DNA from: Clostridia bacterium DTU068
Lineage (GTDB): Bacteria > Bacillota > DSM-12270 > Thermacetogeniales > Thermacetogeniaceae
Length of the DNA stretch: 46,959 nucleotides
NCBI GenBank assembly: GCA_001513545.1
Contig: LFTQ01000039.1
Span: 1 to 46,959 of the forward strand
Direction: 5' to 3'
Part shown: positions 1 to 46,959 of the stretch, piece by piece
Layout: each line of letters begins with the position of its first letter
How positions within the stretch are numbered: the first letter of the stretch is position 1
The notes under the pieces: generated by a model
Told to the model about the DNA's origin: nothing
Database searches by the model: none
The model's input: the letters and a program-made list of their open reading frames with translations, nothing else
Made by a program: the position numbers and the translations under genes

Positions 1-56
1 TGTCCAATTACACAGATCAGGCCTCCCACAACAAAAGCCAATAATATTTTCAGCAA
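1..56 (-). CDS. spoVAE: SpoVAE (stage V sporulation protein AE), N-terminal fragment
   Basis: Only the first 18 codons lie in the window; the rest runs off the left edge. From a TTG at 56-54 the translation begins LLKILLAFVVGGLICVIGQ, which matches the first membrane segment of SpoVAE (SpoVAEB) proteins. A purine-rich Shine-Dalgarno (GAGGTG) lies about 4 nt upstream, which is a little close, so the exact start is uncertain. The gene follows the spoVAD stop codon by 12 nt, the usual spoVAC-AD-AE order. The family is an inner forespore membrane component of the dipicolinic acid channel. The call rests on a short stretch plus context. Confidence 0.75.
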   Translation of the reverse strand, partial: MLKILLAFVVGGLICVIG

Positions 57-68
57 ACCTCACCTCTT

Positions 69-1076
69 TCAACTGGAAACAACAACAGCATGTGCAATAG
101 CAGGGATCGATTCCCCCTGCTGGCAGGTAATAGGACTCATTAAAGCACCTGTTGCCATCAAAAGTATATTTTTATACTTTTGCTCCCTGAGCTCTGAATA
201 AAAATATCCCGAGAAGACAGCTGCCGCACACCCACAACCGCTGCCGCCGGCATGCATATCCTGTTTTTCGGTGTCATAAAACATAAGTCCGCAGTCTCGC
301 AGTTTGTCACCGTGATCACAGCCCTGTTTTTTCAACAGTTCTATCAGCAGCTTTTGCCCCACCTTCCCCAGATCCCCAGTCACAATCAGATCATAGGAAT
401 CAGGGTTAGTGCCTGTATCCTCAAAATGTGTTAACAGAGTATCAGCTGCCGCAGGAGCCATAGCCGCACCCATGTTATTCATATCAGTGATACCCATATC
501 CACCACTTTTCCAACAGTTCCGCAAACAATACGGGGACCATCACCTTTAGCCTCTACAACAAGAGCACCGCTGGCGGTAGCTGTCCATTGACCAGTGGCC
601 GGCCGCTGCACCCCCTGCTCTACAGGGAAACGAAACTGCCTTTCCGCAGTAAGGTGATGGCTTGAGGAAGCCAACAGAACACGCCCGGCAAACCCACCAT
701 CAACCAACATGCTACCCAGCAGCACTGCCTCCACAAAGGTGGAGCAAGCCCCAAATAACCCGAAAAAGGGAATTTCCAGACCCCGTGCTGAGTAATTGGC
801 GCTGACGATCTGGTTAAGTAAATCTCCTGCTAAAAAAAAGTCAGCATCCTGGGGCTGCAAATTGATCTTTTTTAAAGCCAGTTTAGCGCTTTCCTCCAGC
901 ATTTTACATTCAGCCTTCTCCCAGGTCTTTTCGCCAAAAAGGGTATCATCAATGACCCAATCAAAATATTGAGCTAGGGGCCCTGATCCCTCTTCTGGTC
1001 CAACAATAGCCGCACTGGAGGTAATAACAGGAGGTTGAGAAAAACTAACAGACTGCTGTCCAAATTTTTTTCCCAT
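69..1076 (-). CDS. spoVAD: SpoVAD, dipicolinic-acid-binding stage V sporulation protein
   Basis: The 335-aa product has the usual SpoVAD length and the thiolase-like fold sequence of the family, including the GLFGACSTFVEAVLLG segment at about residues 106-121 and a glycine/cysteine-rich stretch (GGSGCGCAAAVF) near 277-288. SpoVAD is the soluble, membrane-associated subunit that binds dipicolinic acid and is needed for its uptake into the forespore and release at germination. An ATG start with AGAGGTGAT upstream is well supported. It follows spoVAC by 12 nt and precedes spoVAE by 12 nt, so it is part of one transcript. spoVAA and spoVAB are absent, as is usual in Clostridia. Confidence 0.96.
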   Translation of the reverse strand: MGKKFGQQSVSFSQPPVITSSAAIVGPEEGSGPLAQYFDWVIDDTLFGEKTWEKAECKMLEESAKLALKKINLQPQDADFFLAGDLLNQIVSANYSARGLEIPFFGLFGACSTFVEAVLLGSMLVDGGFAGRVLLASSSHHLTAERQFRFPVEQGVQRPATGQWTATASGALVVEAKGDGPRIVCGTVGKVVDMGITDMNNMGAAMAPAAADTLLTHFEDTGTNPDSYDLIVTGDLGKVGQKLLIELLKKQGCDHGDKLRDCGLMFYDTEKQDMHAGGSGCGCAAAVFSGYFYSELREQKYKNILLMATGALMSPITCQQGESIPAIAHAVVVSS

Positions 1077-1088
1077 CTGGCATCACCT

Positions 1089-1565
1089 CTACTGCAGCAG
1101 ATAATAGATGATCCCAATCAAACAAGATGTAATTATCCCGTAAACAAGCACTGGACCAGCTACTGTAAAAAGCTTCGCCCCTACTCCAAAAAGAAAACCC
1201 TCCCGTTTAAATTCCATGGCCGGTGCAACTATAGAGTTGGCGAAACCTGTGATAGGTATAATTGATCCAGCTCCCCCTATCTTCCCTATCTGGTCATAGA
1301 CACCGATACCGGTTAAAAATGCACCCAGAAAGACCATTGTGCCTGCGGTAACAGCTGCAGCTTCTCGTTCACCCAGTCCCTGACTGACAAAAAAGTCAAT
1401 AAACAGCTGTCCGATCACACAAATAGCACCGCCCACTAGAAAGGCCATCACACAGTTTTTCAAAATGTTATGCTGAGGTTTCACACTTTCCACCAGCAGC
1501 CTGTATTCTTCTCTCAGATTTTCTTGCTCCTGCTGCTGTTCAATATTACCCTTCACAGATACCAT
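1089..1565 (-). CDS. spoVAC: SpoVAC, stage V sporulation membrane protein
   Basis: The 158-aa protein has a charged N-terminus (about 40 residues, Gln/Glu-rich) followed by three to four hydrophobic segments with the SpoVAC signatures AFLVGGAICVIGQ (about 41-53), a second glycine-rich segment, and GGAGSIIPITGFANSIV (about 97-113). SpoVAC is the mechanosensitive-channel-like subunit of the SpoVA complex that moves Ca-dipicolinate across the forespore membrane. The ribosome site before the ATG at 1565 is weak (AATAGGG); a GTG three codons in is an alternative. It lies 72 nt after the dodecin gene with only a weak hairpin between, so it could share the forespore-type promoter in front of dodecin. 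Confidence 0.95.
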   Translation of the reverse strand: MVSVKGNIEQQQEQENLREEYRLLVESVKPQHNILKNCVMAFLVGGAICVIGQLFIDFFVSQGLGEREAAAVTAGTMVFLGAFLTGIGVYDQIGKIGGAGSIIPITGFANSIVAPAMEFKREGFLFGVGAKLFTVAGPVLVYGIITSCLIGIIYYLLQ

Positions 1566-1590
1566 CCCTATTTCTCATAAAAGATAGATA

Positions 1591-1612
1591 GAGTACCATA
1601 AAACTGGTACTC
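1591..1612 (-). terminator. Hairpin between dodecin and spoVAC (weak or partial terminator)
   Basis: GAGTACCA and TGGTACTC form a perfect 8-bp stem around a 6-nt loop. On the minus strand it is followed by TATCTATCTTTTATG rather than a clean T-run. It may attenuate or process the transcript rather than stop it fully. Confidence 0.4.
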
Positions 1613-1637
1613 CTCAAACTTAAGGCATCAATACCTT

Positions 1638-1835
1638 CTAAGCATCTTTATAGGCTATTCTCACATTGGCCTTATACTCATAGATTTGACCATCCCGAAC
1701 CCCGGCTGTCAGGTTGGCTACCTCTACTCCGGTTATATTGTTAATAGACTTAGAAGCCTGTTGTACAGCACCTTTGATAGCTTCATCCCAACTATTTGTT
1801 GATTCCCCTACAAGATCCATAACTTTAACTACCAT
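1638..1835 (-). CDS. Dodecin-family small flavin-binding protein
   Basis: The open frame extends to 1931, but the true start is the ATG at 1835 with an AAGGAG site 8 nt upstream, giving 65 aa. The product matches dodecins in length and pattern: MVVKVMDLVGES at the N-terminus, a central helix (WDEAIKGAVQQASKSI), then GVEVANLTAGVRDGQIYEYKA and a final strand. Dodecins form hollow dodecamers that store riboflavin, FMN or CoA-type ligands. The long extension before the ATG reads through the sigF terminator and can be discarded. A good sigma-F/G-type promoter lies just upstream (1863-1892) and spoVAC follows, so a forespore role is inferred. Confidence 0.9.
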   Translation of the reverse strand: MVVKVMDLVGESTNSWDEAIKGAVQQASKSINNITGVEVANLTAGVRDGQIYEYKANVRIAYKDA

Positions 1836-1862
1836 ATTTGACCACTCCTTGATTTTTACTAT

Positions 1863-1892
1863 TATTATTGCCTTCCTTTCTGGTAAATATAC
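1863..1892 (-). promoter_or_regulatory. Sigma-F/sigma-G-type promoter before dodecin-spoVAC-AD-AE
   Basis: On the minus strand GTATA (1892-1888), a 15-nt spacer and GGCAATAATA (1872-1863) match the Bacillus sigma-F/G pattern GYATA-N15-GGnnAnAnT. The element sits directly after the sigF terminator and about 30 nt before the dodecin start, so it would drive dodecin and spoVA in the forespore. It is a sequence match only. Confidence 0.65.
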
Positions 1893-1894
1893 GC

Positions 1895-1927
1895 AAAAAA
1901 AAAAGCTGCTCATACGGTTCTGAGCAG
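1895..1927 (-). terminator. Rho-independent terminator after sigF
   Basis: CTGCTCA (1927-1921) and TGAGCAG (1912-1906) form a 7-bp stem with an 8-nt loop. One C then a run of ten T residues (1904-1895) follows on the minus strand. It ends the spoIIA-sigF transcript about 50 nt past the sigF stop. Confidence 0.9.
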
Positions 1928-1978
1928 ACAAGCACCACCCCTACTGAACAAACATTGAATGATTAAAAAGACAGTAAA

Positions 1979-2740
1979 TCAGCTTAAGTATGCGCGCAGT
2001 TTGGAAAATGCTCGCTTTTCCAAACGGGAAACCTGGACCTGTGACAAACCCAGTTGTGAGCCAACTTCTGCTTGAGTTTTATCCTGAAAGTACCTTAATA
2101 AAATGATCTGTCTTTCCCTTTCCGGCAGACAGCTCAGGGCATCCCTTAGGTCTATCTTCTCCAACCATTTTAATTCTTCATCATTCGTACCGGGCAGATA
2201 GTCGATTACCTGGGATGAATCCTCACCCTCCTGTCCAACACTTTCAAATAATGAGACAGGAAACTGGGCTGCCTCTATTGCCAAGACAACTTCCTCCTTT
2301 TCCATTCCCAATTCCCGGGCAATCTCTTCAACAGTAGGTTCACGGGCTAGTTTGCGCACTAATCTCTCTCTGGACTGACTGACCTGAACAGCTCTTTCCT
2401 TCAAGGCCCTGGTTGTCTTAATCGGGTGGTCATCCCTGAGAAAGCGACGGATCTCCCCAATAATCATCGGCACAGCATAAGTAGAAAATTTGACATTAAA
2501 AGAGGGATCAAAATTATCAATTGCTTTGATCAAACCGATAACACCGATCTGAAAGATATCCTCTTCATCATAACCCCGCCCCTCAAAACGCTTGAGTATA
2601 TTAAAAACTAAACGATAATTACAATTGACCAGTTTTTCTCTCGCCTTTTGATCACCCTGCCTCGTTTTTTCCAACAATCGCAGAGTTTCTTCCTCACTGA
2701 GGAGAGGAAAGCGAGGCAGACTCATATCCTGCAAACCCAT
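1979..2740 (-). CDS. sigF: RNA polymerase sigma factor SigF (SpoIIAC)
   Basis: The 253-aa protein is a sporulation sigma-70 family member. Region 2 is at about residues 38-105 (core binding and -10 recognition, with FSTYAVPMIIGEIRRFLRDD), region 3 at about 110-185, and region 4 at about 200-250 with the helix-turn-helix QAEVGSQLGLSQVQVSRLEK. SigF is the first forespore-specific sigma factor; SpoIIAB holds it inactive until septation. Identity as SigF rather than SigG or SigB follows from its position as third gene after spoIIAA and spoIIAB. It starts 9 nt after the spoIIAB stop and ends at a strong terminator. Confidence 0.96.
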   Translation of the reverse strand: MGLQDMSLPRFPLLSEEETLRLLEKTRQGDQKAREKLVNCNYRLVFNILKRFEGRGYDEEDIFQIGVIGLIKAIDNFDPSFNVKFSTYAVPMIIGEIRRFLRDDHPIKTTRALKERAVQVSQSRERLVRKLAREPTVEEIARELGMEKEEVVLAIEAAQFPVSLFESVGQEGEDSSQVIDYLPGTNDEELKWLEKIDLRDALSCLPERERQIILLRYFQDKTQAEVGSQLGLSQVQVSRLEKRAFSKLRAYLS

Positions 2741-2749
2741 GATCTTCCT

Positions 2750-3202
2750 CTAATTTTCATTAAACCACTGTGCCTTTACTTCACCGGGCAGTTTCTTGCG
2801 CATTATGACTTTGGTACCCTGATCAGGTTCTGAAGTCACCTCCAGTTCATCCATAAAGGTGCGCATAAAAACAAAACCCAGCCCCATCCGTTCCGGGTCA
2901 GTTCCTTCACCGGGTTCTAATGCCTGATCTAGCTTATTGATCCCCCTTCCCCTGTCTTCTACAACAATTTCCAGACTGGAATCATACAGAGAGGCTGTTA
3001 GGGTAACAATCCCTTGCGGATCCTTTTGGTACCCGTGAACAATGGCATTGGTTACCGCTTCAGATACAGCAACCTTGATTTCTTCGAGAACACTCACATC
3101 ATAATCAAGCTCAGAGGCAAAAGCAGCTACCGCGATGCGGGCTAATCTAACATTTCCAGCTATACTTGGAAACTCAAGCTTGATATGGTTAATTGCCTTC
3201 AT
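2750..3202 (-). CDS. spoIIAB: SpoIIAB, anti-sigma F factor and serine kinase
   Basis: The 150-aa product has the GHKL/HATPase-like fold of SpoIIAB: the N box (KVAVSEAVTNAIVHGY, about 44-59), the G1 box (VVEDRGRGI, about 95-103) and the G2 box (GLGFVFMRTFMD, about 122-133). SpoIIAB binds sigma-F and also phosphorylates SpoIIAA on serine with ATP, which sets when forespore transcription starts. The start is 1 nt after the spoIIAA stop and the stop is 9 nt before sigF, consistent with tight translational coupling of the three proteins. Confidence 0.96.
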   Translation of the reverse strand: MKAINHIKLEFPSIAGNVRLARIAVAAFASELDYDVSVLEEIKVAVSEAVTNAIVHGYQKDPQGIVTLTASLYDSSLEIVVEDRGRGINKLDQALEPGEGTDPERMGLGFVFMRTFMDELEVTSEPDQGTKVIMRKKLPGEVKAQWFNEN

Positions 3203-3203
3203 A

Positions 3204-3554
3204 TCACATCACCTTCCCGGCTAAATACTTTAGCGCTTGGGCTGTATTAGGGTATACTGGTATCAGTCGGGTGATCCCGGAAAGGTTCAAAATCTTAATG
3301 ATCCTAGAATCTCCGCTGGCTATCACCACATTCCCCTCATTTTCCTTAACCCTCCGATAGCGGCCCAGGATAACACCCAAACCTGAACTGTCAATAAAAC
3401 TAATTCCGGTTAGGTCAAAAAGGATATTTTTCACTGCCTGTTTTTCATAATTTCGGTCAATTTCCCGGCGGCAGTGATCAGCCAGTTCCAAATCAAAATC
3501 CCCGAAAATTTTTACCAATAGGATATCTCCTATATTCTTGATCTCCAGGTTCAA
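3204..3554 (-). CDS. spoIIAA: SpoIIAA, anti-anti-sigma F factor (STAS domain)
   Basis: The open frame begins at an ATG at 3587, but I place the start at the TTG at 3554. That TTG has a strong GGGAGGGG site 6 nt upstream, gives 116 aa (the family norm is about 117), and the upstream ATG lies essentially at the expected transcript start of the sigma-H promoter at 3591-3620. The STAS domain holds the phosphorylation loop FIDSSGLGVILGRY, with the target serine at about residue 56. Unphosphorylated SpoIIAA binds SpoIIAB and frees sigma-F. First gene of the spoIIAA-AB-sigF operon. Confidence 0.95.
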   Translation of the reverse strand: MNLEIKNIGDILLVKIFGDFDLELADHCRREIDRNYEKQAVKNILFDLTGISFIDSSGLGVILGRYRRVKENEGNVVIASGDSRIIKILNLSGITRLIPVYPNTAQALKYLAGKVM

Positions 3555-3590
3555 AAACCGCCCCTCCCATCTCCCAACATTTTTCATTTG

Positions 3591-3620
3591 TAATTCAACA
3601 TTAAAGAGAAATAATCCTGC
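3591..3620 (-). promoter_or_regulatory. Sigma-H promoter of the spoIIA operon
   Basis: GCAGGATTA (3620-3612), a 12-nt spacer and GTTGAATTA (3599-3591) match the sigma-H consensus RnAGGAwWW-N11-12-RnnGAATWW at every fixed position. It lies directly after the dacF terminator and predicts a transcript start near 3585. spoIIA is a known sigma-H target in Bacillus. Confidence 0.85.
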
Positions 3621-3630
3621 TAAAAAATGG

Positions 3631-3662
3631 CATTAAAAATTCCCCTGGTCTTGGGGAATTTT
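3631..3662 (-). terminator. Rho-independent terminator after dacF
   Basis: AAAATTCCCC (3662-3653) and GGGGAATTTT (3645-3636) form a 10-bp stem with a 7-nt loop, running into TTTTTAATG. It separates dacF from the sigma-H-driven spoIIA operon. Confidence 0.75.
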
Positions 3663-3688
3663 GAGCATGAAAGTTTTGCCGCTTCTCT

Positions 3689-4831
3689 TTATCCAGCCAT
3701 GGTCTTCAATGTTTTTTTCATTTGCTGCAAGAATCCCCCCCTAGCTATACCTTTTTGTACTATCAGAGGAACCCTCTGCTGGACCTTGCCATCAACAATT
3801 ACTTTTATTTCTCCTGCCTTTTGTCCCTTAGCAACAGGTGCATTGATGATCTCAGGAATCGTCAGCTCAGTTTTTACATCTATTTTCTCACCTTTACGGG
3901 TCAGCACACCCACACCCTCGGGAACCACTAAACCAGTATAATCAGCTGTGCCTTTTCCCACACGAACCTTACCAACCACCTCACCGGGTTTTACCACCTC
4001 CTGGTAAGCAAAATTAGCAAACCCCCAGTTTAATAGTTCAATTGACTCATTAAAGTGGCCCCGTGGTTCTGGGACACCGAAAACACAGCAGATAAGGCGC
4101 AGATTGTCACGCTTTACTGTAGATGCCAGACAGTAATTAGCTTCAGTAGTCCAGCCTGTTTTAAAACCATCTGTCCCACCATACCACCACAGCAGTTTAT
4201 TGGTGTTATCCAGTTTTGTTTTTCCTCCACGGAGTTTATAGTAATGCTTAATACTGGTCAGCTTCAAGTATTCGGGGTGTTTTACAGCCTCACGGCAGAG
4301 CACAGCCATATCATAGGCAGATGTGTAGTGGTTTTTGGCAGGCAGGCCGTGAACATTGGCAAAATGCGTGTTTTTCAATCCCAGGTCCTTGACCTTCTGG
4401 TTCATCAAATCCACAAAAACCTTTTCACTTCCAGCAATATGTTCGGCAACAGCCACACAGGCATCATTGGCAGAACCCACCGCAATAGCGATCATCATCT
4501 CTCTAAAAGACATCTCTTCCCCTGGCTCCAGCCATATCTCTGATCCGCCCATTTCCCAGGCTGCCTCACTGGTTACAACCCTGTCATCCCAATTAACTTT
4601 ACCGCTTTTCAAGGCCTCTATTGCCACCAAAAGTGTGGCAACTTTGGTCACACTGGCAGGTGCCATCCGCTTATGGGGGTTTTTTTGATAAAGAATCTTA
4701 CCTGTACTGGCCTCCATCAGCACTGCAGAAGGTGCATCAGTTTCCGGTGTGCTGCTCCAGGCATATTTGGCAGGGACCAATTGCAGAAAAGAAAACACCA
4801 GGATTATGGATATGATCGAACGATAACACAT
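3689..4831 (-). CDS. dacF: DacF, D-alanyl-D-alanine carboxypeptidase (S11 family)
   Basis: The 380-aa protein starts with a signal peptide (hydrophobic residues about 6-21, likely cleaved after the AWSS region). It has the three penicillin-binding active-site motifs: SVTK (S60-K63), SAN at about 119-121, and KTG in the DGFKTGWT segment near 219-226. A C-terminal PBP5 beta domain follows from about residue 275. It trims the terminal D-Ala from peptidoglycan stem peptides at the membrane surface. Its place immediately before spoIIAA is the classic dacF-spoIIA arrangement, where DacF controls cross-linking of spore peptidoglycan. I could not find a convincing sigma-F promoter in the 102-nt gap before it. 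Confidence 0.93.
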   Translation of the reverse strand: MCYRSIISIILVFSFLQLVPAKYAWSSTPETDAPSAVLMEASTGKILYQKNPHKRMAPASVTKVATLLVAIEALKSGKVNWDDRVVTSEAAWEMGGSEIWLEPGEEMSFREMMIAIAVGSANDACVAVAEHIAGSEKVFVDLMNQKVKDLGLKNTHFANVHGLPAKNHYTSAYDMAVLCREAVKHPEYLKLTSIKHYYKLRGGKTKLDNTNKLLWWYGGTDGFKTGWTTEANYCLASTVKRDNLRLICCVFGVPEPRGHFNESIELLNWGFANFAYQEVVKPGEVVGKVRVGKGTADYTGLVVPEGVGVLTRKGEKIDVKTELTIPEIINAPVAKGQKAGEIKVIVDGKVQQRVPLIVQKGIARGGFLQQMKKTLKTMAG

Positions 4832-4933
4832 GGCACTATTACCTCCCTGTAGTATTTTCTTTTCATAGTATCTGCAAGTTGAGCCCTGTTAATCCTGGGA
4901 CAGGCTGCCAGAAAAAAGGGAGGAAGCTAAAAG

Positions 4934-6238
4934 CTAGAAAACAATATCATGGATCAGAGGCGGTAGCTGTGGGCTGTCCTGGCCAATAACAAAGGATTTC
5001 TTTACACGCTCCTTCACCTCAGCCAGGTTATCCCTTCTGTTCACATGCAGCTCAGCAATGGGTTCACCAACAGCAACTGCATCCCCCATTTTTTTTCGTA
5101 AAACAATCCCTACCGCAGGATCGATCTTATCATCTTTGCGCAGACGGCCGGCTCCCAGCAGCAGTGATGCCCAGCCTATCTCACGGGCATTGATCCAGTG
5201 AACAATGCCTTCTTTATCTGCCTGCACCTCGATTTGTTCAGCAGCCCTGGGAAGGAGATCAGGGTTATCGAGGACCTCAGGAGAACCTCCCTGAGCTGTG
5301 ATGATCTCCCGCATCTTAGCGAGCCCTGCTCCCTGCTCCAGCAGTTTCTCCAGACTCTTTCTTCCCTCTTCAGGAGATGCTGCTACACCTGCTGCTGCCA
5401 GCATCTCTCCACCTAGCACCAGGCAGAGTTCAACAAGATCACTGGGGCCCTTTCCTTTCAGTGTGGATATAGCCTCCTTTACCTCCTGGGCATTTCCCAC
5501 CGCCAGTCCCAGGGGTTGTTCCATACTGCTGATCACAATCACAGTTTTGCGGCGAAACTCGCTCCCTAAAGCCGCCATTAGCTCACCCAGAGCCCTTGCG
5601 CGATCAACAAAAGGAAGAAAACCGCCGGACCCCACCTTGACATCCAACACTATCCGGTCAGCACCACCGGCAATCTTTTTAGACATAATACTGCTGGCTA
5701 TCAAAGGGAGGGAATCTACTGTTCCGGTCACATCACGCAGTGCATAGATCTTTTTATCAGCAGGCACCAAATTTTCGGTCTGACCTGCCAAGACTGCCCC
5801 GATACTGCTGGCTGCTCTTTTCATCTCATCTAATGACAGATCCGTCCTGAAGCCGGGTATGGACTCTAACTTATCCAGAGTACCTCCGGTATGGCCGAGA
5901 GCCCTGCCTGACATTTTGACCACCTTTAACCCTGCAGCTGCCACCAATGGCACAAGCACCAGGGTGGTCTTATCACCAACACCTCCCGTACTGTGTTTAT
6001 CCACTTTTATCCCTGGGATGTCTTTCAAATCCAGCAGATCACCTGATTTGATCATAGCCAGGGTTAAATACTTTGTTTCTTCATAGTTGAGACCCCGTAA
6101 AAAGGCAGCCATTAAAAAAGAAGACATCTGGTAATCTGGAATCTCTCCCTCAACAAACCCCCTGACCATGTATTCCAGTTCCTGAAAAGTAAGCCTTCCC
6201 CCCTCCCGCTTTTTAATGATCAGATCAACCGCTCGCAT
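4934..6238 (-). CDS. pdp: Pyrimidine-nucleoside phosphorylase
   Basis: The 434-aa product matches the thymidine/pyrimidine phosphorylase family in full length (B. subtilis Pdp is 433 aa). The family signature SGRALGHTGGTLDKLESIPG lies at about residues 109-128, and the glycine-rich phosphate-binding segment KHSTGGVGDKTTL at about 81-93. It cleaves uridine, deoxyuridine and thymidine to the base plus (deoxy)ribose-1-phosphate. That sugar phosphate is the substrate of phosphopentomutase, encoded 13 nt upstream, so the pair forms a nucleoside salvage and catabolism unit. The ATG start with a purine-rich site is unambiguous. Confidence 0.95.
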   Translation of the reverse strand: MRAVDLIIKKREGGRLTFQELEYMVRGFVEGEIPDYQMSSFLMAAFLRGLNYEETKYLTLAMIKSGDLLDLKDIPGIKVDKHSTGGVGDKTTLVLVPLVAAAGLKVVKMSGRALGHTGGTLDKLESIPGFRTDLSLDEMKRAASSIGAVLAGQTENLVPADKKIYALRDVTGTVDSLPLIASSIMSKKIAGGADRIVLDVKVGSGGFLPFVDRARALGELMAALGSEFRRKTVIVISSMEQPLGLAVGNAQEVKEAISTLKGKGPSDLVELCLVLGGEMLAAAGVAASPEEGRKSLEKLLEQGAGLAKMREIITAQGGSPEVLDNPDLLPRAAEQIEVQADKEGIVHWINAREIGWASLLLGAGRLRKDDKIDPAVGIVLRKKMGDAVAVGEPIAELHVNRRDNLAEVKERVKKSFVIGQDSPQLPPLIHDIVF

Positions 6239-6251
6239 GGACCTTCACTCC

Positions 6252-7436
6252 TTATAAAATACCGGCTATGGGAGTTCCATCCCCCTGTTCCACACCAAAA
6301 GCTTTTGCCAAAGTTGCTCCCAGATCAGCCATAGTAGAGCGCACCCCGAGAGAAGCTGTTCTTACTCCGGGACAGGTTATCAGCAGAGGTACATATTCTC
6401 TGGAGTGATCGGTGCTGGGTGTTGTGGGGTCACAGCCGTGATCAGCGGTCATCACTACCAGATCCCCCAGCTGCAGATCCTCAAAGAGATCAGGAAGCCA
6501 TGAATCAAAGGCCTCCAGTGCCTTGGCAAAACCCTTTATATCATTGCGGTGCCCATAAAGGGAATCAAAATCCACCAGAGTAGCAAAAACAAGACCCCTC
6601 TCCAATTCTTGAAAAGCGTTCATAGCAGCATGGAATATTTCCTGATTTCCCGCCACAGGGATTGACTTGGTTATACCCTGGCCGGCAAAAATATCATTTA
6701 CCTTGCCCACAGCCACAACCTGAAAACCGCTGTTGCTGAGGGCATCAAAAAGTGTTGGCCGCGGTGGGGGGAGGGAAAAATCCTGGCGCCGTGGTGTACG
6801 CCAGTAATCACCATCTTTACCAAGGAAAGGACGGGCTATAACCCTTCCCACAGCATGAGGCCCTGTCAGCAGTTCCCTGGCAATAGAACAGATTTGATAC
6901 AGTTCAGCAATTGGGATAACCTCCTCATGGGCGGCAACCTGAAACACACTGTCTGCAGATGTATAAACAATGGGTTTTCCTGTTCTTACATGGAGATCAC
7001 CCAATTCCTTGATGATTTCTGTCCCTGATGCAACCTTATTCCCCAGTACCTTTTTCCCAATCTTCTTTTCAAAAGGGATGATAATCTCCGGTGGGAATCC
7101 TTCAGGATAGGTGGGAAATGGTTTGTCCAAGATGACACCGGTCATCTCCCAATGCCCGCTGGTGGTATCCTTGCCTGCAGAGCGCATAGCCATCTTTCCG
7201 TAGGCTGCTTTTGGGTTAGCGGCAGGTGGCACACCAGCTAGAGGAACAATGTTGCCCAGTCCCAACTGCTCCAGACAAGGAAGGTGAAGCCCACCCACAC
7301 TCTCTGCCAGGTTTACCAGAGTGGATGATCCAGCATCCCCAAAATCTGCTGCATCAGGTAGTTCTCCCACACCAACCCCGTCCATGACTAGAACTAATAC
7401 CCTGTTCACACTAGGCTCTGGGATGTGATTTTTCAT
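6252..7436 (-). CDS. deoB: Phosphopentomutase
   Basis: The 394-aa product equals the family length and belongs to the alkaline phosphatase superfamily. The N-terminal metal site is [20 protein letters not shown] (about 15-34), with the nucleophile Thr in the following GSSTL segment, and the C-terminal metal ligands are in [19 protein letters not shown]. It interconverts (deoxy)ribose-1-phosphate and -5-phosphate. The ATG at 7436 overlaps the end of xerD by 26 nt and has GGGAGG close upstream. The order xerD-deoB-nucleoside phosphorylase-dacF-spoIIA is as in Bacillus. Confidence 0.95.
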
Positions 7437-8301
7437 AAACCTCCCTCATCTTTCTCTTGCTCAGATGGGTATAAATCTGTGTTGTTGTAATATCTGCATG
7501 CCCCAGCATTTCCTGGACAGCCCTCAAGTCCGCGCCGTTCTCTAGGAGGTGTGTGGCGAAAGAGTGGCGCAGCACATGGGGGGTAATTTCGCTCTGGATC
7601 CCTGCTTTTTTGGCATAACCTTTGAGTATTTTCCAAAACCCCTGACGGGTCAACCGTCTGCCGTTCTTGTTCAAAAAAACAGCTCGTTCCCAACTGCTCT
7701 TTCTTAACTTTAACCAACAGCGGGACAGATATTCTCTGAGATATTTTTGAGCTATTTCACCAATAGGAATAATCCGCTCCCTGGACCCCTTTCCCATGCA
7801 GCGGACAAACCCCAGGTCCAAATTCAGGTGCTCAGTATCCAAACCGAGCATTTCGGAAACCCGCATCCCAGTGGCATACAACAGTTCCAACATAGCCTTA
7901 TCCCTCAGTCCTGTTAATGTTCCAGGGTTGGGTTGGGATAGGAGTTTCTCCACATCCTGGACACTCAGCACCCGCGGCAGATTCTTCTCCAATTTAGGAG
8001 ATGTGAGATTCTCAGTAGGATCTGCCGTTACCAGCCCCTCCTGCAGTAGATAGCGATATAAGCCACGCAGGGCGGCCAGCATGCGGGACCTGGTTCTGGC
8101 GCTTTTGTTCAAGAGGCGCTGCTGGTTCAGAAAACACAGAATAACGTTCTGTGTTCCCTGGAAAAGGTTGAGCTTCTGTGCAGCTAAAAAAGAGGTGTAT
8201 TGCTCCAGGTCATAGCGGTAAGAGTTGATGGTATTATCAGCAAGTCCCCGCTCGACCCGTAAAAAGGTTAAAAACTCATTCAAATAACGATTTTCACTCA
8301 A
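7411..8301 (-). CDS. xerD: XerD-type tyrosine recombinase
   Basis: The 296-aa protein has the SAM-like N-terminal core-binding domain (about 1-90) and the catalytic domain with all six residues: R147 (TGMRVSE), K171 (KGSRERI), H242 and R245 (HVLRH), H268 (LGHAD) and Y277 (IYTH). XerC/D recombinases resolve chromosome dimers at dif. Position before deoB and after a DUF4227-like small gene matches B. subtilis xerD (ripX). The start is a TTG at 8301 with GGGGG upstream. A strong terminator upstream (8351-8382) means it probably has its own promoter, which I could not identify. Confidence 0.93.
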
Positions 8302-8350
8302 TAATCTACCCCCGTTAATATTTTCCTGTTTTCAGAAGAGTTCTACACAT

Positions 8351-8382
8351 AAAAAAAAATTCCTCTCTGGACTCCAGAAAGG
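8351..8382 (-). terminator. Rho-independent terminator between the 82-aa membrane protein gene and xerD
   Basis: CCTTTCTGG and CCAGAGAGG pair over 9 bp (one G-U) around a 3-nt loop, then AA and nine T residues on the minus strand. It begins 9 nt past the stop of the upstream small gene. Confidence 0.85.
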
Positions 8383-8390
8383 TTTTAAAA

Positions 8391-8639
8391 TCACGGTATC
8401 GGCTGTTCTCCACCACCATAAAGCTGTCGCACCTTATCAATCAAGGAGCTTTCTTCTGCCGGAACCACCCTACTGCTTTCCACCCTCAGTAAATCCTGCT
8501 CCTGATCTATATCCCCGATTTCAGTTGCAATAAAAGAAAGAAACCGCGGTATGATGAGGCCGATCAATAGCAAAAAGAACAGCAGCTTGAGAATAACAGC
8601 ACATTTCTGCTTCCAATTAGTGATAGTGATCATCAACAT
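8391..8639 (-). CDS. Small single-pass membrane protein, possibly YqzK/DUF4227-like
   Basis: The 82-aa product has a basic N-terminus (TNWKQK), one hydrophobic segment at about residues 13-36, and an acidic extracytoplasmic tail of about 45 residues. The ATG at 8639 has a strong GGGAGGG site 7 nt upstream. I do not recognise it confidently. B. subtilis has a similar small membrane protein, YqzK (DUF4227), immediately upstream of xerD, so this may be its positional counterpart. It is followed by a terminator. Confidence 0.65.
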   Translation of the reverse strand: MLMITITNWKQKCAVILKLLFFLLLIGLIIPRFLSFIATEIGDIDQEQDLLRVESSRVVPAEESSLIDKVRQLYGGGEQPIP

Positions 8640-8761
8640 CAGCTTGCCCTCCCATCAGTGATAATCACAGGTCCTGGACAACCCCTGATTTATATTATGC
8701 ACTGCTTCCCATCAGGTAGAACCTTAAAATCTAAATAAAAAATCACAGCATTATCAGTCAA

Positions 8762-9409
8762 TCACTGGTAGAGGGAACAGATCAATTTCAGAAAGTTAGG
8801 CACCAAATAGGTTTCCACCCATGAACCCAGCAGAACCAGCAGGATAAAAAAGAAAAAAAGTAATGAATAAACACCAATTCTGCGCAGGGGAGCATCCCGG
8901 ACAGTGCGCAGCAGGGTAAAGGAAAAATAAAAAGACAGAACTCCCGCCCCTAACAATGCCGGTATATAGCAGAGGTTCTGGGGAAGCACTCCGACCAAGG
9001 CCAGGAGAAGACCCTTCCCTGCTTCTTCCTGCACCAAAAAGCCAACTGTCACACCTACAGTAAATCCCTTAGCACTGATCAATAATAAGATCAGTGGGGT
9101 CCCCACTACTGTTAAACCCAAAAACCAGAGAAGAGCAACAGATGCCAATTGTGTTTTGAGAATCTGATACCATGTTTTTAGATCAGAAAATGAATGTTTG
9201 GAGAGAACAGATGATTCTTCAAGAAAATAGGTGAGATACTGACGCATTTCTTGCTGCACTAAGGGGTCTAAGGTACGCAAACTGACAGCACCTAAGATTA
9301 AACCGCTCAAAAAAAACCCCACAGCTAATAAAAGGGGAATCAGCAGCTGTTTTTGGGTATCAATAACAGCAGATGTCCTGGCTAAACGCATAAGAATCCT
9401 CCCCGGCAT
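8762..9409 (-). CDS. spoIIM: SpoIIM, stage II sporulation protein M
   Basis: The 215-aa protein (B. subtilis SpoIIM is 214 aa) has four to five membrane segments, with the family-typical first segment LLLAVGFFLSGLILGAVSL (about 27-45) and a central GFTVGVTVGFLV stretch. SpoIIM is the membrane scaffold of the DMP machine (with SpoIID and SpoIIP) that remodels septal peptidoglycan during engulfment. Two starts are possible: ATG at 9409 and ATG at 9391, each with its own GGAGG. The 9391 start gives 209 aa and has the better spacing (6 nt). The first start lies inside a stem-loop (9402-9439), and a CATAGACT sequence there resembles a sigma-E -10 box, without a good -35. Confidence 0.92.
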   Translation of the reverse strand: MPGRILMRLARTSAVIDTQKQLLIPLLLAVGFFLSGLILGAVSLRTLDPLVQQEMRQYLTYFLEESSVLSKHSFSDLKTWYQILKTQLASVALLWFLGLTVVGTPLILLLISAKGFTVGVTVGFLVQEEAGKGLLLALVGVLPQNLCYIPALLGAGVLSFYFSFTLLRTVRDAPLRRIGVYSLLFFFFILLVLLGSWVETYLVPNFLKLICSLYQ

Positions 9410-9439
9410 ACAACTTCCTCCAATAAAGTCTATGCCGGG
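9402..9439 (-). other. Stem-loop over the upstream spoIIM start codon
   Basis: CCCGGCATA (9439-9431) and TATGCCGGG (9410-9402) form a perfect 9-bp stem with a 20-nt loop. The 3' arm contains the first candidate ATG of spoIIM and the loop carries a GGAGG site. A second GGGGAGG partly overlaps the end of the stem and serves the ATG at 9391. No T-run follows, so it is not a terminator. Confidence 0.6.
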
Positions 9440-9469
9440 AAAAATAAACCAATTACCAGAATGGACAAA

Positions 9470-10135
9470 TTATTTATACAGCAGAAGTTCAGCCAGACAG
9501 CGGACAGCCAGAACATCTTCCAGGGCTTTACTGCTGGCTGCGATCAGAGCTATATCCCGCTCCTCCTTTTCTGCCAGTTCACAGGCTCTCTTCAGGCCGT
9601 TCCTGGCATTCTCCCACCCTGTAAAACCAGGGGTGCGGGCCACAGTGGCGGTCAGAACCGGTGCACCGGCATTGAACGCGGCATCAAAAGCAGCCCCACC
9701 GCAATCAGTCACCGCAATAACGATTTTATCTTTAAAATCTACAAGTTTAGCGGTTTCAGCTCCCTGGTTGGGGTAAATCCCCACCTCCCTGACGCCGGCG
9801 CTGTGCAGCCCTTCCAGTAAACCAGAGGCTCTCCGCAGCCGTTCACCGGCCTGTCCCACTCTAGGCTCTGCTATAACAACTACTTCAGAGTTTGTTTCCC
9901 TGGCTTTTTGTGCGGCATGCCTGCCCACAGCAGCAGGGTTCACAGGGACCGGTGCCCTGCAGGGGACAGGGCTAGCCCCCAGCACGCAAACAGCTCCTTC
10001 CTGAAGAGCAACCTCCAGTGTTGTGCTCATATCGATCACATCAACCACCACGATAACCTGACATTTACAGGCGGCCTGATAGGCGCCACTGGCATTGCTG
10101 CCTATTGTAACCAAGGGTTTACCCATCGCTGACAC
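9470..10135 (-). CDS. ComB-like (2-phosphosulfolactate phosphatase superfamily) protein
   Basis: The 221-aa product has two segments resembling the ComB family: VIVVVDVIDMSTTLEVALQEGA at about residues 27-48 (ComB proteins have VVVDVLRA-(S/T)T-(I/V)-ALANGA) and SSKALEDVLAVRCLAELL near the C-terminus (ComB has GxxxLEDVLAAG). The match is by eye and distant, so the substrate is unknown; archaeal-type coenzyme M synthesis is not implied. The start is a GTG at 10135 with GGAGGG 6 nt upstream, overlapping the end of the EndoQ-like gene by 17 nt, so the two are translationally coupled. Confidence 0.55.
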   Translation of the reverse strand: MSAMGKPLVTIGSNASGAYQAACKCQVIVVVDVIDMSTTLEVALQEGAVCVLGASPVPCRAPVPVNPAAVGRHAAQKARETNSEVVVIAEPRVGQAGERLRRASGLLEGLHSAGVREVGIYPNQGAETAKLVDFKDKIVIAVTDCGGAAFDAAFNAGAPVLTATVARTPGFTGWENARNGLKRACELAEKEERDIALIAASSKALEDVLAVRCLAELLLYK

Positions 10136-11339
10136 CGGTTTCCCTCCTTACAGTGGGAACTACCTTTCCGTATGTTCCCCCACCCCCTGGATTGAAAATC
10201 AGCTTACCCTGGCGTGCTTGTTGGATGGTCAGAGCCACTCTCTCTCCCACAACAGATACCAGTTCCTCATAACGGACATGATGTAAAACATTCATCTCAG
10301 TTCCAAAAGACGCCAGGAGCAGAGAAATGGTCTTGGGGCCCACTCCCGGCAAAAAGAGCAAAGGAACCTGGTAGTGGTAAGGGGGGCGTCCTTGGGGAGA
10401 AGAGGGTTCCTTCCAGTCTCCGATCTCTATGATCCGGTCAAGAACTCCTTTAACCACTTTTGGACTGCCACAGTCAGGACAGGTTGCCACAGGAGGTGAT
10501 GCCTCAGCTATTCTGCCGCAGGAAAGACACTGGGTGCGGTGGTATTTCCCCAGCCTGGGATCTAGCCCAAAATTCGCTAAAACCATCCGTCCTTCTTTTT
10601 TCTGCAGAGCCATTACCAGTTCTGCAAAACTGGGCTCAGCCAGGAGAAGGAGATTATATTCCCGGCCCAAATTTTTCAGAGAATGAGCATCTGAATTGCT
10701 TAGGAAGGTAAATTCAGCAACCTCTGACAGATGGTCTGCCAGACCGGTATCTGCGCTCAATCCCAGTTCCAGAGCAAATATTTTGCTGAGGCCCTGCTCT
10801 CCCAGCAGTGCAGTCAATCGATGGGTACAGCAGCCGTAAACACCCTTATGGGGTGTAAAGGCATGAGCAGGCATAAAAATCCCGGAGCGGGCCACCACCT
10901 CATCTAAGATCACCCTGGCTGGAAGACGGCAGCGCTGGGTGCTCAGTTCCGGGTTTGTAATATGTTCTGACAGGAAACAGGAAAAAGAGCGGAGTGCATC
11001 CAGTGTAGGAAAATAAGCAAGCCAGTGTGCGGCTCCTCCATTTTCCTCAGTTGTTTCCACTTCAGCACCGGGGATCAGAGTCAAAGAGTCCTGGTAGCGC
11101 AGACCACCACCGGCCAACTCCCGGGCTGTGCCCTCAGCAACCAGGTCCTCCAGTTCAGAACAGAGCCTGGGGCAGGCTGCATCCACAATCCCCAGTATGT
11201 TCAACCCTTTCCGCTGAGCTGCTTCCTCCAGGACCCCGGGTATGGTCTGGCTGCGGGCTGCGGTCACTTTCACCGGATAACCGCTCAATGTTCGACCGAT
11301 ATGCACATGCAGGTCTCCAAAGTATCTATTCATGGTCAT
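10119..11339 (-). CDS. EndoQ-like PHP-domain nuclease (TIGR00375/YqxK family)
   Basis: The 406-aa protein starts with a PHP domain: HxH metal ligands H11 and H13 (GDLHVHIGRT), later ligands around H159 (PAHAFTP) and SNSDAHS (about 214-220). A four-cysteine zinc finger follows (C271, C274, C287, C290) and then a helix-hairpin-helix-like segment (FLPGVGPKTISLLL, about 329-342). This layout matches archaeal endonuclease Q, which nicks DNA 5' of deaminated bases and abasic sites, and the Bacillus YqxK family. The zinc finger and HhH support DNA binding. It overlaps nudF by 14 nt, a pairing also seen in Bacillus. Activity is inferred. Confidence 0.8.
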   Translation of the reverse strand: MTMNRYFGDLHVHIGRTLSGYPVKVTAARSQTIPGVLEEAAQRKGLNILGIVDAACPRLCSELEDLVAEGTARELAGGGLRYQDSLTLIPGAEVETTEENGGAAHWLAYFPTLDALRSFSCFLSEHITNPELSTQRCRLPARVILDEVVARSGIFMPAHAFTPHKGVYGCCTHRLTALLGEQGLSKIFALELGLSADTGLADHLSEVAEFTFLSNSDAHSLKNLGREYNLLLLAEPSFAELVMALQKKEGRMVLANFGLDPRLGKYHRTQCLSCGRIAEASPPVATCPDCGSPKVVKGVLDRIIEIGDWKEPSSPQGRPPYHYQVPLLFLPGVGPKTISLLLASFGTEMNVLHHVRYEELVSVVGERVALTIQQARQGKLIFNPGGGGTYGKVVPTVRRETGVSDG

Positions 11340-11883
11340 TCAGTGCACTCCCTGCCAGAATCCCTAAACATGTTTTGCCATCTTTGATCTCTCCGCTCAA
11401 AACCATACGGGCAGCCTCAGCAAGGGGGATGGTAACCACATCGATAAACTCCCCTTCATCGGGTCGGGCCTCACCTTTGATCAGCCCTTTGGCCAGGATC
11501 AAGTAGAGAAGTTCATCACAGAACCCAGGTGATGTATAAAAGGAGCAGATTACCTGCCATTGTTCAGCTGTATAACCTGTTTCCTCCTCCAATTCCCGCC
11601 GGGCACATTCCAGCGGTTCCTCAGCCCCATCCCTTTTACCGGCTGGCAGTTCCAGCAGGATCTCCCCGGTAGCATGCCTGTACTGCCGCACCATTACTAC
11701 TTCACCCTCATTGGTCAAGGGTAAGATCACTACAGCCCCCGGATGTTTGACAACCTCTCTTTTAGCGGTTTTCCCATCTGGGAGCTCAACAGTATCTACC
11801 TGTACTTTGATGATCCTTCCCTGGAATATTTCCTGTGATGATACAAGCTTCTCTTTAAGCCTGTCTTCCAGCCCCTTCTCCAT
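11326..11883 (-). CDS. nudF: ADP-ribose pyrophosphatase (Nudix hydrolase)
   Basis: The 185-aa product matches the NudF/YqkG family in length. The Nudix box spans residues 82-104 (GKRDGAEEPLECARRELEEE plus TGY), with the REUxEE core intact. A typical preceding strand, VMVRQYRHATGEILLELPAG, also belongs to the ADP-ribose hydrolases. It converts ADP-ribose to AMP and ribose-5-phosphate. The ATG start at 11883 lies 17 nt after the DUF3866 stop. The downstream gene starts inside its 3' end. Confidence 0.93.
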   Translation of the reverse strand: MEKGLEDRLKEKLVSSQEIFQGRIIKVQVDTVELPDGKTAKREVVKHPGAVVILPLTNEGEVVMVRQYRHATGEILLELPAGKRDGAEEPLECARRELEEETGYTAEQWQVICSFYTSPGFCDELLYLILAKGLIKGEARPDEGEFIDVVTIPLAEAARMVLSGEIKDGKTCLGILAGSALNDHE

Positions 11884-11900
11884 CTATATCACCTCTATTA

Positions 11901-12980
11901 TTATTTACAAAGATCTGCTGCAATCGAACCAGCTGCACCGGCAGCCAGGAAAAATGCCGGATCAGTTGACGGTTTTCGTCCCATACTGCTCACCCTGATC
12001 CCCATTTCCGAAAGATAGCCCAGTGCTGGGCTTCCATCCCGGAACACTACCCTGTGGCGATCAAAGATCCCCGCCTGTTCCAGTTGTTTTTTGATCAGGT
12101 CTCTCTGCTGGGTGTTGTCCAACTCCGGCAGAGCGATAACAGCCTCTCGAAGAGCAACCTGTCCCAAGGCTGTCAGGGTATGGTGGCTGACCCCCTGATG
12201 GCGGGGTCGAGGGTCAGCAAAACTGATCCTGGGAACAGCCACAGGCCGGCCACCCAGAATGTTTGCTGCATTAATGATCTCACCCTGCTCCAGTGCGGTT
12301 GTCCCCCACTTTGTGCCTGTACCCACAATACCCGGCCCCATGGTGACAATAATCACATCAGCCTTGAGGACCTGATAAGCTGCGATCAGCCCGGAATAGA
12401 TGTTCACACTCTCCAGATCACCACCAAAGGCATGCCCTGTGGTAACAGTTCCGGCTATGATCCCCTTTTTCTTGAGGGTCCGCACCATCCTGCTTAAAGG
12501 AAGAGGCAGAGCAGCACCATCGGTCATCACATAAACAACCCTCAGCTCTTTCTCTTTTCCTGCCACACACCCAGCAGCAGCAGGAGCCAGCATACTGTGC
12601 AGTGTCCCCACAACCACAGGTGTCCCCTCCAGTGATGTAAACTCCTTGATATCATCGTGGTATGGACTCTCTTCCTCCTCTACACTGAGCACTTTTAGCT
12701 GGTAGGGGGTATAGCGGAGCTTCATAATATGGCCGGGGCCCGGTTCATTCTCCTGGATGCGGCTTAGGTTCGCGATCACAAAGTGATAGCCGCCAGTGCC
12801 CAATTTCAACTGAACAGCTGTTGTGTTAAGATAAACCAGATCCCCAACAACTGCCTCTCCGCTGAGCGATGGGTAGTTCCAGGCAAGGCAGGTGGTTCCT
12901 TCACACTCCACTTCCAGTTCCTGAATCTGCTCTGAGGAGTCAATGATCCTGATAACTTTTCCTTTCTTCCAGGTTATCAA
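11901..12980 (-). CDS. DUF3866 family protein of unknown function
   Basis: The 359-aa product is recognisable as DUF3866 from the N-terminal WKKGKVIRI start, the GTGGYHFVIANL segment at about 67-78, and the conserved SRMVRTLKKKGIIAGTVTTGHAFGGDLE and VGTGTKWGTT segments further on. No catalytic motif is evident to me. The N-terminal part looks like a small beta-barrel and the rest like an alternating alpha/beta fold. The gene overlaps the M20 peptidase stop by 4 nt (ATGA) and precedes nudF by 17 nt, a neighbourhood I recall as recurrent in Clostridia. Function unknown. Confidence 0.85.
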   Translation of the reverse strand: MITWKKGKVIRIIDSSEQIQELEVECEGTTCLAWNYPSLSGEAVVGDLVYLNTTAVQLKLGTGGYHFVIANLSRIQENEPGPGHIMKLRYTPYQLKVLSVEEEESPYHDDIKEFTSLEGTPVVVGTLHSMLAPAAAGCVAGKEKELRVVYVMTDGAALPLPLSRMVRTLKKKGIIAGTVTTGHAFGGDLESVNIYSGLIAAYQVLKADVIIVTMGPGIVGTGTKWGTTALEQGEIINAANILGGRPVAVPRISFADPRPRHQGVSHHTLTALGQVALREAVIALPELDNTQQRDLIKKQLEQAGIFDRHRVVFRDGSPALGYLSEMGIRVSSMGRKPSTDPAFFLAAGAAGSIAADLCK

Positions 12981-14113
12981 GGTTTCATCCCTTCAGTGCT
13001 CAATTGAATCATCTCCCAAAGAATCTGAACAACACTGACCAAATCTCGGGAATCCAAGTATTCCTCTGTGGTATGGGCCTTCTGCATTCCCACTGCCAGA
13101 TTGGCTGCCTGCAGTCCGACCGCATTAAAAATGTTGGCATCACTGCCGCCTCCGGTGGACTCCAGGCGCGGCTTGATTCCAGCCCTTTCCATAGCTTTGG
13201 CGGCAAATTCAATTACATACTGTTTGGGATCGATCCGGTATTCGGGATATTCCATTGTCACCTTTATTTCACAATCCGCTCCTGGGATCTGTTTGATCTG
13301 TTCAAACTCCTTAACGATCCTGGAGGTAATATCATCCAGCTTCTCCCGCTTAAGGCTCCTGGTCTCCCCCTGAATAAAAACTGAATCAGGGATGATATTG
13401 GTGGCTTTACCTCCTTCAATAATACCGATATTAGAGGTGGTTTCCTCATCGATTCTGCCCAATGGAAGCCGGGAGATCACCTCACTGGCGATCCTGATGG
13501 CATTAACCCCTAACTCCGGTTCGAAACCGGCATGAGCAGACTTTCCTTTGACAGTGATATTGAGAATATTCTGGGCAGGTGCAGCAGTAATGATAGCTCC
13601 CGGTGAGCCGCTGGAATCCAGGATATAGCCGAAATCTGCATCCAGCTTCCCATAGTCAAAGTTTCTGCTCCCTAAGAGCCCCCTCTCTTCCCCTACAGTC
13701 AGGAGAATTTCCAGCATTCCATGGGATTGGTTCTGCTCTTTGATCATCTCCAATAACTCCAACAGGGCGGCGATCCCTGCTTTGTCATCTCCACCAAGAA
13801 CAGTATCCCCTTCACTCCGGAAAACACCATCTTCAAATATAACCTTAACACCGTCAGCAGGCACAACTGTATCCATATGACAGCAGAAAAAAAGAGATGG
13901 GTACCTTTCATCACCTGGAAGCCGGGCAAGAACATTACCGGTTGTGCCTCCGATTTTGGCAGCAGTCTCATCTTCCTCAACACTAAAACCAAAGCCCTGT
14001 AAACGGGATTTCAAATAATCGGCCAATTCCCGCTCTTTTAAGGATGGGGAAGGAATTTCGGCGAGTTTGATAAACTCCTGAAAAAGCCTTTCCTCATTCA
14101 CGGTAACAGCCAT
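12977..14113 (-). CDS. M20 family metallopeptidase (PepT-like)
   Basis: An upstream ATG exists at 14128, but the ATG at 14113 has GAGGGGG 6 nt before it and is preferred, giving 378 aa. M20 zinc-ligand motifs are present: CCHMDTVVPADG (about 77-88 of the long form, with H and D), the bridging aspartate in LGGDDKAG, the general base in GEERGLLGS, and the C-terminal histidine in KAHTTEEY. The protein resembles B. subtilis YqjE and is often called PepT2 or tripeptidase T-like; the actual peptide substrate is not known. It overlaps DUF3866 by 4 nt and follows the MraY-like gene closely. Confidence 0.9.
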   Translation of the reverse strand: MAVTVNEERLFQEFIKLAEIPSPSLKERELADYLKSRLQGFGFSVEEDETAAKIGGTTGNVLARLPGDERYPSLFFCCHMDTVVPADGVKVIFEDGVFRSEGDTVLGGDDKAGIAALLELLEMIKEQNQSHGMLEILLTVGEERGLLGSRNFDYGKLDADFGYILDSSGSPGAIITAAPAQNILNITVKGKSAHAGFEPELGVNAIRIASEVISRLPLGRIDEETTSNIGIIEGGKATNIIPDSVFIQGETRSLKREKLDDITSRIVKEFEQIKQIPGADCEIKVTMEYPEYRIDPKQYVIEFAAKAMERAGIKPRLESTGGGSDANIFNAVGLQAANLAVGMQKAHTTEEYLDSRDLVSVVQILWEMIQLSTEGMKP

Positions 14114-14124
14114 CACAAACCCCC

Positions 14125-14940
14125 TCATTTATCTCTGCCCAAATTATCCAGAAAACGCAGCAGAGAATTGTTTTCAATAATCTCGGTAAGTGAATACTTC
14201 TCTGTGAATAGATGCAGCAAAAGCAAAAACACAACCAAAATCAGTTGAGCTGTAAAAGGCATGGTCCAGGCACAGGCCAAACCCAGAGCAGCACCCATCA
14301 GATTAGACCCTGTATCACCAAGCATCCCCTTTGCCTTCAAATCAACAGGAATTAGGGCCAAGAGACCGCCAGCTAAAGGAGACAGCAGGACCAGAGGCGT
14401 TTTACTCCGGAAAACAGCCAGCAGAATAAAGAACCACAGGTAAAACACCTTGATCGCCCTACCGGGACGCAGATCCATCAAATTGATGGTATTGGCAGCC
14501 AGTGCAATCAATAAAGCTGCAGTCAATATTTCCCACCAGGGCTGTGATCTCAGCAACAGCAGTGATAGCAACAAGGCTCCCAATCCCCCTCCCAGAGCCT
14601 TCAAAGCACCTGTGGTGAGCCTTCCCTGAAACAAGGCACCGAAATGCCCTTTAAGCCCACGGCTATCCCGGGACCCCAGCAGATCATCGATCAGACCCAG
14701 CAGGGCAAAATACAGAACAGCTAGCAGAAAAATAAGAACAGCTTCTGGTGAGAACCACTGCAACAAAAGAAATGCTGCCAGAAGGTAAACAATAACCAGA
14801 ACCAAGCCTATTCCTACAGGAATGGATTCCTGGCGAAAATTGGGGCGAACAGTTCCTGTCTCCTGAAGCAGATGAATAAAAAAAGGAAGCAGTATCAGGG
14901 TTAATAGATAACCCACTCCACCTCCAATCAATATCTTCAT
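14125..14940 (-). CDS. MraY/WecA-like glycosylphosphotransferase (family 4 type)
   Basis: The 271-aa integral membrane protein has about eight to nine hydrophobic segments. It shows the polyprenyl-phosphate sugar-1-phosphate transferase motifs: the acidic pair in GLIDDLLGSRD (about 82-92), NTINLMDLRPGRA (about 150-162) and LGDTGSN (about 207-213). It is shorter than MraY (about 320 aa), and the changed NLMDLRPGRA differs from the MraY NLTDGLDGL form. The chemistry would load a sugar-1-phosphate onto a lipid carrier; the sugar is unknown. It overlaps the preceding GT2 gene by 4 nt, in a cluster with steA and an mctB/steB-like gene. Confidence 0.8.
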   Translation of the reverse strand: MKILIGGGVGYLLTLILLPFFIHLLQETGTVRPNFRQESIPVGIGLVLVIVYLLAAFLLLQWFSPEAVLIFLLAVLYFALLGLIDDLLGSRDSRGLKGHFGALFQGRLTTGALKALGGGLGALLLSLLLLRSQPWWEILTAALLIALAANTINLMDLRPGRAIKVFYLWFFILLAVFRSKTPLVLLSPLAGGLLALIPVDLKAKGMLGDTGSNLMGAALGLACAWTMPFTAQLILVVFLLLLHLFTEKYSLTEIIENNSLLRFLDNLGRDK

Positions 14941-15608
14941 TGAGCCACCTCTTTCCAGGAACTGATCAAAGCCAGCAGAACATCTTTGAATTGTTTGCCG
15001 CGGTGCATAAAACCGGAAAGATCCCTGCCGGTGACCCGGTGAAACATTGTTGTGGGAACCTCCAGGATGCGAAAACCGCAGCGTGCTGCCTTAATGGTCA
15101 TAGCTAGCTCTACACCATATCCGGAAGCAAAAGGTGCCACCACATCCAGCACCTCCCTGAGCATAACCCGCTGGCCTGAAAGAGGGGCTTCCATCCGCAG
15201 CCCTGTACGCAGATAGATCCCGGTGCGGGCCAAACCTTTGACCAGACCAAACCCTCCTGTTTTTTTAACAGGAGGGAATGCAGCAATAGTCATGTCTGCC
15301 TTATTATCCAAAACCGGGCTTGCCAGTACCTCCAGTTGACCTGCACTTTCACCCAGATCCCCATCCAGCAGAGCCACCACTGGTTGGTTAATATAGGGTA
15401 TACCTCGATTGAGGGCCTCTCCCTTACCATAATTAGAGCCCAAGCTGATCACCTGGGCACCTGCTTCCTTTGCTTTGAGTGCTGTTCCATCCCGGGACCC
15501 GTCATCCACCACTATCAACTGCCCAACATTAGGAACCTTCATAGCTGCTTTCACTGTGTCAGCTATCAAATCTTCTTCATTATATGCCGGAATCAATACA
15601 GTAATCAA
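14937..15608 (-). CDS. Family 2 glycosyltransferase
   Basis: The 223-aa protein has a GT-A fold: ITVLIPAYNEEDLIADTV at the N-terminus, VVDDGSRDGT at about 34-43 and the metal-binding ALLDGDLGES at about 79-88. A predicted amphipathic or hydrophobic section lies at about 125-170, and there is no long membrane tail, unlike many dolichol-phosphate-mannose synthase-like enzymes. It probably transfers a sugar to a lipid carrier or lipid-linked acceptor, because the next gene (4-nt overlap) is an MraY-like transferase. Donor and acceptor are unknown. Confidence 0.85.
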   Translation of the reverse strand: MITVLIPAYNEEDLIADTVKAAMKVPNVGQLIVVDDGSRDGTALKAKEAGAQVISLGSNYGKGEALNRGIPYINQPVVALLDGDLGESAGQLEVLASPVLDNKADMTIAAFPPVKKTGGFGLVKGLARTGIYLRTGLRMEAPLSGQRVMLREVLDVVAPFASGYGVELAMTIKAARCGFRILEVPTTMFHRVTGRDLSGFMHRGKQFKDVLLALISSWKEVAQ

Positions 15609-15623
15609 ATCAAGGTCACTTCC

Positions 15624-16496
15624 TTACTGCAAAGGGGGAAGAAAACTTTCTGCGGTCTCTTTAATTCCATAATGCCCCGGATAACCGTTCATCGCCTGAA
15701 TTAAAGCCAACTGTCCATGGGCTGTGTCAATATTATCGACTGTTGTCAAACGAGCGTTCTGATAATGGCGCATGTAAGAAATCTCTACATCACTGTCCTC
15801 AGTCCCGTAAACAGTGCAACCCGCTTTCTGCAATGATCTTATCAAATTCAAATCAAAGATCTTGGCATAATTCTCATCTTTATTATGACTTCCCCCGATC
15901 AAAATAACATCCTGAAGAGGATGACCATAAATCCCCGTGACACTGGCAATCTCAGTATCATCTAAAAAAACAATTAAATCACTGTGTGCTCCGGTGGTCA
16001 CCGCTTCTCCTAACAGTTTAGCCAGATTAGCCAGGTACTCATCAGGATTGGAGTTATCTTTACCCAGCATGCCTGCTGTCTGTTTGCTTAAACTGGAATC
16101 TTTAAGCAGCCCCAGATTGACCACCGTAACCGACTGTATATCGGCCCCCGCAGACCTGAGAGCGCTGAGCAACCCGTCATGTTCTTTATTATAGTTGACA
16201 TCTATCACAGCTATTTTACGCCCTTCAAGCTTTCCGCTCACCAGTAAGGGCAATACTCTCTCATTGAATTTCTGCTGGTTGGCGATCACTTCCTGAGCCT
16301 GCATTAGAGCATCAGCATTCACCTTATTTTCCTCACGCAAAACAGCAAATTCCTTTTCCAGCCCCTCGATCATCTTCTTCTGCTGCTCATTAATTGCATC
16401 ACTGCTGATCATTGAAGTGCCGATCAAAATCCCTAAGGCTAAAGCCAAAAATACAGCAGCCAAAGAAGCAATGTGATATCTAATATCAACAATCAA
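15624..16496 (-). CDS. steB: MctB/SteB-like membrane protein
   Basis: The 290-aa protein has a short cytoplasmic N-terminus (IVDIRYHIASLAAVFLALALGILIGTS, with one membrane segment at about 9-28). A coiled-coil-like segment follows at about 38-75 (Glu/Lys/Gln-rich), then a soluble alpha/beta domain. This is the pattern of the actinobacterial MctB copper transport protein (DUF3186) and of SteB from the Corynebacterium steAB operon. Its pairing with steA argues for a SteB-like cell-division or envelope role rather than copper transport. The start is a TTG at 16496 with AAGGAG 9 nt upstream. Confidence 0.75.
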   Translation of the reverse strand: MIVDIRYHIASLAAVFLALALGILIGTSMISSDAINEQQKKMIEGLEKEFAVLREENKVNADALMQAQEVIANQQKFNERVLPLLVSGKLEGRKIAVIDVNYNKEHDGLLSALRSAGADIQSVTVVNLGLLKDSSLSKQTAGMLGKDNSNPDEYLANLAKLLGEAVTTGAHSDLIVFLDDTEIASVTGIYGHPLQDVILIGGSHNKDENYAKIFDLNLIRSLQKAGCTVYGTEDSDVEISYMRHYQNARLTTVDNIDTAHGQLALIQAMNGYPGHYGIKETAESFLPPLQ

Positions 16497-16547
16497 GCTG
16501 AAAAACTCCTTCCGTTTTCATCCATCAGTAACCGGATATAATTCCTA

Positions 16548-17690
16548 TTAAATTCGGAGCAATAGCTTAACCTGCATAATCAACAGTTTAAAAAAACTCC
16601 TGGTAGCTGGAGACATAATGACAATAACAAAAATAGGAAGCAGCGCGGCAAGAAATATCTGTAACAGATGCTTCATCTTCAGCCTCTGCCGGTAAAGTTT
16701 GCTTACTCCTTTAGCATCAACCAGAATTGAACCAACCTTGAGCCGCACTAAAAAGGTGCTTGCCATCCCTGGACGGCCCTTCTCTAAAAAATCGATCATA
16801 TTGGAGTGGGTCCCCACAGCCACCATCAATTCAGCACCATGTTCATATGCCAGCAGGAACGCAATATCCTCACTGGTCCCGGGAGCTGCATAAACAACAG
16901 CATCCAAACCCAGTTCCTTAACTCTCGCTAAACCAGGAGCACTTCCATCCGGATAGGCATGAACCACAATTTCAGCACCACACCGCAGCGCTTTATCAGA
17001 AACACTATCCATATCCCCTACAATGATATCAGGCCGATAACCCAGTTCCAACAGGGCATCAGCCCCCCCATCCACACCGATCAGCACAGGTTTCATTTCA
17101 TCGATATAAGATTTCACTGTAAGGATATCATGCTGGTAGCCGGCCCCCCGCACTACAATCATGGCATGCCGGCCCTTTAGTTTTGTTTGTAATGGGGGCG
17201 CGGGGAATTCCCCCAGAATTAATCCCTTTTCCCTTCGGGCATAATCCAGGGTATTATCAACAAACTTGGCCAATTCCTGCTTAACATTATCCTGTGCTGC
17301 AGCCATTTTCTCCCTCACTGCCTCTTCAGTGAGGAGAACAGCGCGGGCCACGAAAACCCCCCTGCAGAAAATATCCTCTCCGCAGATGACAACCTCATCC
17401 CCTTCGCGGATCATCTGCATCACATCCTGGCCCGCATTATCAAGAAGCGGGACCCCTGCCATGATTAGCTTAAGGGGACCCGCATTAGGATACCTGCCGG
17501 TTATAGATGGACTAGCATTAATGACTGCTTTTGGCCGGCAGTTGATCAGTGATTCTGCGGCCAACTCGTCAATATCTGTATGATCAATAACAGCAATTTC
17601 ATGACTACACAAGCGTTTGACGAGGTTTTTTGTGCGACCATCAACTTTTGCCTTTCCCTTAATCTCCATGACATAACCCTGCCTCGCCAT
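16548..17690 (-). CDS. steA: SteA-like cytokinetic protein with thiamine-pyrophosphokinase-like domain
   Basis: The 380-aa protein resembles SteA, the putative cytokinetic ring protein of Actinobacteria. Residues about 170-300 resemble a thiamine pyrophosphokinase catalytic fold (GVDGGADALLELGYRPDIIVGDMDSVSD, about 207-234). The N-terminal half is a separate alpha/beta domain, and one hydrophobic segment lies near the C-terminus (about 347-366). The start could be the ATG at 17690 or at 17669; ribosome sites are weak at both. It is the first gene after spo0A and leads into the steB-like, GT2 and MraY-like genes. Link to division is by homology only. Confidence 0.8.
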   Translation of the reverse strand: MARQGYVMEIKGKAKVDGRTKNLVKRLCSHEIAVIDHTDIDELAAESLINCRPKAVINASPSITGRYPNAGPLKLIMAGVPLLDNAGQDVMQMIREGDEVVICGEDIFCRGVFVARAVLLTEEAVREKMAAAQDNVKQELAKFVDNTLDYARREKGLILGEFPAPPLQTKLKGRHAMIVVRGAGYQHDILTVKSYIDEMKPVLIGVDGGADALLELGYRPDIIVGDMDSVSDKALRCGAEIVVHAYPDGSAPGLARVKELGLDAVVYAAPGTSEDIAFLLAYEHGAELMVAVGTHSNMIDFLEKGRPGMASTFLVRLKVGSILVDAKGVSKLYRQRLKMKHLLQIFLAALLPIFVIVIMSPATRSFFKLLIMQVKLLLRI

Positions 17691-17740
17691 TTTGACTTGC
17701 TATTAATTTTAAACCAATTAATAGTTACATGCAAGTTTGC

Positions 17741-18508
17741 CTAACTCACCTTGGTTCCCACCCTCAGACGGTCCGCAACCATGGCGATAAACTCTGAATT
17801 GGTTGGTTTTCCCCGTTCCACATCAATTGTGTACCCAAAGAATTTGTTCATCAGTTCCACATTGCCCCGATCCCAGGCCAGCTCAATGGCATGACGGATT
17901 GCCCTTTCCACTCTGCTGGGTGTTGTGTTGTATTTCTCGGCTATGGCAGGGTAGAGTTCTTTAGTAACAGCACCCAATAGATTCATCTCTTCCACTACCA
18001 TCAGTATGGCATCCCTGATATATTGATAGCCCCTTACATGCGCCGGAACCCCCATTTGGTGCATTAAATTGGTGACCTCAACATCCAGGTTGCGGGATTT
18101 GGTGACAGGGCTTTTCACATTCCCCACCTGATTATTGGCCAACTGCCGCACCCTGTTGGCCAGTATCTCCAGGTCAAAGGGTTTGAGGATATAGTAATTG
18201 GCACCTAACTCCACTGCACGCTTTGTCATAGCCTCCTGCCCAAAAGCAGTAAGGATAATAACCCGCGGGCGGTCCTCACCATAGTCCATGGAAAGCCTTT
18301 CCAGTACACCGATTCCATCTAAATGCGGCATAATCAGGTCCAATATAATCACATCCGGAAAATCCTCATTCAACAACTCTATAGCCTGTATTCCGTTATG
18401 CGCTACCCCGCTAACAACACAATCCTCAAGACCATCAAAGTATTCTTTCAATATTTCGCAAAAATCCTTGTTATCATCTACTATCATTATCTTAATCTGA
18501 CTTACCAA
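17741..18508 (-). CDS. spo0A: Spo0A, sporulation master response regulator
   Basis: The 255-aa protein has a receiver domain at about 1-125 with the acidic pocket D11/D12, phospho-acceptor D57 ([13 protein letters not shown]), T87 and K109. The DNA-binding effector domain spans about 145-250, with the characteristic [12 protein letters not shown] and [15 protein letters not shown] recognition segment. Spo0A~P turns on sporulation genes, including spoIIA and spo0A itself. The start is a TTG at 18508 with GGGGG about 9 nt upstream; an ATG seven codons in is less likely. It sits next to spoIVB as in Bacillus and has a sigma-H/0A-box control region upstream. Confidence 0.98.
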
Positions 18509-18564
18509 AGAAATTCGCCCCCTAAATACAAATTACTTTATTTTCAATTCTTTAATTTTACAGT

Positions 18565-18594
18565 TACTTCGACACCCCTACAAATATTTCCTTC
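18565..18594 (-). promoter_or_regulatory. Sigma-H-type promoter with overlapping Spo0A box, before spo0A
   Basis: GAAGGAAAT (18594-18586), a 12-nt spacer and GTCGAAGTA (18573-18565) match the sigma-H pattern with one -10 mismatch. TGTCGAA at 18574-18568, overlapping the -10, is the exact Spo0A box consensus. A further partial match, GGGCGAA, lies just before the start codon. The arrangement suggests spo0A autoregulation, as known in Bacillus. Confidence 0.7.
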
Positions 18595-18637
18595 ATCGAA
18601 ATATAGGAGAAGATGACTTATTATAGATAATATAAAA

Positions 18638-19981
18638 CTATACCGCCAGTCTCTCCTCAAGTGGGATCATACTTGTTCTGCCCGGCAGCAACCCGGCTTC
18701 TTCCAGCATCATCTCAGCAAACACCCCGTAGCCTTGTGAAGGGTCATTAACCAATACATGGGTCACCGCACCCACCAATTTCCTTTCCTGAATAATGGGG
18801 CTTCCGCTCATCCCTTGAATTATGCCGCCTGTCCGGCGCAGAAGGTCCGGGTCAGTGACCCTGATGATCATAGATTTCCCATCAGCCCGCGGTCGGGAAA
18901 AAACAGTTTCAATTTTCACCTTAAAGGCTTCAATGGTCCGGTTATTTATAACAGTGAGTATGGTTGCCGGCCCTTCTTTAACCTGGTGACTCATGGCCAC
19001 TGAAATCGGTTCTGGGAATAAAGGATTGGTCACCTGCTGCTGTAAACGGCCAAAAATGCCGTATGCGGTGTTTTTATTGATTTTTCCCGAAATATCATTT
19101 CCCCCGAAGAACCCAATTTTTTCGCCGATTTTACCCCGTTCACCCTTCTGGATTGCCTGCACAACAGCAGAAACAACCCTGCCATCTTGAAAGACCCAAG
19201 AATCCTCCGGTCCAGAAGTAGTGATCATATGTCCCAAAGCTCCGAATTTTTTTGTTTTGGGCTCGACAAAAGTAAGGGTGCCCACACCGGCAGCAGCATC
19301 ACGCACCAGAAGTCCGATGCGATAGCGCCCGGTTTCACCGCAGAACTGCGGTTTTACCTTAACTTCGCTAACTTTTCCCCTGTATTTGATCTTAAGCCTG
19401 ATCTGTTTCTTCCTTCTGGCCTCTTGATCGATCAAATAGCTTAACTGGGTATCACTCTGTACCGCTGTATCCTCAACTTTCAAAATAATCGCTCCAGGCT
19501 TTAAACCGGCATCCTTCCCGGGTGATGCTTTGCTGCCATCCTGAAGTGTGATCTGAGAGTAACCCACCACCATAACCCCCTCTGAGTTGAGTAGGACACC
19601 GATGGAATGGCCTCCCACCATCACTTTTACAGGGGATACCACCTGCAGGGTAACTTTTTTGAAAGGGATCACACCAAAAAGGCGCAAATAGAGGTCGATA
19701 TTCCCCGGAACATCAGCTATTAGAGAATCATTCTGCTGCAGTATTTTCTGATTTGACCCGGCCTGCAATTTTAGCTTTCCTTCCCCTTCAAGCACCAGAG
19801 CGGTAAGCCTCTCTGATAAATAATCTGGGAAAAGATTTTCCAGGGCCACTCTGTCCCCCACATTAATCCGCAGATGTGCCGGATTGGAAGCGGCAACTTG
19901 AACCAGGATCATATAGCTTGACACTGTAAAAAATACAAAGAAAAAAAGACCAATTATCCTTTTTAGGTTTGTGGTCTTAAT
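18638..19981 (-). CDS. spoIVB: SpoIVB, stage IV sporulation serine protease (S55)
   Basis: The protein has a PDZ domain (about 110-190) and the S55 peptidase domain, with the GALGHMI histidine region and the catalytic serine in GMSGSPIIQ. SpoIVB is secreted from the forespore and cleaves SpoIVFA, triggering pro-sigma-K processing. The first ATG/GTG/TTG start in frame is a GTG at 19924, which lies inside the membrane anchor. The same frame extends 19 codons upstream (KTTNLKRIIGLFFFVFFT before SSYMILV), giving the expected basic-plus-hydrophobic N-terminus. I therefore extend to an ATT at 19981, which has AGGAG 10 nt before it. If that is wrong, the coding region is 18638-19924 (428 aa). Confidence 0.9.
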   Translation of the reverse strand: MKTTNLKRIIGLFFFVFFTVSSYMILVQVAASNPAHLRINVGDRVALENLFPDYLSERLTALVLEGEGKLKLQAGSNQKILQQNDSLIADVPGNIDLYLRLFGVIPFKKVTLQVVSPVKVMVGGHSIGVLLNSEGVMVVGYSQITLQDGSKASPGKDAGLKPGAIILKVEDTAVQSDTQLSYLIDQEARRKKQIRLKIKYRGKVSEVKVKPQFCGETGRYRIGLLVRDAAAGVGTLTFVEPKTKKFGALGHMITTSGPEDSWVFQDGRVVSAVVQAIQKGERGKIGEKIGFFGGNDISGKINKNTAYGIFGRLQQQVTNPLFPEPISVAMSHQVKEGPATILTVINNRTIEAFKVKIETVFSRPRADGKSMIIRVTDPDLLRRTGGIIQGMSGSPIIQERKLVGAVTHVLVNDPSQGYGVFAEMMLEEAGLLPGRTSMIPLEERLAV

Positions 19982-20033
19982 CTTGCTTCAACTCCTGTGT
20001 GATCTCCTGGTCACACTCTTCCCCCGTAATTGT

Positions 20034-20063
20034 TAAAATAACCTTTTCTCAAAATCTTTATAC
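20034..20063 (-). promoter_or_regulatory. Sigma-F/G-type promoter before spoIVB
   Basis: GTATA (20063-20059), a 15-nt spacer and GGTTATTTTA (20043-20034) match the forespore pattern GYATA-N15-GGnnAnAnT with one -10 mismatch. spoIVB is a known sigma-F/G target in Bacillus. It lies in the 157-nt gap after recN, about 53 nt before the proposed start. Confidence 0.6.
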
Positions 20064-20081
20064 CCTCAATTATCCCTCCTC

Positions 20082-21755
20082 TCAATATTTTAAAATCTGC
20101 CGGGCATGATTCAATATTGCCTCTTCATCTGCTGTACCGCCCAGCATGCGCACAATCTCAGCTACCCTATGATCAGATTGTAGTTGCTGTACCTTAATCC
20201 TTGTTTTTCCACCGGCAGCGCTTTTGCTGATATAAAAATGGGTCTGTGCCCGCCCGGCTATATGTGGGGCATGGGTCACACAGATAACCTGTTTGTTCTG
20301 TGCCGCGTAATAGAGCCGCTCAGCCACCGCCTGTACTGTCAATCCACCGATCCCAGCATCAATTTCATCGAATATAAGTGTGGGTATTTGATCATTTTCC
20401 GCCAAAACCACCTTTAATGCCAGCATTACCCGGGACATTTCCCCACCTGAAGCAATTTTGGACAAGGACTTCAAGGGTTCCCCGGGGTTAGCACTGAAAA
20501 GAAACTCCAAAATATCATATCCTGCAGCGGTCGGTTCAGCTGACCGGCTAAAACCTACCTCCAAACGGGCATTTTCCAAACCCAGGGTGCACAGTTCACC
20601 TGCCACAGCTTCGGTCAGTGAGAGGACCCCCTCACGCCGCATAGAACTCAGCTTCCCGGCTTCCTCTTCATATCTTTTCAGTGTTTCTTTATATTCGGCT
20701 TCAAGCTGCTCTTTTTGCTGTGCTGCCCCCTCTAATCTTTCCATTTCCGCTGCTGCTTCCTCCCGAAAGGCGCAGACCTCTTTCAGGGAAGCACCATATT
20801 TGCGCATCAGATCACGGAGAGCGAAAAGCCTTTCCTCAATATTCCGGGCATGATCCGGATCAAAATTCAGCTGTTCCCTGTAGGAACGAAGTTTGGAAAT
20901 GATATCCTCTAATCGATATAAAACATCTTCGATAGATGAAGCAAGTTCCTCCACTGATTTGTCGATACGGGCTATTTCCCGGATCTTTGCTGCGGCTTCT
21001 CCCACCTGATCATAGGCGGGAGGGATTCCATTACCATCTGACAACTGTTCAATTGCTTCCTGAACAAAAACCGCCAATTTTTCACCATAGCGCAGGCGCT
21101 CCCTTTCTTCACGCAGCTGTTCCTCTTCTCCGGGAACAGGATTGATCTGATCGATCTCCTCCAGGGCAAACCTCAAGTAATCCAAACGACGCTCCATTTC
21201 ATTTTCGCTCAACTGCTGCTGCTCCTGCTCTTTTTTCAACTCCATCAACCGTTTATATAATTCAGCCACAACCTGTCTCTGCTTTAGCACCTGAGCCCCG
21301 CAGTAGCGGTCCACCAGTTCCCTGTGCTCACTGACCCGCAGCAGTGACTGGTGCTCATGCTGGCCGTGAAGGTCCACCAAATACTCCCCAAAGGGCCGGT
21401 ACATATTGAGGGGAACAGCCCGTCCATTGACCCGGCAAACACTCCTCCCCTCAACACTTATTTCCCTGGTCAGCAGTAGAGTATGATCATCACTTACCGG
21501 TAACCCCATAGAAACCAGTTTTTCTTCAACCCAGGGGCAGCAACTGTAGTCAAACAGGCCCTCCACCTGTGCTTTTTCCGCACCGTTTCTCACCAGGTCG
21601 CTGGAAGCCCGCATCCCCACCAGCAGATTTACAGCATCCACTATTATTGACTTACCTGCTCCGGTTTCTCCGGTAAGCACATTCAACTGAGGTCCGAACA
21701 TCAGCTCAACACTTTCAATCAAAGCAAAATCCCGGATCAGAAGCTGAATCAGCAT
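20082..21755 (-). CDS. recN: RecN, DNA double-strand break repair SMC-like ATPase
   Basis: The 557-aa protein carries Walker A GETGAGKS at residues 29-36 and, near the C-terminus, the ABC signature LSKIASGGEMSRVMLAL followed by Walker B TLIFDEIDAGIGG. The middle (about 160-390) is Glu/Arg/Gln-rich and coiled-coil-like with a central break. This is full-length RecN, an early responder at DNA ends in recombinational repair. It starts 9 nt after the argR stop, the usual Firmicute nadK-argR-recN order. Confidence 0.97.
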   Translation of the reverse strand: MLIQLLIRDFALIESVELMFGPQLNVLTGETGAGKSIIVDAVNLLVGMRASSDLVRNGAEKAQVEGLFDYSCCPWVEEKLVSMGLPVSDDHTLLLTREISVEGRSVCRVNGRAVPLNMYRPFGEYLVDLHGQHEHQSLLRVSEHRELVDRYCGAQVLKQRQVVAELYKRLMELKKEQEQQQLSENEMERRLDYLRFALEEIDQINPVPGEEEQLREERERLRYGEKLAVFVQEAIEQLSDGNGIPPAYDQVGEAAAKIREIARIDKSVEELASSIEDVLYRLEDIISKLRSYREQLNFDPDHARNIEERLFALRDLMRKYGASLKEVCAFREEAAAEMERLEGAAQQKEQLEAEYKETLKRYEEEAGKLSSMRREGVLSLTEAVAGELCTLGLENARLEVGFSRSAEPTAAGYDILEFLFSANPGEPLKSLSKIASGGEMSRVMLALKVVLAENDQIPTLIFDEIDAGIGGLTVQAVAERLYYAAQNKQVICVTHAPHIAGRAQTHFYISKSAAGGKTRIKVQQLQSDHRVAEIVRMLGGTADEEAILNHARQILKY

Positions 21756-21764
21756 AGATAAACC

Positions 21765-22217
21765 TCACCTTAACAACTCTTCCAGCCGGGATACCACCTG
21801 TGGAACAACTTCTCTGGGCTTGATGATCATCAAAATGGTGTCATCTCCGGCAATGGTTCCCATTAAATCCTTCCAACCCACCTGATCCAGGGCAGATGCC
21901 ACATTATGTGCTGCACCAGGCATGGTTTTGACCAGGATCAGATTTTCACAATAATCAAACTTAACCACATTTTCCCGAAACAACCGGCGCAAACGGTCAT
22001 GACCCCTGGGATGATCAATCTGCTGCGGTCTAGCATAGCGATAAGAATCAGGCCCTGTAGGTACCTTAACCAACTGTAATTCTTTAATATCCCGTGAAAT
22101 AGTTGCCTGAGTGGTCTTGATGCCTCTTGCCAACAGTTCCTTAGCCAACTCAGATTGGGTGGTCACAGGTTTTTCAGCTATTATTTCCAGTATCGCCTGC
22201 TGCCTTAGCGGTTTCAT
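21765..22217 (-). CDS. argR: Arginine repressor ArgR/AhrC
   Basis: The frame opens with a TTG at 22241, directly after the nadK stop, but the ATG at 22217 with GGAGG upstream gives the family-like N-terminus MKPLRQQAILEII and 150 aa. The N-terminal winged helix carries TTQATISRDIKELQLVKVP (about 36-54 of this form). The C-terminal hexamerisation and arginine-binding domain has KTMPGAAHNVASALD and MGTIAGDDTILMI, the GDD aspartates contacting arginine. It regulates arginine synthesis and catabolism genes, none of which is in this window. Confidence 0.94.
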   Translation of the reverse strand: MKPLRQQAILEIIAEKPVTTQSELAKELLARGIKTTQATISRDIKELQLVKVPTGPDSYRYARPQQIDHPRGHDRLRRLFRENVVKFDYCENLILVKTMPGAAHNVASALDQVGWKDLMGTIAGDDTILMIIKPREVVPQVVSRLEELLR

Positions 22218-22241
22218 AGAGCACCATAATCCTCCATACAA

Positions 22242-23093
22242 TTAATTTCCTCCCCGAAATTTTAAGCGCACAACTTCGGAAAAGGATCTCTTTTTTACCT
22301 TTACAAGTTTAGTATAAACATCTGCTTTGCGGACCACAATACTGTCATTCTTTTTTAATGGAAATCCCACCTGTCCATCGATGGTAAGCATTACATCACT
22401 GGTATCAGTTTTCATAATAATTCTGATCTCCTGGTTATCGGAAAGAACAAAGGGCCTGGCATTAAGGCTGTGGGGGCAGACCGGTGTAACAATCATTACT
22501 TCCAACTGAGGGTTCACTATAGGACCACCTGCAGAAAGTGAGTAGGCAGTGGATCCGGTGGGAGAAGCGACAATAATACCATCTGCTCGATAGGTTGCCA
22601 AATATTCGCTGCCTAAATAGGTTTCCAACTTGATAATCCGGGAAATGGGGCCCTTATTGATCACAACATCATTTAGAGCAATAAAATCCTTGAGCGGTAA
22701 GCCCTCACGCAGGACCCTGGCTGCTAACATCATACGGGACTCGATTTCATAATCACCTTTCAGGAGTTTTCCCAAAGCGGGGAAAAGATCAGGTATCTCC
22801 AAATCGGTCAAAAACCCGAGATGGCCAAGATTAACTCCCAGAATAGGAATCCCTTTCTCAGCAACTTGGCGGGCAACCCCCAGAATTGTTCCATCTCCTC
22901 CGAGGGTCATAACCAGATCCACATCCTCCTGAAAATCAATTTCAGGGCAGTCATAGGAGGACATATACATGCTCTCTGTGGATTGCGGTATTACGACCTT
23001 AACATCCCTGGCCTTAAACCACTCCATGAGGGATTGTAGAAACCTGCCCCTCCTTGTTTTGCGCATATTGACAACCAAGCCTACCTGTTTCAT
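22242..23093 (-). CDS. nadK: NAD kinase
   Basis: The 283-aa product contains the NAD kinase phosphate-binding motif TLGGDGTILGVARQ (about 64-77), the NE/D-type motif ALNDVVINKG and the PTGSTAYSLSAGGPIVNP loop (about 154-171). It phosphorylates NAD to NADP in the cytosol with ATP or polyphosphate. The ATG is 10 nt after the tlyA stop and the stop abuts argR. Length and motifs are complete, with nothing odd. Confidence 0.96.
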   Translation of the reverse strand: MKQVGLVVNMRKTRRGRFLQSLMEWFKARDVKVVIPQSTESMYMSSYDCPEIDFQEDVDLVMTLGGDGTILGVARQVAEKGIPILGVNLGHLGFLTDLEIPDLFPALGKLLKGDYEIESRMMLAARVLREGLPLKDFIALNDVVINKGPISRIIKLETYLGSEYLATYRADGIIVASPTGSTAYSLSAGGPIVNPQLEVMIVTPVCPHSLNARPFVLSDNQEIRIIMKTDTSDVMLTIDGQVGFPLKKNDSIVVRKADVYTKLVKVKKRSFSEVVRLKFRGGN

Positions 23094-23103
23094 CTCCGCC
23101 TCC

Positions 23104-23934
23104 TCAAGTCGTCTTGCAGTGCCGATCCACCAATACTGAGTGCGCCATATTGACCACTCTTTCTACATCTTTTTCATAATCCCGCTCTATCCCATCCTGA
23201 TCGACCGCAAGCCATAAAAAGAATTCTAAATTGCCATCTGTTCCGGTAACAGGTGAATAGGTCAGCCCCTTGTATGAATAACCATACTCCAGTGCCTTTT
23301 GGATCACATCAAGGAGAACCTGCCTGTGTACCCCAGGATCCCTGATGATACCCCCCTTACCCACCTGTTCTGGCCCCGCTTCGAACTGGGGCTTGACCAG
23401 TGCAACCACTTCTCCACTGCTGTGCAACAGTTTCCTTACCGGTGAAAGTACCTTTCCCAAAGAGATAAATGAAAGATCAAGTGTTACCAGATCCACTTTC
23501 TCTCCCAGCTGCTCAGGTGTTAAATAGCGAAGGTTCACCCTTTCCATAACGGTAACACGAGGATCCTGGCGGAGTTCCCAGGCAAGCTGTCCATAACCCA
23601 CATCAACAGCATACACCCTTTCGGCACCCAAACCTAAAAGGCACTGGGTAAAACCACCTGTTGAAGCTCCTGCATCCAGAACCAACCGCCCTTGGACCGG
23701 TATTTTGAATTCCTTCAGTGCACCCTCCAGCTTAAGACCACCACGGCTCACATAGGGACAGGGATCCTCTTTTACCCTGATCTCCCCCTGGGGGTCCACA
23801 GAGGTTCCCGGCTTCTCTATTCGTTTTCCTTCATAATAAACCACACCTGCCATCAGGGCACGTCTGGCACGCTCACGACTTTGGAAAAAGCCCTTTTTAA
23901 CTAAGAGCTGATCAATGCGTTTCTTCTTACTCAC
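23104..23934 (-). CDS. tlyA: TlyA family 16S/23S rRNA 2'-O-methyltransferase
   Basis: The 276-aa protein has an N-terminal S4 RNA-binding domain (KKRIDQLLVKKGFFQSRERARR, about 3-24). A FtsJ-like methyltransferase domain follows, with the SAM site LDAGASTGGFTQCLL (about 81-95) and the catalytic K-D-K-E-type residues in DLSFISL and LVKPQFE. The family methylates cytidine 2'-O in rRNA (TlyA in mycobacteria, YqxC in Bacillus) and is often labelled haemolysin A. It lies between dxs and nadK, the conserved order. Confidence 0.93.
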   Translation of the reverse strand: MSKKKRIDQLLVKKGFFQSRERARRALMAGVVYYEGKRIEKPGTSVDPQGEIRVKEDPCPYVSRGGLKLEGALKEFKIPVQGRLVLDAGASTGGFTQCLLGLGAERVYAVDVGYGQLAWELRQDPRVTVMERVNLRYLTPEQLGEKVDLVTLDLSFISLGKVLSPVRKLLHSSGEVVALVKPQFEAGPEQVGKGGIIRDPGVHRQVLLDVIQKALEYGYSYKGLTYSPVTGTDGNLEFFLWLAVDQDGIERDYEKDVERVVNMAHSVLVDRHCKTT

Positions 23935-23940
23935 TGTGTT

Positions 23941-25803
23941 CTACAACCAGCCCTTCTCCTTAATGAAATTAACAATACCCGCCGCATCCAAGCCCAGATC
24001 CCGGCGCAGAATATCAGGAGCACCGTGTTCCACAAAACAATCAGGAATACCTATTCTGGCTACCTCACCAGAGAAAGAATGAGTTGAGAGCATTTCCAAC
24101 ACCGCACTCCCAAAACCCCCAGCCAGAACATTCTCCTCCAGAGTAATAACCCTTTTCGTCCTGTTTGCCCACTCCAGAATCAACCGTTCATCCAGTGGTT
24201 TGACGAACCGGCAGTTAACAACTGCCATCTCTTTTCCGCAACAGGACAACCGCTCCGCTGCCTCAAGGGCCTGGTAAACAAGGGGGCCAACCGCAAAAAT
24301 AACCATGTCTGACCCCTCCCTGAGAAGTTCCCCTTGGCCCAGTGGGATCTCCTGCTGATGGTAATCAACCTCTTCCAATGGGCCGGCTCCTCTGGGATAG
24401 CGTACAGCCACAGGGCCAGAATAGTTAACAGCACTCTTAAGCATAGCAACCAGCTCATTTTGATCCCGGGGCACCATAACGGTCATCCCAGGGATATGGC
24501 GCAGATAGGAAAGATCAAAAATTCCCTGATGGGTCTCTCCGTCCTCTCCCACAATCCCTCCCCGGTCCAGAGCGAAGATCACATGCAGGCCCTGCAAAGC
24601 TGTGTCATGGATCAGCTGATCATAAGCCCGCTGTAAAAAAGTAGAGTAAATGGCCACAACCGGAAGACACCCCGCTCGAGCCAAACCTGCAGCCATGGTC
24701 ACCGCGTGTTCTTCAGCTATACCCACATCAAAAAAACGTTCTGGATACTTCCTGGCAAAATCCCGCAGCCCTGTACCATCAGACATGGCTGCAGTGATGG
24801 CTACCATATTGGGATGTTCTGCAGCTAGATCAACAACCGCTTTACCTAATACCTCTGTGAAAGAGGGAGCAGGTCCTTGGGATTTGGGAAGCCCTGTTTT
24901 TAGATCAAAAGACCCAATTCCGTGATACTTGTCAGGACATTGTTCCGCCGGTTTATATCCTTTTCCTTTTTTTGTTTTTACATGCACTAAAACAGGCCCG
25001 GTCAGCATTCTGGCTCTTTCAAATACCTTGATCAGGTCGTTTATATTATGTCCATCAATAGGGCCTAAATAGGTGAACCCCAATTCCTCAAAAAGCATTC
25101 CCGGTACCAGCAGATATTTCACACTGCCTTTGAAACGCTCTGCAGCTTTAAACACCCGTGGTCCTATATTGGGTATGCGCTGCAGAACTTCTTTTATCTC
25201 CCCCTTACTTCTGTGGTAAAAGGGATCTGTCCGCAGCCTGCTCAAGTATCCGGAAAGTGCACCCACATTCCTGGTAATGGACATCTCATTATCATTGAGA
25301 ACAACGATGAGACGGGTTCCCAATTGGCCGGTATGGTTTAATCCCTCAAAGGCCAACCCCCCGGTCAGTGCCCCATCCCCGATGACCGCGATCACTGAAT
25401 GATCTTCACCCTTCAGGTCCCTGGCTAGAGCCAAGCCTAAGGCAGCTGAGATGGATGTGCTGCTGTGGCCGGTTTCAAAACAGTCGTGAACACTTTCCCC
25501 ACATTTGGGAAACCCGCTCAAACCCTTATACTGCCGGAGGGTTTTCATCTGTTCACTCCTGCCGGTGAGAATCTTATGAACATAACTCTGGTGTCCCACA
25601 TCCCAGATGATCTTATCTTTAGGGGAATCAAAAACATAATGAAGTGCTAAGGTAAGTTCTACAACACCCAGGTTTGGAGCCAAATGGCCCCCTGTGCAGG
25701 ATACGATTTCAAGAATATAATCCCTTATTTCCTGTGCAAGAATATCCATCTGTTGAATAGACAGCATGCGGAGATCAGATGGTTGACAAATCCTTTCCAG
25801 CAT
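23941..25803 (-). CDS. dxs: 1-deoxy-D-xylulose-5-phosphate synthase
   Basis: A GTG at 25815 opens the frame by overlapping the oapA stop, but the ATG at 25803 has AAGGTG upstream and gives a family-like 620 aa. Thiamine diphosphate binding is shown by [16 protein letters not shown] and a later NDN; the transketolase-type pyrimidine domain contains the [16 protein letters not shown] segment (DRAG in many homologues). A C-terminal domain ends the protein. DXS condenses pyruvate and glyceraldehyde-3-phosphate in the MEP isoprenoid pathway. ispA upstream uses its products, and OLE RNA and oapA lie between the two. Confidence 0.96.
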
Positions 25804-25811
25804 CAAGAGCT

Positions 25812-26384
25812 TCACCTTTTTCCTTTATTCGAAAATAGTTCTCGTTTGGTCAGTTTTTCTAACCAGGCAATGATCTGCCCGATGCGAAAGATGATCTCTG
25901 TTGCCTCATTTAGTGCAATTCCTTTTCCTATCGCCTTACCTCCTACAGTAAGGGCAGCAACCAATCCGGTCATCACCGTTGTCAAGAGGGTGGTATCCAG
26001 TCTGGGGCCACCTGTCAAGAGTCGAAACACAATAGCAACCCCGATTGCACCACCTACTGTCGCACAGATGTCACCCATCACATCATTACATATGATTGAA
26101 ACCTGATCTGCATTTTTGACCAGCTTAACAGCCTGCCGCGCCCCCCATACCCTGTTAGCAGCCCGGGCATTTAAAGGGCTTATTTCCGCAGCTGCAGCAG
26201 CAAAACCTATCATATCAAAGAGTACACCGATAAGTATAATAATTAATAAAAGCAGCAATGCTAATACAAGAGTAGTGATTTTCCCCAGGAAAATATCAGA
26301 TAAGTAGCTGAACAGCAGGCTGAGAACAAATGTTAATAAAGCATTGCCCAGACCACGACGCAGCCATCGGTTTTGTTCAGGCAT
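25812..26384 (-). CDS. oapA: OapA, OLE RNA-associated membrane protein
   Basis: The 190-aa protein has about four membrane segments (about 11-28, 33-55, 103-125, 133-155) with an intervening polar stretch rich in Arg, Asn and Lys (about 68-93). The middle part resembles the DUF21 domain of CNNM/CorC magnesium transporters. Size, topology and position directly downstream of the OLE RNA and upstream of dxs match OapA of Bacillus halodurans, which binds OLE RNA and brings it to the membrane. The ribosome site is weak (GGTGA about 5 nt before ATG). The stop overlaps the alternative dxs start. The identification rests on this combined context. Confidence 0.85.
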
Positions 26385-26411
26385 TTAGGTCACCACGAAA
26401 TGTTATTAAGA

Positions 26412-27069
26412 AATAGGTTGGGGTAAGGTTTATAACCTCGACCTCCAACCTGATAAGATCTCAATGCAACAGGTGGTCTCCTGCTGAGTAAATATTGTGG
26501 CTTAGGTCTAGCAGGTTTTCCCAACAAGGATCCAGGACGTCGCCGTCCTGGTGGTTTCCCTTTCATCCCTGTTCTGCTTCGTTGCCGACAGCAGGGCTAG
26601 ATTACCACTTAGTCCACACTTTAATCCCCAACAGGAGCTGCAAAGCAGACAGTCTAGGAGATTTCCTCGACGTATTGGCCAGTTTCTAGCCTCTTTTGCA
26701 GTGAAGGTTTCAGCTCTGGCTTGCTGCTGCAGGGCCCTACACCAGCAGGCCATTTTTTTGGCATCCACCACCACCACTCAAGGCAGGCTACACTGCACAC
26801 AGCACTATCAGGTACCGCATACAGGTTCAACTCAAAGCCGTAGTATTATACCACGCACTTGAGCCTCCGCGGAAGAAGGGTCAACGCCTACATGCCATTG
26901 TAGATCGCCCCTCATCCTTAACTCCCAGCACAAGCCCCCGACTGGGCGTCGAAAGCCAGCACCAGGAACTTCATCGATGTGCCCGTGACGGATTTTTAGG
27001 CCCGCCTTCGAAACTAGCCGCTACGACTAGAATACTGCACCACCTGTCCATCATATCTTGATTCTTGTG
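26412..27069 (-). ncRNA. ole: OLE RNA (ornate large extremophilic RNA)
   Basis: A 762-nt stretch without a credible gene lies between ispA and oapA, exactly where OLE RNA is found in other Firmicutes. It has a consensus promoter at its 5' side and a dense set of stems on the minus strand: CCAGGACG-GCGA-CGTCCTGG (26551-26532, a GNRA tetraloop), CTAGTCG/CGGCTAG, CTACA/TGTAG and CTGCTG/CAGCAG. A 3' nested stem (AGGTTGG/CCAACCT with AGGTT/AACCT) sits at 26451-26415. About 650 nt agrees with the roughly 600-nt class. OLE RNA forms a membrane ribonucleoprotein with OapA. Ends are estimates: 5' from the promoter, 3' from the last stem. No T-run terminator follows, so read-through into oapA is likely. 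Confidence 0.85.
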
Positions 27070-27075
27070 AGAATT

Positions 27076-27104
27076 ATTATAACACAAATATATAAGCACA
27101 ACAA
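27076..27104 (-). promoter_or_regulatory. Sigma-A promoter of OLE RNA
   Basis: TTGTTG (27104-27099), a 17-nt spacer and a perfect TATAAT (27081-27076) lie 43 nt after the ispA stop. They predict a transcript start near 27069. It would allow OLE RNA, and oapA-dxs behind it, to be made independently of the upstream nuclease and ispA genes. Confidence 0.85.
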
Positions 27105-27146
27105 ATATTTGGGGAGAAAAGGAAATCAATACCACATTGGGTTGGT

Positions 27147-28034
27147 TTAGGATTTTCGGGAAAGGAGATATAGAGCCGCATCCCTTAGAAAATCTCCTTG
27201 AGGTCCAAAGGGAGCGAGGCTCTGATGGCATATTTTCACCTGTTCAGCTGCCAGTTCTCTAGCCTGTTCAGTGCCCAGGAGGGCTGGATAGGTGGCCTTT
27301 TTTTTGGCCAGATCCCGTCCTGTTTTTTTGCCCAGCAGCTTTTCATCACCTGTGATATCCAGCAGATCATCTATGATCTGATAAGAAAGGCCAAAGGCTC
27401 TGGCATACTCTGTTAGAGCCTGCAGTTCATCTTCAGGAGCAGCGCCCAGCAGTGCCCCACTCCTCACAGCTGCCAGGAAAAGCGCCCCTGTTTTATGTCT
27501 GTGGATATATTCCAGAATTTCCCTACTTACAGCAACCCCTTCTGACTCCAGGTCAACCACCTGACCGCCGATCATTCCCAGGGAACCGGCTGCTTTTGCG
27601 ACCTCCTGTACAACCTGCAGCACTGTACTTTCTGCAAAGCCTTCTTCCCGGAGAAGACAGAGGATTTCAAAAGCTCTGGTCAACAGAGCATCACCGGCAA
27701 GGATAGCTATAGCCTCTCCAAAAACCTTATGGCAGGTGGGTTTGCCCCGCCGGTAGTCATCATCATCCATGGCTGGAAGGTCATCATGGATCAATGAATA
27801 GGTATGGATCATTTCCAGTGCACCGGCAGCGGGCAGGACCCGCTTTTCCTCAACTCCAAAAATACCGGCTGCAGCTATGGTAAAGGCTCCACGCAAACGC
27901 TTCCCCCCGGCGAAAAGGCTGTAGCGCATAGCCTCATGAATTTTTGTGGGATAAACAGAGGGATGTGGAAGATAGTCTTCCAAAGCGTGATTGATCATCT
28001 CTGCTATACGGCTGAGTTCATCTTCCCATTTCAT
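27147..28034 (-). CDS. ispA: Polyprenyl synthetase (geranyl/farnesyl diphosphate synthase)
   Basis: The 295-aa enzyme shows the first aspartate-rich motif DDLPAMDDDDYRRG at residues 84-97, preceded by GGKRLRG (43-49), and the second motif DDLLDITGDEKLLGKKTGRDL near 220-240. The extended first motif (two residues between the paired aspartates) is that of bacterial FPP synthases. It elongates DMAPP with IPP in the cytosol. It overlaps xseB by 4 nt (ATGA). Chain length of the product is inferred from family, not shown. Confidence 0.94.
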   Translation of the reverse strand: MKWEDELSRIAEMINHALEDYLPHPSVYPTKIHEAMRYSLFAGGKRLRGAFTIAAAGIFGVEEKRVLPAAGALEMIHTYSLIHDDLPAMDDDDYRRGKPTCHKVFGEAIAILAGDALLTRAFEILCLLREEGFAESTVLQVVQEVAKAAGSLGMIGGQVVDLESEGVAVSREILEYIHRHKTGALFLAAVRSGALLGAAPEDELQALTEYARAFGLSYQIIDDLLDITGDEKLLGKKTGRDLAKKKATYPALLGTEQARELAAEQVKICHQSLAPFGPQGDFLRDAALYLLSRKS

Positions 28035-28288
28035 TTAGTCTTTCCTCCGGAATCTCTGCTGTCCAGCCAGGAGGGTGCCTCTTGATAAAAATCCTCCATC
28101 AGCACATCCACCCGTTCTTCAAAGGCATTAAGCTTCTGCACAAGGATGCGCAGCAGGCCGATCCCCTGCTCAAAATAACTGAGGGATTGATCAAGGGTCA
28201 GTTCACCCTTTTCCAACTCAACAACCACTTCAGTAAGCCTGGCAAGTGCTTCTTCAAAGGTTAAATCCGCGTTTTGCTGCTGCTCCAT
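28031..28288 (-). CDS. xseB: Exodeoxyribonuclease VII small subunit
   Basis: The 85-aa protein is almost entirely helical and shows the XseB pattern TFEEALARLTEVVVELEKGELTLDQSL followed by YFEQGIGLL (about 9-48). Its acidic, Ser-rich tail is a little longer than usual. XseB binds XseA to form the single-strand-specific exonuclease VII. The start lies inside the end of xseA (28-nt overlap) and its stop overlaps ispA, so expression is coupled to both. Confidence 0.94.
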   Translation of the reverse strand: MEQQQNADLTFEEALARLTEVVVELEKGELTLDQSLSYFEQGIGLLRILVQKLNAFEERVDVLMEDFYQEAPSWLDSRDSGGKTK

Positions 28289-29508
28289 TGACTCTCCCCC
28301 TTCACTTTATTGACTGTGCAGTCTATGCTGCCTTTGCGGAGAACAACGGTCACTTGATCCCCTTTTTTCACAGTACCGCTGTCTTGGATCAGTTTTCCCG
28401 ATCGAGCATCAAGGCACATGCTGTAACCCCTTTTCAGCACATGAAAAGGGCTTAAAGCGTCAAGTTTTCCTGATAGGGCTTTAATCTCCCCGGAGTACCT
28501 GTCTAAAATCAGCTGCGGCATTTGCAGCAGTCTTAGGCTGTAACCGCTTATCTCCTGCTTCTGCAGTGATAATGTGCTGCCCAACAGGCCCTTTAAATTT
28601 CTGGCAGAATACAAGTAGATGAACTCCTTTTCCGCCTGCAGCTTCAGTTGGGTCGCTCTGAACAATCTATTCATCAACTGGCTTAACCTCTCATCCAACT
28701 CAGACCGGCAGGGTACAACCATTTCCGCAGCAGCAGATGGGGTAGGAGCCCGCAGATCCGCTACCAGATCAGCGATGGTGTAATCGGTTTCATGACCAAC
28801 CGCACTGACCACCGGTAAATGGGAACGAAAAATGGCGCGGGCAACCTTTTCGGTGTTAAAGGCCCAGAGTTCCTCCAGGGAACCTCCCCCGCGCCCCACT
28901 ATAATTAAATCAATATCCTTTCTTTCATTCAATAGACTAAGAGCAGAGCAGATTTCCTCCGGAGCCCCTTCCCCCTGTACAGCAGAAGGGGCGAGGACCA
29001 CAGGCATCTGAGGAAAACGCCTTTTAATAACTGTGATTATGTCACGCCAGGCTGCTCCTGTAGGAGAAGTAACCACACCGACCCCCCGGGGAAGTGGGGG
29101 TATTCTCTTTTTATGCTCAGCTGCAAAGAGTCCCTCTTTTTGGAGACGCTCTTTCAACTGGCAGAATGCCTGGTGAAGAGCCCCCTGGCCATCCGGAGCC
29201 ATCTCCTGTATATAGAACTGGCATTGACCATCCCGCTCATAAAAACTGAAATACCCCCGGGCTAACACTCTCATACCATCAGCGGGTGGAAAAGTAAGCC
29301 TGCGTGCAGAGGAGCGGAACATCACACACCTCAGACAACCATTTTGGTCCTTTAAAGTGAAATAGATATGCCCTGAGCTGTGATACTTGTAATTGGATAT
29401 CTCTCCCCGCACCCAGAGATCACTCAACAGCGGGTCCTCTTCCAGAAGACTGCGCAGGTAAGCATTGATTTCACTTACCTGGTAAATTCTCCGCTCTGAT
29501 AATACCAT
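28261..29508 (-). CDS. xseA: Exodeoxyribonuclease VII large subunit
   Basis: The 415-aa protein starts with an OB-fold domain (VSEINAYLRSLLEEDPLLSDLWVRGEISN, about 11-39). The catalytic core includes VVTSPTGAAWRDI (about 144-156), GRGGGSLEELWAFN (about 210-223) and GHETDYTIADLVADLRAPTPSAAAE (about 247-271). A coiled-coil-like section and a small C-terminal domain with KRGYSMC follow. It degrades single-stranded DNA. Complete, and followed by the overlapping xseB; folD-2 lies 34 nt upstream. Confidence 0.96.
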   Translation of the reverse strand: MVLSERRIYQVSEINAYLRSLLEEDPLLSDLWVRGEISNYKYHSSGHIYFTLKDQNGCLRCVMFRSSARRLTFPPADGMRVLARGYFSFYERDGQCQFYIQEMAPDGQGALHQAFCQLKERLQKEGLFAAEHKKRIPPLPRGVGVVTSPTGAAWRDIITVIKRRFPQMPVVLAPSAVQGEGAPEEICSALSLLNERKDIDLIIVGRGGGSLEELWAFNTEKVARAIFRSHLPVVSAVGHETDYTIADLVADLRAPTPSAAAEMVVPCRSELDERLSQLMNRLFRATQLKLQAEKEFIYLYSARNLKGLLGSTLSLQKQEISGYSLRLLQMPQLILDRYSGEIKALSGKLDALSPFHVLKRGYSMCLDARSGKLIQDSGTVKKGDQVTVVLRKGSIDCTVNKVKGESQWSSSKTRI

Positions 29509-29542
29509 AAATCACCGATTCTTCCTCTTGTTTTCGATAAAA

Positions 29543-30397
29543 TTATACTCCACTCAAACGCTTGGCAGCTTCAACCAGATTGTAGATCAGCATAATGATC
29601 CGCATCGGTCCCACACCACCGGGAACCGGGGTAATAGCACCGGCTACCTCTACAGCACTGTCATAGTCTACATCTCCAATGGTTTTGCCATCGATCCAGT
29701 TGGATCCTGTGTCAATAACCACTGCACCTGGCTTAATCATATCCCCGGTGATTGCTCTGGGCCTTCCCACCTCTGTGATGATGATATCAGCCTGTTTGGT
29801 ATATGGCACGAAATCCTCATCCGGGTGTACCAGGGTAACCGCACATCCTCTTTCAAACAGCATCATTGTGATCGGTTTTCCTATCTCAATGGACCAGCCC
29901 ACCACAACCGCATGCTTCCCTTTGAAATCAACATTGATATTTTCCAGCATTTTAACACAAGCATTGGCTGTTACACCAAGATAGCATTCAGCCCCGATCA
30001 TCAAATTACCGAGGTTTACTGGGTGAAAGGCATCAATATCCTTTTCCGGTAGAATGGCATCCATCACCTGTTTCTCATACTGGTGCAAATGTTCAGGCAG
30101 AGGCAGTTGAATTAAAATCCCGTGGATCTTCTCATCTTTATTAAGCCGGTCCACAAGCCCCATTATCTCATCAATTGTTGTGTCATCACCCAAATGGTGA
30201 ACTTCTGCATAACCACCTACTTCTTCACACTTCTTAGCTTTACTGCGCACATAAAGAGCGGAATCATCGGCTCCTCCAACAAGAATAAGAGCCATTCCTG
30301 GAGTAACACCCTTCTTTTTTAGCTCTTCTACCTCTTGTTTCAGTGCATCACGAACCTCTGCCGCCATTTCCTTTCCACTGATTCGATCTGCTGGCAT
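29543..30397 (-). CDS. folD: FolD paralogue 2 (methylene-THF dehydrogenase/cyclohydrolase-like)
   Basis: The 284-aa product keeps the cyclohydrolase residues Y49 and K53 (YVRSKAK), the folate-binding GILIQLPLP and the aspartate in KDIDAFHP, and the PVPGGVGPM segment. It departs from typical FolD elsewhere: the PCTP motif after the lid is replaced by GVTAN, the Rossmann loop reads GWSIEIGKP instead of GRSxxVGxP, and the C-terminus has PMRIIMLIYN. It should still act in one-carbon metabolism, but cofactor preference is unclear. It is one of two tandem copies; the other (30499-31368) diverges differently. Confidence 0.88.
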   Translation of the reverse strand: MPADRISGKEMAAEVRDALKQEVEELKKKGVTPGMALILVGGADDSALYVRSKAKKCEEVGGYAEVHHLGDDTTIDEIMGLVDRLNKDEKIHGILIQLPLPEHLHQYEKQVMDAILPEKDIDAFHPVNLGNLMIGAECYLGVTANACVKMLENINVDFKGKHAVVVGWSIEIGKPITMMLFERGCAVTLVHPDEDFVPYTKQADIIITEVGRPRAITGDMIKPGAVVIDTGSNWIDGKTIGDVDYDSAVEVAGAITPVPGGVGPMRIIMLIYNLVEAAKRLSGV

Positions 30398-30448
30398 TAA
30401 AAAAACCCCCCTGTTATATTATCCTATTATAAACAGAATAAGGAAAGA

Positions 30449-30479
30449 AGAACTGGACCTATTCTTGCGATCCAGTTCT
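30449..30479 (-). terminator. Stem-loop between the two folD genes (possible weak terminator or attenuator)
   Basis: AGAACTGGA (30479-30471) and TCCAGTTCT (30457-30449) form a perfect 9-bp stem with a 13-nt loop. It is followed on the minus strand by TCTTTCCTTATTCTGTTT, which is pyrimidine-rich but not a clean T-run. It may reduce, rather than stop, transcription into folD-2. Confidence 0.45.
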
Positions 30480-30498
30480 CCGTTCTGTCAGGTTGACC

Positions 30499-31368
30499 TT
30501 AGGACTGCTTCATCTCCAACTGCCACTTAGCAGCTTCAACAGTGTTGCGCATCAAAATGGCTGTTGTTGCAGTGCCGGCACCGCCAGGAACCGGGGTGAT
30601 CCATGAGGCTTTTTCCATAGCAGCTTCGGTTTCCACATCGCCCAGGATCTTCCCATCCCGCGGGTTGATTCCGATGTCAACAACAATAGCTCCCTCTTTA
30701 ATCCAATCACCCTTAATCAGGTGAGGTACTCCAACTGCTACAACTAAAATTTCGGCCCTGCGAACATGTTCCTCAGTTAATCCCCTCTGTCCGGTGGCAA
30801 TATGGCAAATGGTCACAGTGCCAAAGCTGTTCAGCAGAAGCAGTGCTGCCGGTTTGCCCACAATATCACTGTGTCCTACCACAACCACTTCTTTACCATA
30901 GAGATCCACACCTGTGGATTTGATCAATTCATAGGCCCCGAGTGCTGTACATGGTACCAATCTGGGTTTACCAAAGGTAACAAGACCCATATTGGTTGGG
31001 GTAACACCCTCAACATCCTTCTCATAAGCGATGCTCCACTGGCATACCTTGGCATCGATCTGCTCCGGTACAGGCATCTGCAGAATGATTCCGCTAACAT
31101 TGGGATCAGCATTGAGCCCAGCGATATGTTTGAGCAACTGCTCCTGGGTCATATCCGCAGGAAGCTCCTGCAGTTCATACTTGATGCCGCAGAGCTCAGC
31201 ATTTTTCTTCTGTGCATTGGTATACACCTTAGATGCTTCGTTCTCACCAACCTGAACCGCCACCAGGCTTGGGGAAACCCCCTTAGCCTTTAACTCCTCA
31301 ACCTCTTTTTTTACTTCCTCTTTAATCTTGTCTGCAAGAGGTTTGCCCTTTAAAAGTTGTGCTGGCAT
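30499..31368 (-). CDS. folD: FolD paralogue 1 (methylene-THF dehydrogenase/cyclohydrolase-like)
   Basis: The 289-aa product has the FolD fold with GIILQMPVP, VPCTALGAYELI, the Rossmann motif VVVGHSDIVGKPAALLLL and DWIKEGAIVVDIGIN, so the NAD(P)-binding half is canonical. In the folate site Y49 is kept, but the catalytic lysine expected at 53 is Q53 (YTNAQKK), the usual KDVDGFHP is KDVEGVTP, and PVPGGVGPMT is PVPGGAGTAT. This suggests dehydrogenase activity with reduced or absent cyclohydrolase activity. It lies upstream of the second folD by 101 nt and has AAGGAGGAGG before its ATG. Confidence 0.88.
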   Translation of the reverse strand: MPAQLLKGKPLADKIKEEVKKEVEELKAKGVSPSLVAVQVGENEASKVYTNAQKKNAELCGIKYELQELPADMTQEQLLKHIAGLNADPNVSGIILQMPVPEQIDAKVCQWSIAYEKDVEGVTPTNMGLVTFGKPRLVPCTALGAYELIKSTGVDLYGKEVVVVGHSDIVGKPAALLLLNSFGTVTICHIATGQRGLTEEHVRRAEILVVAVGVPHLIKGDWIKEGAIVVDIGINPRDGKILGDVETEAAMEKASWITPVPGGAGTATTAILMRNTVEAAKWQLEMKQS

Positions 31369-31525
31369 CTTTCCTCCTCCTTTATATTTTTAATAATTGA
31401 TCAAAAAAAGAAAACTCTGCCCACTCACCCCCATCCTCTTCATCCTGGGCTTACGATATACAAAAACAATAAAACAGCCTTTACGCTGAGCAGCAACAAA
31501 TAAGGTGACACTAATACCTGTGAAT

Positions 31526-31555
31526 ATATTCGCAGTTAACTATACAAATTCCTGC
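31526..31555 (-). promoter_or_regulatory. Sigma-H-like promoter upstream of folD-1
   Basis: GCAGGAATT (31555-31547), a 12-nt spacer and TGCGAATAT (31534-31526) match RnAGGAwWW-N11-12-RnnGAATWW except for the first -10 base. It follows the nusB terminator and leaves a leader of about 150 nt before folD-1. The leader contains GCCCA/TGGGC arms around a purine-rich stretch, followed by a T-rich run; I recognise no known riboswitch there. Confidence 0.5.
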
Positions 31556-31579
31556 CATGTTCAGTAAAACTTTCATTCC

Positions 31580-31623
31580 TTTTTCAAAAAATAAAAAACC
31601 CGGCATTATGAATCCTTGCCGGG
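31580..31623 (-). terminator. Rho-independent terminator overlapping the nusB 3' end
   Basis: CCCGGCA (31623-31617) and TGCCGGG (31605-31599) form a 7-bp GC-rich stem with an 11-nt loop that includes the nusB stop codon. It is followed by TTTTTTATTTTTT on the minus strand. It closes the asp23-amaP-DUF2273-nusB unit. Confidence 0.9.
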
Positions 31624-32028
31624 ATCTTCGGCTATTTCACGGGCTATTCTGCCTAAAATACCATTAATAAAGCGGGGTGCATCTTCATGGCTGTAAGTCC
31701 TGGCCAACTCTATCGCTTCATTAATAGCCACATTGATCGGTGTTTTATAATAAAGGATCTCAAAAATTCCCATGCGCAGAATATTGCGGTCAACCCCTGC
31801 CATACGGGACAGATTCCATTCCACAGAGTAGCGCTTGATATAATCATCTATATCAGGTTGGTGTTCGAGGGTACCTCTGATCAGAGAACGGGAAAAAGCC
31901 GCCATTTCATCTGACAAAGGGTATTCTGCCAGCAAATAGTTTATAACAGTGAAAGGATCTGCATTAACTAGATCTACCTGAAATAATACTTTTAATGCGA
32001 TTTCTCTGGCCCGCCGCCTGCCCAACAA
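31606..32028 (-). CDS. nusB: Transcription antitermination factor NusB
   Basis: The 140-aa all-helical protein shows the NusB pattern: RRRAREIALKVLFQVDL at the start (arginine-rich boxA RNA-binding helix), a central DDYIKRYSVEWNLSRMAGVDRNILRMGIFE, and TPINVAINEAIELARTYSHEDAPRFINGILGRI at the C-terminus. NusB with NusE binds boxA and supports rRNA transcription. Its stop codon lies in the loop of a terminator. It is last in the asp23-amaP-DUF2273 unit, a common clostridial order. Confidence 0.95.
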   Translation of the reverse strand: MLGRRRAREIALKVLFQVDLVNADPFTVINYLLAEYPLSDEMAAFSRSLIRGTLEHQPDIDDYIKRYSVEWNLSRMAGVDRNILRMGIFEILYYKTPINVAINEAIELARTYSHEDAPRFINGILGRIAREIAEDPGKDS

Positions 32029-32068
32029 ACAGACCTCCTTCTTTATGCTTGTGGCAGGGCCTGCTTAT

Positions 32069-32296
32069 TCAGTGAAAGAAACGGTCCCACCAGTCACCCG
32101 GACCCTGTCCTCCTCCTTCATCAATACGCCTTCCCAGGTAATAACCGATGACAACGAAAGTAATGACCAGCACCGACTTCCAGAAACCGAATGAAATAAT
32201 AAGCAGCCCGATAACCAAACCCAGAGCCACGCCCAGCAGTTTTCCCCGGTGATTATCTAAAAGGTACTGAAAAATCTCAAAAAAATTCCTACCCAT
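32069..32296 (-). CDS. DUF2273 small membrane protein
   Basis: The frame opens at 32347, but the ATG at 32296 with GGGAG upstream gives the usual 75-aa form, MGRNFFEIFQYLLDNHRGK. Two hydrophobic segments (about 21-34 and 37-52 of this form) are joined by a short turn, then YYLGRRIDEGG. DUF2273 proteins accompany Asp23 and AmaP and are thought to be part of that membrane-anchored envelope-stress module. Function is not established. It starts just after the amaP stop (17 nt). Confidence 0.85.
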   Translation of the reverse strand: MGRNFFEIFQYLLDNHRGKLLGVALGLVIGLLIISFGFWKSVLVITFVVIGYYLGRRIDEGGGQGPGDWWDRFFH

Positions 32297-32312
32297 GGCA
32301 TATACTCCCTTT

Positions 32313-32849
32313 CTACTCAACCCGGGGTCGTGTATCTGAGGCAACACTTTGTATTATAACCTGTACCTTGGATACCTGCACACCGGCCTTTTTCTCCAGG
32401 TACTCCTGAACGATCCCCTGTACATCCTGTGACACCTGAGGAAGATTGGCCTCGGGATTAACACTCATATGCAGCAAAATCACCAGACCATCCTGGTCAA
32501 AGCGCAGAACAGGTTTGACCTCCCGCACATCCCGCACATCTCGGGCTGCCCTGCGGATCAAATTCTCCAGTGCGGCTGCAGAAATCTGGATCCTGCCTAA
32601 ACCCGACTCCCGGATAATCACTTCCCGCTCCCGGGGGCGCCGGAATACCGCCAACAAGGACCATAATGACAGGATTACTAAAAATGCACTGCCTGTAGCT
32701 AACCCCCACCTGTTTCCTACTTCAGACAGAAACATATCAATATGTTCCTGGGGCTGCAGCAGGCCAAGTGCCACCGCAATGGTGCACCCTGACAGAAACA
32801 AAATGATCAAGGCAAAAATAATAAAGAAAAAAAGGTTTTGTTGGCGCAT
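32313..32849 (-). CDS. amaP: AmaP-like alkaline shock response membrane anchor protein
   Basis: The 178-aa protein has two membrane segments (about 8-31 and 51-70) and a C-terminal soluble domain (about 88-165) resembling Asp23 itself (ALENLIRRAARDVRDVREVKP and QDVQGIVQEYLEKKAGVQVSKVQVIIQ). This is the AmaP layout: it anchors Asp23 at the membrane in Staphylococcus. It lies 28 nt after the asp23-family gene and before DUF2273. The LSGC sequence at residues 19-22 looks like a lipobox but is followed by more hydrophobic sequence. Confidence 0.88.
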   Translation of the reverse strand: MRQQNLFFFIIFALIILFLSGCTIAVALGLLQPQEHIDMFLSEVGNRWGLATGSAFLVILSLWSLLAVFRRPREREVIIRESGLGRIQISAAALENLIRRAARDVRDVREVKPVLRFDQDGLVILLHMSVNPEANLPQVSQDVQGIVQEYLEKKAGVQVSKVQVIIQSVASDTRPRVE

Positions 32850-32877
32850 AAAGATTTAAGACTCCTTTCCCCTGCCT

Positions 32878-33267
32878 CTATTTGACCCGCTGTTCTTCCT
32901 GGGCTTCAGGAAAGGAAACACCCTGTACATGAACATTTACCTCAATTACTTTAAGGCCTGTCATTCTCTCGATGGCTTGTTTAACATTCTCCTGCACTTT
33001 CAGAGCAACTTCCGGTATCCTGCTTCCATATTCCATAATAACAAATATATCAACTGCGGCTTCTTTTTCTCCAACCTCTACCTTCACACCTTTGGCCAGG
33101 TTCTTCCTGCCGAGCATTTCAGCGATACCACCGGCAATACCGCCGCTCATACCTGCAAGCCCCTCAATTTCCGTTGCAGCTAAACCGGCAATAACAGCTA
33201 CCACTTCATCAGCTATCCTGATTCCACCCAGTGGTGTTCTTCCCGTTTCTTCAAAGTTAGTTTCCAT
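32878..33267 (-). CDS. Asp23/Gls24 family envelope stress protein
   Basis: The 129-aa protein has the full Asp23 domain: GGIRIADEVVAVIAGLAATEIEGLAGMSGG (about 14-43), a central VKVEVGEKEAAVDIFVIMEYGSRIPEVALKVQENVKQAIERMTGLKV, and VNVHVQGVSF at the end. These proteins form a membrane-associated layer under the envelope in Gram-positive bacteria and respond to cell-wall or alkaline stress. It is the first gene of the unit and has a sigma-A promoter at 33320-33347. Confidence 0.93.
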   Translation of the reverse strand: METNFEETGRTPLGGIRIADEVVAVIAGLAATEIEGLAGMSGGIAGGIAEMLGRKNLAKGVKVEVGEKEAAVDIFVIMEYGSRIPEVALKVQENVKQAIERMTGLKVIEVNVHVQGVSFPEAQEEQRVK

Positions 33268-33319
33268 AACAGCCCTGCCCCTCCTTTTCTATTTGCTAAT
33301 TATGTCCAATCTACCAACC

Positions 33320-33347
33320 ATTATACCAATCAAGTAAGGTTTTGCAA
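33320..33347 (-). promoter_or_regulatory. Sigma-A promoter of the asp23-amaP-DUF2273-nusB unit
   Basis: TTGCAA (33347-33342), a 16-nt spacer and perfect TATAAT (33325-33320) lie between the accC stop and the asp23 start, about 53 nt before it. A TTTGCA one base earlier would give a 17-nt spacer. Confidence 0.75.
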
Positions 33348-33354
33348 ACAACGA

Positions 33355-34698
33355 TCATTTCTCTTCCAATAAAGATGGAATAAAGGATGTATCTATTTCA
33401 CAGCGCAAAAACTTTTCATTTTCTACGAGATACCGCAAAAAAGGTATGGTGGTTTTCACACCCTCTATCTGGAATTCTCCCAATGCACGTTCCATGCGGC
33501 AGATAGCCTCCTGGCGGTCATTCCCCCAGGTAATGAGTTTTGCGATTAAGGAATCATAAAAAGGAGGGATACGATAACCGGCATAGACTCCGCTGTCCAC
33601 ACGCACACCCATCCCTCCTGGAGGGAGATAAGCAGTTATCTGGCCCGGGCAGGGACAAAAATCCTTTTCCGGGTCTTCAGCATTGATCCGGCATTCCAGA
33701 GCAGCACCCCGGGGTTTAATATCCTCCTGCCGGTATCCCAGCTTTTCTCCTGCAGCCACTTTGATGGTTTCGGCCACCAGATCAATCCCGGTTACCAACT
33801 CTGTTACCGGATGCTCCACCTGAATCCGGGTATTCATCTCAATGAAATAATAATCCCCTTTTTCATCAAGTAAAAACTCCACTGTTCCCGCACCGGAATA
33901 ATTGACCGCCCTGGCAGCACGCACCGCAGCTTCCCCCATGCTCTCCCGGGTTTCTTGAGTCAGCACCGGACAGGGTGTTTCCTCCACCAGCTTCTGGTGT
34001 CTTCTTTGCAGTGTGCAGTCCCGTTCCCCCAGGTAAACCACATTGCCGTGGTCATCAGCTACAACCTGAATCTCCACATGCCGTGGTTTTTCTATATATT
34101 TTTCCAGATAAAGGCTGCCATCTCCAAAAGCAGCCTCTGCCTCCTGCCGGGCGGTCTGCACAGCCCTGGCCAACTCAGAGTTACTGTTCGCGATACGCAT
34201 ACCACGGCCCCCGCCACCGGCAGATGCCTTGATCAAAACCGGATAGCCAATCTCCCCAGCTAACTGGGCTGCCTCCTCTTCACTTTTAATAACACCGGAT
34301 GAACCGGGGATAACCGGAACACCTGCTTCAGCCATCATCTCCCGGGCCCTGGCCTTAATGCCCATATCAATAATAGCTGGTGCAGGAGGACCGATGAATT
34401 TGATCCCCTGTTCCTCACAGAGCCGGGCAAAGGAAGCGTTTTCCGCCAGGAACCCATAACCGGGATGGATCGCCCCAGCCCCTCTGGTCAGTGCTGCACT
34501 GATTATATTTGGAATATTGAGATAACTCTGGCTGGGATGGGGCCCTCCGATACACACAGCTTCATCTGCCAACTTCACATGAAGGCTCTCCCGGTCAGCA
34601 GCTGAATAGACCGCAACTGTTTTGATGCCCAACTCCCTGCAGGTTCGGATAATCCGTACAGCGATCTCTCCGCGGTTGGCCACAAGTATTTTGAACAA
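33355..34698 (-). CDS. accC: Biotin carboxylase (AccC-type)
   Basis: The 447-aa protein has the biotin carboxylase order: N-terminal [23 protein letters not shown], an ATP-grasp domain with the glycine loop [13 protein letters not shown] (about 159-171), [30 protein letters not shown] (about 209-238), the metal-binding [16 protein letters not shown] (about 285-300) and the C-terminal [11 protein letters not shown]. It carboxylates biotin with bicarbonate and ATP. The upstream neighbour encodes both a carboxyltransferase and a biotin carrier, so AccC could serve an oxaloacetate/pyruvate-type carboxylase, acetyl-CoA carboxylase, or both. It is slightly short (usual about 449). Confidence 0.95.
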
Positions 34699-34714
34699 GC
34701 TGAACCCCCCTGGC

Positions 34715-36640
34715 TTACTCCGCAGGAGCGATCAGGAAGAGCACCTGCCCAAATTCCACCGGCTGGGCATTTTCCACCAATATATCAATGATCTTCCCAT
34801 CGCATTCTGCTTCTATTTCATTCATCAGTTTCATGGCTTCAACAATACAGAGGGTATCCCCCTTCTTCACAGTGCTGCCCACTTCAACAAAGGGCGGGGA
34901 ATCAGGTGAAGGTGCACGGTAAAATGTACCTACCATAGGTGCAGTGACCTCTACCAGATTGTCGGGCAGCTCCTCTGCTTTACCTTCCTTTTCAGTTTCT
35001 GCAGCAGGTGCAGCGGCAGCAGCGGTGTTCAATGGTGTTTCACTGAATTGGCCTCCGGTGATCCCTTTTCTTATGGCTACCCTAATACCTGCTGTCTCCA
35101 CCTGTACCTCATTAACTGTTGTCTGATCAAGCATTTTGATCAGATCCTTAATATCCTCAATATCCATGGTTCCATCCTCCATTGACGATTGGGGTACACG
35201 CCTACTTGGGCGACTGCTCCCAGGTTTGCTTGCTCCCCCAGTTTGAGCAGCTGATTTAGCGGTTTCCTGCTTTTCTTCAGAAGCCTGATGTTGAACTATC
35301 TCCCCATCTCTCACCTTTTTTCTATATTCAAAGAACTTTCTAGCAACAGCTGGGAAGAGAGCATATGTGAGATAATCCTCCTCTGATTCCGCCAGATCCC
35401 GGATCTCTTCTTTCATTTTTTCAAATTTATTCTCCAGCAGATCAGCCGGCCGGCATGTGATCGGCTCTTCATCACCGATGATCATCTTTTGAATATCTTT
35501 CGCGATAGGGGCTGGCGGCCTGCCGTAGTAACCCTTTACATAATTCTTTACTTCCTGAGCGGCCATTTTATATCTGCTGCCTGTTAAAACATTGAACACA
35601 GCCTGAATCCCCACGATCTGACTGGTAGGTGTAACTAAAGGAGGATAGCCCAGATCAGCCCGTACTTTTGGTATTTCCTCAAGAACTTCATTAATACGGT
35701 GCAGGGCATTCTGCTCATCCAATTGACTGACCAGATTGGTGATCATACCACCTGGCACCTGGTGGTCGAACACCTTCATATCGGTGATTCTTGTCACACC
35801 ACGCTCATAACCCCGTTTGCGCCGCAGCTCTTCCCAGTAATTGGATATTTCAAAAAGCAGAGAGATATCCAAACCTGTATCCCAGGGTGTCCCCTGCAGC
35901 GCGCGCACCAGAGTTTCCACAGGGGGTTGGGATGAACCGAAAGCCAGCGGACCTGAGCAGGCATCAAAAGCGTCCACTCCAGCTTCTACAGCCTTTAAAC
36001 AGGCTCCGATAGCCATACCGCCGATATAGTGGGTATGGAGCTGAACAGGAACGGTCAAGTTTTCCTTAAAGAGTTTTACCAATTCATAAGCCTGATAGGG
36101 GGATATCATCCCGGCCATATCCTTGATACATATTGAATCAGCACCAATCTCCTGCAAACGCAGGGCTGTTTCTAAATAATGCTCATTGGTGTGCACAGGG
36201 CTCAGGGTATAAACAACACAAGCCTGAAGATGCTTACCGGTCTTTTTAACAGCCTGCATAGGTACCTCCAGGTTGCGGACATCATTAAGAGCATCAAAAA
36301 CACGGAAAATATCGATACCTGTTTCCGCAGCCATGTCAACAAATGCCATGGCCACATCATCAGGATAGTTTGCATAACCTACCAGATTCTGTCCCCGCAG
36401 CAGCATTTGGAGAGGGGTACGTTTGACATATTTCTTAATGGTTCTGATTCTATCCCAGGGGTCCTCATTCAGGTAGCGAATACAAACATCAAAAGTAGCG
36501 CCACCCCACATTTCCAGAGAATGATATCCTACCTGATCTATTTTTTCCAGAACAGGTATCATATCCTCAGTGCGCATCCTGGTAGCCCAAAGGCTTTGAT
36601 GTGCATCTCTCAGGGTGGTATCTGTGATACTTGGTCTCAA
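34715..36640 (-). CDS. Fused carboxyltransferase (OadA/PycB-type) and complete AccB biotin carrier
   Basis: The 641-aa protein has an oxaloacetate decarboxylase alpha/pyruvate carboxylase carboxyltransferase domain (about 1-460: [16 protein letters not shown] at 7-22, a CIKDMAGM lysine segment, LHTHYIGGM metal histidines). A Ser/Ala/Pro-rich linker follows (about 460-490), then a full-length AccB (492-641), including its own N-terminal helix [16 protein letters not shown] and the biotinyl domain with K604 in EAMKLMNE. Typical OadA has only a short biotinyl tail, so this looks like a fusion of two genes. An internal GGAGG and ATG precede residue 492. The start is a TTG with GGAGGAGGT 8 nt upstream. 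accC follows 16 nt later. Confidence 0.92.
35165..35180 (-). promoter_or_regulatory. accB: Internal ribosome site and ATG for a free AccB
   Basis: Inside the fusion gene GGAGG (35180-35176) lies 8 nt before an in-frame ATG (35167-35165). Initiation there would make a 150-aa protein (34715-35167) of normal AccB length, with an AccB-type N-terminus. Dual products are inferred, not shown. Confidence 0.55.
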
Positions 36641-36726
36641 GAAACTGCACCTCCTCCAGTTTAAGAGAGAATAGAAAAAAAGAATCGGTTACATGACCGT
36701 TTCCTATTGATTCCTTCATTCACTTG

Positions 36727-36755
36727 ATTATATCTTTCAGTTACAAATCTTTCAA
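36727..36755 (-). promoter_or_regulatory. Sigma-A promoter of the carboxyltransferase-AccB/accC unit
   Basis: TTGAAA (36755-36750), a 17-nt spacer and perfect TATAAT (36732-36727) lie in the 146-nt gap after spoIIIAH. The leader to the TTG start is about 80 nt and contains a short CGGT/ACCG hairpin followed by seven T residues, too weak for me to call a terminator. Confidence 0.85.
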
Positions 36756-36786
36756 GCAGTTAAGACAAAGTATACAATATCCAAGC

Positions 36787-37320
36787 TTAAGGTTTGCAAG
36801 TTATAAATACATCATCTGCTTGCAAGTCCGTCACCCGTACCACCACATCTCTGATCTGATCTTTTTCTGAATCTGTTAGCGAGTTCTGCTGGATGATCAC
36901 ATTAGCGGCTGTGTCCTGTAACATAACAACAGCGTCTTTAAAACCTAAGGCAATCACCAATTTTTCCAGTTCCGCTTCCAGAGTTGAGCGCTCTGTAAGC
37001 TTCATCAACCCCCGCTGGGCCTGATCCCTAGTCTCACTGCTTGAAGCTGTGTTGGCTGCGATTTCCTTTAATACTTCCATCTGCTGGCTGCGGATGCGGT
37101 CCCTGGTCAGCCTGCAGTCAACAAAAAATTCCTGTTTTTTTACATCATTCAATAGATGGGTTTTTTCTGATTGTTTCACATCAACCTCAACATTGACCTG
37201 GGGCTGTTCCTGCATTAAATAAAACTTTAAAAATAGCCAGCACCCTGCAAGAATTAGCACAAGTATCAATCCGGTTTTGATAATTTTCTTTGGTTCACAA
37301 ACATAATAGATCATTTTCAC
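36787..37320 (-). CDS. spoIIIAH: SpoIIIAH
   Basis: The 177-aa protein has one N-terminal membrane segment (about 14-34), then a Glu/Gln/Lys-rich region and a C-terminal YscJ/FliF-like domain (about 90-175, ending in VTDLQADDVFITCKP). SpoIIIAH in the mother-cell membrane interacts with SpoIIQ across the intermembrane space to form the feeding channel. Its start overlaps the spoIIIAG stop by 1 nt. The N-terminus could begin at either of two Met residues. It is the last gene of the operon. Confidence 0.9.
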   Translation of the reverse strand: MKMIYYVCEPKKIIKTGLILVLILAGCWLFLKFYLMQEQPQVNVEVDVKQSEKTHLLNDVKKQEFFVDCRLTRDRIRSQQMEVLKEIAANTASSSETRDQAQRGLMKLTERSTLEAELEKLVIALGFKDAVVMLQDTAANVIIQQNSLTDSEKDQIRDVVVRVTDLQADDVFITCKP

Positions 37321-37925
37321 TACCTGCCTTCTTTCGGTAAAACTGAAACCTTATGTACAGGAATATTCAGCACGGTCACCACTGCCTTAATCAATTCCTC
37401 ACGCAGACCGGGATCCCTTGCCCCCTCAGAGAGCACCAACACTCCGGCAATCTCCGGGCGTGTTGACTTGATCAGCACAGGTTCCTGATTCCCTCCCGAG
37501 GCAGCACCGACCAATACCAGATTATCTTCTTCAGTGACCTCAGTTGTCTGTCTGTTCCCCCCGGACCTGTCCTGCTCCTCTATGGTTCTGTCCTGGCGGG
37601 AATGGTTTTGGGCATAATAATGCTCTGCCCCTGATGCCATGGTAATGGTCACCTCAACATCACCGGCTCCGGCAACAGAACTCAATATACTTTCCAGTCT
37701 CTGCTCCAGTTGTTTTTCCTCAATCCCCAGTTCACCGTCCACAACTGCATCTTCTGTATGATCCGGTGCAGCAGGCGCTTCCTGTTGGGGAGTAAACCAA
37801 CTGCTGGTACAGACCAGCAGAAATATCCCTCCTGCTAGCAGCACCAATAGCTTCCACATCCCTGGGGTACGCAGAAAATGGCTCCACTGTTTCAGTCCCC
37901 CCTTAAAATCTGTCATCCAACTCAC
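37320..37925 (-). CDS. spoIIIAG: SpoIIIAG
   Basis: The 201-aa protein has one N-terminal membrane segment (about 25-42) and a ring-building motif with QRLESILSSVAGAGDVEVTITMASG (about 80-104) and a C-terminal ILNIPVHKVSVLPK. The middle is polar and Gln/Glu/Asp-rich. SpoIIIAG forms a large ring in the intermembrane space. Its start lies 1 nt from the spoIIIAF stop and its stop touches spoIIIAH. Confidence 0.9.
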   Translation of the reverse strand: MSWMTDFKGGLKQWSHFLRTPGMWKLLVLLAGGIFLLVCTSSWFTPQQEAPAAPDHTEDAVVDGELGIEEKQLEQRLESILSSVAGAGDVEVTITMASGAEHYYAQNHSRQDRTIEEQDRSGGNRQTTEVTEEDNLVLVGAASGGNQEPVLIKSTRPEIAGVLVLSEGARDPGLREELIKAVVTVLNIPVHKVSVLPKEGR

Positions 37926-37926
37926 C

Positions 37927-38523
37927 TCACTCCTTCCATCTCACCACTACCTGTTCCGGCTGCAGGCCGAACAAAGCAACAATTGTGTTCCGCACCTGCT
38001 CCAGTATCTCCTGATCCCCTGTATCATCAACCTGCCCTGGCTCAACCGGTTTTGGCCCAATCTCCACCTTCTGTACAGGTTCAACATGTTTTTCATCCTT
38101 TTCGATCACCAGTCGGACCCTTTCTAAACTTAGCTGGTTGTCCGGGGTATCTGCAGAAAAAACTAAATCTGCACTGGCTCCGGACACTCCTGACACCATC
38201 TGTGCTGCTGCACAGATCTGTTTTTCCAACTGCTCTCCATAAGCAGCGGAAACCTGTTCACTTTGGACCTTCTGCAACTCTTTTCCCTGTTCCAAAATCC
38301 TTTCCAACTCCCCATCCTGGTTTCCCATCTGCAGATCAAGCTGCTGCAACTCTTCATCATGCAGCCATGAAACCAGCGGGTTCAGGATAGAGAGGACCAC
38401 AAACAACCCCACAACCACCTCCAGAAAACGCCGAGTCTCCTTCAGCGGCAACAGCATTTCCAAAAACACCGCCAGAAGGACGATAAAGACAATATTCCTG
38501 ACAATGAGGTAAATGGTTTCCAT
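37927..38523 (-). CDS. spoIIIAF: SpoIIIAF
   Basis: The 198-aa protein has two membrane segments (about 7-27 and 33-52) with the conserved LLPLKETRRFLEVVVGLFVVLSILNPL, followed by a Glu/Gln-rich soluble part of about 140 residues that ends with LFGLQPEQVVVRWKE. This is the SpoIIIAF pattern; its soluble domain also has a ring-building fold in Bacillus. It lies 12 nt after spoIIIAE. The C-terminal linker with Pro and Glu is variable in the family. Confidence 0.9.
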   Translation of the reverse strand: METIYLIVRNIVFIVLLAVFLEMLLPLKETRRFLEVVVGLFVVLSILNPLVSWLHDEELQQLDLQMGNQDGELERILEQGKELQKVQSEQVSAAYGEQLEKQICAAAQMVSGVSGASADLVFSADTPDNQLSLERVRLVIEKDEKHVEPVQKVEIGPKPVEPGQVDDTGDQEILEQVRNTIVALFGLQPEQVVVRWKE

Positions 38524-38535
38524 GAAAACACTCCA

Positions 38536-39705
38536 CTAGCGCAGCATAACAACTGCATTGCTCAACCCGACCATAATTGCCAGGGAAAAAAACAGCATCA
38601 ACCCCACAGCAGCCACCGCACCGAAGACTAGAAAAAGGTTATTGCCCAGTAGATCTAAACAGTCCCCTAACTGCTGTGCACCCAATGGTTGGAGTAAAGC
38701 TGCTGCCAGCCTGTACATCACAGCAGCAGATAGTATTTTTATCACAGGCAAAGCACACAAAATAATAATAGCCAGTACCCCAAAAACCCCTATGGTATTC
38801 TTGATAAAAAGGGAGCAGCCGGCGATGGCATCAACTGCATCGGTCAGCATCCCTCCCACAACAGGCACAAAAGCCCCGGTAAGGAATTTTGCTGTACGCA
38901 ATCCCACACCATCGGTTACAGCTCCAGCAACACCCTGTATACTCAATACCCCGACAAAAACAGTCAAAAAAAGGCCGATCAAAACCATACTCCCATCTTT
39001 GAAAAGATTCGCCAACCGGGATACCTGAAAACGGGTGGACAGTTTGCTGACAATCCCAAGCACAGCTGCGCAAAATATTAAGGGAAAAACAATGTTCTGT
39101 GTAAGGGTAGCCAGTATGTTCAGTGATACATAGATCACCGGATGCATGAGAGCAACAGTTGACAGATTGCCCATAGCTGCCATCAGTGTCATAACAACCG
39201 GAATCAATGACTGCATAAAGCCAACCATGTTCATGATCGCCTCCCGCCCGGTCTGAAGAGCAATGGTAAATGAACTGAGAGCAACTGTGAACAATGCCAG
39301 CATTCCCACACTGTGTGCAATTTTAGCCACTGTGTTTTGTTCAAAAGCGTTCTGTAGGTGCTCTAATATAGCCAGCAACGCTCCTAAAACAATCAGTTTT
39401 CCCAGCAGTGAAGTATGGGTGAGGAATTCCCGGAAAAAATAGCGGATAATTGCATTGAATATGGAGAAGATGTCCAATTTCAATTCTCCACTTCGCACAT
39501 CCTCCATTATTTTTGACAGGCTGATTGAGGAAAGTTCGCTCTGGATATCCTTGTCCAACCTATCCAGATAATTTTTCAATTCATCCAGCTCAAGCTGCTC
39601 ATACTGCTCTGAGATCAGAGACTCACTGTCAGCTCCCAGCGCAATGTTCGGGAAGAGCAGAAGCCCAATTGCTAATATCAATAAAAAACATTTTTTAACC
39701 CCCAT
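38536..39705 (-). CDS. spoIIIAE: SpoIIIAE
   Basis: The 389-aa protein starts with a signal peptide (KKCFLLILAIGLLLFPNIALGA, about 4-25), then a polar domain of about 60 residues and six to eight membrane segments, with LSNAVVMLR at the C-terminus. The length and the conserved GMLTDAVDAIAGCSLFIKNTIGVFG segment fit SpoIIIAE, a polytopic core component of the SpoIIIA-SpoIIQ channel. It follows spoIIIAD by 30 nt and precedes spoIIIAF by 12 nt. Confidence 0.94.
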   Translation of the reverse strand: MGVKKCFLLILAIGLLLFPNIALGADSESLISEQYEQLELDELKNYLDRLDKDIQSELSSISLSKIMEDVRSGELKLDIFSIFNAIIRYFFREFLTHTSLLGKLIVLGALLAILEHLQNAFEQNTVAKIAHSVGMLALFTVALSSFTIALQTGREAIMNMVGFMQSLIPVVMTLMAAMGNLSTVALMHPVIYVSLNILATLTQNIVFPLIFCAAVLGIVSKLSTRFQVSRLANLFKDGSMVLIGLFLTVFVGVLSIQGVAGAVTDGVGLRTAKFLTGAFVPVVGGMLTDAVDAIAGCSLFIKNTIGVFGVLAIIILCALPVIKILSAAVMYRLAAALLQPLGAQQLGDCLDLLGNNLFLVFGAVAAVGLMLFFSLAIMVGLSNAVVMLR

Positions 39706-39735
39706 CTCTTCCCCCTCCCATGACCAGCAAAACAG

Positions 39736-40122
39736 TTAGGGAACCAGCCGTACCACCACTTCCAGAACCGCAGTTAAAATAGGCAGTGCTAACAAAAGGA
39801 TCAAAACCTTACCTGCCATCTCAATCTTACTGGCAATAGTACCCTCACCTGCATCCCGGCAGATCTGTGCACCGAATTCAGCGATATAGGCAATACCCAG
39901 TATTTTTAAAAGTGTTACAAAATAGAAATCGTCAATGCCTGCCTTATGGGTCAGGTCACGAAAAACCGTGATGATCTCCCCCATTTTACTAAGCACCATA
40001 ATAAAAATAAGTACTCCAAACCCCAGTGCCAGCAGCAGGGCTATTTCACGGCGGGTTTCCCGCAGCAGTACTGCGAAAACAGTAACTACAAAAGCAAAAC
40101 CTACAATATATAAGATCTCCAT
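39736..40122 (-). CDS. spoIIIAD: SpoIIIAD
   Basis: The frame starts at 40158, but the ATG at 40122 with GAGGTGAGG upstream gives 128 aa and the family-like start MEILYIVGFAFVVTVFAVLLRETRREIALLLALG. The protein has three to four membrane segments. SpoIIIAD is a small integral membrane subunit of the channel, like SpoIIIAC. The upstream 380 nt that normally would be a few bases is filled by a repeat-bounded element, so its own ribosome site is intact although the operon is interrupted. Confidence 0.92.
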   Translation of the reverse strand: MEILYIVGFAFVVTVFAVLLRETRREIALLLALGFGVLIFIMVLSKMGEIITVFRDLTHKAGIDDFYFVTLLKILGIAYIAEFGAQICRDAGEGTIASKIEMAGKVLILLLALPILTAVLEVVVRLVP

Positions 40123-40148
40123 AGTCCTCACCTCTACCGACCGATCAT

Positions 40149-40178
40149 GACCGTTCACCGGGACTGTCCCCCTGATCG
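40149..40178. repeat. Left copy of the 30-bp direct repeat
   Basis: Differs from the copy at 40461-40490 at a single base (T for A at the sixth position). The core contains GGGAC-TGT-CCCC and ends in CTGATCG. Confidence 0.9.
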
Positions 40179-40217
40179 CGCGGAGGGACAGGTTGACCGC
40201 GCGATTTTGTTTTCTTT

Positions 40218-40230
40218 GTTTTATCCCTGC
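40218..40230. repeat. Left 13-bp inverted repeat
   Basis: GTTTTATCCCTGC is the exact reverse complement of 40448-40460. Confidence 0.85.
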
Positions 40231-40447
40231 GCTGGCGGCTTAGGCTCCGGTTTAACTTGCCCTAAGACTTGTCGCAGGCGACAGCTGACCGGCTCCTATG
40301 ACGCCATCCATTTTGGAAGTCGGATGCCGGAAGTCTGTTGTCAGAATTAAAATTCAGAATTAAAATGTTGAATTAGATGTCATAACCGTTCTTATTATCT
40401 AGAAATTTTCGACTAGTTAGTAACAACCTGCGCAGGCCGCTGTGCCT

Positions 40448-40460
40448 GCAGGGATAAAAC
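40448..40460. repeat. Right 13-bp inverted repeat
   Basis: GCAGGGATAAAAC pairs perfectly with 40218-40230 and directly abuts the right 30-bp direct repeat. Confidence 0.85.
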
Positions 40461-40490
40461 GACCGATCACCGGGACTGTCCCCCTGATCG
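40461..40490. repeat. Right copy of the 30-bp direct repeat
   Basis: Twenty-nine of 30 bases match 40149-40178. It is followed by a tandem 10-bp repeat, CTGATCGGGC twice (40484-40503), immediately before the spoIIIAC stop. Confidence 0.9.
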
Positions 40491-40505
40491 GGCCTGATCG
40501 GGCCC

Positions 40506-40703
40506 TTAGAAAAGGTGAAAAACAGAACGCACCATATTGAACAGATCATTGATCAACCGCACCACCATGATCAGCACCACAACCACACCTGCCAGTGTCA
40601 GCATCTGTGCCTGTTCTTCCTTATCGGCTTGTTTGAGGATGATATTCAGCACAGAAATGAGGATACCCAACCCTGCAATTTGAAAGATCAGATTGACATC
40701 CAT
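40506..40703 (-). CDS. spoIIIAC: SpoIIIAC
   Basis: The frame opens at 40772 inside spoIIIAB, but the ATG at 40703 with AAAGGGGGT upstream gives the 65-aa protein expected for SpoIIIAC: MDVNLIFQIAGLGILISVLNIILKQ and a second membrane segment (about 37-56). It resembles the N-terminal half of SpoIIIAD. Its stop is separated from spoIIIAD by the inserted element, with the right-hand repeat beginning a few bases after the stop. Confidence 0.92.
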   Translation of the reverse strand: MDVNLIFQIAGLGILISVLNIILKQADKEEQAQMLTLAGVVVVLIMVVRLINDLFNMVRSVFHLF

Positions 40704-40717
40704 GATCATTACCCCCT

Positions 40718-41239
40718 TTAAAGCAGCAGCAGCACAATGCTGATACCTATTAGAAAACCTCCATACTGCCACAGGCGAACATTTTTCTCCTGATCACGCC
40801 GGGCATTTTCCTCTTCCTTTTGCAAATGCAGAGTTGTAAGGGTAATATTTTTATGCTGTTCATAGCGGTCCGACCCTCCCAGCAGATCTCCGAAAGCAGA
40901 TAAAATCGCATAATCATCCTGGTTCAGTGCAGTAGAAGGAAATGTTTCATTCAATGCTTTTTTCCAGGCCTCAGCAGTTGTCAAACCCTGATTGTCAGTG
41001 AGGTATTCCCCAGCTCTCCTGAAGATCTGCACGATCGCGCCGCCCCCTGTTTGGCCTATCTTTTTCAAGACCACAGGAAGGGGGGTAGCGGCATAAACAA
41101 TCTCAGTATCCAGCATCTGCAGTGCCTCCTGTAGTGAACGCAGTTCTGCAGTGCGCCGGGAAAAATAAGATGCCACCCTGATGCCGGCCATTCCCAGAGA
41201 AGAGATCACAAAAAGTGCACCTATCATCTTCCACATCAT
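40718..41239 (-). CDS. spoIIIAB: SpoIIIAB
   Basis: The 173-aa protein has an N-terminal membrane segment (about 5-23), a helical soluble domain resembling the type II secretion GspF fold (RSLQEALQMLDTEIVYAATPLPVVLKKIG, about 34-62) and a C-terminal membrane segment (about 155-172). SpoIIIAB is thought to work with the ATPase SpoIIIAA in assembling the channel. It starts 19 nt after the spoIIIAA stop. Confidence 0.93.
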   Translation of the reverse strand: MMWKMIGALFVISSLGMAGIRVASYFSRRTAELRSLQEALQMLDTEIVYAATPLPVVLKKIGQTGGGAIVQIFRRAGEYLTDNQGLTTAEAWKKALNETFPSTALNQDDYAILSAFGDLLGGSDRYEQHKNITLTTLHLQKEEENARRDQEKNVRLWQYGGFLIGISIVLLLL

Positions 41240-41258
41240 TTACACCCCTTAACAACTG

Positions 41259-42233
41259 CTAGCAGACCAATGGCTCCCGGTGTTCATTCCAAACACCTTC
41301 AATGGTACCTGGTCCCTTTCTCCTGCTCAGAAAAATATAGCGTTGAAACACCCTGCTTTTGATAAGTTCCTGCAGGTGGGGGCGCTCTTCCAACTGTTCC
41401 CAGGATGATGCATGGACAGTGGCTATGATGCTGACCCCGGTGTTGACCATTTCCCAAATAGCTGTCACATCCCCGGCGCGGCCGATTTCATCTGTGGCGA
41501 TCACCTGTGGCGCCATAGAGCGAAGTAGCATCAACATCCCCACATCCTTTGGACAGTGATCCAGCACATCCACCCGGGGGCCCAGATCATGCTGGGGTAT
41601 CCCATCACAACAGGCAGCCAGTTCACACCTTTCATCAACAACCCCTACAGTAAGGGCAGGGAAGTGCAGTTCCGGAATACCATAGCTCAAGAACCGCACC
41701 AGGTCTCTCAGCATGGTGGTCTTACCGGCACAAGGGGGGGAAACGATCAAAGTATGATAGGGCCGCAGGTTACGCAGATTCAAGACATAAGGGAGCAGTG
41801 GGCGTGAAGCCCCAGGCACTGCCCGGGCTATACGAAAGTTCAAACTGCTTATATCACGGAGGGTTTTTAACTGCCCTCTCTCCAGCACCGCTCTCCCGGT
41901 AAACCCAACCCTATGTCCTCCCGGCAATGTTAAGAAGCCCTGTCTGAACTCCTCTTCAAAGGCATAAATGGACCCCTGGCTGATCAGCTGTACGGTCTTT
42001 TGGATCTCTTCCCGAGAAACAATGTAGGCGCCGGAAATCAATGGTGACAGTTCCCCTTTAATGTCTAGAAAAAACTCATTTTGCCTCCAGCGTACAGATA
42101 AAGGGCGGCTCAGCCGCAAGCGCACCTCCTCAAGCCCGTCAACAACAGTAGAGGCCACTTTTCCTAGAATATCTCTTAAAGATGGAGCCAAAAAGGGAAG
42201 GATCTCTGAAAGCCCCCTTGTTAACTGCAGCAT
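41259..42233 (-). CDS. spoIIIAA: SpoIIIAA, secretion-type ATPase
   Basis: The frame reaches 42317, but that extension runs into the terminator of the upstream gene. The ATG at 42233 with GGGGGG 5 nt upstream gives 324 aa, the normal size. Walker A is SPPCAGKTTML (about 165-175); Walker B is in the VIATDEIGRAGD segment. SpoIIIAA is a secretion-type AAA ATPase in the mother cell that supports the SpoIIIA-SpoIIQ channel. A weak sigma-E-like sequence (ATAAA then ATATATAT) is present in the 60-nt gap, too poor to call. Confidence 0.95.
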   Translation of the reverse strand: MLQLTRGLSEILPFLAPSLRDILGKVASTVVDGLEEVRLRLSRPLSVRWRQNEFFLDIKGELSPLISGAYIVSREEIQKTVQLISQGSIYAFEEEFRQGFLTLPGGHRVGFTGRAVLERGQLKTLRDISSLNFRIARAVPGASRPLLPYVLNLRNLRPYHTLIVSPPCAGKTTMLRDLVRFLSYGIPELHFPALTVGVVDERCELAACCDGIPQHDLGPRVDVLDHCPKDVGMLMLLRSMAPQVIATDEIGRAGDVTAIWEMVNTGVSIIATVHASSWEQLEERPHLQELIKSRVFQRYIFLSRRKGPGTIEGVWNEHREPLVC

Positions 42234-42289
42234 CAAATCCCCCCTGTCCTTTCGGTCTATAGATATATATTTATCGATTACCATGTTTA

Positions 42290-42324
42290 TGAAAATAAAA
42301 AACACCGCTCTCATCAAGCGGTGT
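42290..42324 (-). terminator. Rho-independent terminator between the CD1247-like gene and spoIIIAA
   Basis: ACACCGCT (42324-42317) and AGCGGTGT (42309-42302) form an 8-bp stem with a 7-nt loop. It runs into TTTTTATTTTC on the minus strand. It separates the efp transcript from spoIIIA. Confidence 0.9.
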
Positions 42325-42349
42325 ATGTTGAAATAATTTTTACAGGGTG

Positions 42350-42808
42350 TTAGTCATCCCTGGTTTCTCCATCTCTTTTCTCCCATCCTTCAGGCAAAGG
42401 CATGGAGCCATCATTAACAAAAACAACTTTACTGCAGTTGGGGCAGGTTACCTCGATGATGTCTTCGTCATCGATGATATCAGATTCAAAGCAGATGATA
42501 TCATGGCACTGGGGGCATTCCACTTCTACATATTCGATGTCATCATCTTCACAGCAGTAAAAATCATCCTCTATTTCATCCTCATCATCGATATCCTCAT
42601 CATCATCTTCAAACAACTCATCATCAAAACTGTCCACATAGTCCTCCAGGTCCTCTAAGGCAACCTGCAGGTCCTCTACCTCATCAGCCAGGTCAGCAAT
42701 AATATCGATTACCTGACTTAAAATACGAGCCTCATCCTTCCCCTCCTCCAACTTCAAGCCCTCAGCTAAACCCTGCAGGTAAGCTATCCTTTCCCGCAAT
42801 TCATCCAC
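42350..42808 (-). CDS. CD1247-type acidic zinc-ribbon protein
   Basis: The 152-aa protein has three parts: an N-terminal helical domain (about 1-58, MDELRERIAYLQGLAEGL, like the CD1247 N-terminal domain), an acidic run dominated by Asp and Glu (about 59-93), and a zinc ribbon with CPQC (about 99-102) and CPNC (about 121-124), ending in EGWEKRDGE. The function is unknown. It may bind nucleic acid or a protein partner through the ribbon. It lies 54 nt after efp and is followed by a terminator; the same place next to spoIIIAA is common in Clostridia. Confidence 0.85.
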   Translation of the reverse strand: MDELRERIAYLQGLAEGLKLEEGKDEARILSQVIDIIADLADEVEDLQVALEDLEDYVDSFDDELFEDDDEDIDDEDEIEDDFYCCEDDDIEYVEVECPQCHDIICFESDIIDDEDIIEVTCPNCSKVVFVNDGSMPLPEGWEKRDGETRDD

Positions 42809-42862
42809 TTTTTTTACCTCCTGATATCAAAATTATTTTATGTTTTGAAATGTAAGCCCAAA

Positions 42863-43420
42863 TCAGGCCCGTTCCAGGTATTCCCCGGTCCTGGTGTCCA
42901 CCTTAACTACATCCCCTTCTTCTACAAAGAGAGGTACCTGGATTACCAAACCTGTTTCCAGTGTTGCGGCTTTAGTAGCACCGGTTGCAGTATCACCGCG
43001 CACACCGGGTTCAGCAGAAACAACTTTGAGCTCCACAGAATTAGGAAGATCAATACCCATCAGCTCTCCATTATAGATGAGCACTTGGATATTCATGTTT
43101 TCCTTGAGATATTTGGCGTTATCTCCCAATTGATCTGAGGAAAGGCTTGTCTGATCATAGGTTTCATTATCCATAAAGACAAAAGAATCCCCTTCACTGT
43201 AGAGATACTGCATCTCTTTCCTTTCCATGTGAGCCCTATTGACCTTCTCCCCTGCCCGGAAGGTGCGCTCAATAACTCCACCGGTGCGGATGTTTTTCAA
43301 TTTAGTACGCACAAAAGCTGAACCCTTACCCGGTTTTACATGCTGGAAATCCACAACACTATAAACCTCTCCATCAACCTCGATAGTTAAACCAGTTCGC
43401 AGATCATTTGTTGAAACCAT
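42863..43420 (-). CDS. efp: Elongation factor P
   Basis: The 185-aa protein has the three-domain EF-P structure: a KOW-like N-terminal domain with the loop [14 protein letters not shown] carrying K32 (the residue modified in B. subtilis), then two OB domains ending in [14 protein letters not shown] helps ribosomes past proline stretches. Which modification K32 carries cannot be told. The ATG at 43420 is standard. Confidence 0.97.
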
Positions 43421-43489
43421 CGTCTCCCTGCCCTCACTTTAATTTATTATTCCCAGAAATCCTCTTTACAGACATATTGATACTAATAA

Positions 43490-44566
43490 TTACAAAACAA
43501 TCAGATTTTTAGTAACCGGTGTCAGTATTTCGCATCCGTCCTCTTTAACCAGCACTGTATCTTCAATGCGCACTCCACCCCAATCGGGTATATAAAGCCC
43601 GGGTTCGATGGTGATTACCATTCCAGGCTCCAGTATCGTATCCTCCCCCCGGGCAAGCCGTGGTGCCTCATGGACAGCTAAACCCACCCCGTGTCCTAGG
43701 GAATGCATAAAATATTCTGCGTAGCCGTGTTGCTCAAAAAACCCCCTGACTACAGCATCAACTTCTTCTGCCCGCACACCTGCACGCACAGTATTAATCC
43801 CGCGCTCCTGAGCTTCTCTGACCAACTCATAGATCTCCCGCTGCCTGTCGGAAACCGTCCCCAGGCAGATTGTCCTGGTCAGGTCTCCGGCATAACCATG
43901 GTAAGTTGCTCCCAGATCCATTGTGATCAGCTCTCCCCGCTGGACCTTCTTTGCTGAAGCGGTCCCATGGGGCAGAGCCCCTCTTTTCCCGGAGGCAATA
44001 ATGGTCTCAAAAGCGAGCGGCCCGCTGCCCTGTCTGCGCATAAAAAACTCCAGCATCCCGGCAATCTCCAGTTCTGTCTGCCCAGGATGCACTTCCCCCA
44101 AAATATAGCGGAAAGCGCTGGCTGTAATAGCACCTGCCTCTCTGAGCAGGGCAATTTCGCTCTCATCCTTAACCAAACGCAGCTTCTCTATCAGGCCGCT
44201 CACCGGCTGCAGTTTTCCACTGAATGAATTCCGCAGCTGTTCCCACTGCTGGTAGCTAAGGTGATCCTTTTCAAAAGCCATCACCTGAATGCCCTCTGTT
44301 TCAGCTACCTTTCCCAGGGCTTCGGTGAAATATTTTTTGACCAGGATAAATTCACAAAAAGGCGCTTCCTGTCGAGCCTGTTCTATATACCTGCTGTCAG
44401 CAAAGAGATATGCTTTCTGCCGGGTTATGAGAAGAACACCCTCACCCCCGGAAAAACCGGATATATATAGGACATTCTCCGGTTTTGCCACCAGTAAGGA
44501 TTCCAAATGCTGCTCTTTTAGAATGTGACACAGTTGCTGCAAGCGTTTTTGGTAAATTGAGGTCAT
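43490..44566 (-). CDS. M24 family Xaa-Pro aminopeptidase (YqhT-like)
   Basis: The 358-aa protein has a creatinase-like N-terminal domain (about 1-130) and the pita-bread M24 catalytic domain. Metal ligands are visible: D in ITMDLGATYHGYAGDLTRTI (two aspartates), H in SLGHGVGLAVHE, E in VITIEPGLYIP and E in VRIEDTVLV. It removes N-terminal residues before proline. The order aroQ-M24 peptidase-efp is the same as aroQ-yqhT-efp in B. subtilis. Confidence 0.94.
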   Translation of the reverse strand: MTSIYQKRLQQLCHILKEQHLESLLVAKPENVLYISGFSGGEGVLLITRQKAYLFADSRYIEQARQEAPFCEFILVKKYFTEALGKVAETEGIQVMAFEKDHLSYQQWEQLRNSFSGKLQPVSGLIEKLRLVKDESEIALLREAGAITASAFRYILGEVHPGQTELEIAGMLEFFMRRQGSGPLAFETIIASGKRGALPHGTASAKKVQRGELITMDLGATYHGYAGDLTRTICLGTVSDRQREIYELVREAQERGINTVRAGVRAEEVDAVVRGFFEQHGYAEYFMHSLGHGVGLAVHEAPRLARGEDTILEPGMVITIEPGLYIPDWGGVRIEDTVLVKEDGCEILTPVTKNLIVL

Positions 44567-44646
44567 TTTTTCCGCCCTTCCACCGGTTGTACTGTCTCCA
44601 ATTCAACAATGCAGACAGATCAGCTAGGGTATACAATTAAAAAATA

Positions 44647-45084
44647 TCATGATTTAATCAGCTGACATGCTGCGGCTAAAGCCAACTGGTAACTCATATC
44701 TCCAAAACCGGAAATCTGGCCCCAGGCTGCCGGTGCTACCACTGATTTGCCGCGCCAGGGCTCTCGGGAGTAGATATTGCTCATATGCACCTCAATCACA
44801 GGGATATTCACAGCCCTCACAGCATCACCAATCGCATAGCTGTAGTGGGTAAAAGCACCGGGGTTCAATATAATAACATCAAAATTCCCCCTGGCTTCAT
44901 GGATCTTATCGATCAGTTCTCCCTCATGATTGGACTGAAAAGCCACAACCTCTACTCCGGCAGCCTTACCCTGTTCTCTCAGATCACAGTTGATCTGTTC
45001 CAGGGTCTTCCACCCGTAGATCTCTTCCTCCCGTTCACCCAATAGGTTGAGATTCGGTCCATGCAGCACCAAAACCCTGGCCAA
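44647..45084 (-). CDS. aroQ: Type II 3-dehydroquinate dehydratase
   Basis: The 145-aa protein matches the family length. It begins VLVLHGPNLNLLGEREEEIYG with the flexible-lid arginine and catalytic Tyr23, and carries FNLNPGAFTHYS-type ILNPGAFTHYSYAIGDA and VEVHMSNIYSREPWRGKS with the catalytic His at about 99. It makes 3-dehydroshikimate in the shikimate pathway. Gap of 80 nt before the M24 peptidase. Confidence 0.95.
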   Translation of the reverse strand: MARVLVLHGPNLNLLGEREEEIYGWKTLEQINCDLREQGKAAGVEVVAFQSNHEGELIDKIHEARGNFDVIILNPGAFTHYSYAIGDAVRAVNIPVIEVHMSNIYSREPWRGKSVVAPAAWGQISGFGDMSYQLALAAACQLIKS

Positions 45085-45190
45085 TCTACTGACACCTCAC
45101 AAAACTGATCTCCGATAAGATAAGGGTACCTTCCTTTGCCCTTTCTGGATTTGAACAGGCAGTTAGCAAACACAGTGCTCATATTTCGCA

Positions 45191-46546
45191 CTACTGTCCG
45201 CTGACCGTCAGGCTGGCTACTCTGATGGTCGGTGCTCCTCTGCTGCCAAAAAAGCGCAGATCGCTTCCTACCGCATCCACCCGCTCCAGCAGTTCCAATA
45301 TATTACCAGCAATTACCATACCCCTTACAGGTGTAGTTAATTCTCCGTTGTGTATCCAAATTCCTGCCGCACCGAGTGAAAAGTCACCGGAAATGGGGTT
45401 TGCGGTATGCATGCCCATCACCTCTGTGAGATAAAAACCCTCACCTGTGTCCCGTATAATAGCATCAGGGTTCCACTTTCCCGGAGAAAGATAGAAATTG
45501 GTGCTGCCCAGCTGTGGTGGGGACTGATAGGAGCCCCGCACCGCATTTCCTGTGGATAAGACCCCATCTTTGGCTGCTGTATAAGTATTGTGCAAAAACC
45601 CTTTCAACACACCGTTCTCCACCAAGACCGTACGCTGGGTGGGAACACCCTCTCCATCAAAAGGCAAGCTTAAAATACCGTCCGGTTTAGTCCCATCGTC
45701 AGCAATACTCACCTCTGGTGCAGCCACTTTTTGCCCTACCTTACCGGCAAAAAGTGATCTCCCTTTTTGAACAGCCTCTGCGGTAAGCGCAGATGAAAGC
45801 ATCCCCAAAAAGCTGACCACCACATAGGGGTCCATCACCACAGGCACACGTTTGGTGGGGAGGCGCTGAGCACCGATCATGCGCACTGCCTTACCGGCAG
45901 CCTCCCTGCCGATGGCCTCCGGGTCTAAGTCCTGCACCCTCCGCTTAAAATCTACAGCAAAACCGGTCTGTAGGTCCCCTTCCTTTCCGGCCACAAAAGC
46001 CGCTACACCACCACAGAAGCCGCCTTTTGATGTGAGCAAAACACCCTCTGTATTGGCGATGGCATTCTCATATCTTAGCTCTTCATAACTGATCTGTTCA
46101 GTCAGTTTGACCAATGGGTGAAAAGAGCGCCCGCTTTTTTCCATCTGCCGGGCTATCTCGATCTTTTCTTCAAGGGGGATCTCTCCCATTTGCGGGTCCT
46201 CTAAATCCAACTGGGGATAGGTTTCAGCCGGCTGGGGGAGTGAATAATAGGGATCCTCGCTGGCAGCTTTGGCGTTGGCCAAGGCTGCTTTCAGAGTCTC
46301 TACAACATCATCCCTGCCTAGCTTTGAGGTATAAGAATATCCCAGGCGGCTGCCCTGGATGACCCGCACACCAAGTCCCGCGTCTCTGGCAACCTTCAGG
46401 TTTTCTACTTCACCATCTCTTACTTCAATGCTGAGTTCCTCCCCCTCTTCGAAATATGCTTCAGCGTGATCCACCTGGAGTTTTTTAGCCTCTTCAATAA
46501 CAGCTGCCACCAAAGTGCTGCTATCAAACTTTTCATTTCTATTCAA
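45191..46546 (-). CDS. tldE: TldE/PmbA-type metallopeptidase subunit
   Basis: The 451-aa protein is of the PmbA/TldE type: the N-terminal EVRDGEVENLKVARDAGLGVRVIQGSRLGYSYT segment and the C-terminal GVLSTGNAVRGSYQSPPQLGSTNFYLSPG segment, ending in GSRGAPTIRVASLTVSGQ. It lacks the HExxxH zinc motif, which in the pair is carried by TldD. TldD/TldE complexes are proteases that process some peptide substrates, such as microcins or RiPP leaders, and unfolded peptides. It overlaps tldD by 4 nt. Confidence 0.92.
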   Translation of the reverse strand: MNRNEKFDSSTLVAAVIEEAKKLQVDHAEAYFEEGEELSIEVRDGEVENLKVARDAGLGVRVIQGSRLGYSYTSKLGRDDVVETLKAALANAKAASEDPYYSLPQPAETYPQLDLEDPQMGEIPLEEKIEIARQMEKSGRSFHPLVKLTEQISYEELRYENAIANTEGVLLTSKGGFCGGVAAFVAGKEGDLQTGFAVDFKRRVQDLDPEAIGREAAGKAVRMIGAQRLPTKRVPVVMDPYVVVSFLGMLSSALTAEAVQKGRSLFAGKVGQKVAAPEVSIADDGTKPDGILSLPFDGEGVPTQRTVLVENGVLKGFLHNTYTAAKDGVLSTGNAVRGSYQSPPQLGSTNFYLSPGKWNPDAIIRDTGEGFYLTEVMGMHTANPISGDFSLGAAGIWIHNGELTTPVRGMVIAGNILELLERVDAVGSDLRFFGSRGAPTIRVASLTVSGQ

Positions 46547-46959
46547 GAGTGATCACCTTCATCTTCCAGTATTCCACCAACTACCAGATCAGGAATCCTG
46601 ATCGTGGGCTGGGCATCGGTAACCGGCACCCCCTGCCCGTCCTTTCCACAGGTGCCTATGGTAAAGCCGAGGTCATTACCCACCCGGTCGATCTTCTGCA
46701 GCACCTCTGGGCCATTTCCGGTCAGGGTAGCACCCCTGACCGGTTCATCGATCCTGCCCTCCTTGATCAGGTATCCCTCCAGCACTTCAAAAACAAAGTC
46801 CCCTGTAGTTGTGTTCACCTGCCCGCCTCCCATACGGCGGACAAACAGTCCCTGTTCAGTTTCCCTGATGATATCCTCCGGTGAGTGCTCACCTGGCGCC
46901 AGATAGGTGGTGGACATGCGGGGTATCGGCCTATGGCGAAAGCTCTCCCTCCTGCCATT
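46543..46959 (-). CDS. tldD: TldD metallopeptidase, C-terminal part
   Basis: Only the last 138 residues are in the window; the 5' part lies beyond 46959. The frame reads through the edge (NGRRESFRHRPIPRMSTTYL, the TldD pre-C-terminal signature), so the first ATG at 46917 is internal. The end of the domain, GGGQVNTTTGDFVFEVLEGYLIKEG and RIGTC-like IGTCGKDGQGVPVTDAQPTIRI, is typical. The zinc HExxxH motif expected upstream is outside the window. Its ATGA overlap with tldE predicts coupled translation of the TldD/TldE complex. Confidence 0.93.
   Translation of the reverse strand, partial: NGRRESFRHRPIPRMSTTYLAPGEHSPEDIIRETEQGLFVRRMGGGQVNTTTGDFVFEVLEGYLIKEGRIDEPVRGATLTGNGPEVLQKIDRVGNDLGFTIGTCGKDGQGVPVTDAQPTIRIPDLVVGGILEDEGDHS

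Follow-up and report, generated by a model that had tools for sequence, protein, structure and literature searches.

A conserved gene cluster of steA, steB, a GT2 glycosyltransferase and an MraY-like protein in Bacillota and Actinomycetota

In two bacterial phyla, steA and steB are accompanied by genes for a soluble GT2 glycosyltransferase and a small membrane protein resembling MraY. The genes co-occur in a conserved order and their products have invariant active-site residues, which suggests a functional unit; with middling confidence, we propose that the four genes form an ancient one in which a lipid-linked glycan step is coupled to the control of cell separation by SteA and SteB. The position of steAB beside spo0A in Clostridia has already been published (PMC12977500), and no description of an association between the MraY-like gene and steAB was found in the text of the open-access literature.

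The gene cluster and its distribution

The window (the whole stretch of DNA analyzed, 46,959 nucleotides from Clostridia bacterium DTU068) carries the four genes collinearly on the minus strand, behind spo0A. The relevant features are as follows.

17741..18508, minus strand: spo0A (TIGR02875, 403 bits)
16548..17690, minus strand: steA (NF040608, PF12555 and PF04263 profile matches)
15624..16496, minus strand: steB, MctB family (PF11382)
14937..15608, minus strand: gene for a GT2/GT81-like soluble glycosyltransferase (PF00535)
14125..14940, minus strand: gene for the MraY-like protein, PNPT fold (PF00953)
12977..14128, minus strand: gene for an M20 peptidase, PepT-like (TIGR01883, 373 bits)
11901..12980, minus strand: gene for a DUF3866 protein (PF12982, 458 bits)

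The gaps are 50 nucleotides between spo0A and steA, 51 between steA and steB, and 15 between steB and the GT2 gene, while the GT2 and MraY-like genes overlap by 4 nucleotides, as do the MraY-like and M20 peptidase genes. These coordinates, gaps and profile matches confirm the gene identities and tight packing given in a preliminary description of the locus. A scan for promoters and terminators gave no operon-relevant signal clearly above shuffled sequences. The window is also rich in housekeeping and spore genes, including spoIIM and spoIIAA-AB-sigF.

The order steA-(steB)-GT2-MraY-like is found in 40 of 41 mapped Bacillota regions, including the window, and one region lacks the GT2 gene. Seven of the loci have no recognizable steB, yet retain the order of the other three genes. 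This conservation is far beyond chance. Four deep Actinomycetota loci (L177, L178, L182 and L186) have all four genes in the same order as the window, without spo0A; the module is followed there by pyrG and then by M20 and/or DUF3866 genes. The M20 peptidase gene occupies the same place in deep Actinomycetota and is missing in many loci, and the order of the DUF3866 gene is conserved in both phyla. Indeed, recN, nadK, tlyA, nudix, xerD and DUF3866 genes have the same order in both, so the "actinobacterial-type" label first applied to the steAB pair does not fit a neighborhood that the two phyla share. The gene spo0A is probably a neighbor that lies outside the module.

Further genes that point to lipid-linked sugars adjoin the module in some Actinomycetota. 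MurJ-family and GT4 genes are found beside it in Micromonospora, Knoellia and others, and one locus (L172) has genes for a PMT_2 enzyme and a second GT2. Some Actinomycetota clusters also include a gene for a multi-transmembrane protein of 744-785 amino acids, for which neither Pfam nor the PDB gives a confident match; by eye only, its N terminus appears alkaline-phosphatase-like. No flippase or polymerase gene was found beside the Bacillota module. A gene encoding 10 transmembrane segments, located after the module in L042, was considered as a MurJ partner in Bacillota, but it encodes a sodium symporter, and thus there is no flippase at that position.

The MraY-like gene is present in all 44 Bacillota genomes with SteA and in none of the 17 without it, leaving no discordant genome. 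In Actinomycetota, it occurs in 51 of 55 genomes with SteA (the other four have SteA only), and an intact copy is found in 0 of 56 without SteA. One genome of the latter group (G184) carries a decayed copy in which RPGRA has become GPGVA. When mapped onto a tree built from PyrG of 49 genomes, the presence of the pair changes approximately 12 times (10-13 in bootstraps), with SteA and the MraY-like protein always changing together, although only 2 changes are forced if starred branches alone are considered. The preliminary description proposed that SteAB is coupled to the GT2/MraY-like pair, and named a lack of co-occurrence as grounds for rejection; because the genes do co-occur in other genomes, the proposal passes this test.

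The MraY-like protein and the glycosyltransferase

The MraY-like protein matches PF00953 with 35.3 bits, which exceeds the gathering score of 27, but reaches only 18.9 bits with TIGR00445, the equivalog model for MraY, whose cut-off is 192. The 36 best PDB matches of its structure model (pLDDT 94.6) are MraY or DPAGT1, with E values down to 7e-7. With MraY, WecA/TagO and DPAGT1 it shares the fold, the catalytic Asp residues (DDD; here D85, D86 and D209), a conserved Lys, and N153 and D156, which are the equivalents of MraY N190 and D193. Across 80 aligned homologues from two phyla, residues D85, D86, K114, N153, D156 and D209 are conserved essentially without exception. In contrast to those enzymes, the protein lies on a long branch and is short (271 amino acids versus approximately 320-360).

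The most distinctive difference is in the uridine loop. Where bacterial PNPT members have NxxNLxDGLDG, the MraY-like protein has NxxNLxDLRPGRAxK, such that LRPGRAxK takes the place of GLDGLA and the signature D-L-R-P-G-R-A-x-K spans residues 156-164. The unusual motif NLMDLRPGRA had been pointed out in the preliminary description; it is real, and nearly invariant in the 80 homologues from both phyla. The positions equivalent to the MraY uracil-pocket residues (PMC6606608) G194, L195, D196 and F262 are fixed as L, R, P and M, so that Met replaces the Phe that stacks on uracil in MraY. The HHH motif of MraY is also lacking. In a phylogenetic tree, the family forms its own clade within the MraY/WecA superfamily, outside the MraY clade (SH-aLRT 100). 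The equivalog score, this separate clade, and the canonical PNPT genes located elsewhere in the genomes tested rule out a canonical MraY paralogue. The few bacterial homologues of the archaeal group OG0001207 (PMC11915815) might correspond to this family.

The GT2 protein matches PF00535 (E = 2e-21), and its structure model (pLDDT 95.5) has a GT-A fold. The nearest solved structures are of GpgS, of the GT81 type (5jt0 and 4dec; TM approximately 0.8, 25-29% identity), followed by the polyprenyl-phosphate GT2 enzymes ArnC and GtrB. Unlike these enzymes, the protein has no membrane helices and carries its own SGQR/HRxxQ signature; invariant residues include G61-K62, D82 (of DxDLG), SGQR (144-147), H202-R203 and Q206. 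Its scores are far below the cut-offs of the GpgS, PpgS and AglJ equivalogs (73.5 bits versus 262 for NF010496, that of GpgS).

SteA, its acid motif, and SteB

In mycobacteria and corynebacteria, SteA and SteB govern both drug tolerance and the separation of cells. The window SteA is a clear member of this family (NF040608, 529 bits, cut-off 150), with a cytoplasmic domain resembling thiamine pyrophosphokinase (TPK), the PF12555 C-terminal SteA domain, and a SteA-like C-terminal transmembrane segment. It is homologous to the solved actinobacterial SteA (9hmy/9hmz) and to C. glutamicum SteA (approximately 32% identity). Also as in C. glutamicum and M. tuberculosis (TapA/MctB), steA and steB are adjacent, in the same order, behind recN. 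SteAB controls cell separation in both of these organisms, and septal localization and a SteA-SteB complex are reported for these two only; GDP and UDP stabilize C. glutamicum SteA (PMC6705760, PMC12977500). SteA/TapA also activates the kinase MtrB, for which SteB is not needed (PMC12338722).

The C-terminal domain of SteA shares the DGG and GDxDS acid motifs of thiamine pyrophosphokinase, and both are intact in the window protein (DGGAD, 207-211; GDMDS, 225-229). However, this SteA is membrane-anchored, has an extra N-terminal domain, and scores below the thiamine pyrophosphokinase equivalog cut-off (TIGR01378, 39.6 bits versus 76.4). The acid motif is complete in all 41 Bacillota SteA proteins compared. 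It is intact in 64 of 64 loci with the MraY-like gene and broken in 36 of 36 actinobacterial loci without it. The broken forms belong to the mycobacterial/corynebacterial lineage, the source of the crystallized SteA, in which the GT2 and MraY-like genes are lacking and pyrG is next; in the window, steAB is instead followed by the two envelope-sugar enzyme genes. Loss of the motif and loss of the MraY-like gene represent one event on the tree, so the correlation has no statistical weight alone.

The window SteB has a single N-terminal transmembrane helix and an extracytoplasmic domain, and matches PF11382 (MctB) over residues 3-287 (163 bits, E = 1e-47). A copper-transport function for SteB/MctB is argued against in PMC12977500, whereas a channel function and a role in copper resistance are defended in PMC12859517. 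NlpC/P60 proteins, the class of the RipA-type hydrolases that a SteB/MctB protein would be expected to recruit, are encoded in the window genome. They are absent from 6 of 7 Bacillota genomes without steB versus 9 of 24 further genomes with it, which is weakly suggestive of a link between the absence of the two.

Alternative explanations and a possible role

The MraY-like protein could be a divergent WecA/TagO-type enzyme that uses an ordinary UDP-sugar and starts a secondary wall polymer on a conventional Und-PP-sugar; its gene would be near steAB simply as a fellow envelope gene. The PNPT fold, the conserved DDD, the N190 and D193 equivalents, and the MurJ, GT4 and GT2 neighbors are all consistent with this idea, and DPAGT1, too, uses UDP-GlcNAc despite deviating from the NLxDGLDG loop. 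However, canonical PNPT genes are present besides this one in the genomes tested, the uracil-pocket positions are fixed as other residues, and the protein is found only together with SteA, on which a general wall-polymer enzyme would not depend; we therefore regard it as a tentative and rather improbable alternative. The lack of a typical nucleotide loop and of HHH, together with the short length, might instead indicate a noncatalytic membrane scaffold or sensor for SteA. This is very unlikely, because a scaffold would not need the six residues that are invariant in two phyla.

Perhaps the four genes have separate jobs and are neighbors only because they descend from a region that rearranges slowly, as the gene order shared by the phyla and the housekeeping and spore genes that fill the window would allow. 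Such an explanation is unlikely, given that steA and the MraY-like gene are gained and lost together, remain linked in loci that lack neighbors such as spo0A and m20, and have each decayed where the partner is missing. The least probable reading is a Spo0A-controlled module that serves asymmetric septation or engulfment. The spoIVB-spo0A genes adjoin the cluster in most mapped Bacillota loci, spoIIM and spoIIAA-AB-sigF are in the same window, and a role in sporulation was suggested previously (PMC12977500). Yet Actinomycetota carry the module widely and never next to spo0A; among Bacillota, one genome (G058) has the module but lacks spo0A, and in two others (G025 and G055) the module and spo0A lie apart. 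It is absent from 8 spo0A-bearing genomes, each at least 90% complete, and the B. subtilis control has no SteA match above the cut-off. A role in sporulation only is thus ruled out as a general rule, and the specific role in asymmetric septation raised in the preliminary description finds no support, whereas the "unknown lipid-linked glycan" it envisaged is plausible. Because the module extends across two phyla, including many bacteria that do not form endospores, a lipid-linked sugar pathway is probably part of the SteA/SteB division machinery.

In such a division-coupled pathway, the MraY-like protein would be an active Mg-dependent transferase that works at the inner membrane face and attaches a phospho-linked head group to a lipid phosphate (polyprenyl phosphate or one like it), with a donor that is not read via the usual uracil pocket. 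Glycosylation of the product would then fall to the GT2 enzyme or, in many of the Actinomycetota, to a PMT-like enzyme or a GT4 paired with a MurJ-like flippase, and the product may be exported in some lineages. On the cytoplasmic side, SteA could act on this pathway or sense it through its nucleotide- or pyrophosphate-handling TPK-like domain, and signal the state of the pathway across the membrane to a histidine kinase or to SteB. Cells would cleave peptidoglycan and separate only once the envelope step is in order. Under this view, mycobacteria and corynebacteria are derived: they would have lost the glycan arm and kept SteA solely as a regulator.

A more speculative version, which we consider distinctly unlikely, is that SteA is an active pyrophosphokinase making a non-nucleotide diphosphate donor (X-PP), from which the MraY-like protein forms polyprenyl-PP-X. 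This would explain the Arg/Lys-rich loop in place of the uracil pocket, the occurrence of the MraY-like protein only with SteA, and the broken SteA acid motif where that protein was lost. If true, bacteria would have a third type of PNPT reaction, one with a direct link to cell separation.

In most SteA-bearing bacteria sampled from the two phyla, SteA is accompanied by a dedicated, putative lipid-sugar enzyme that was lost in mycobacteria, and the pathway of this enzyme is a concrete candidate for the original ligand pathway of SteA. The distribution of the acid motif suggests that the solved M. tuberculosis and C. glutamicum SteA structures are of forms in which the motif has decayed, so enzymatic activity would be better sought in the proteins of Bacillota or Micromonospora.

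Gene arrangement and enzyme families

The four genes of the module lie on the minus strand, at the positions given in the preliminary description. The GT2 and MraY-like genes overlap by 4 nt, as do the MraY-like and M20 genes, and the remaining gaps are 15-51 nt, so the module is likely transcribed as a single unit. Upstream is recN-spoIVB-spo0A; downstream are M20 peptidase, DUF3866 and NUDIX genes. The window as a whole is a spore-gene neighbourhood, with such genes on both sides of the module.

Features of the window
within 69-9409, minus: spoVAD, sigF, spoIIAB, spoIIAA, D-Ala-D-Ala carboxypeptidase, deoB, xerD, spoIIM
11901-12980: DUF3866 protein, position kept in Bacillota and deep Actinomycetota
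14125-14940, minus: MraY-like gene
14937-15608, minus: GT2 gene
15624-16496, minus: steB
16548-17690, minus: steA
17741-19924, minus: spo0A-spoIVB, behind recN

Profile matches place SteA clearly in NF040608 and SteB clearly in PF11382. The GT2 product is a GT-A enzyme (model pLDDT 95.5) that scores below the cut-off of every equivalog model. Its nearest solved fold is glucosyl-3-phosphoglycerate synthase, followed by the polyprenyl-phosphate enzymes ArnC and GtrB, and its invariant residues include G61-K62, D82, SGQR, H202-R203 and Q206.

The MraY-like protein scores above the Pfam PF00953 cut-off and far below that of the MraY equivalog model. Every one of the best 36 PDB matches to its AlphaFold model (pLDDT 94.6, pTM 0.91) is an MraY or DPAGT1 structure. 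In the same genomes, separate genes encode canonical MraY and WecA-like proteins, with which profile comparison aligns the MraY-like protein at E values of 7e-13 and 7e-15. The window's genome carries two canonical mraY genes on different contigs (G000:C51:15274-15768 and G000:C208:44061-44555), whose proteins share 94% identity; these may be two close copies or reflect a mixed assembly.

In Aquifex aeolicus MraY, the DDD aspartates are D117, D118 and D265, and the uracil pocket comprises K70, G194, L195, D196 and F262 (PMC6606608). The aspartates correspond to D85, D86 and D209 of the MraY-like protein, and MraY N190/D193 to N153/D156; in an alignment of 80 homologues from both phyla, these residues are conserved wherever present. 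In contrast, the positions of G194, L195, D196 and F262 are occupied by L157, R158, P159 and M206; the homologues share the resulting loop, D-L-R-P-G-R-A-x-K, almost without exception. The simplest reading of these sequences is a third PNPT clade with a predicted intact catalytic centre and an altered donor site. However, DPAGT1 has a different loop and yet uses UDP-GlcNAc.

Co-occurrence with SteA in two phyla

The preliminary description proposed a co-occurrence survey. Among 61 Bacillota genomes (20 of the same family as the window, one from each other family), an independent, unbiased SteA search finds SteA and the MraY-like gene together in 44 and neither in the other 17 (Fisher p 2e-15, phylogeny ignored). 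The order steA-(steB)-GT2-MraY-like is collinear in 40/41 mapped Bacillota regions, window included; G055 lacks GT2, and seven lack a recognisable steB. All 41 hold the MraY-like gene by construction, because they were chosen for it. Downstream genes are highly variable (butyrate genes, transporters, DUF3866), and the four genes therefore form the stable core.

A mixed SteA alignment used as the query yielded 80 named actinobacterial loci. The MraY-like gene is directly behind steA-steB in Micromonospora, Geodermatophilus, Cellulomonas, Actinomadura, Knoellia and others, followed by MurJ-family flippase and GT4 genes in the loci tested. It is missing from the locus in Mycobacterium, Nocardia, Rhodococcus, Amycolatopsis, Saccharothrix and Nakamurella, and genome-wide in 10/10 tested genomes of these genera. 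Among 111 genomes drawn evenly across the phylum, 55 have SteA, 51 of them with the MraY-like gene (at least 140 bits); no SteA-less genome in this sample has an intact copy. Genome G184 lacks SteA and carries a decayed copy with GPGVA for RPGRA.

Actinomycetota features
L145:13804-16161, L169:7313-9547, L172:9128-11425: multi-TM protein, 744-785 aa, in many steAB clusters
L172:7781-9067 and L172:7035-7733: PMT_2-type gene (dolichyl-phosphate-mannose-protein mannosyltransferase) and second GT2, inside the steAB-MraY-like cluster
L172:1728-2615, L169:2252-3190: single-TM gene (about 300 aa) that separates recN from steA in some deep loci
L188:5328-6110: decayed MraY-like gene of G184, directly behind recN, GT4 gene next

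Four deep loci (L177, L178, L182, L186) share the window's order, followed by pyrG and then M20 and/or DUF3866 genes. Other loci have insertions between steB and the MraY-like gene, namely a GT4, the large multi-TM gene, a second GT2 and a gene for a PMT_2 enzyme. The multi-TM protein has no confident Pfam or PDB match; by eye, its N terminus looks alkaline-phosphatase-like. The PMT_2 and second GT2 genes within the L172 cluster suggest polyprenyl-phosphate sugar donors.

Because deep Actinomycetota share this order, the neighbourhood appears to predate the split of the phyla or to have been exchanged early on. In the MraY-like tree, the separation of the two phyla is almost, though not fully, clean. 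For 49 genomes, the best PyrG tree implies 12 changes in presence of the pair (10-13 in bootstraps), each shared by SteA and the MraY-like gene, but well-supported branches alone force only 2 changes. Repeated joint loss is likely, though not proven.

SteA, sporulation and cell separation

The thiamine pyrophosphokinase acid motif (DG.. and GD[M/F/V]DS) is intact in 41/41 Bacillota SteAs and in all 64 actinobacterial SteAs adjoining the MraY-like gene. It is broken in 36/36 actinobacterial loci that lack this gene and have sufficient downstream sequence. Since this maps to one event on a SteA tree, the correlation is a lead and not a statistic. The reverse is seen in G184, where SteA is missing and the MraY-like copy is altered. 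The crystallised Corynebacterium glutamicum and Mycobacterium tuberculosis SteAs (PMC12977500) belong to the motif-broken class, whereas the Bacillota SteAs have the intact motif. The boldest reading, in which SteA would be a pyrophosphokinase supplying the PNPT-fold enzyme, has a low probability.

Adjacency to spo0A, previously reported for steAB in Clostridia (PMC12977500), holds as the preliminary description stated, and the role in asymmetric septation that it suggested is not supported. Spo0A exceeds its cut-off in 54/61 Bacillota genomes, eight of which, each at least 90% complete, lack the module. In G058 the module is present without Spo0A, and G025 and G055 carry spo0A elsewhere. These mismatches and the actinobacterial loci argue that the spo0A neighbourhood reflects inherited position, not function.

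RipA-type NlpC/P60 proteins are encoded in the window's genome and absent from 9/24 further steB-bearing Bacillota genomes and 6/7 steB-less ones, so in many of these bacteria the partner of SteB is probably something else. The single-TM protein encoded just before steA in L172 has weak M23 peptidase similarity (E 2e-4, under the Pfam cut-off), and it is a possible candidate hydrolase partner of SteAB.

Taken singly, the parts belong to known families or are variants of them; no description of the steAB, GT2 and MraY-like combination was found in the open-access literature searched. Co-occurrence, gene order, active-site conservation and the separate clade are direct observations, beside which we infer an activity, a product and a coupling. 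In the best-supported reading, to which we give even chances, the genes form an ancient unit: the divergent PNPT-fold enzyme and a glycosyltransferase would together make a lipid-linked sugar or head group, a step that SteA would tie to SteB or to kinase control of cell separation.

Follow-up and report, generated by a model that had tools for sequence, protein, structure and literature searches.

Which molecule is encoded in a long interval devoid of genes that lies, together with one small gene, between ispA and dxs, and do these isoprenoid genes have any part in its function? This question is raised by the stretch of DNA analyzed here (the window), the 46,959 nucleotides of contig LFTQ01000039.1 of Clostridia bacterium DTU068. 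The original prediction, made from the letters alone, took the interval for the OLE RNA and the small gene for its partner oapA, and placed both, with a promoter, at positions 25812-27104, which correctly takes in oapA, OLE and the promoter. The gene-free interval has exactly the 762 nt announced, extending on the minus strand from the ispA stop (27147) to the oapA start (26384), i.e., over 26385-27146. The features of the locus are the following.

27147..28034, minus strand: ispA (farnesyl diphosphate synthase), upstream neighbour; NF045485, 364 bits
27076..27084, minus strand: extended -10 element TGTTATAAT; from the sequence and a motif conserved across lineages
26457..27059, minus strand: OLE RNA (RF01071), full length, 603 nt; cmscan 545.1 bits, E 3.2e-157
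26732..26737, minus strand: self-complementary GGGCCC loop of the long P9 stem; from the sequence and the conservation alignment
26532..26551, minus strand: 8-bp hairpin with a GCGA (GNRA) tetraloop, P12.2/P13 region; hairpin scan, paired in the Rfam structure line
26415..26451, minus strand: hairpin between the OLE 3′ end and oapA; fold of 26385-26475
25812..26384, minus strand: oapA, encoding a 190-aa CNNM-like membrane protein with four predicted membrane helices; signature, clade and structural model
26070..26084, minus strand: codons of the OapA DxxxD signature, residues 101-105 (DVMGD); extracted OapA proteins
23941..25815, minus strand: dxs, downstream neighbour; TIGR00204, 854 bits

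When the window was compared with all Rfam families using cmscan, OLE was the sole match above the gathering score. Its 545.1 bits, where the gathering score of RF01071 is 50, far exceed the chance level (E 3e-157), and the match covers the model from position 1 to 616 of 616 and is thus not truncated. The covariance comparison that the original prediction had proposed as a check consequently bears out the OLE call. In an alignment of 87 OLE RNAs, the window RNA keeps all 174 positions that are conserved at 97% or more and shows no deviation at positions conserved at 95% or more; its largest departure from the Rfam model concerns the P7/P8 region. It shares with the Rfam OLE all 616 model positions, the conserved loops, the P9 palindrome, the GNRA hairpin and the gene order ispA-ole-oapA-dxs. 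OLE is found in 19 of the 20 genomes of the window's family, and sister genomes carry a near-identical OLE-oapA pair; OLE motifs and oapA are seen in Syntrophaceticus schinkii (locus L069) as well. The identity of the RNA is close to certain, and the locus likely specifies a working OLE ribonucleoprotein like those already described, which is already-known biology and ordinary for its group.

The gene that starts 72 nt past the Rfam 3′ end of OLE, predicted to encode a 190-aa, about four-pass DUF21-like protein, can be identified as oapA by its DVMGD motif, its CNNM-like fold and its position in the OapA clade. The signature DxxxD is given as distinctive of OapA (PMC11332333), and the form D-x-x-G-D is common to all 96 OapA proteins that were extracted; an alignment of 20 sequences shows N100, D101, G104 and D105 as invariant. 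Maximum-likelihood analysis places the window protein among 49 OapA proteins, which a 100/100 branch splits from four CNNM proteins, so that it does not group with ordinary CNNM/CorC proteins as it might have done had the prediction been wrong. It shares 41-42% identity with OapA from Halalkalibacter species and resembles known OapA in its length of 190 aa, its four predicted membrane helices, the DxxxD and GGKAIGK motifs and its place directly downstream of ole, the differences being those of ordinary divergence alone. The AlphaFold model (pLDDT 82) shows long helices spanning residues 2-35, 39-65, 92-125 and 131-159, and the six top-ranking PDB matches to it are without exception CNNM/CorC structures (best E 0.013; TM up to 0.56, for MtCorB 7m1u). 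The same structural relation was reported for OapA of Halalkalibacterium halodurans (PMC11332333). Note that this link came only from the fold search, as phmmer and profile searches against PDB sequences gave nothing useful.

Could the protein simply be an ordinary member of the CNNM family? The CNNM/DUF21 domain of MpfA, CorC and CorB does give a weak profile match and a similar predicted fold. However, the PF01595 match is sub-threshold (24.0 bits, cut-off 28.4), no NCBIfam model matched the 190-aa protein, and CBS and CorC domains are absent, the protein ending at residue 190. Moreover, in a single-sequence hhalign comparison, itself a weak match, OapA GGKAIGK aligns to GELVPK of a CNNM protein from the same genus; by this alignment OapA has a glycine opposite the conserved CNNM proline, which it lacks, and the residues of GGKAxGK are invariant among OapA proteins. 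We therefore rejected the identity of an ordinary CNNM protein on the grounds of the separate clade, the score below the PF01595 cut-off and the missing CBS and CorC domains.

The consensus promoter predicted upstream of the RNA stood in part. The sequence there reads TTGTTG-17 nt-TATAAT with TGT immediately before TATAAT, so that the extended -10 element TGTTATAAT is perfect, although the -35 box TTGTTG is poor (three of six consensus matches). A generic promoter scan returned no -35/-10 pair near 27080, because the -35 box is weak, and it was the comparison of lineages that recovered the element. No more than 75 nt upstream of the conserved 5′ motif, 58 of 102 OLE loci have an exact TATAAT, versus 12% in shuffles, these loci coming from within and outside the window's family and being related, with a few near-copies, so that the counts are not independent. 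This TATAAT nearly always has the TGnTATAAT form, and its spacing is lineage-typical, with values of about 20 in Bacilli, 31 in relatives of Syntrophomonas and 38-40 in the nearest relatives of the window. From this conservation we read the extended -10 as the probable promoter of ole. The polycistronic transcript published for H. halodurans is compatible with a separate ole promoter.

Within the RNA, the predicted 8-bp GNRA-capped hairpin is present as CCAGGACG-GCGA-CGUCCUGG, inside OLE and in the P12.2/P13 region to which OapB binding maps (PMC9723947). The loops through which OLE dimerizes in cryo-EM structures, namely those of P4, P5.1/P6.1 and P9, match the consensus letters; the palindromic P9 loop GGGCCC appears fit for the loop-loop contact described there (PMC12265935). 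The P6 stem differs from that of H. halodurans OLE, in which a CCUCC anti-Shine-Dalgarno mimic is used for bS21: in the window, P6 reads GAUGAGGGG/CCCUUCUUC, and CCUCC was not found in it (OLE positions 138-190, about 26870-26922, minus strand). With the mimic missing, bS21 may bind otherwise here, or not at all, but P6 mutants in which the pairing was kept and the mimic was gone still bound bS21 (PMC12054373). Downstream of OLE, the region 26385-26475 folds with -28.3 kcal/mol (z -3.6 vs shuffles), and the hairpin at 26415-26451, with a weak U tract on its 3′ side, may be a 3′-end or processing element.

The other core partners of OLE are both encoded elsewhere in the same genome. The gene of the OapB homologue, a KOW protein, lies between map and infA (57.6 bits, 1.1e-14 to the solved OapB 7k9b), and the OapC/YbxF homologue is an L7Ae-type protein between rpoC and rpsL (55 bits, 8e-14 to the solved YbxF 4lck). 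No CNNM-like protein other than OapA was found in this genome (90% complete, 222 contigs), which is in line with the published anticorrelation of OLE and MpfA. Four other genomes of the window's family (G006, G007, G016 and G017, loci L020-L023), two of which (G006 and G007) share the window's genus, encode OLE plus a full MpfA-type CNNM protein, so that the anticorrelation is not strict here; in view of these four genomes and of a completeness of only 90%, the missing MpfA proves little.

We now turn to the isoprenoid genes. The window has, in this order, the pyruvate carboxylase genes, nusB, two folD, xseA, xseB, ispA, OLE, oapA, dxs, tlyA, nadK, argR, recN, spoIVB and spo0A, with the start of dxs overlapping the end of oapA. 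The two folD genes are divergent and stand in tandem (29543-30397 and 30499-31368, minus strand), an arrangement fitting an organism with a heavy one-carbon flux. The neighbourhood was counted, gene by gene, over Bacillota loci from genome contigs with enough flanking sequence: 66 of 67 have OLE ahead of oapA, 52 of 64 have ispA upstream, 62 of 68 have dxs directly downstream of the pair, and tlyA is found at most 3 kb downstream in all 68. In the remaining six of the 68 loci, dxs is missing at that place and ole-oapA adjoins tlyA. Hence ispA and dxs are members of an old conserved Bacillota gene cluster which ole-oapA shares, and not constant partners of the pair.

Outside the Bacillota, four loci from records titled Actinomycetota carry OLE and oapA. 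In the family of one such record, full-length OLE (430-499 bits) was found in 17 of 35 genomes, with oapA directly downstream in all 17, one of them cut by a contig end:

Loci L142-L158 (genomes G020-G023, G026-G028, G030-G034, G036-G038, G043 and G046): OLE-bearing loci of this family

Neither ispA nor dxs adjoins the pair in these 17 loci. The flanking genes, named by inspection, recur among family members and differ by subgroup, DNA polymerase III delta-like and ComEC-like genes flanking the pair in one subgroup and flavin-reductase-like and PAS-GGDEF-HD genes in another. Furthermore, a search of 17 family genomes (12 of them with OLE) detected no dxs: the best DXP-synthase matches reached 18-51 bits, against 415 bits for the window's dxs and 245-406 bits for many other genomes of the phylum. 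In a tree of 13 family and 33 Bacillota OLE RNAs, the former make up one clade (100/100) with two deep subgroups, which is not nested in one Bacillota lineage, and in the OapA tree three family proteins agree with the OLE tree. No further OLE was detected among 397 genomes drawn from that phylum. The label Actinomycetota rests on record titles and assigned taxonomy. When RpoB domains of OLE-bearing genomes were scored against PDB chains, a chain that we take to be of actinobacterial type came barely first in one comparison, and chains that we take to be clostridial came first in the other.

Earlier work set aside 24 non-Bacillota OLE hits as likely transfer or assembly errors (PMC11332333). 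Against this view of them as strays, the occurrence of OLE-oapA in the family labelled Actinomycetota looks like long residence, and we did not find it reported in the literature searched. OLE-OapA is thus probably not a Bacillota-only, isoprenoid-linked system: a family labelled Actinomycetota appears to have carried the pair for long, in contexts of its own and without dxs, and the non-Bacillota hits would not all be strays. If this is true, OLE function has to be explained without recourse to the DXP pathway.

These comparisons bear on the proposal that OLE acts locally on isoprenoid synthesis, either as a cis regulator of oapA-dxs or as a sensor of the ispA/dxs pathway. It draws its support from the frequency with which ispA and dxs flank the pair in Bacillota, but in six Bacillota loci tlyA follows the pair in place of dxs, in the family labelled Actinomycetota the neighbours of the pair are unrelated genes and dxs is missing, and the published OLE phenotypes are stress phenotypes. 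The interplay with isoprenoid genes on both sides, which the original prediction had left unexplained, thus looks positional. Because dxs is missing in six Bacillota loci and the pair is found in a dxs-less family, a required isoprenoid link is unlikely; we rejected cis-regulation of isoprenoid genes for the same reasons, and consider a local isoprenoid role in general to be very improbable.

More weight has to be given to the idea that the RNA is a ribozyme, in which catalysis, for example the making of a signal nucleotide, would be the main function and OapA only a membrane anchor. The large size of OLE and its about 25% of near-invariant nucleotides have been argued in this sense (PMC11332333, PMC12265935), and the window RNA retains every conserved position. 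However, no activity is reported in the literature examined, structural contacts of the RNA-only dimer account for part of the conservation (PMC12286853), and OapA is itself CNNM-like; we regard a ribozyme as unlikely, if clearly less so than a local isoprenoid role. A decayed, non-functional OLE copy kept by genome inertia has nothing specific in its favor apart from the fragmented assembly (222 contigs), and its probability is negligible: the conserved positions are unchanged, sister genomes have a near-identical pair, and it was rejected since the RNA, the promoter and oapA are all intact.

Overall, the locus is likely best explained by an OLE ribonucleoprotein that works through the steps known from other species. 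OapA binding, membrane localization, RNA dimerization and stress phenotypes have been demonstrated in H. halodurans and clostridia (PMC12265935, PMC12286853, PMC9723947), and the conservation of every part suggests that the particle would assemble here by the same steps. Transcription of ole would probably start near 27069 from its own extended -10 promoter, perhaps with a contribution of read-through from ispA, oapA and then dxs lying downstream. The RNA would fold, dimerize via its conserved loops and bind OapA dimers, which would place it at the membrane; OapB would occupy P12.2/P13 and OapC the kink turn. The most likely output, quite possibly though tentatively, would be stress adaptation by control of a CNNM-like, Mg2+-related activity of OapA; this Mg2+ step is put forward as a hypothesis. 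In such a ribonucleoprotein, ispA and dxs would be neighbours by inherited gene order and no working parts.

Among well-conserved bacterial RNAs that have no assigned biochemical function, OLE is one of the largest, and every intact copy found together with its three partners aids comparative work. Taken alone, the copy in the window, whose host is related to the syntrophic genus Syntrophaceticus, contributes little. The comparison yields two usable results, the extended -10 promoter before OLE and a lineage labelled as non-Bacillota that has OLE and OapA and no dxs. The part worth following is the latter side result from the family labelled Actinomycetota, as the presence of the pair in a dxs-less lineage means that OLE function does not require isoprenoid coupling via the DXP pathway.

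Follow-up and report, generated by a model that had tools for sequence, protein, structure and literature searches.

A REP-flanked hairpin of the TwoAYGGAY type between spoIIIAC and spoIIIAD in Clostridia bacterium DTU068, probably an old and tolerated composite insertion

The closest described systems are the TwoAYGGAY RNA family (Rfam RF01731), REP/REPIN repeats with RAYT (TnpA-REP), and MITEs together with the families with terminal inverted repeats (TIRs) that lie beside Y1 transposases ('TIRYTs'). The original screen, in its accessible text, lists TwoAYGGAY as probably an RNA and not cis-regulatory (PMC2864571), and a role as a CsrA-binding sRNA in Clostridia has been proposed (PMC4333381, accessible text). 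In the accessible portions of the literature naming TwoAYGGAY we found no statement on a dispersed or mobile nature of the family, and the Thermacetogenium genome paper mentions repeats, in its accessible portion, only as CRISPRs (PMC3551663). As far as the available sections of the respective papers describe these systems, the locus presented here shares high-copy short palindromes, a one-sided inverted doublet and a Y1 gene adjoining the same repeats with REP/REPIN systems (PMC3116915, PMC8266576), and a short, non-coding, multicopy nature with perfect TIRs with MITEs and TIRYTs (PMC3733652). In contrast to REP/REPIN systems, the window's REPs lack GTAG at the palindrome foot (the tetranucleotide is absent from 40141-40205 and 40461-40503, as read from the sequence), a motif whose weight varies among REP systems (PMC8266576, available sections), and a conserved 206-bp hairpin, not a short spacer, separates them. 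Unlike in MITEs and TIRYTs, no target-site duplication was found in the listed flanks, and inspection by eye of the pairs of TIR cores revealed no TIR-bounded parent. Rfam files TwoAYGGAY as cis-regulatory, whereas here the hairpin is multicopy, has no orientation bias, usually neighbours REPs and becomes inverted at its site.

The window, i.e. the whole stretch of 46,959 nucleotides that was analysed, comes from a genome (G000) of 2,196,654 bases in 222 contigs that is 89.7% complete. The spoIIIA operon occupies its minus strand, with SpoIIIAE and SpoIIIAB genes (Pfam) flanking the spoIIIAD/spoIIIAC pair. Between the two genes of this pair, REP palindromes of the GGGACTGTCCC type stand on either side of a hairpin with 13-bp TIRs (Table 1). 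A reading made from the sequence alone had described here a non-coding block of roughly 340 bp with near-identical 30-bp direct repeats, inverted repeats of 13 bp just inside them, a tandem 10-bp repeat at the edge and a surviving spoIIIAD ribosome site. Each of these parts was recovered; the block measures 383 bp, and the direct repeats extend over 33 nt with 94% identity at an offset of 312. The TwoAYGGAY RNA strand, in the Rfam sense, is the minus strand, the direction of the operon. The transcribed strand has a folding energy of −122.4 kcal/mol (z −4.25). No intrinsic terminator-like site was found versus 1.8 expected, and σ70-like promoters numbered two versus 2.0 expected.

Table 1 Parts of the insertion and its neighbouring genes, in window positions
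Feature	Position	Strand	Basis and remarks
Whole insertion, spoIIIAC stop codon to spoIIIAD start	40123..40505	.	Non-coding, 383 bp; left edge includes the spoIIIAD ribosome site
spoIIIAD, intact	39736..40122	-	Pfam SpoIIIAC/AD match; ribosome site 40123-40135
spoIIIAC, intact	40506..40703 (Pfam-matched gene given to 40706)	-	Pfam SpoIIIAC/AD match
spoIIIAD ribosome site AGAGGTGAGGACT	40123-40135	-	Intact, read from sequence
REP copy 1, GACCGTTCACCGGGACTGTCCCCCTGATCGCGC, spoIIIAD side	40149..40181	+	33 nt; repeat analysis; core in 83 genome copies
Second REP half, inverted, GGAGGGACAGGTTGACCGCGCG	40182..40205	-	Read from sequence; REPIN-like doublet with copy 1
Hairpin, assigned to the TwoAYGGAY type	40218..40460	-	243 bp; repeats, folding, genome copies; Rfam on orthologs L324, L135
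Terminal inverted repeat GTTTTATCCCTGC	40218..40230	+	13 bp, perfect
Terminal inverted repeat GCAGGGATAAAAC	40448..40460	+	13 bp, perfect
'Long apex', apparently swapped	40312..40418	.	107/107 bp identical to the G001 ortholog; G002 and G003 have the standard short apex
REP copy 2, spoIIIAC side	40461..40493	+	33 nt; repeat analysis
10-bp tandem duplication CCTGATCGGGC, edge of REP copy 2	40483..40503	+	Units 40483-40493 and 40493-40503

Both the repeat and the element have many other copies in the 2.2-Mb genome. The block gave 95 BLAST matches to it, the GGGACTGTCCC core occurs in 83 exact copies versus 2 of a reversed (not complemented) control pattern, and the fetched loci contain at least 29 hairpins with both ends (30 were called, one of them twice, and three more without a right end were dropped). 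Across the genus, the fetched loci hold 67 such hairpins (29 in G000, 24 in G001, 9 in G002 and 5 in G003), typically about 206 bp in length; the window copy is longer because it carries the long apex, common to a few other copies. In 19 of the 30 called hairpins, both flanks contain REP motifs (up to one mismatch) at a distance of no more than 100 bp; in four only the left flank does, in two only the right and in five neither. Of random 100-bp windows from the same REP-rich loci, 4.4% contain such motifs. The right hairpin-REP junction, GGGATAAAC[C/T]GACCGATCA, is constant in many copies, and the spoIIIAC-side REP of the window matches another G000 element (C154) with 98% identity over 48 nt. 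Inspection by eye of the flanks listed for the hairpin copies revealed no target-site duplication. Exact TTTATCCCTGC TIR cores occur at 33 sites of the genome, and no autonomous parent was noticed among their pairs, which were inspected by eye only. The hairpin also occurs in genera g3 and g5 (L107, L108, L131, L132 and others), once in tandem; there it is bounded by different, conserved termini (left CTGCCCTGAAAATACGTT, right GGTGCCGCCGGAGGCGGCGTGATGGTCTG), and exact GGGACTGTCCCCC is absent at the hairpins of both genera. Because of these other termini, the REP ends described here are not essential for the spread of the hairpin, which may predate or postdate the arrival of the REPs.

G000 also possesses transposase genes of the REP-associated kind that the sequence-only reading had in mind. 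It encodes two Y1 (PF01797) proteins, on contigs C192 and C17. The RAYT-type gene (C192:11823-12635) specifies a protein of 270 amino acids containing NHVHLLV, which we take to be an H-hydrophobic-H motif. On the 3′ side of the gene, some 250-350 bp beyond the stop codon (L061:2517-2583), lie REPs of the same kind as those of the window: the repeats downstream are GGGACTGTCCC and CAACCTGTCCC, and the GGGACAGGTTG type of inverted REP half, as at 40182..40205, adjoins this gene as well. The second gene (C17:14285-14620; L089:2896-3750) has a different palindrome downstream, of the ACAACCCCGTCCCCTTGTCA type, and such repeats also occur near several hairpins. Y1 genes were detected in 12 of 20 sampled genomes; none was found in G001 or G003, both of which are less than 85% complete. 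Hairpin termini of the sister genera (GCCGCC..GGCGGC and others), searched as exact patterns, were absent from the 16 Y1 loci scanned out of 29 listed.

Although hairpins of G000 and its relatives match the RF01731 covariance model, the window copy itself does not, giving no match at E≤1 (40218..40460 was covered by 39900-40800) and none for locus L001 at E≤0.1. The G001 ortholog (L136), which has the long apex, likewise has no match. The orthologs at the same spoIIIA site in G002 and G003 pass the Rfam cut-off of 43 bits with 55.7 and 52.8 bits, as do the sister copies L115 (55.5 bits), L110 (46.2 bits) and L065 (45.2 bits); L107 is below it with 36.8 bits. Other loci scored 48.4 and 39.7 bits (L074), 38.4 bits (L111) or not at all (L112). 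Of the two AYGGAY loops seen in G002 and G003, only one, an ATGGAT, exists on the minus strand of 40218-40460. We assign the window hairpin to the TwoAYGGAY family by way of these sister copies, its failure to reach the cut-off being attributable to the swapped apex. The earlier 'MITE-like' reading missed that the inner part belongs to a recognised Rfam family. In all, G000 has 19 RF01731 matches, 11 of them above the cut-off, versus none in any of 14 control genomes. In a sample of the phylum, with nine candidates scored per genome, matches occur in 45 of 299 genomes (30 over the cut-off), and 31 of the 45 have at least two.

Covariation in the stem was assessed on a selection of 32 copies that represents several genera. 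Its cells are paired in 97.4% of cases, double changes occur in 17 of 50 pairs versus 7.5 in shuffles, and double-change cells number 70, whereas shuffles gave 19 and slid versions 3-7. These figures call for two cautions: kinship among sequences can by itself lift them above shuffles where there is no structure, and the structure was drawn from the same alignment. Further pair types were not above shuffles (33 versus 31.1; 61/500). G.T departures comprise 15 pair types (32 cells) and A.C departures 14 (19 cells), a balance that favours neither strand.

Of 41 genomes, 36 yielded SpoIIIAD, and the spacer was compared in 30 fetched loci. Including the stop codon, it measures 386 (G000), 418 (G002), 394 (G003) and 430 nt (G001) within the genus and 5-89 nt in every one of the 25 loci from outside the genus in which both genes could be read (L139, which has no spoIIIAC match, was excluded), with some of these lengths resting on extrapolated alignment ends. 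These lengths put the earlier statement that spoIIIA genes normally abut to the test, and the relatives outside the genus lack the block. Its presence in four of four members and absence from 25 of 25 loci outside show that the block is old, having entered a single time at the base of the genus. On account of the same short spacers, a conserved regulatory region of spoIIIA was rejected. Inside the genus no clean empty site was found, only occupied sites or partial deletions (G003), and hence recent hopping is not demonstrated; no instance of the composite transposing was observed. Two loci of genus g3 that were considered as an empty site (L168/L208) retain an element end and are not clean. 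The comparison to a MITE therefore holds for the TIRs, the non-coding nature and the copy number, and does not extend to mobility, for which a target-site duplication and a clean empty site within the genus are both missing.

At three of 13 distinct sites shared by at least two species, the hairpin is inverted in place. One of these lies between genes that we take, from reading their translations, to be purH and purD (L069:9437-9639, L122, L104, L128); here G000 and G001 have one orientation and G002 and G003 the other, and the inverted block extends about 50 bp past the TIRs. At the second, presumably ispE-gntR by the same reading (L077:943-1148 versus L105 and L130), the right flank is conserved up to the TIR. 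The inversion at L070/L312/L321 is less clean than these two. Orientation relative to the neighbouring genes, obtained by simple ORF calling with orthologs counted separately, could be assigned for 53 of the 67 elements (14 were dropped at a contig edge or with a gene too far away). In co-directional spacers, 17 of 40 hairpins are sense and 23 antisense (p 0.43); 11 further copies are in convergent and two in divergent spacers, so hairpins are rare where a spacer has two promoters. The copy at the spoIIIA site is in sense orientation in all four species.

The spoIIIA site itself bears the marks of later change. The flanking genes are 91-96% identical among the four species where comparable (the G003 contig lacks spoIIIAB and most of spoIIIAC), and pairwise identities are star-like. 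G000 and G001, which diverge by 7.9% outside the insert, nevertheless share an identical tract of 170 bp across the apex, a run that random placement of differences produced in 0 of 2000 trials. The REP stretches group the species differently, G001 going with G003 (119/121 on the spoIIIAC side). The spoIIIAC-side REP of the window has 35 of 45 aligned positions identical to its orthologs, with 76 gap columns; because on this side the REP stretches of the orthologs are longer and differ from it, the near-identity of the two window REPs probably reflects a later replacement in this species and not the original insertion. Considering (i) the 170-bp apex tract, (ii) the discordant grouping of the REPs and (iii) the match of the window REP to C154, segments appear to have been exchanged after insertion. 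Among the hairpin copies, all four combinations of arm variant and apex type occur, the rarest as a single copy (L080); the 'long' apex label of L073_10870 is false, as judged from its sequence.

Our preferred reading of the block, which we consider probable, is a composite repeat insertion that the genus ancestor acquired in a single event and that was later remodelled and is tolerated. It consists of a TwoAYGGAY-family hairpin of roughly 206 bp (243 bp here, with the swapped apex) between REP palindromes, and its point of entry lies between the stop codon of spoIIIAC and the ribosome site of spoIIIAD. The spread of the REPs was most likely driven in trans by the RAYT-type Y1 transposase, to judge from the REPs beside the C192 gene. 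Because REP-hairpin-REP units with constant junctions recur, the composite, and not the REP alone, probably multiplied as a unit. In the accessible text of the pertinent papers, template switching between inverted repeats is stated to yield in-place inversion (PMC8604942) and is described as leading to homogenised arms and inverted spacers (PMC8604942, PMC8794818). After insertion, this process would keep the arms complementary and could flip the middle, and segments would be exchanged between copies or species; the products of both are observed, and as mechanisms they appear to explain the remodelling best. In the spoIIIA mRNA the insert is predicted to fold into a stable stem that is untranslated and has no terminator signature; at most, it would tune the ratio of spoIIIAA-AC to spoIIIAD-AH mRNA. 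Tolerance of the insertion in the sporulation operon, which had been suggested on account of the ribosome site, is most probable; the flanking genes and that site are intact.

A different history, which we regard as unlikely, would involve two independent families: a MITE with the TIR GGTTTATCCCTGC, moved by another type of transposase, would have inserted into or beside existing REPs and not been carried by them. Clean TIRs at the five of 30 copies with no REP within 100 bp and the occurrence of the hairpin without this REP in the sister genera are consistent with it, whereas no consistent target-site duplication was seen, inspection by eye revealed no parent among the exact TTTATCCCTGC sites, and independent insertions would hardly produce hairpin-REP junctions that are constant across many copies. 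Less probable still, and in our judgement quite improbable, is that the block is a regulatory RNA of spoIIIA, whose two GGA loops bind CsrA and control the stability or translation of spoIIIAD-AH. The uniform sense orientation at this site, the Rfam scores of the G002 and G003 orthologs, the stem covariation, the published CsrA proposal (PMC4333381, accessible text) and a greater frequency of CsrA in RF01731 genomes (43 of 45 versus 170 of 254 without RF01731; kinship ignored) would agree with such a role. Against it speak the lack of an Rfam match in the window and G001 copies, the loss of one AYGGAY loop in the former, the empty site outside the genus, the absence of a genus-wide sense bias, the three orthologous copies inverted at other sites, and the strand-neutral G.T and A.C departures. 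An assembly artefact of this metagenome-assembled genome, conceivable given its 222 contigs and the proneness of repeats to misassembly, can be practically dismissed: four separate assemblies contain this insertion, with differences particular to each species.

A further alternative concerns the remodelling step only and is compatible with the insertion reading. Selection for folding, as single-stranded DNA for a transposase or as RNA, might have produced the stem covariation in place of template switching, and we give this close to an even chance, though somewhat below it. The almost complete pairing and the excess of double-change cells over both controls are what it would predict. It does not predict the in-place inversions at three of 13 sites, a stated product of template switching (PMC8604942, accessible text), the process that we prefer for this step. 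If covariation in palindromes does come from template switching, covariation alone would be weak evidence of an RNA.

Taken alone, the block would amount to a repeat that a sporulation operon has long tolerated. Its wider interest lies in the link between a 'structured RNA' from the catalogue, of unassigned function, and a dispersed repeat that has traits of mobile elements. We tentatively raise the idea, to which we lean less than to its contrary, that TwoAYGGAY is a phylum-wide dispersed hairpin and not a cis-regulatory RNA, one that takes host-supplied termini (REPs of a RAYT in this genus, others in the sister genera), inverts and swaps its apex. Its near restriction to CsrA-bearing genomes would then mean that it either exploits CsrA or became a scattered CsrA decoy. 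The comparison of CsrA between genomes with and without RF01731 (Fisher p 1.4e-5, kinship ignored) is a first distribution test of the CsrA proposal; CsrA is missing from two RF01731 genomes, G196 and G248, of which G248 is 75% complete. The CsrA match of G000 is much weaker (E 2.6e-14) than those of its relatives (about 1e-24) and is possibly cut by a contig end. Molybdenum/tungsten riboswitch matches were also observed near TwoAYGGAY copies, at L115:1805-1925 and L110:838-957.
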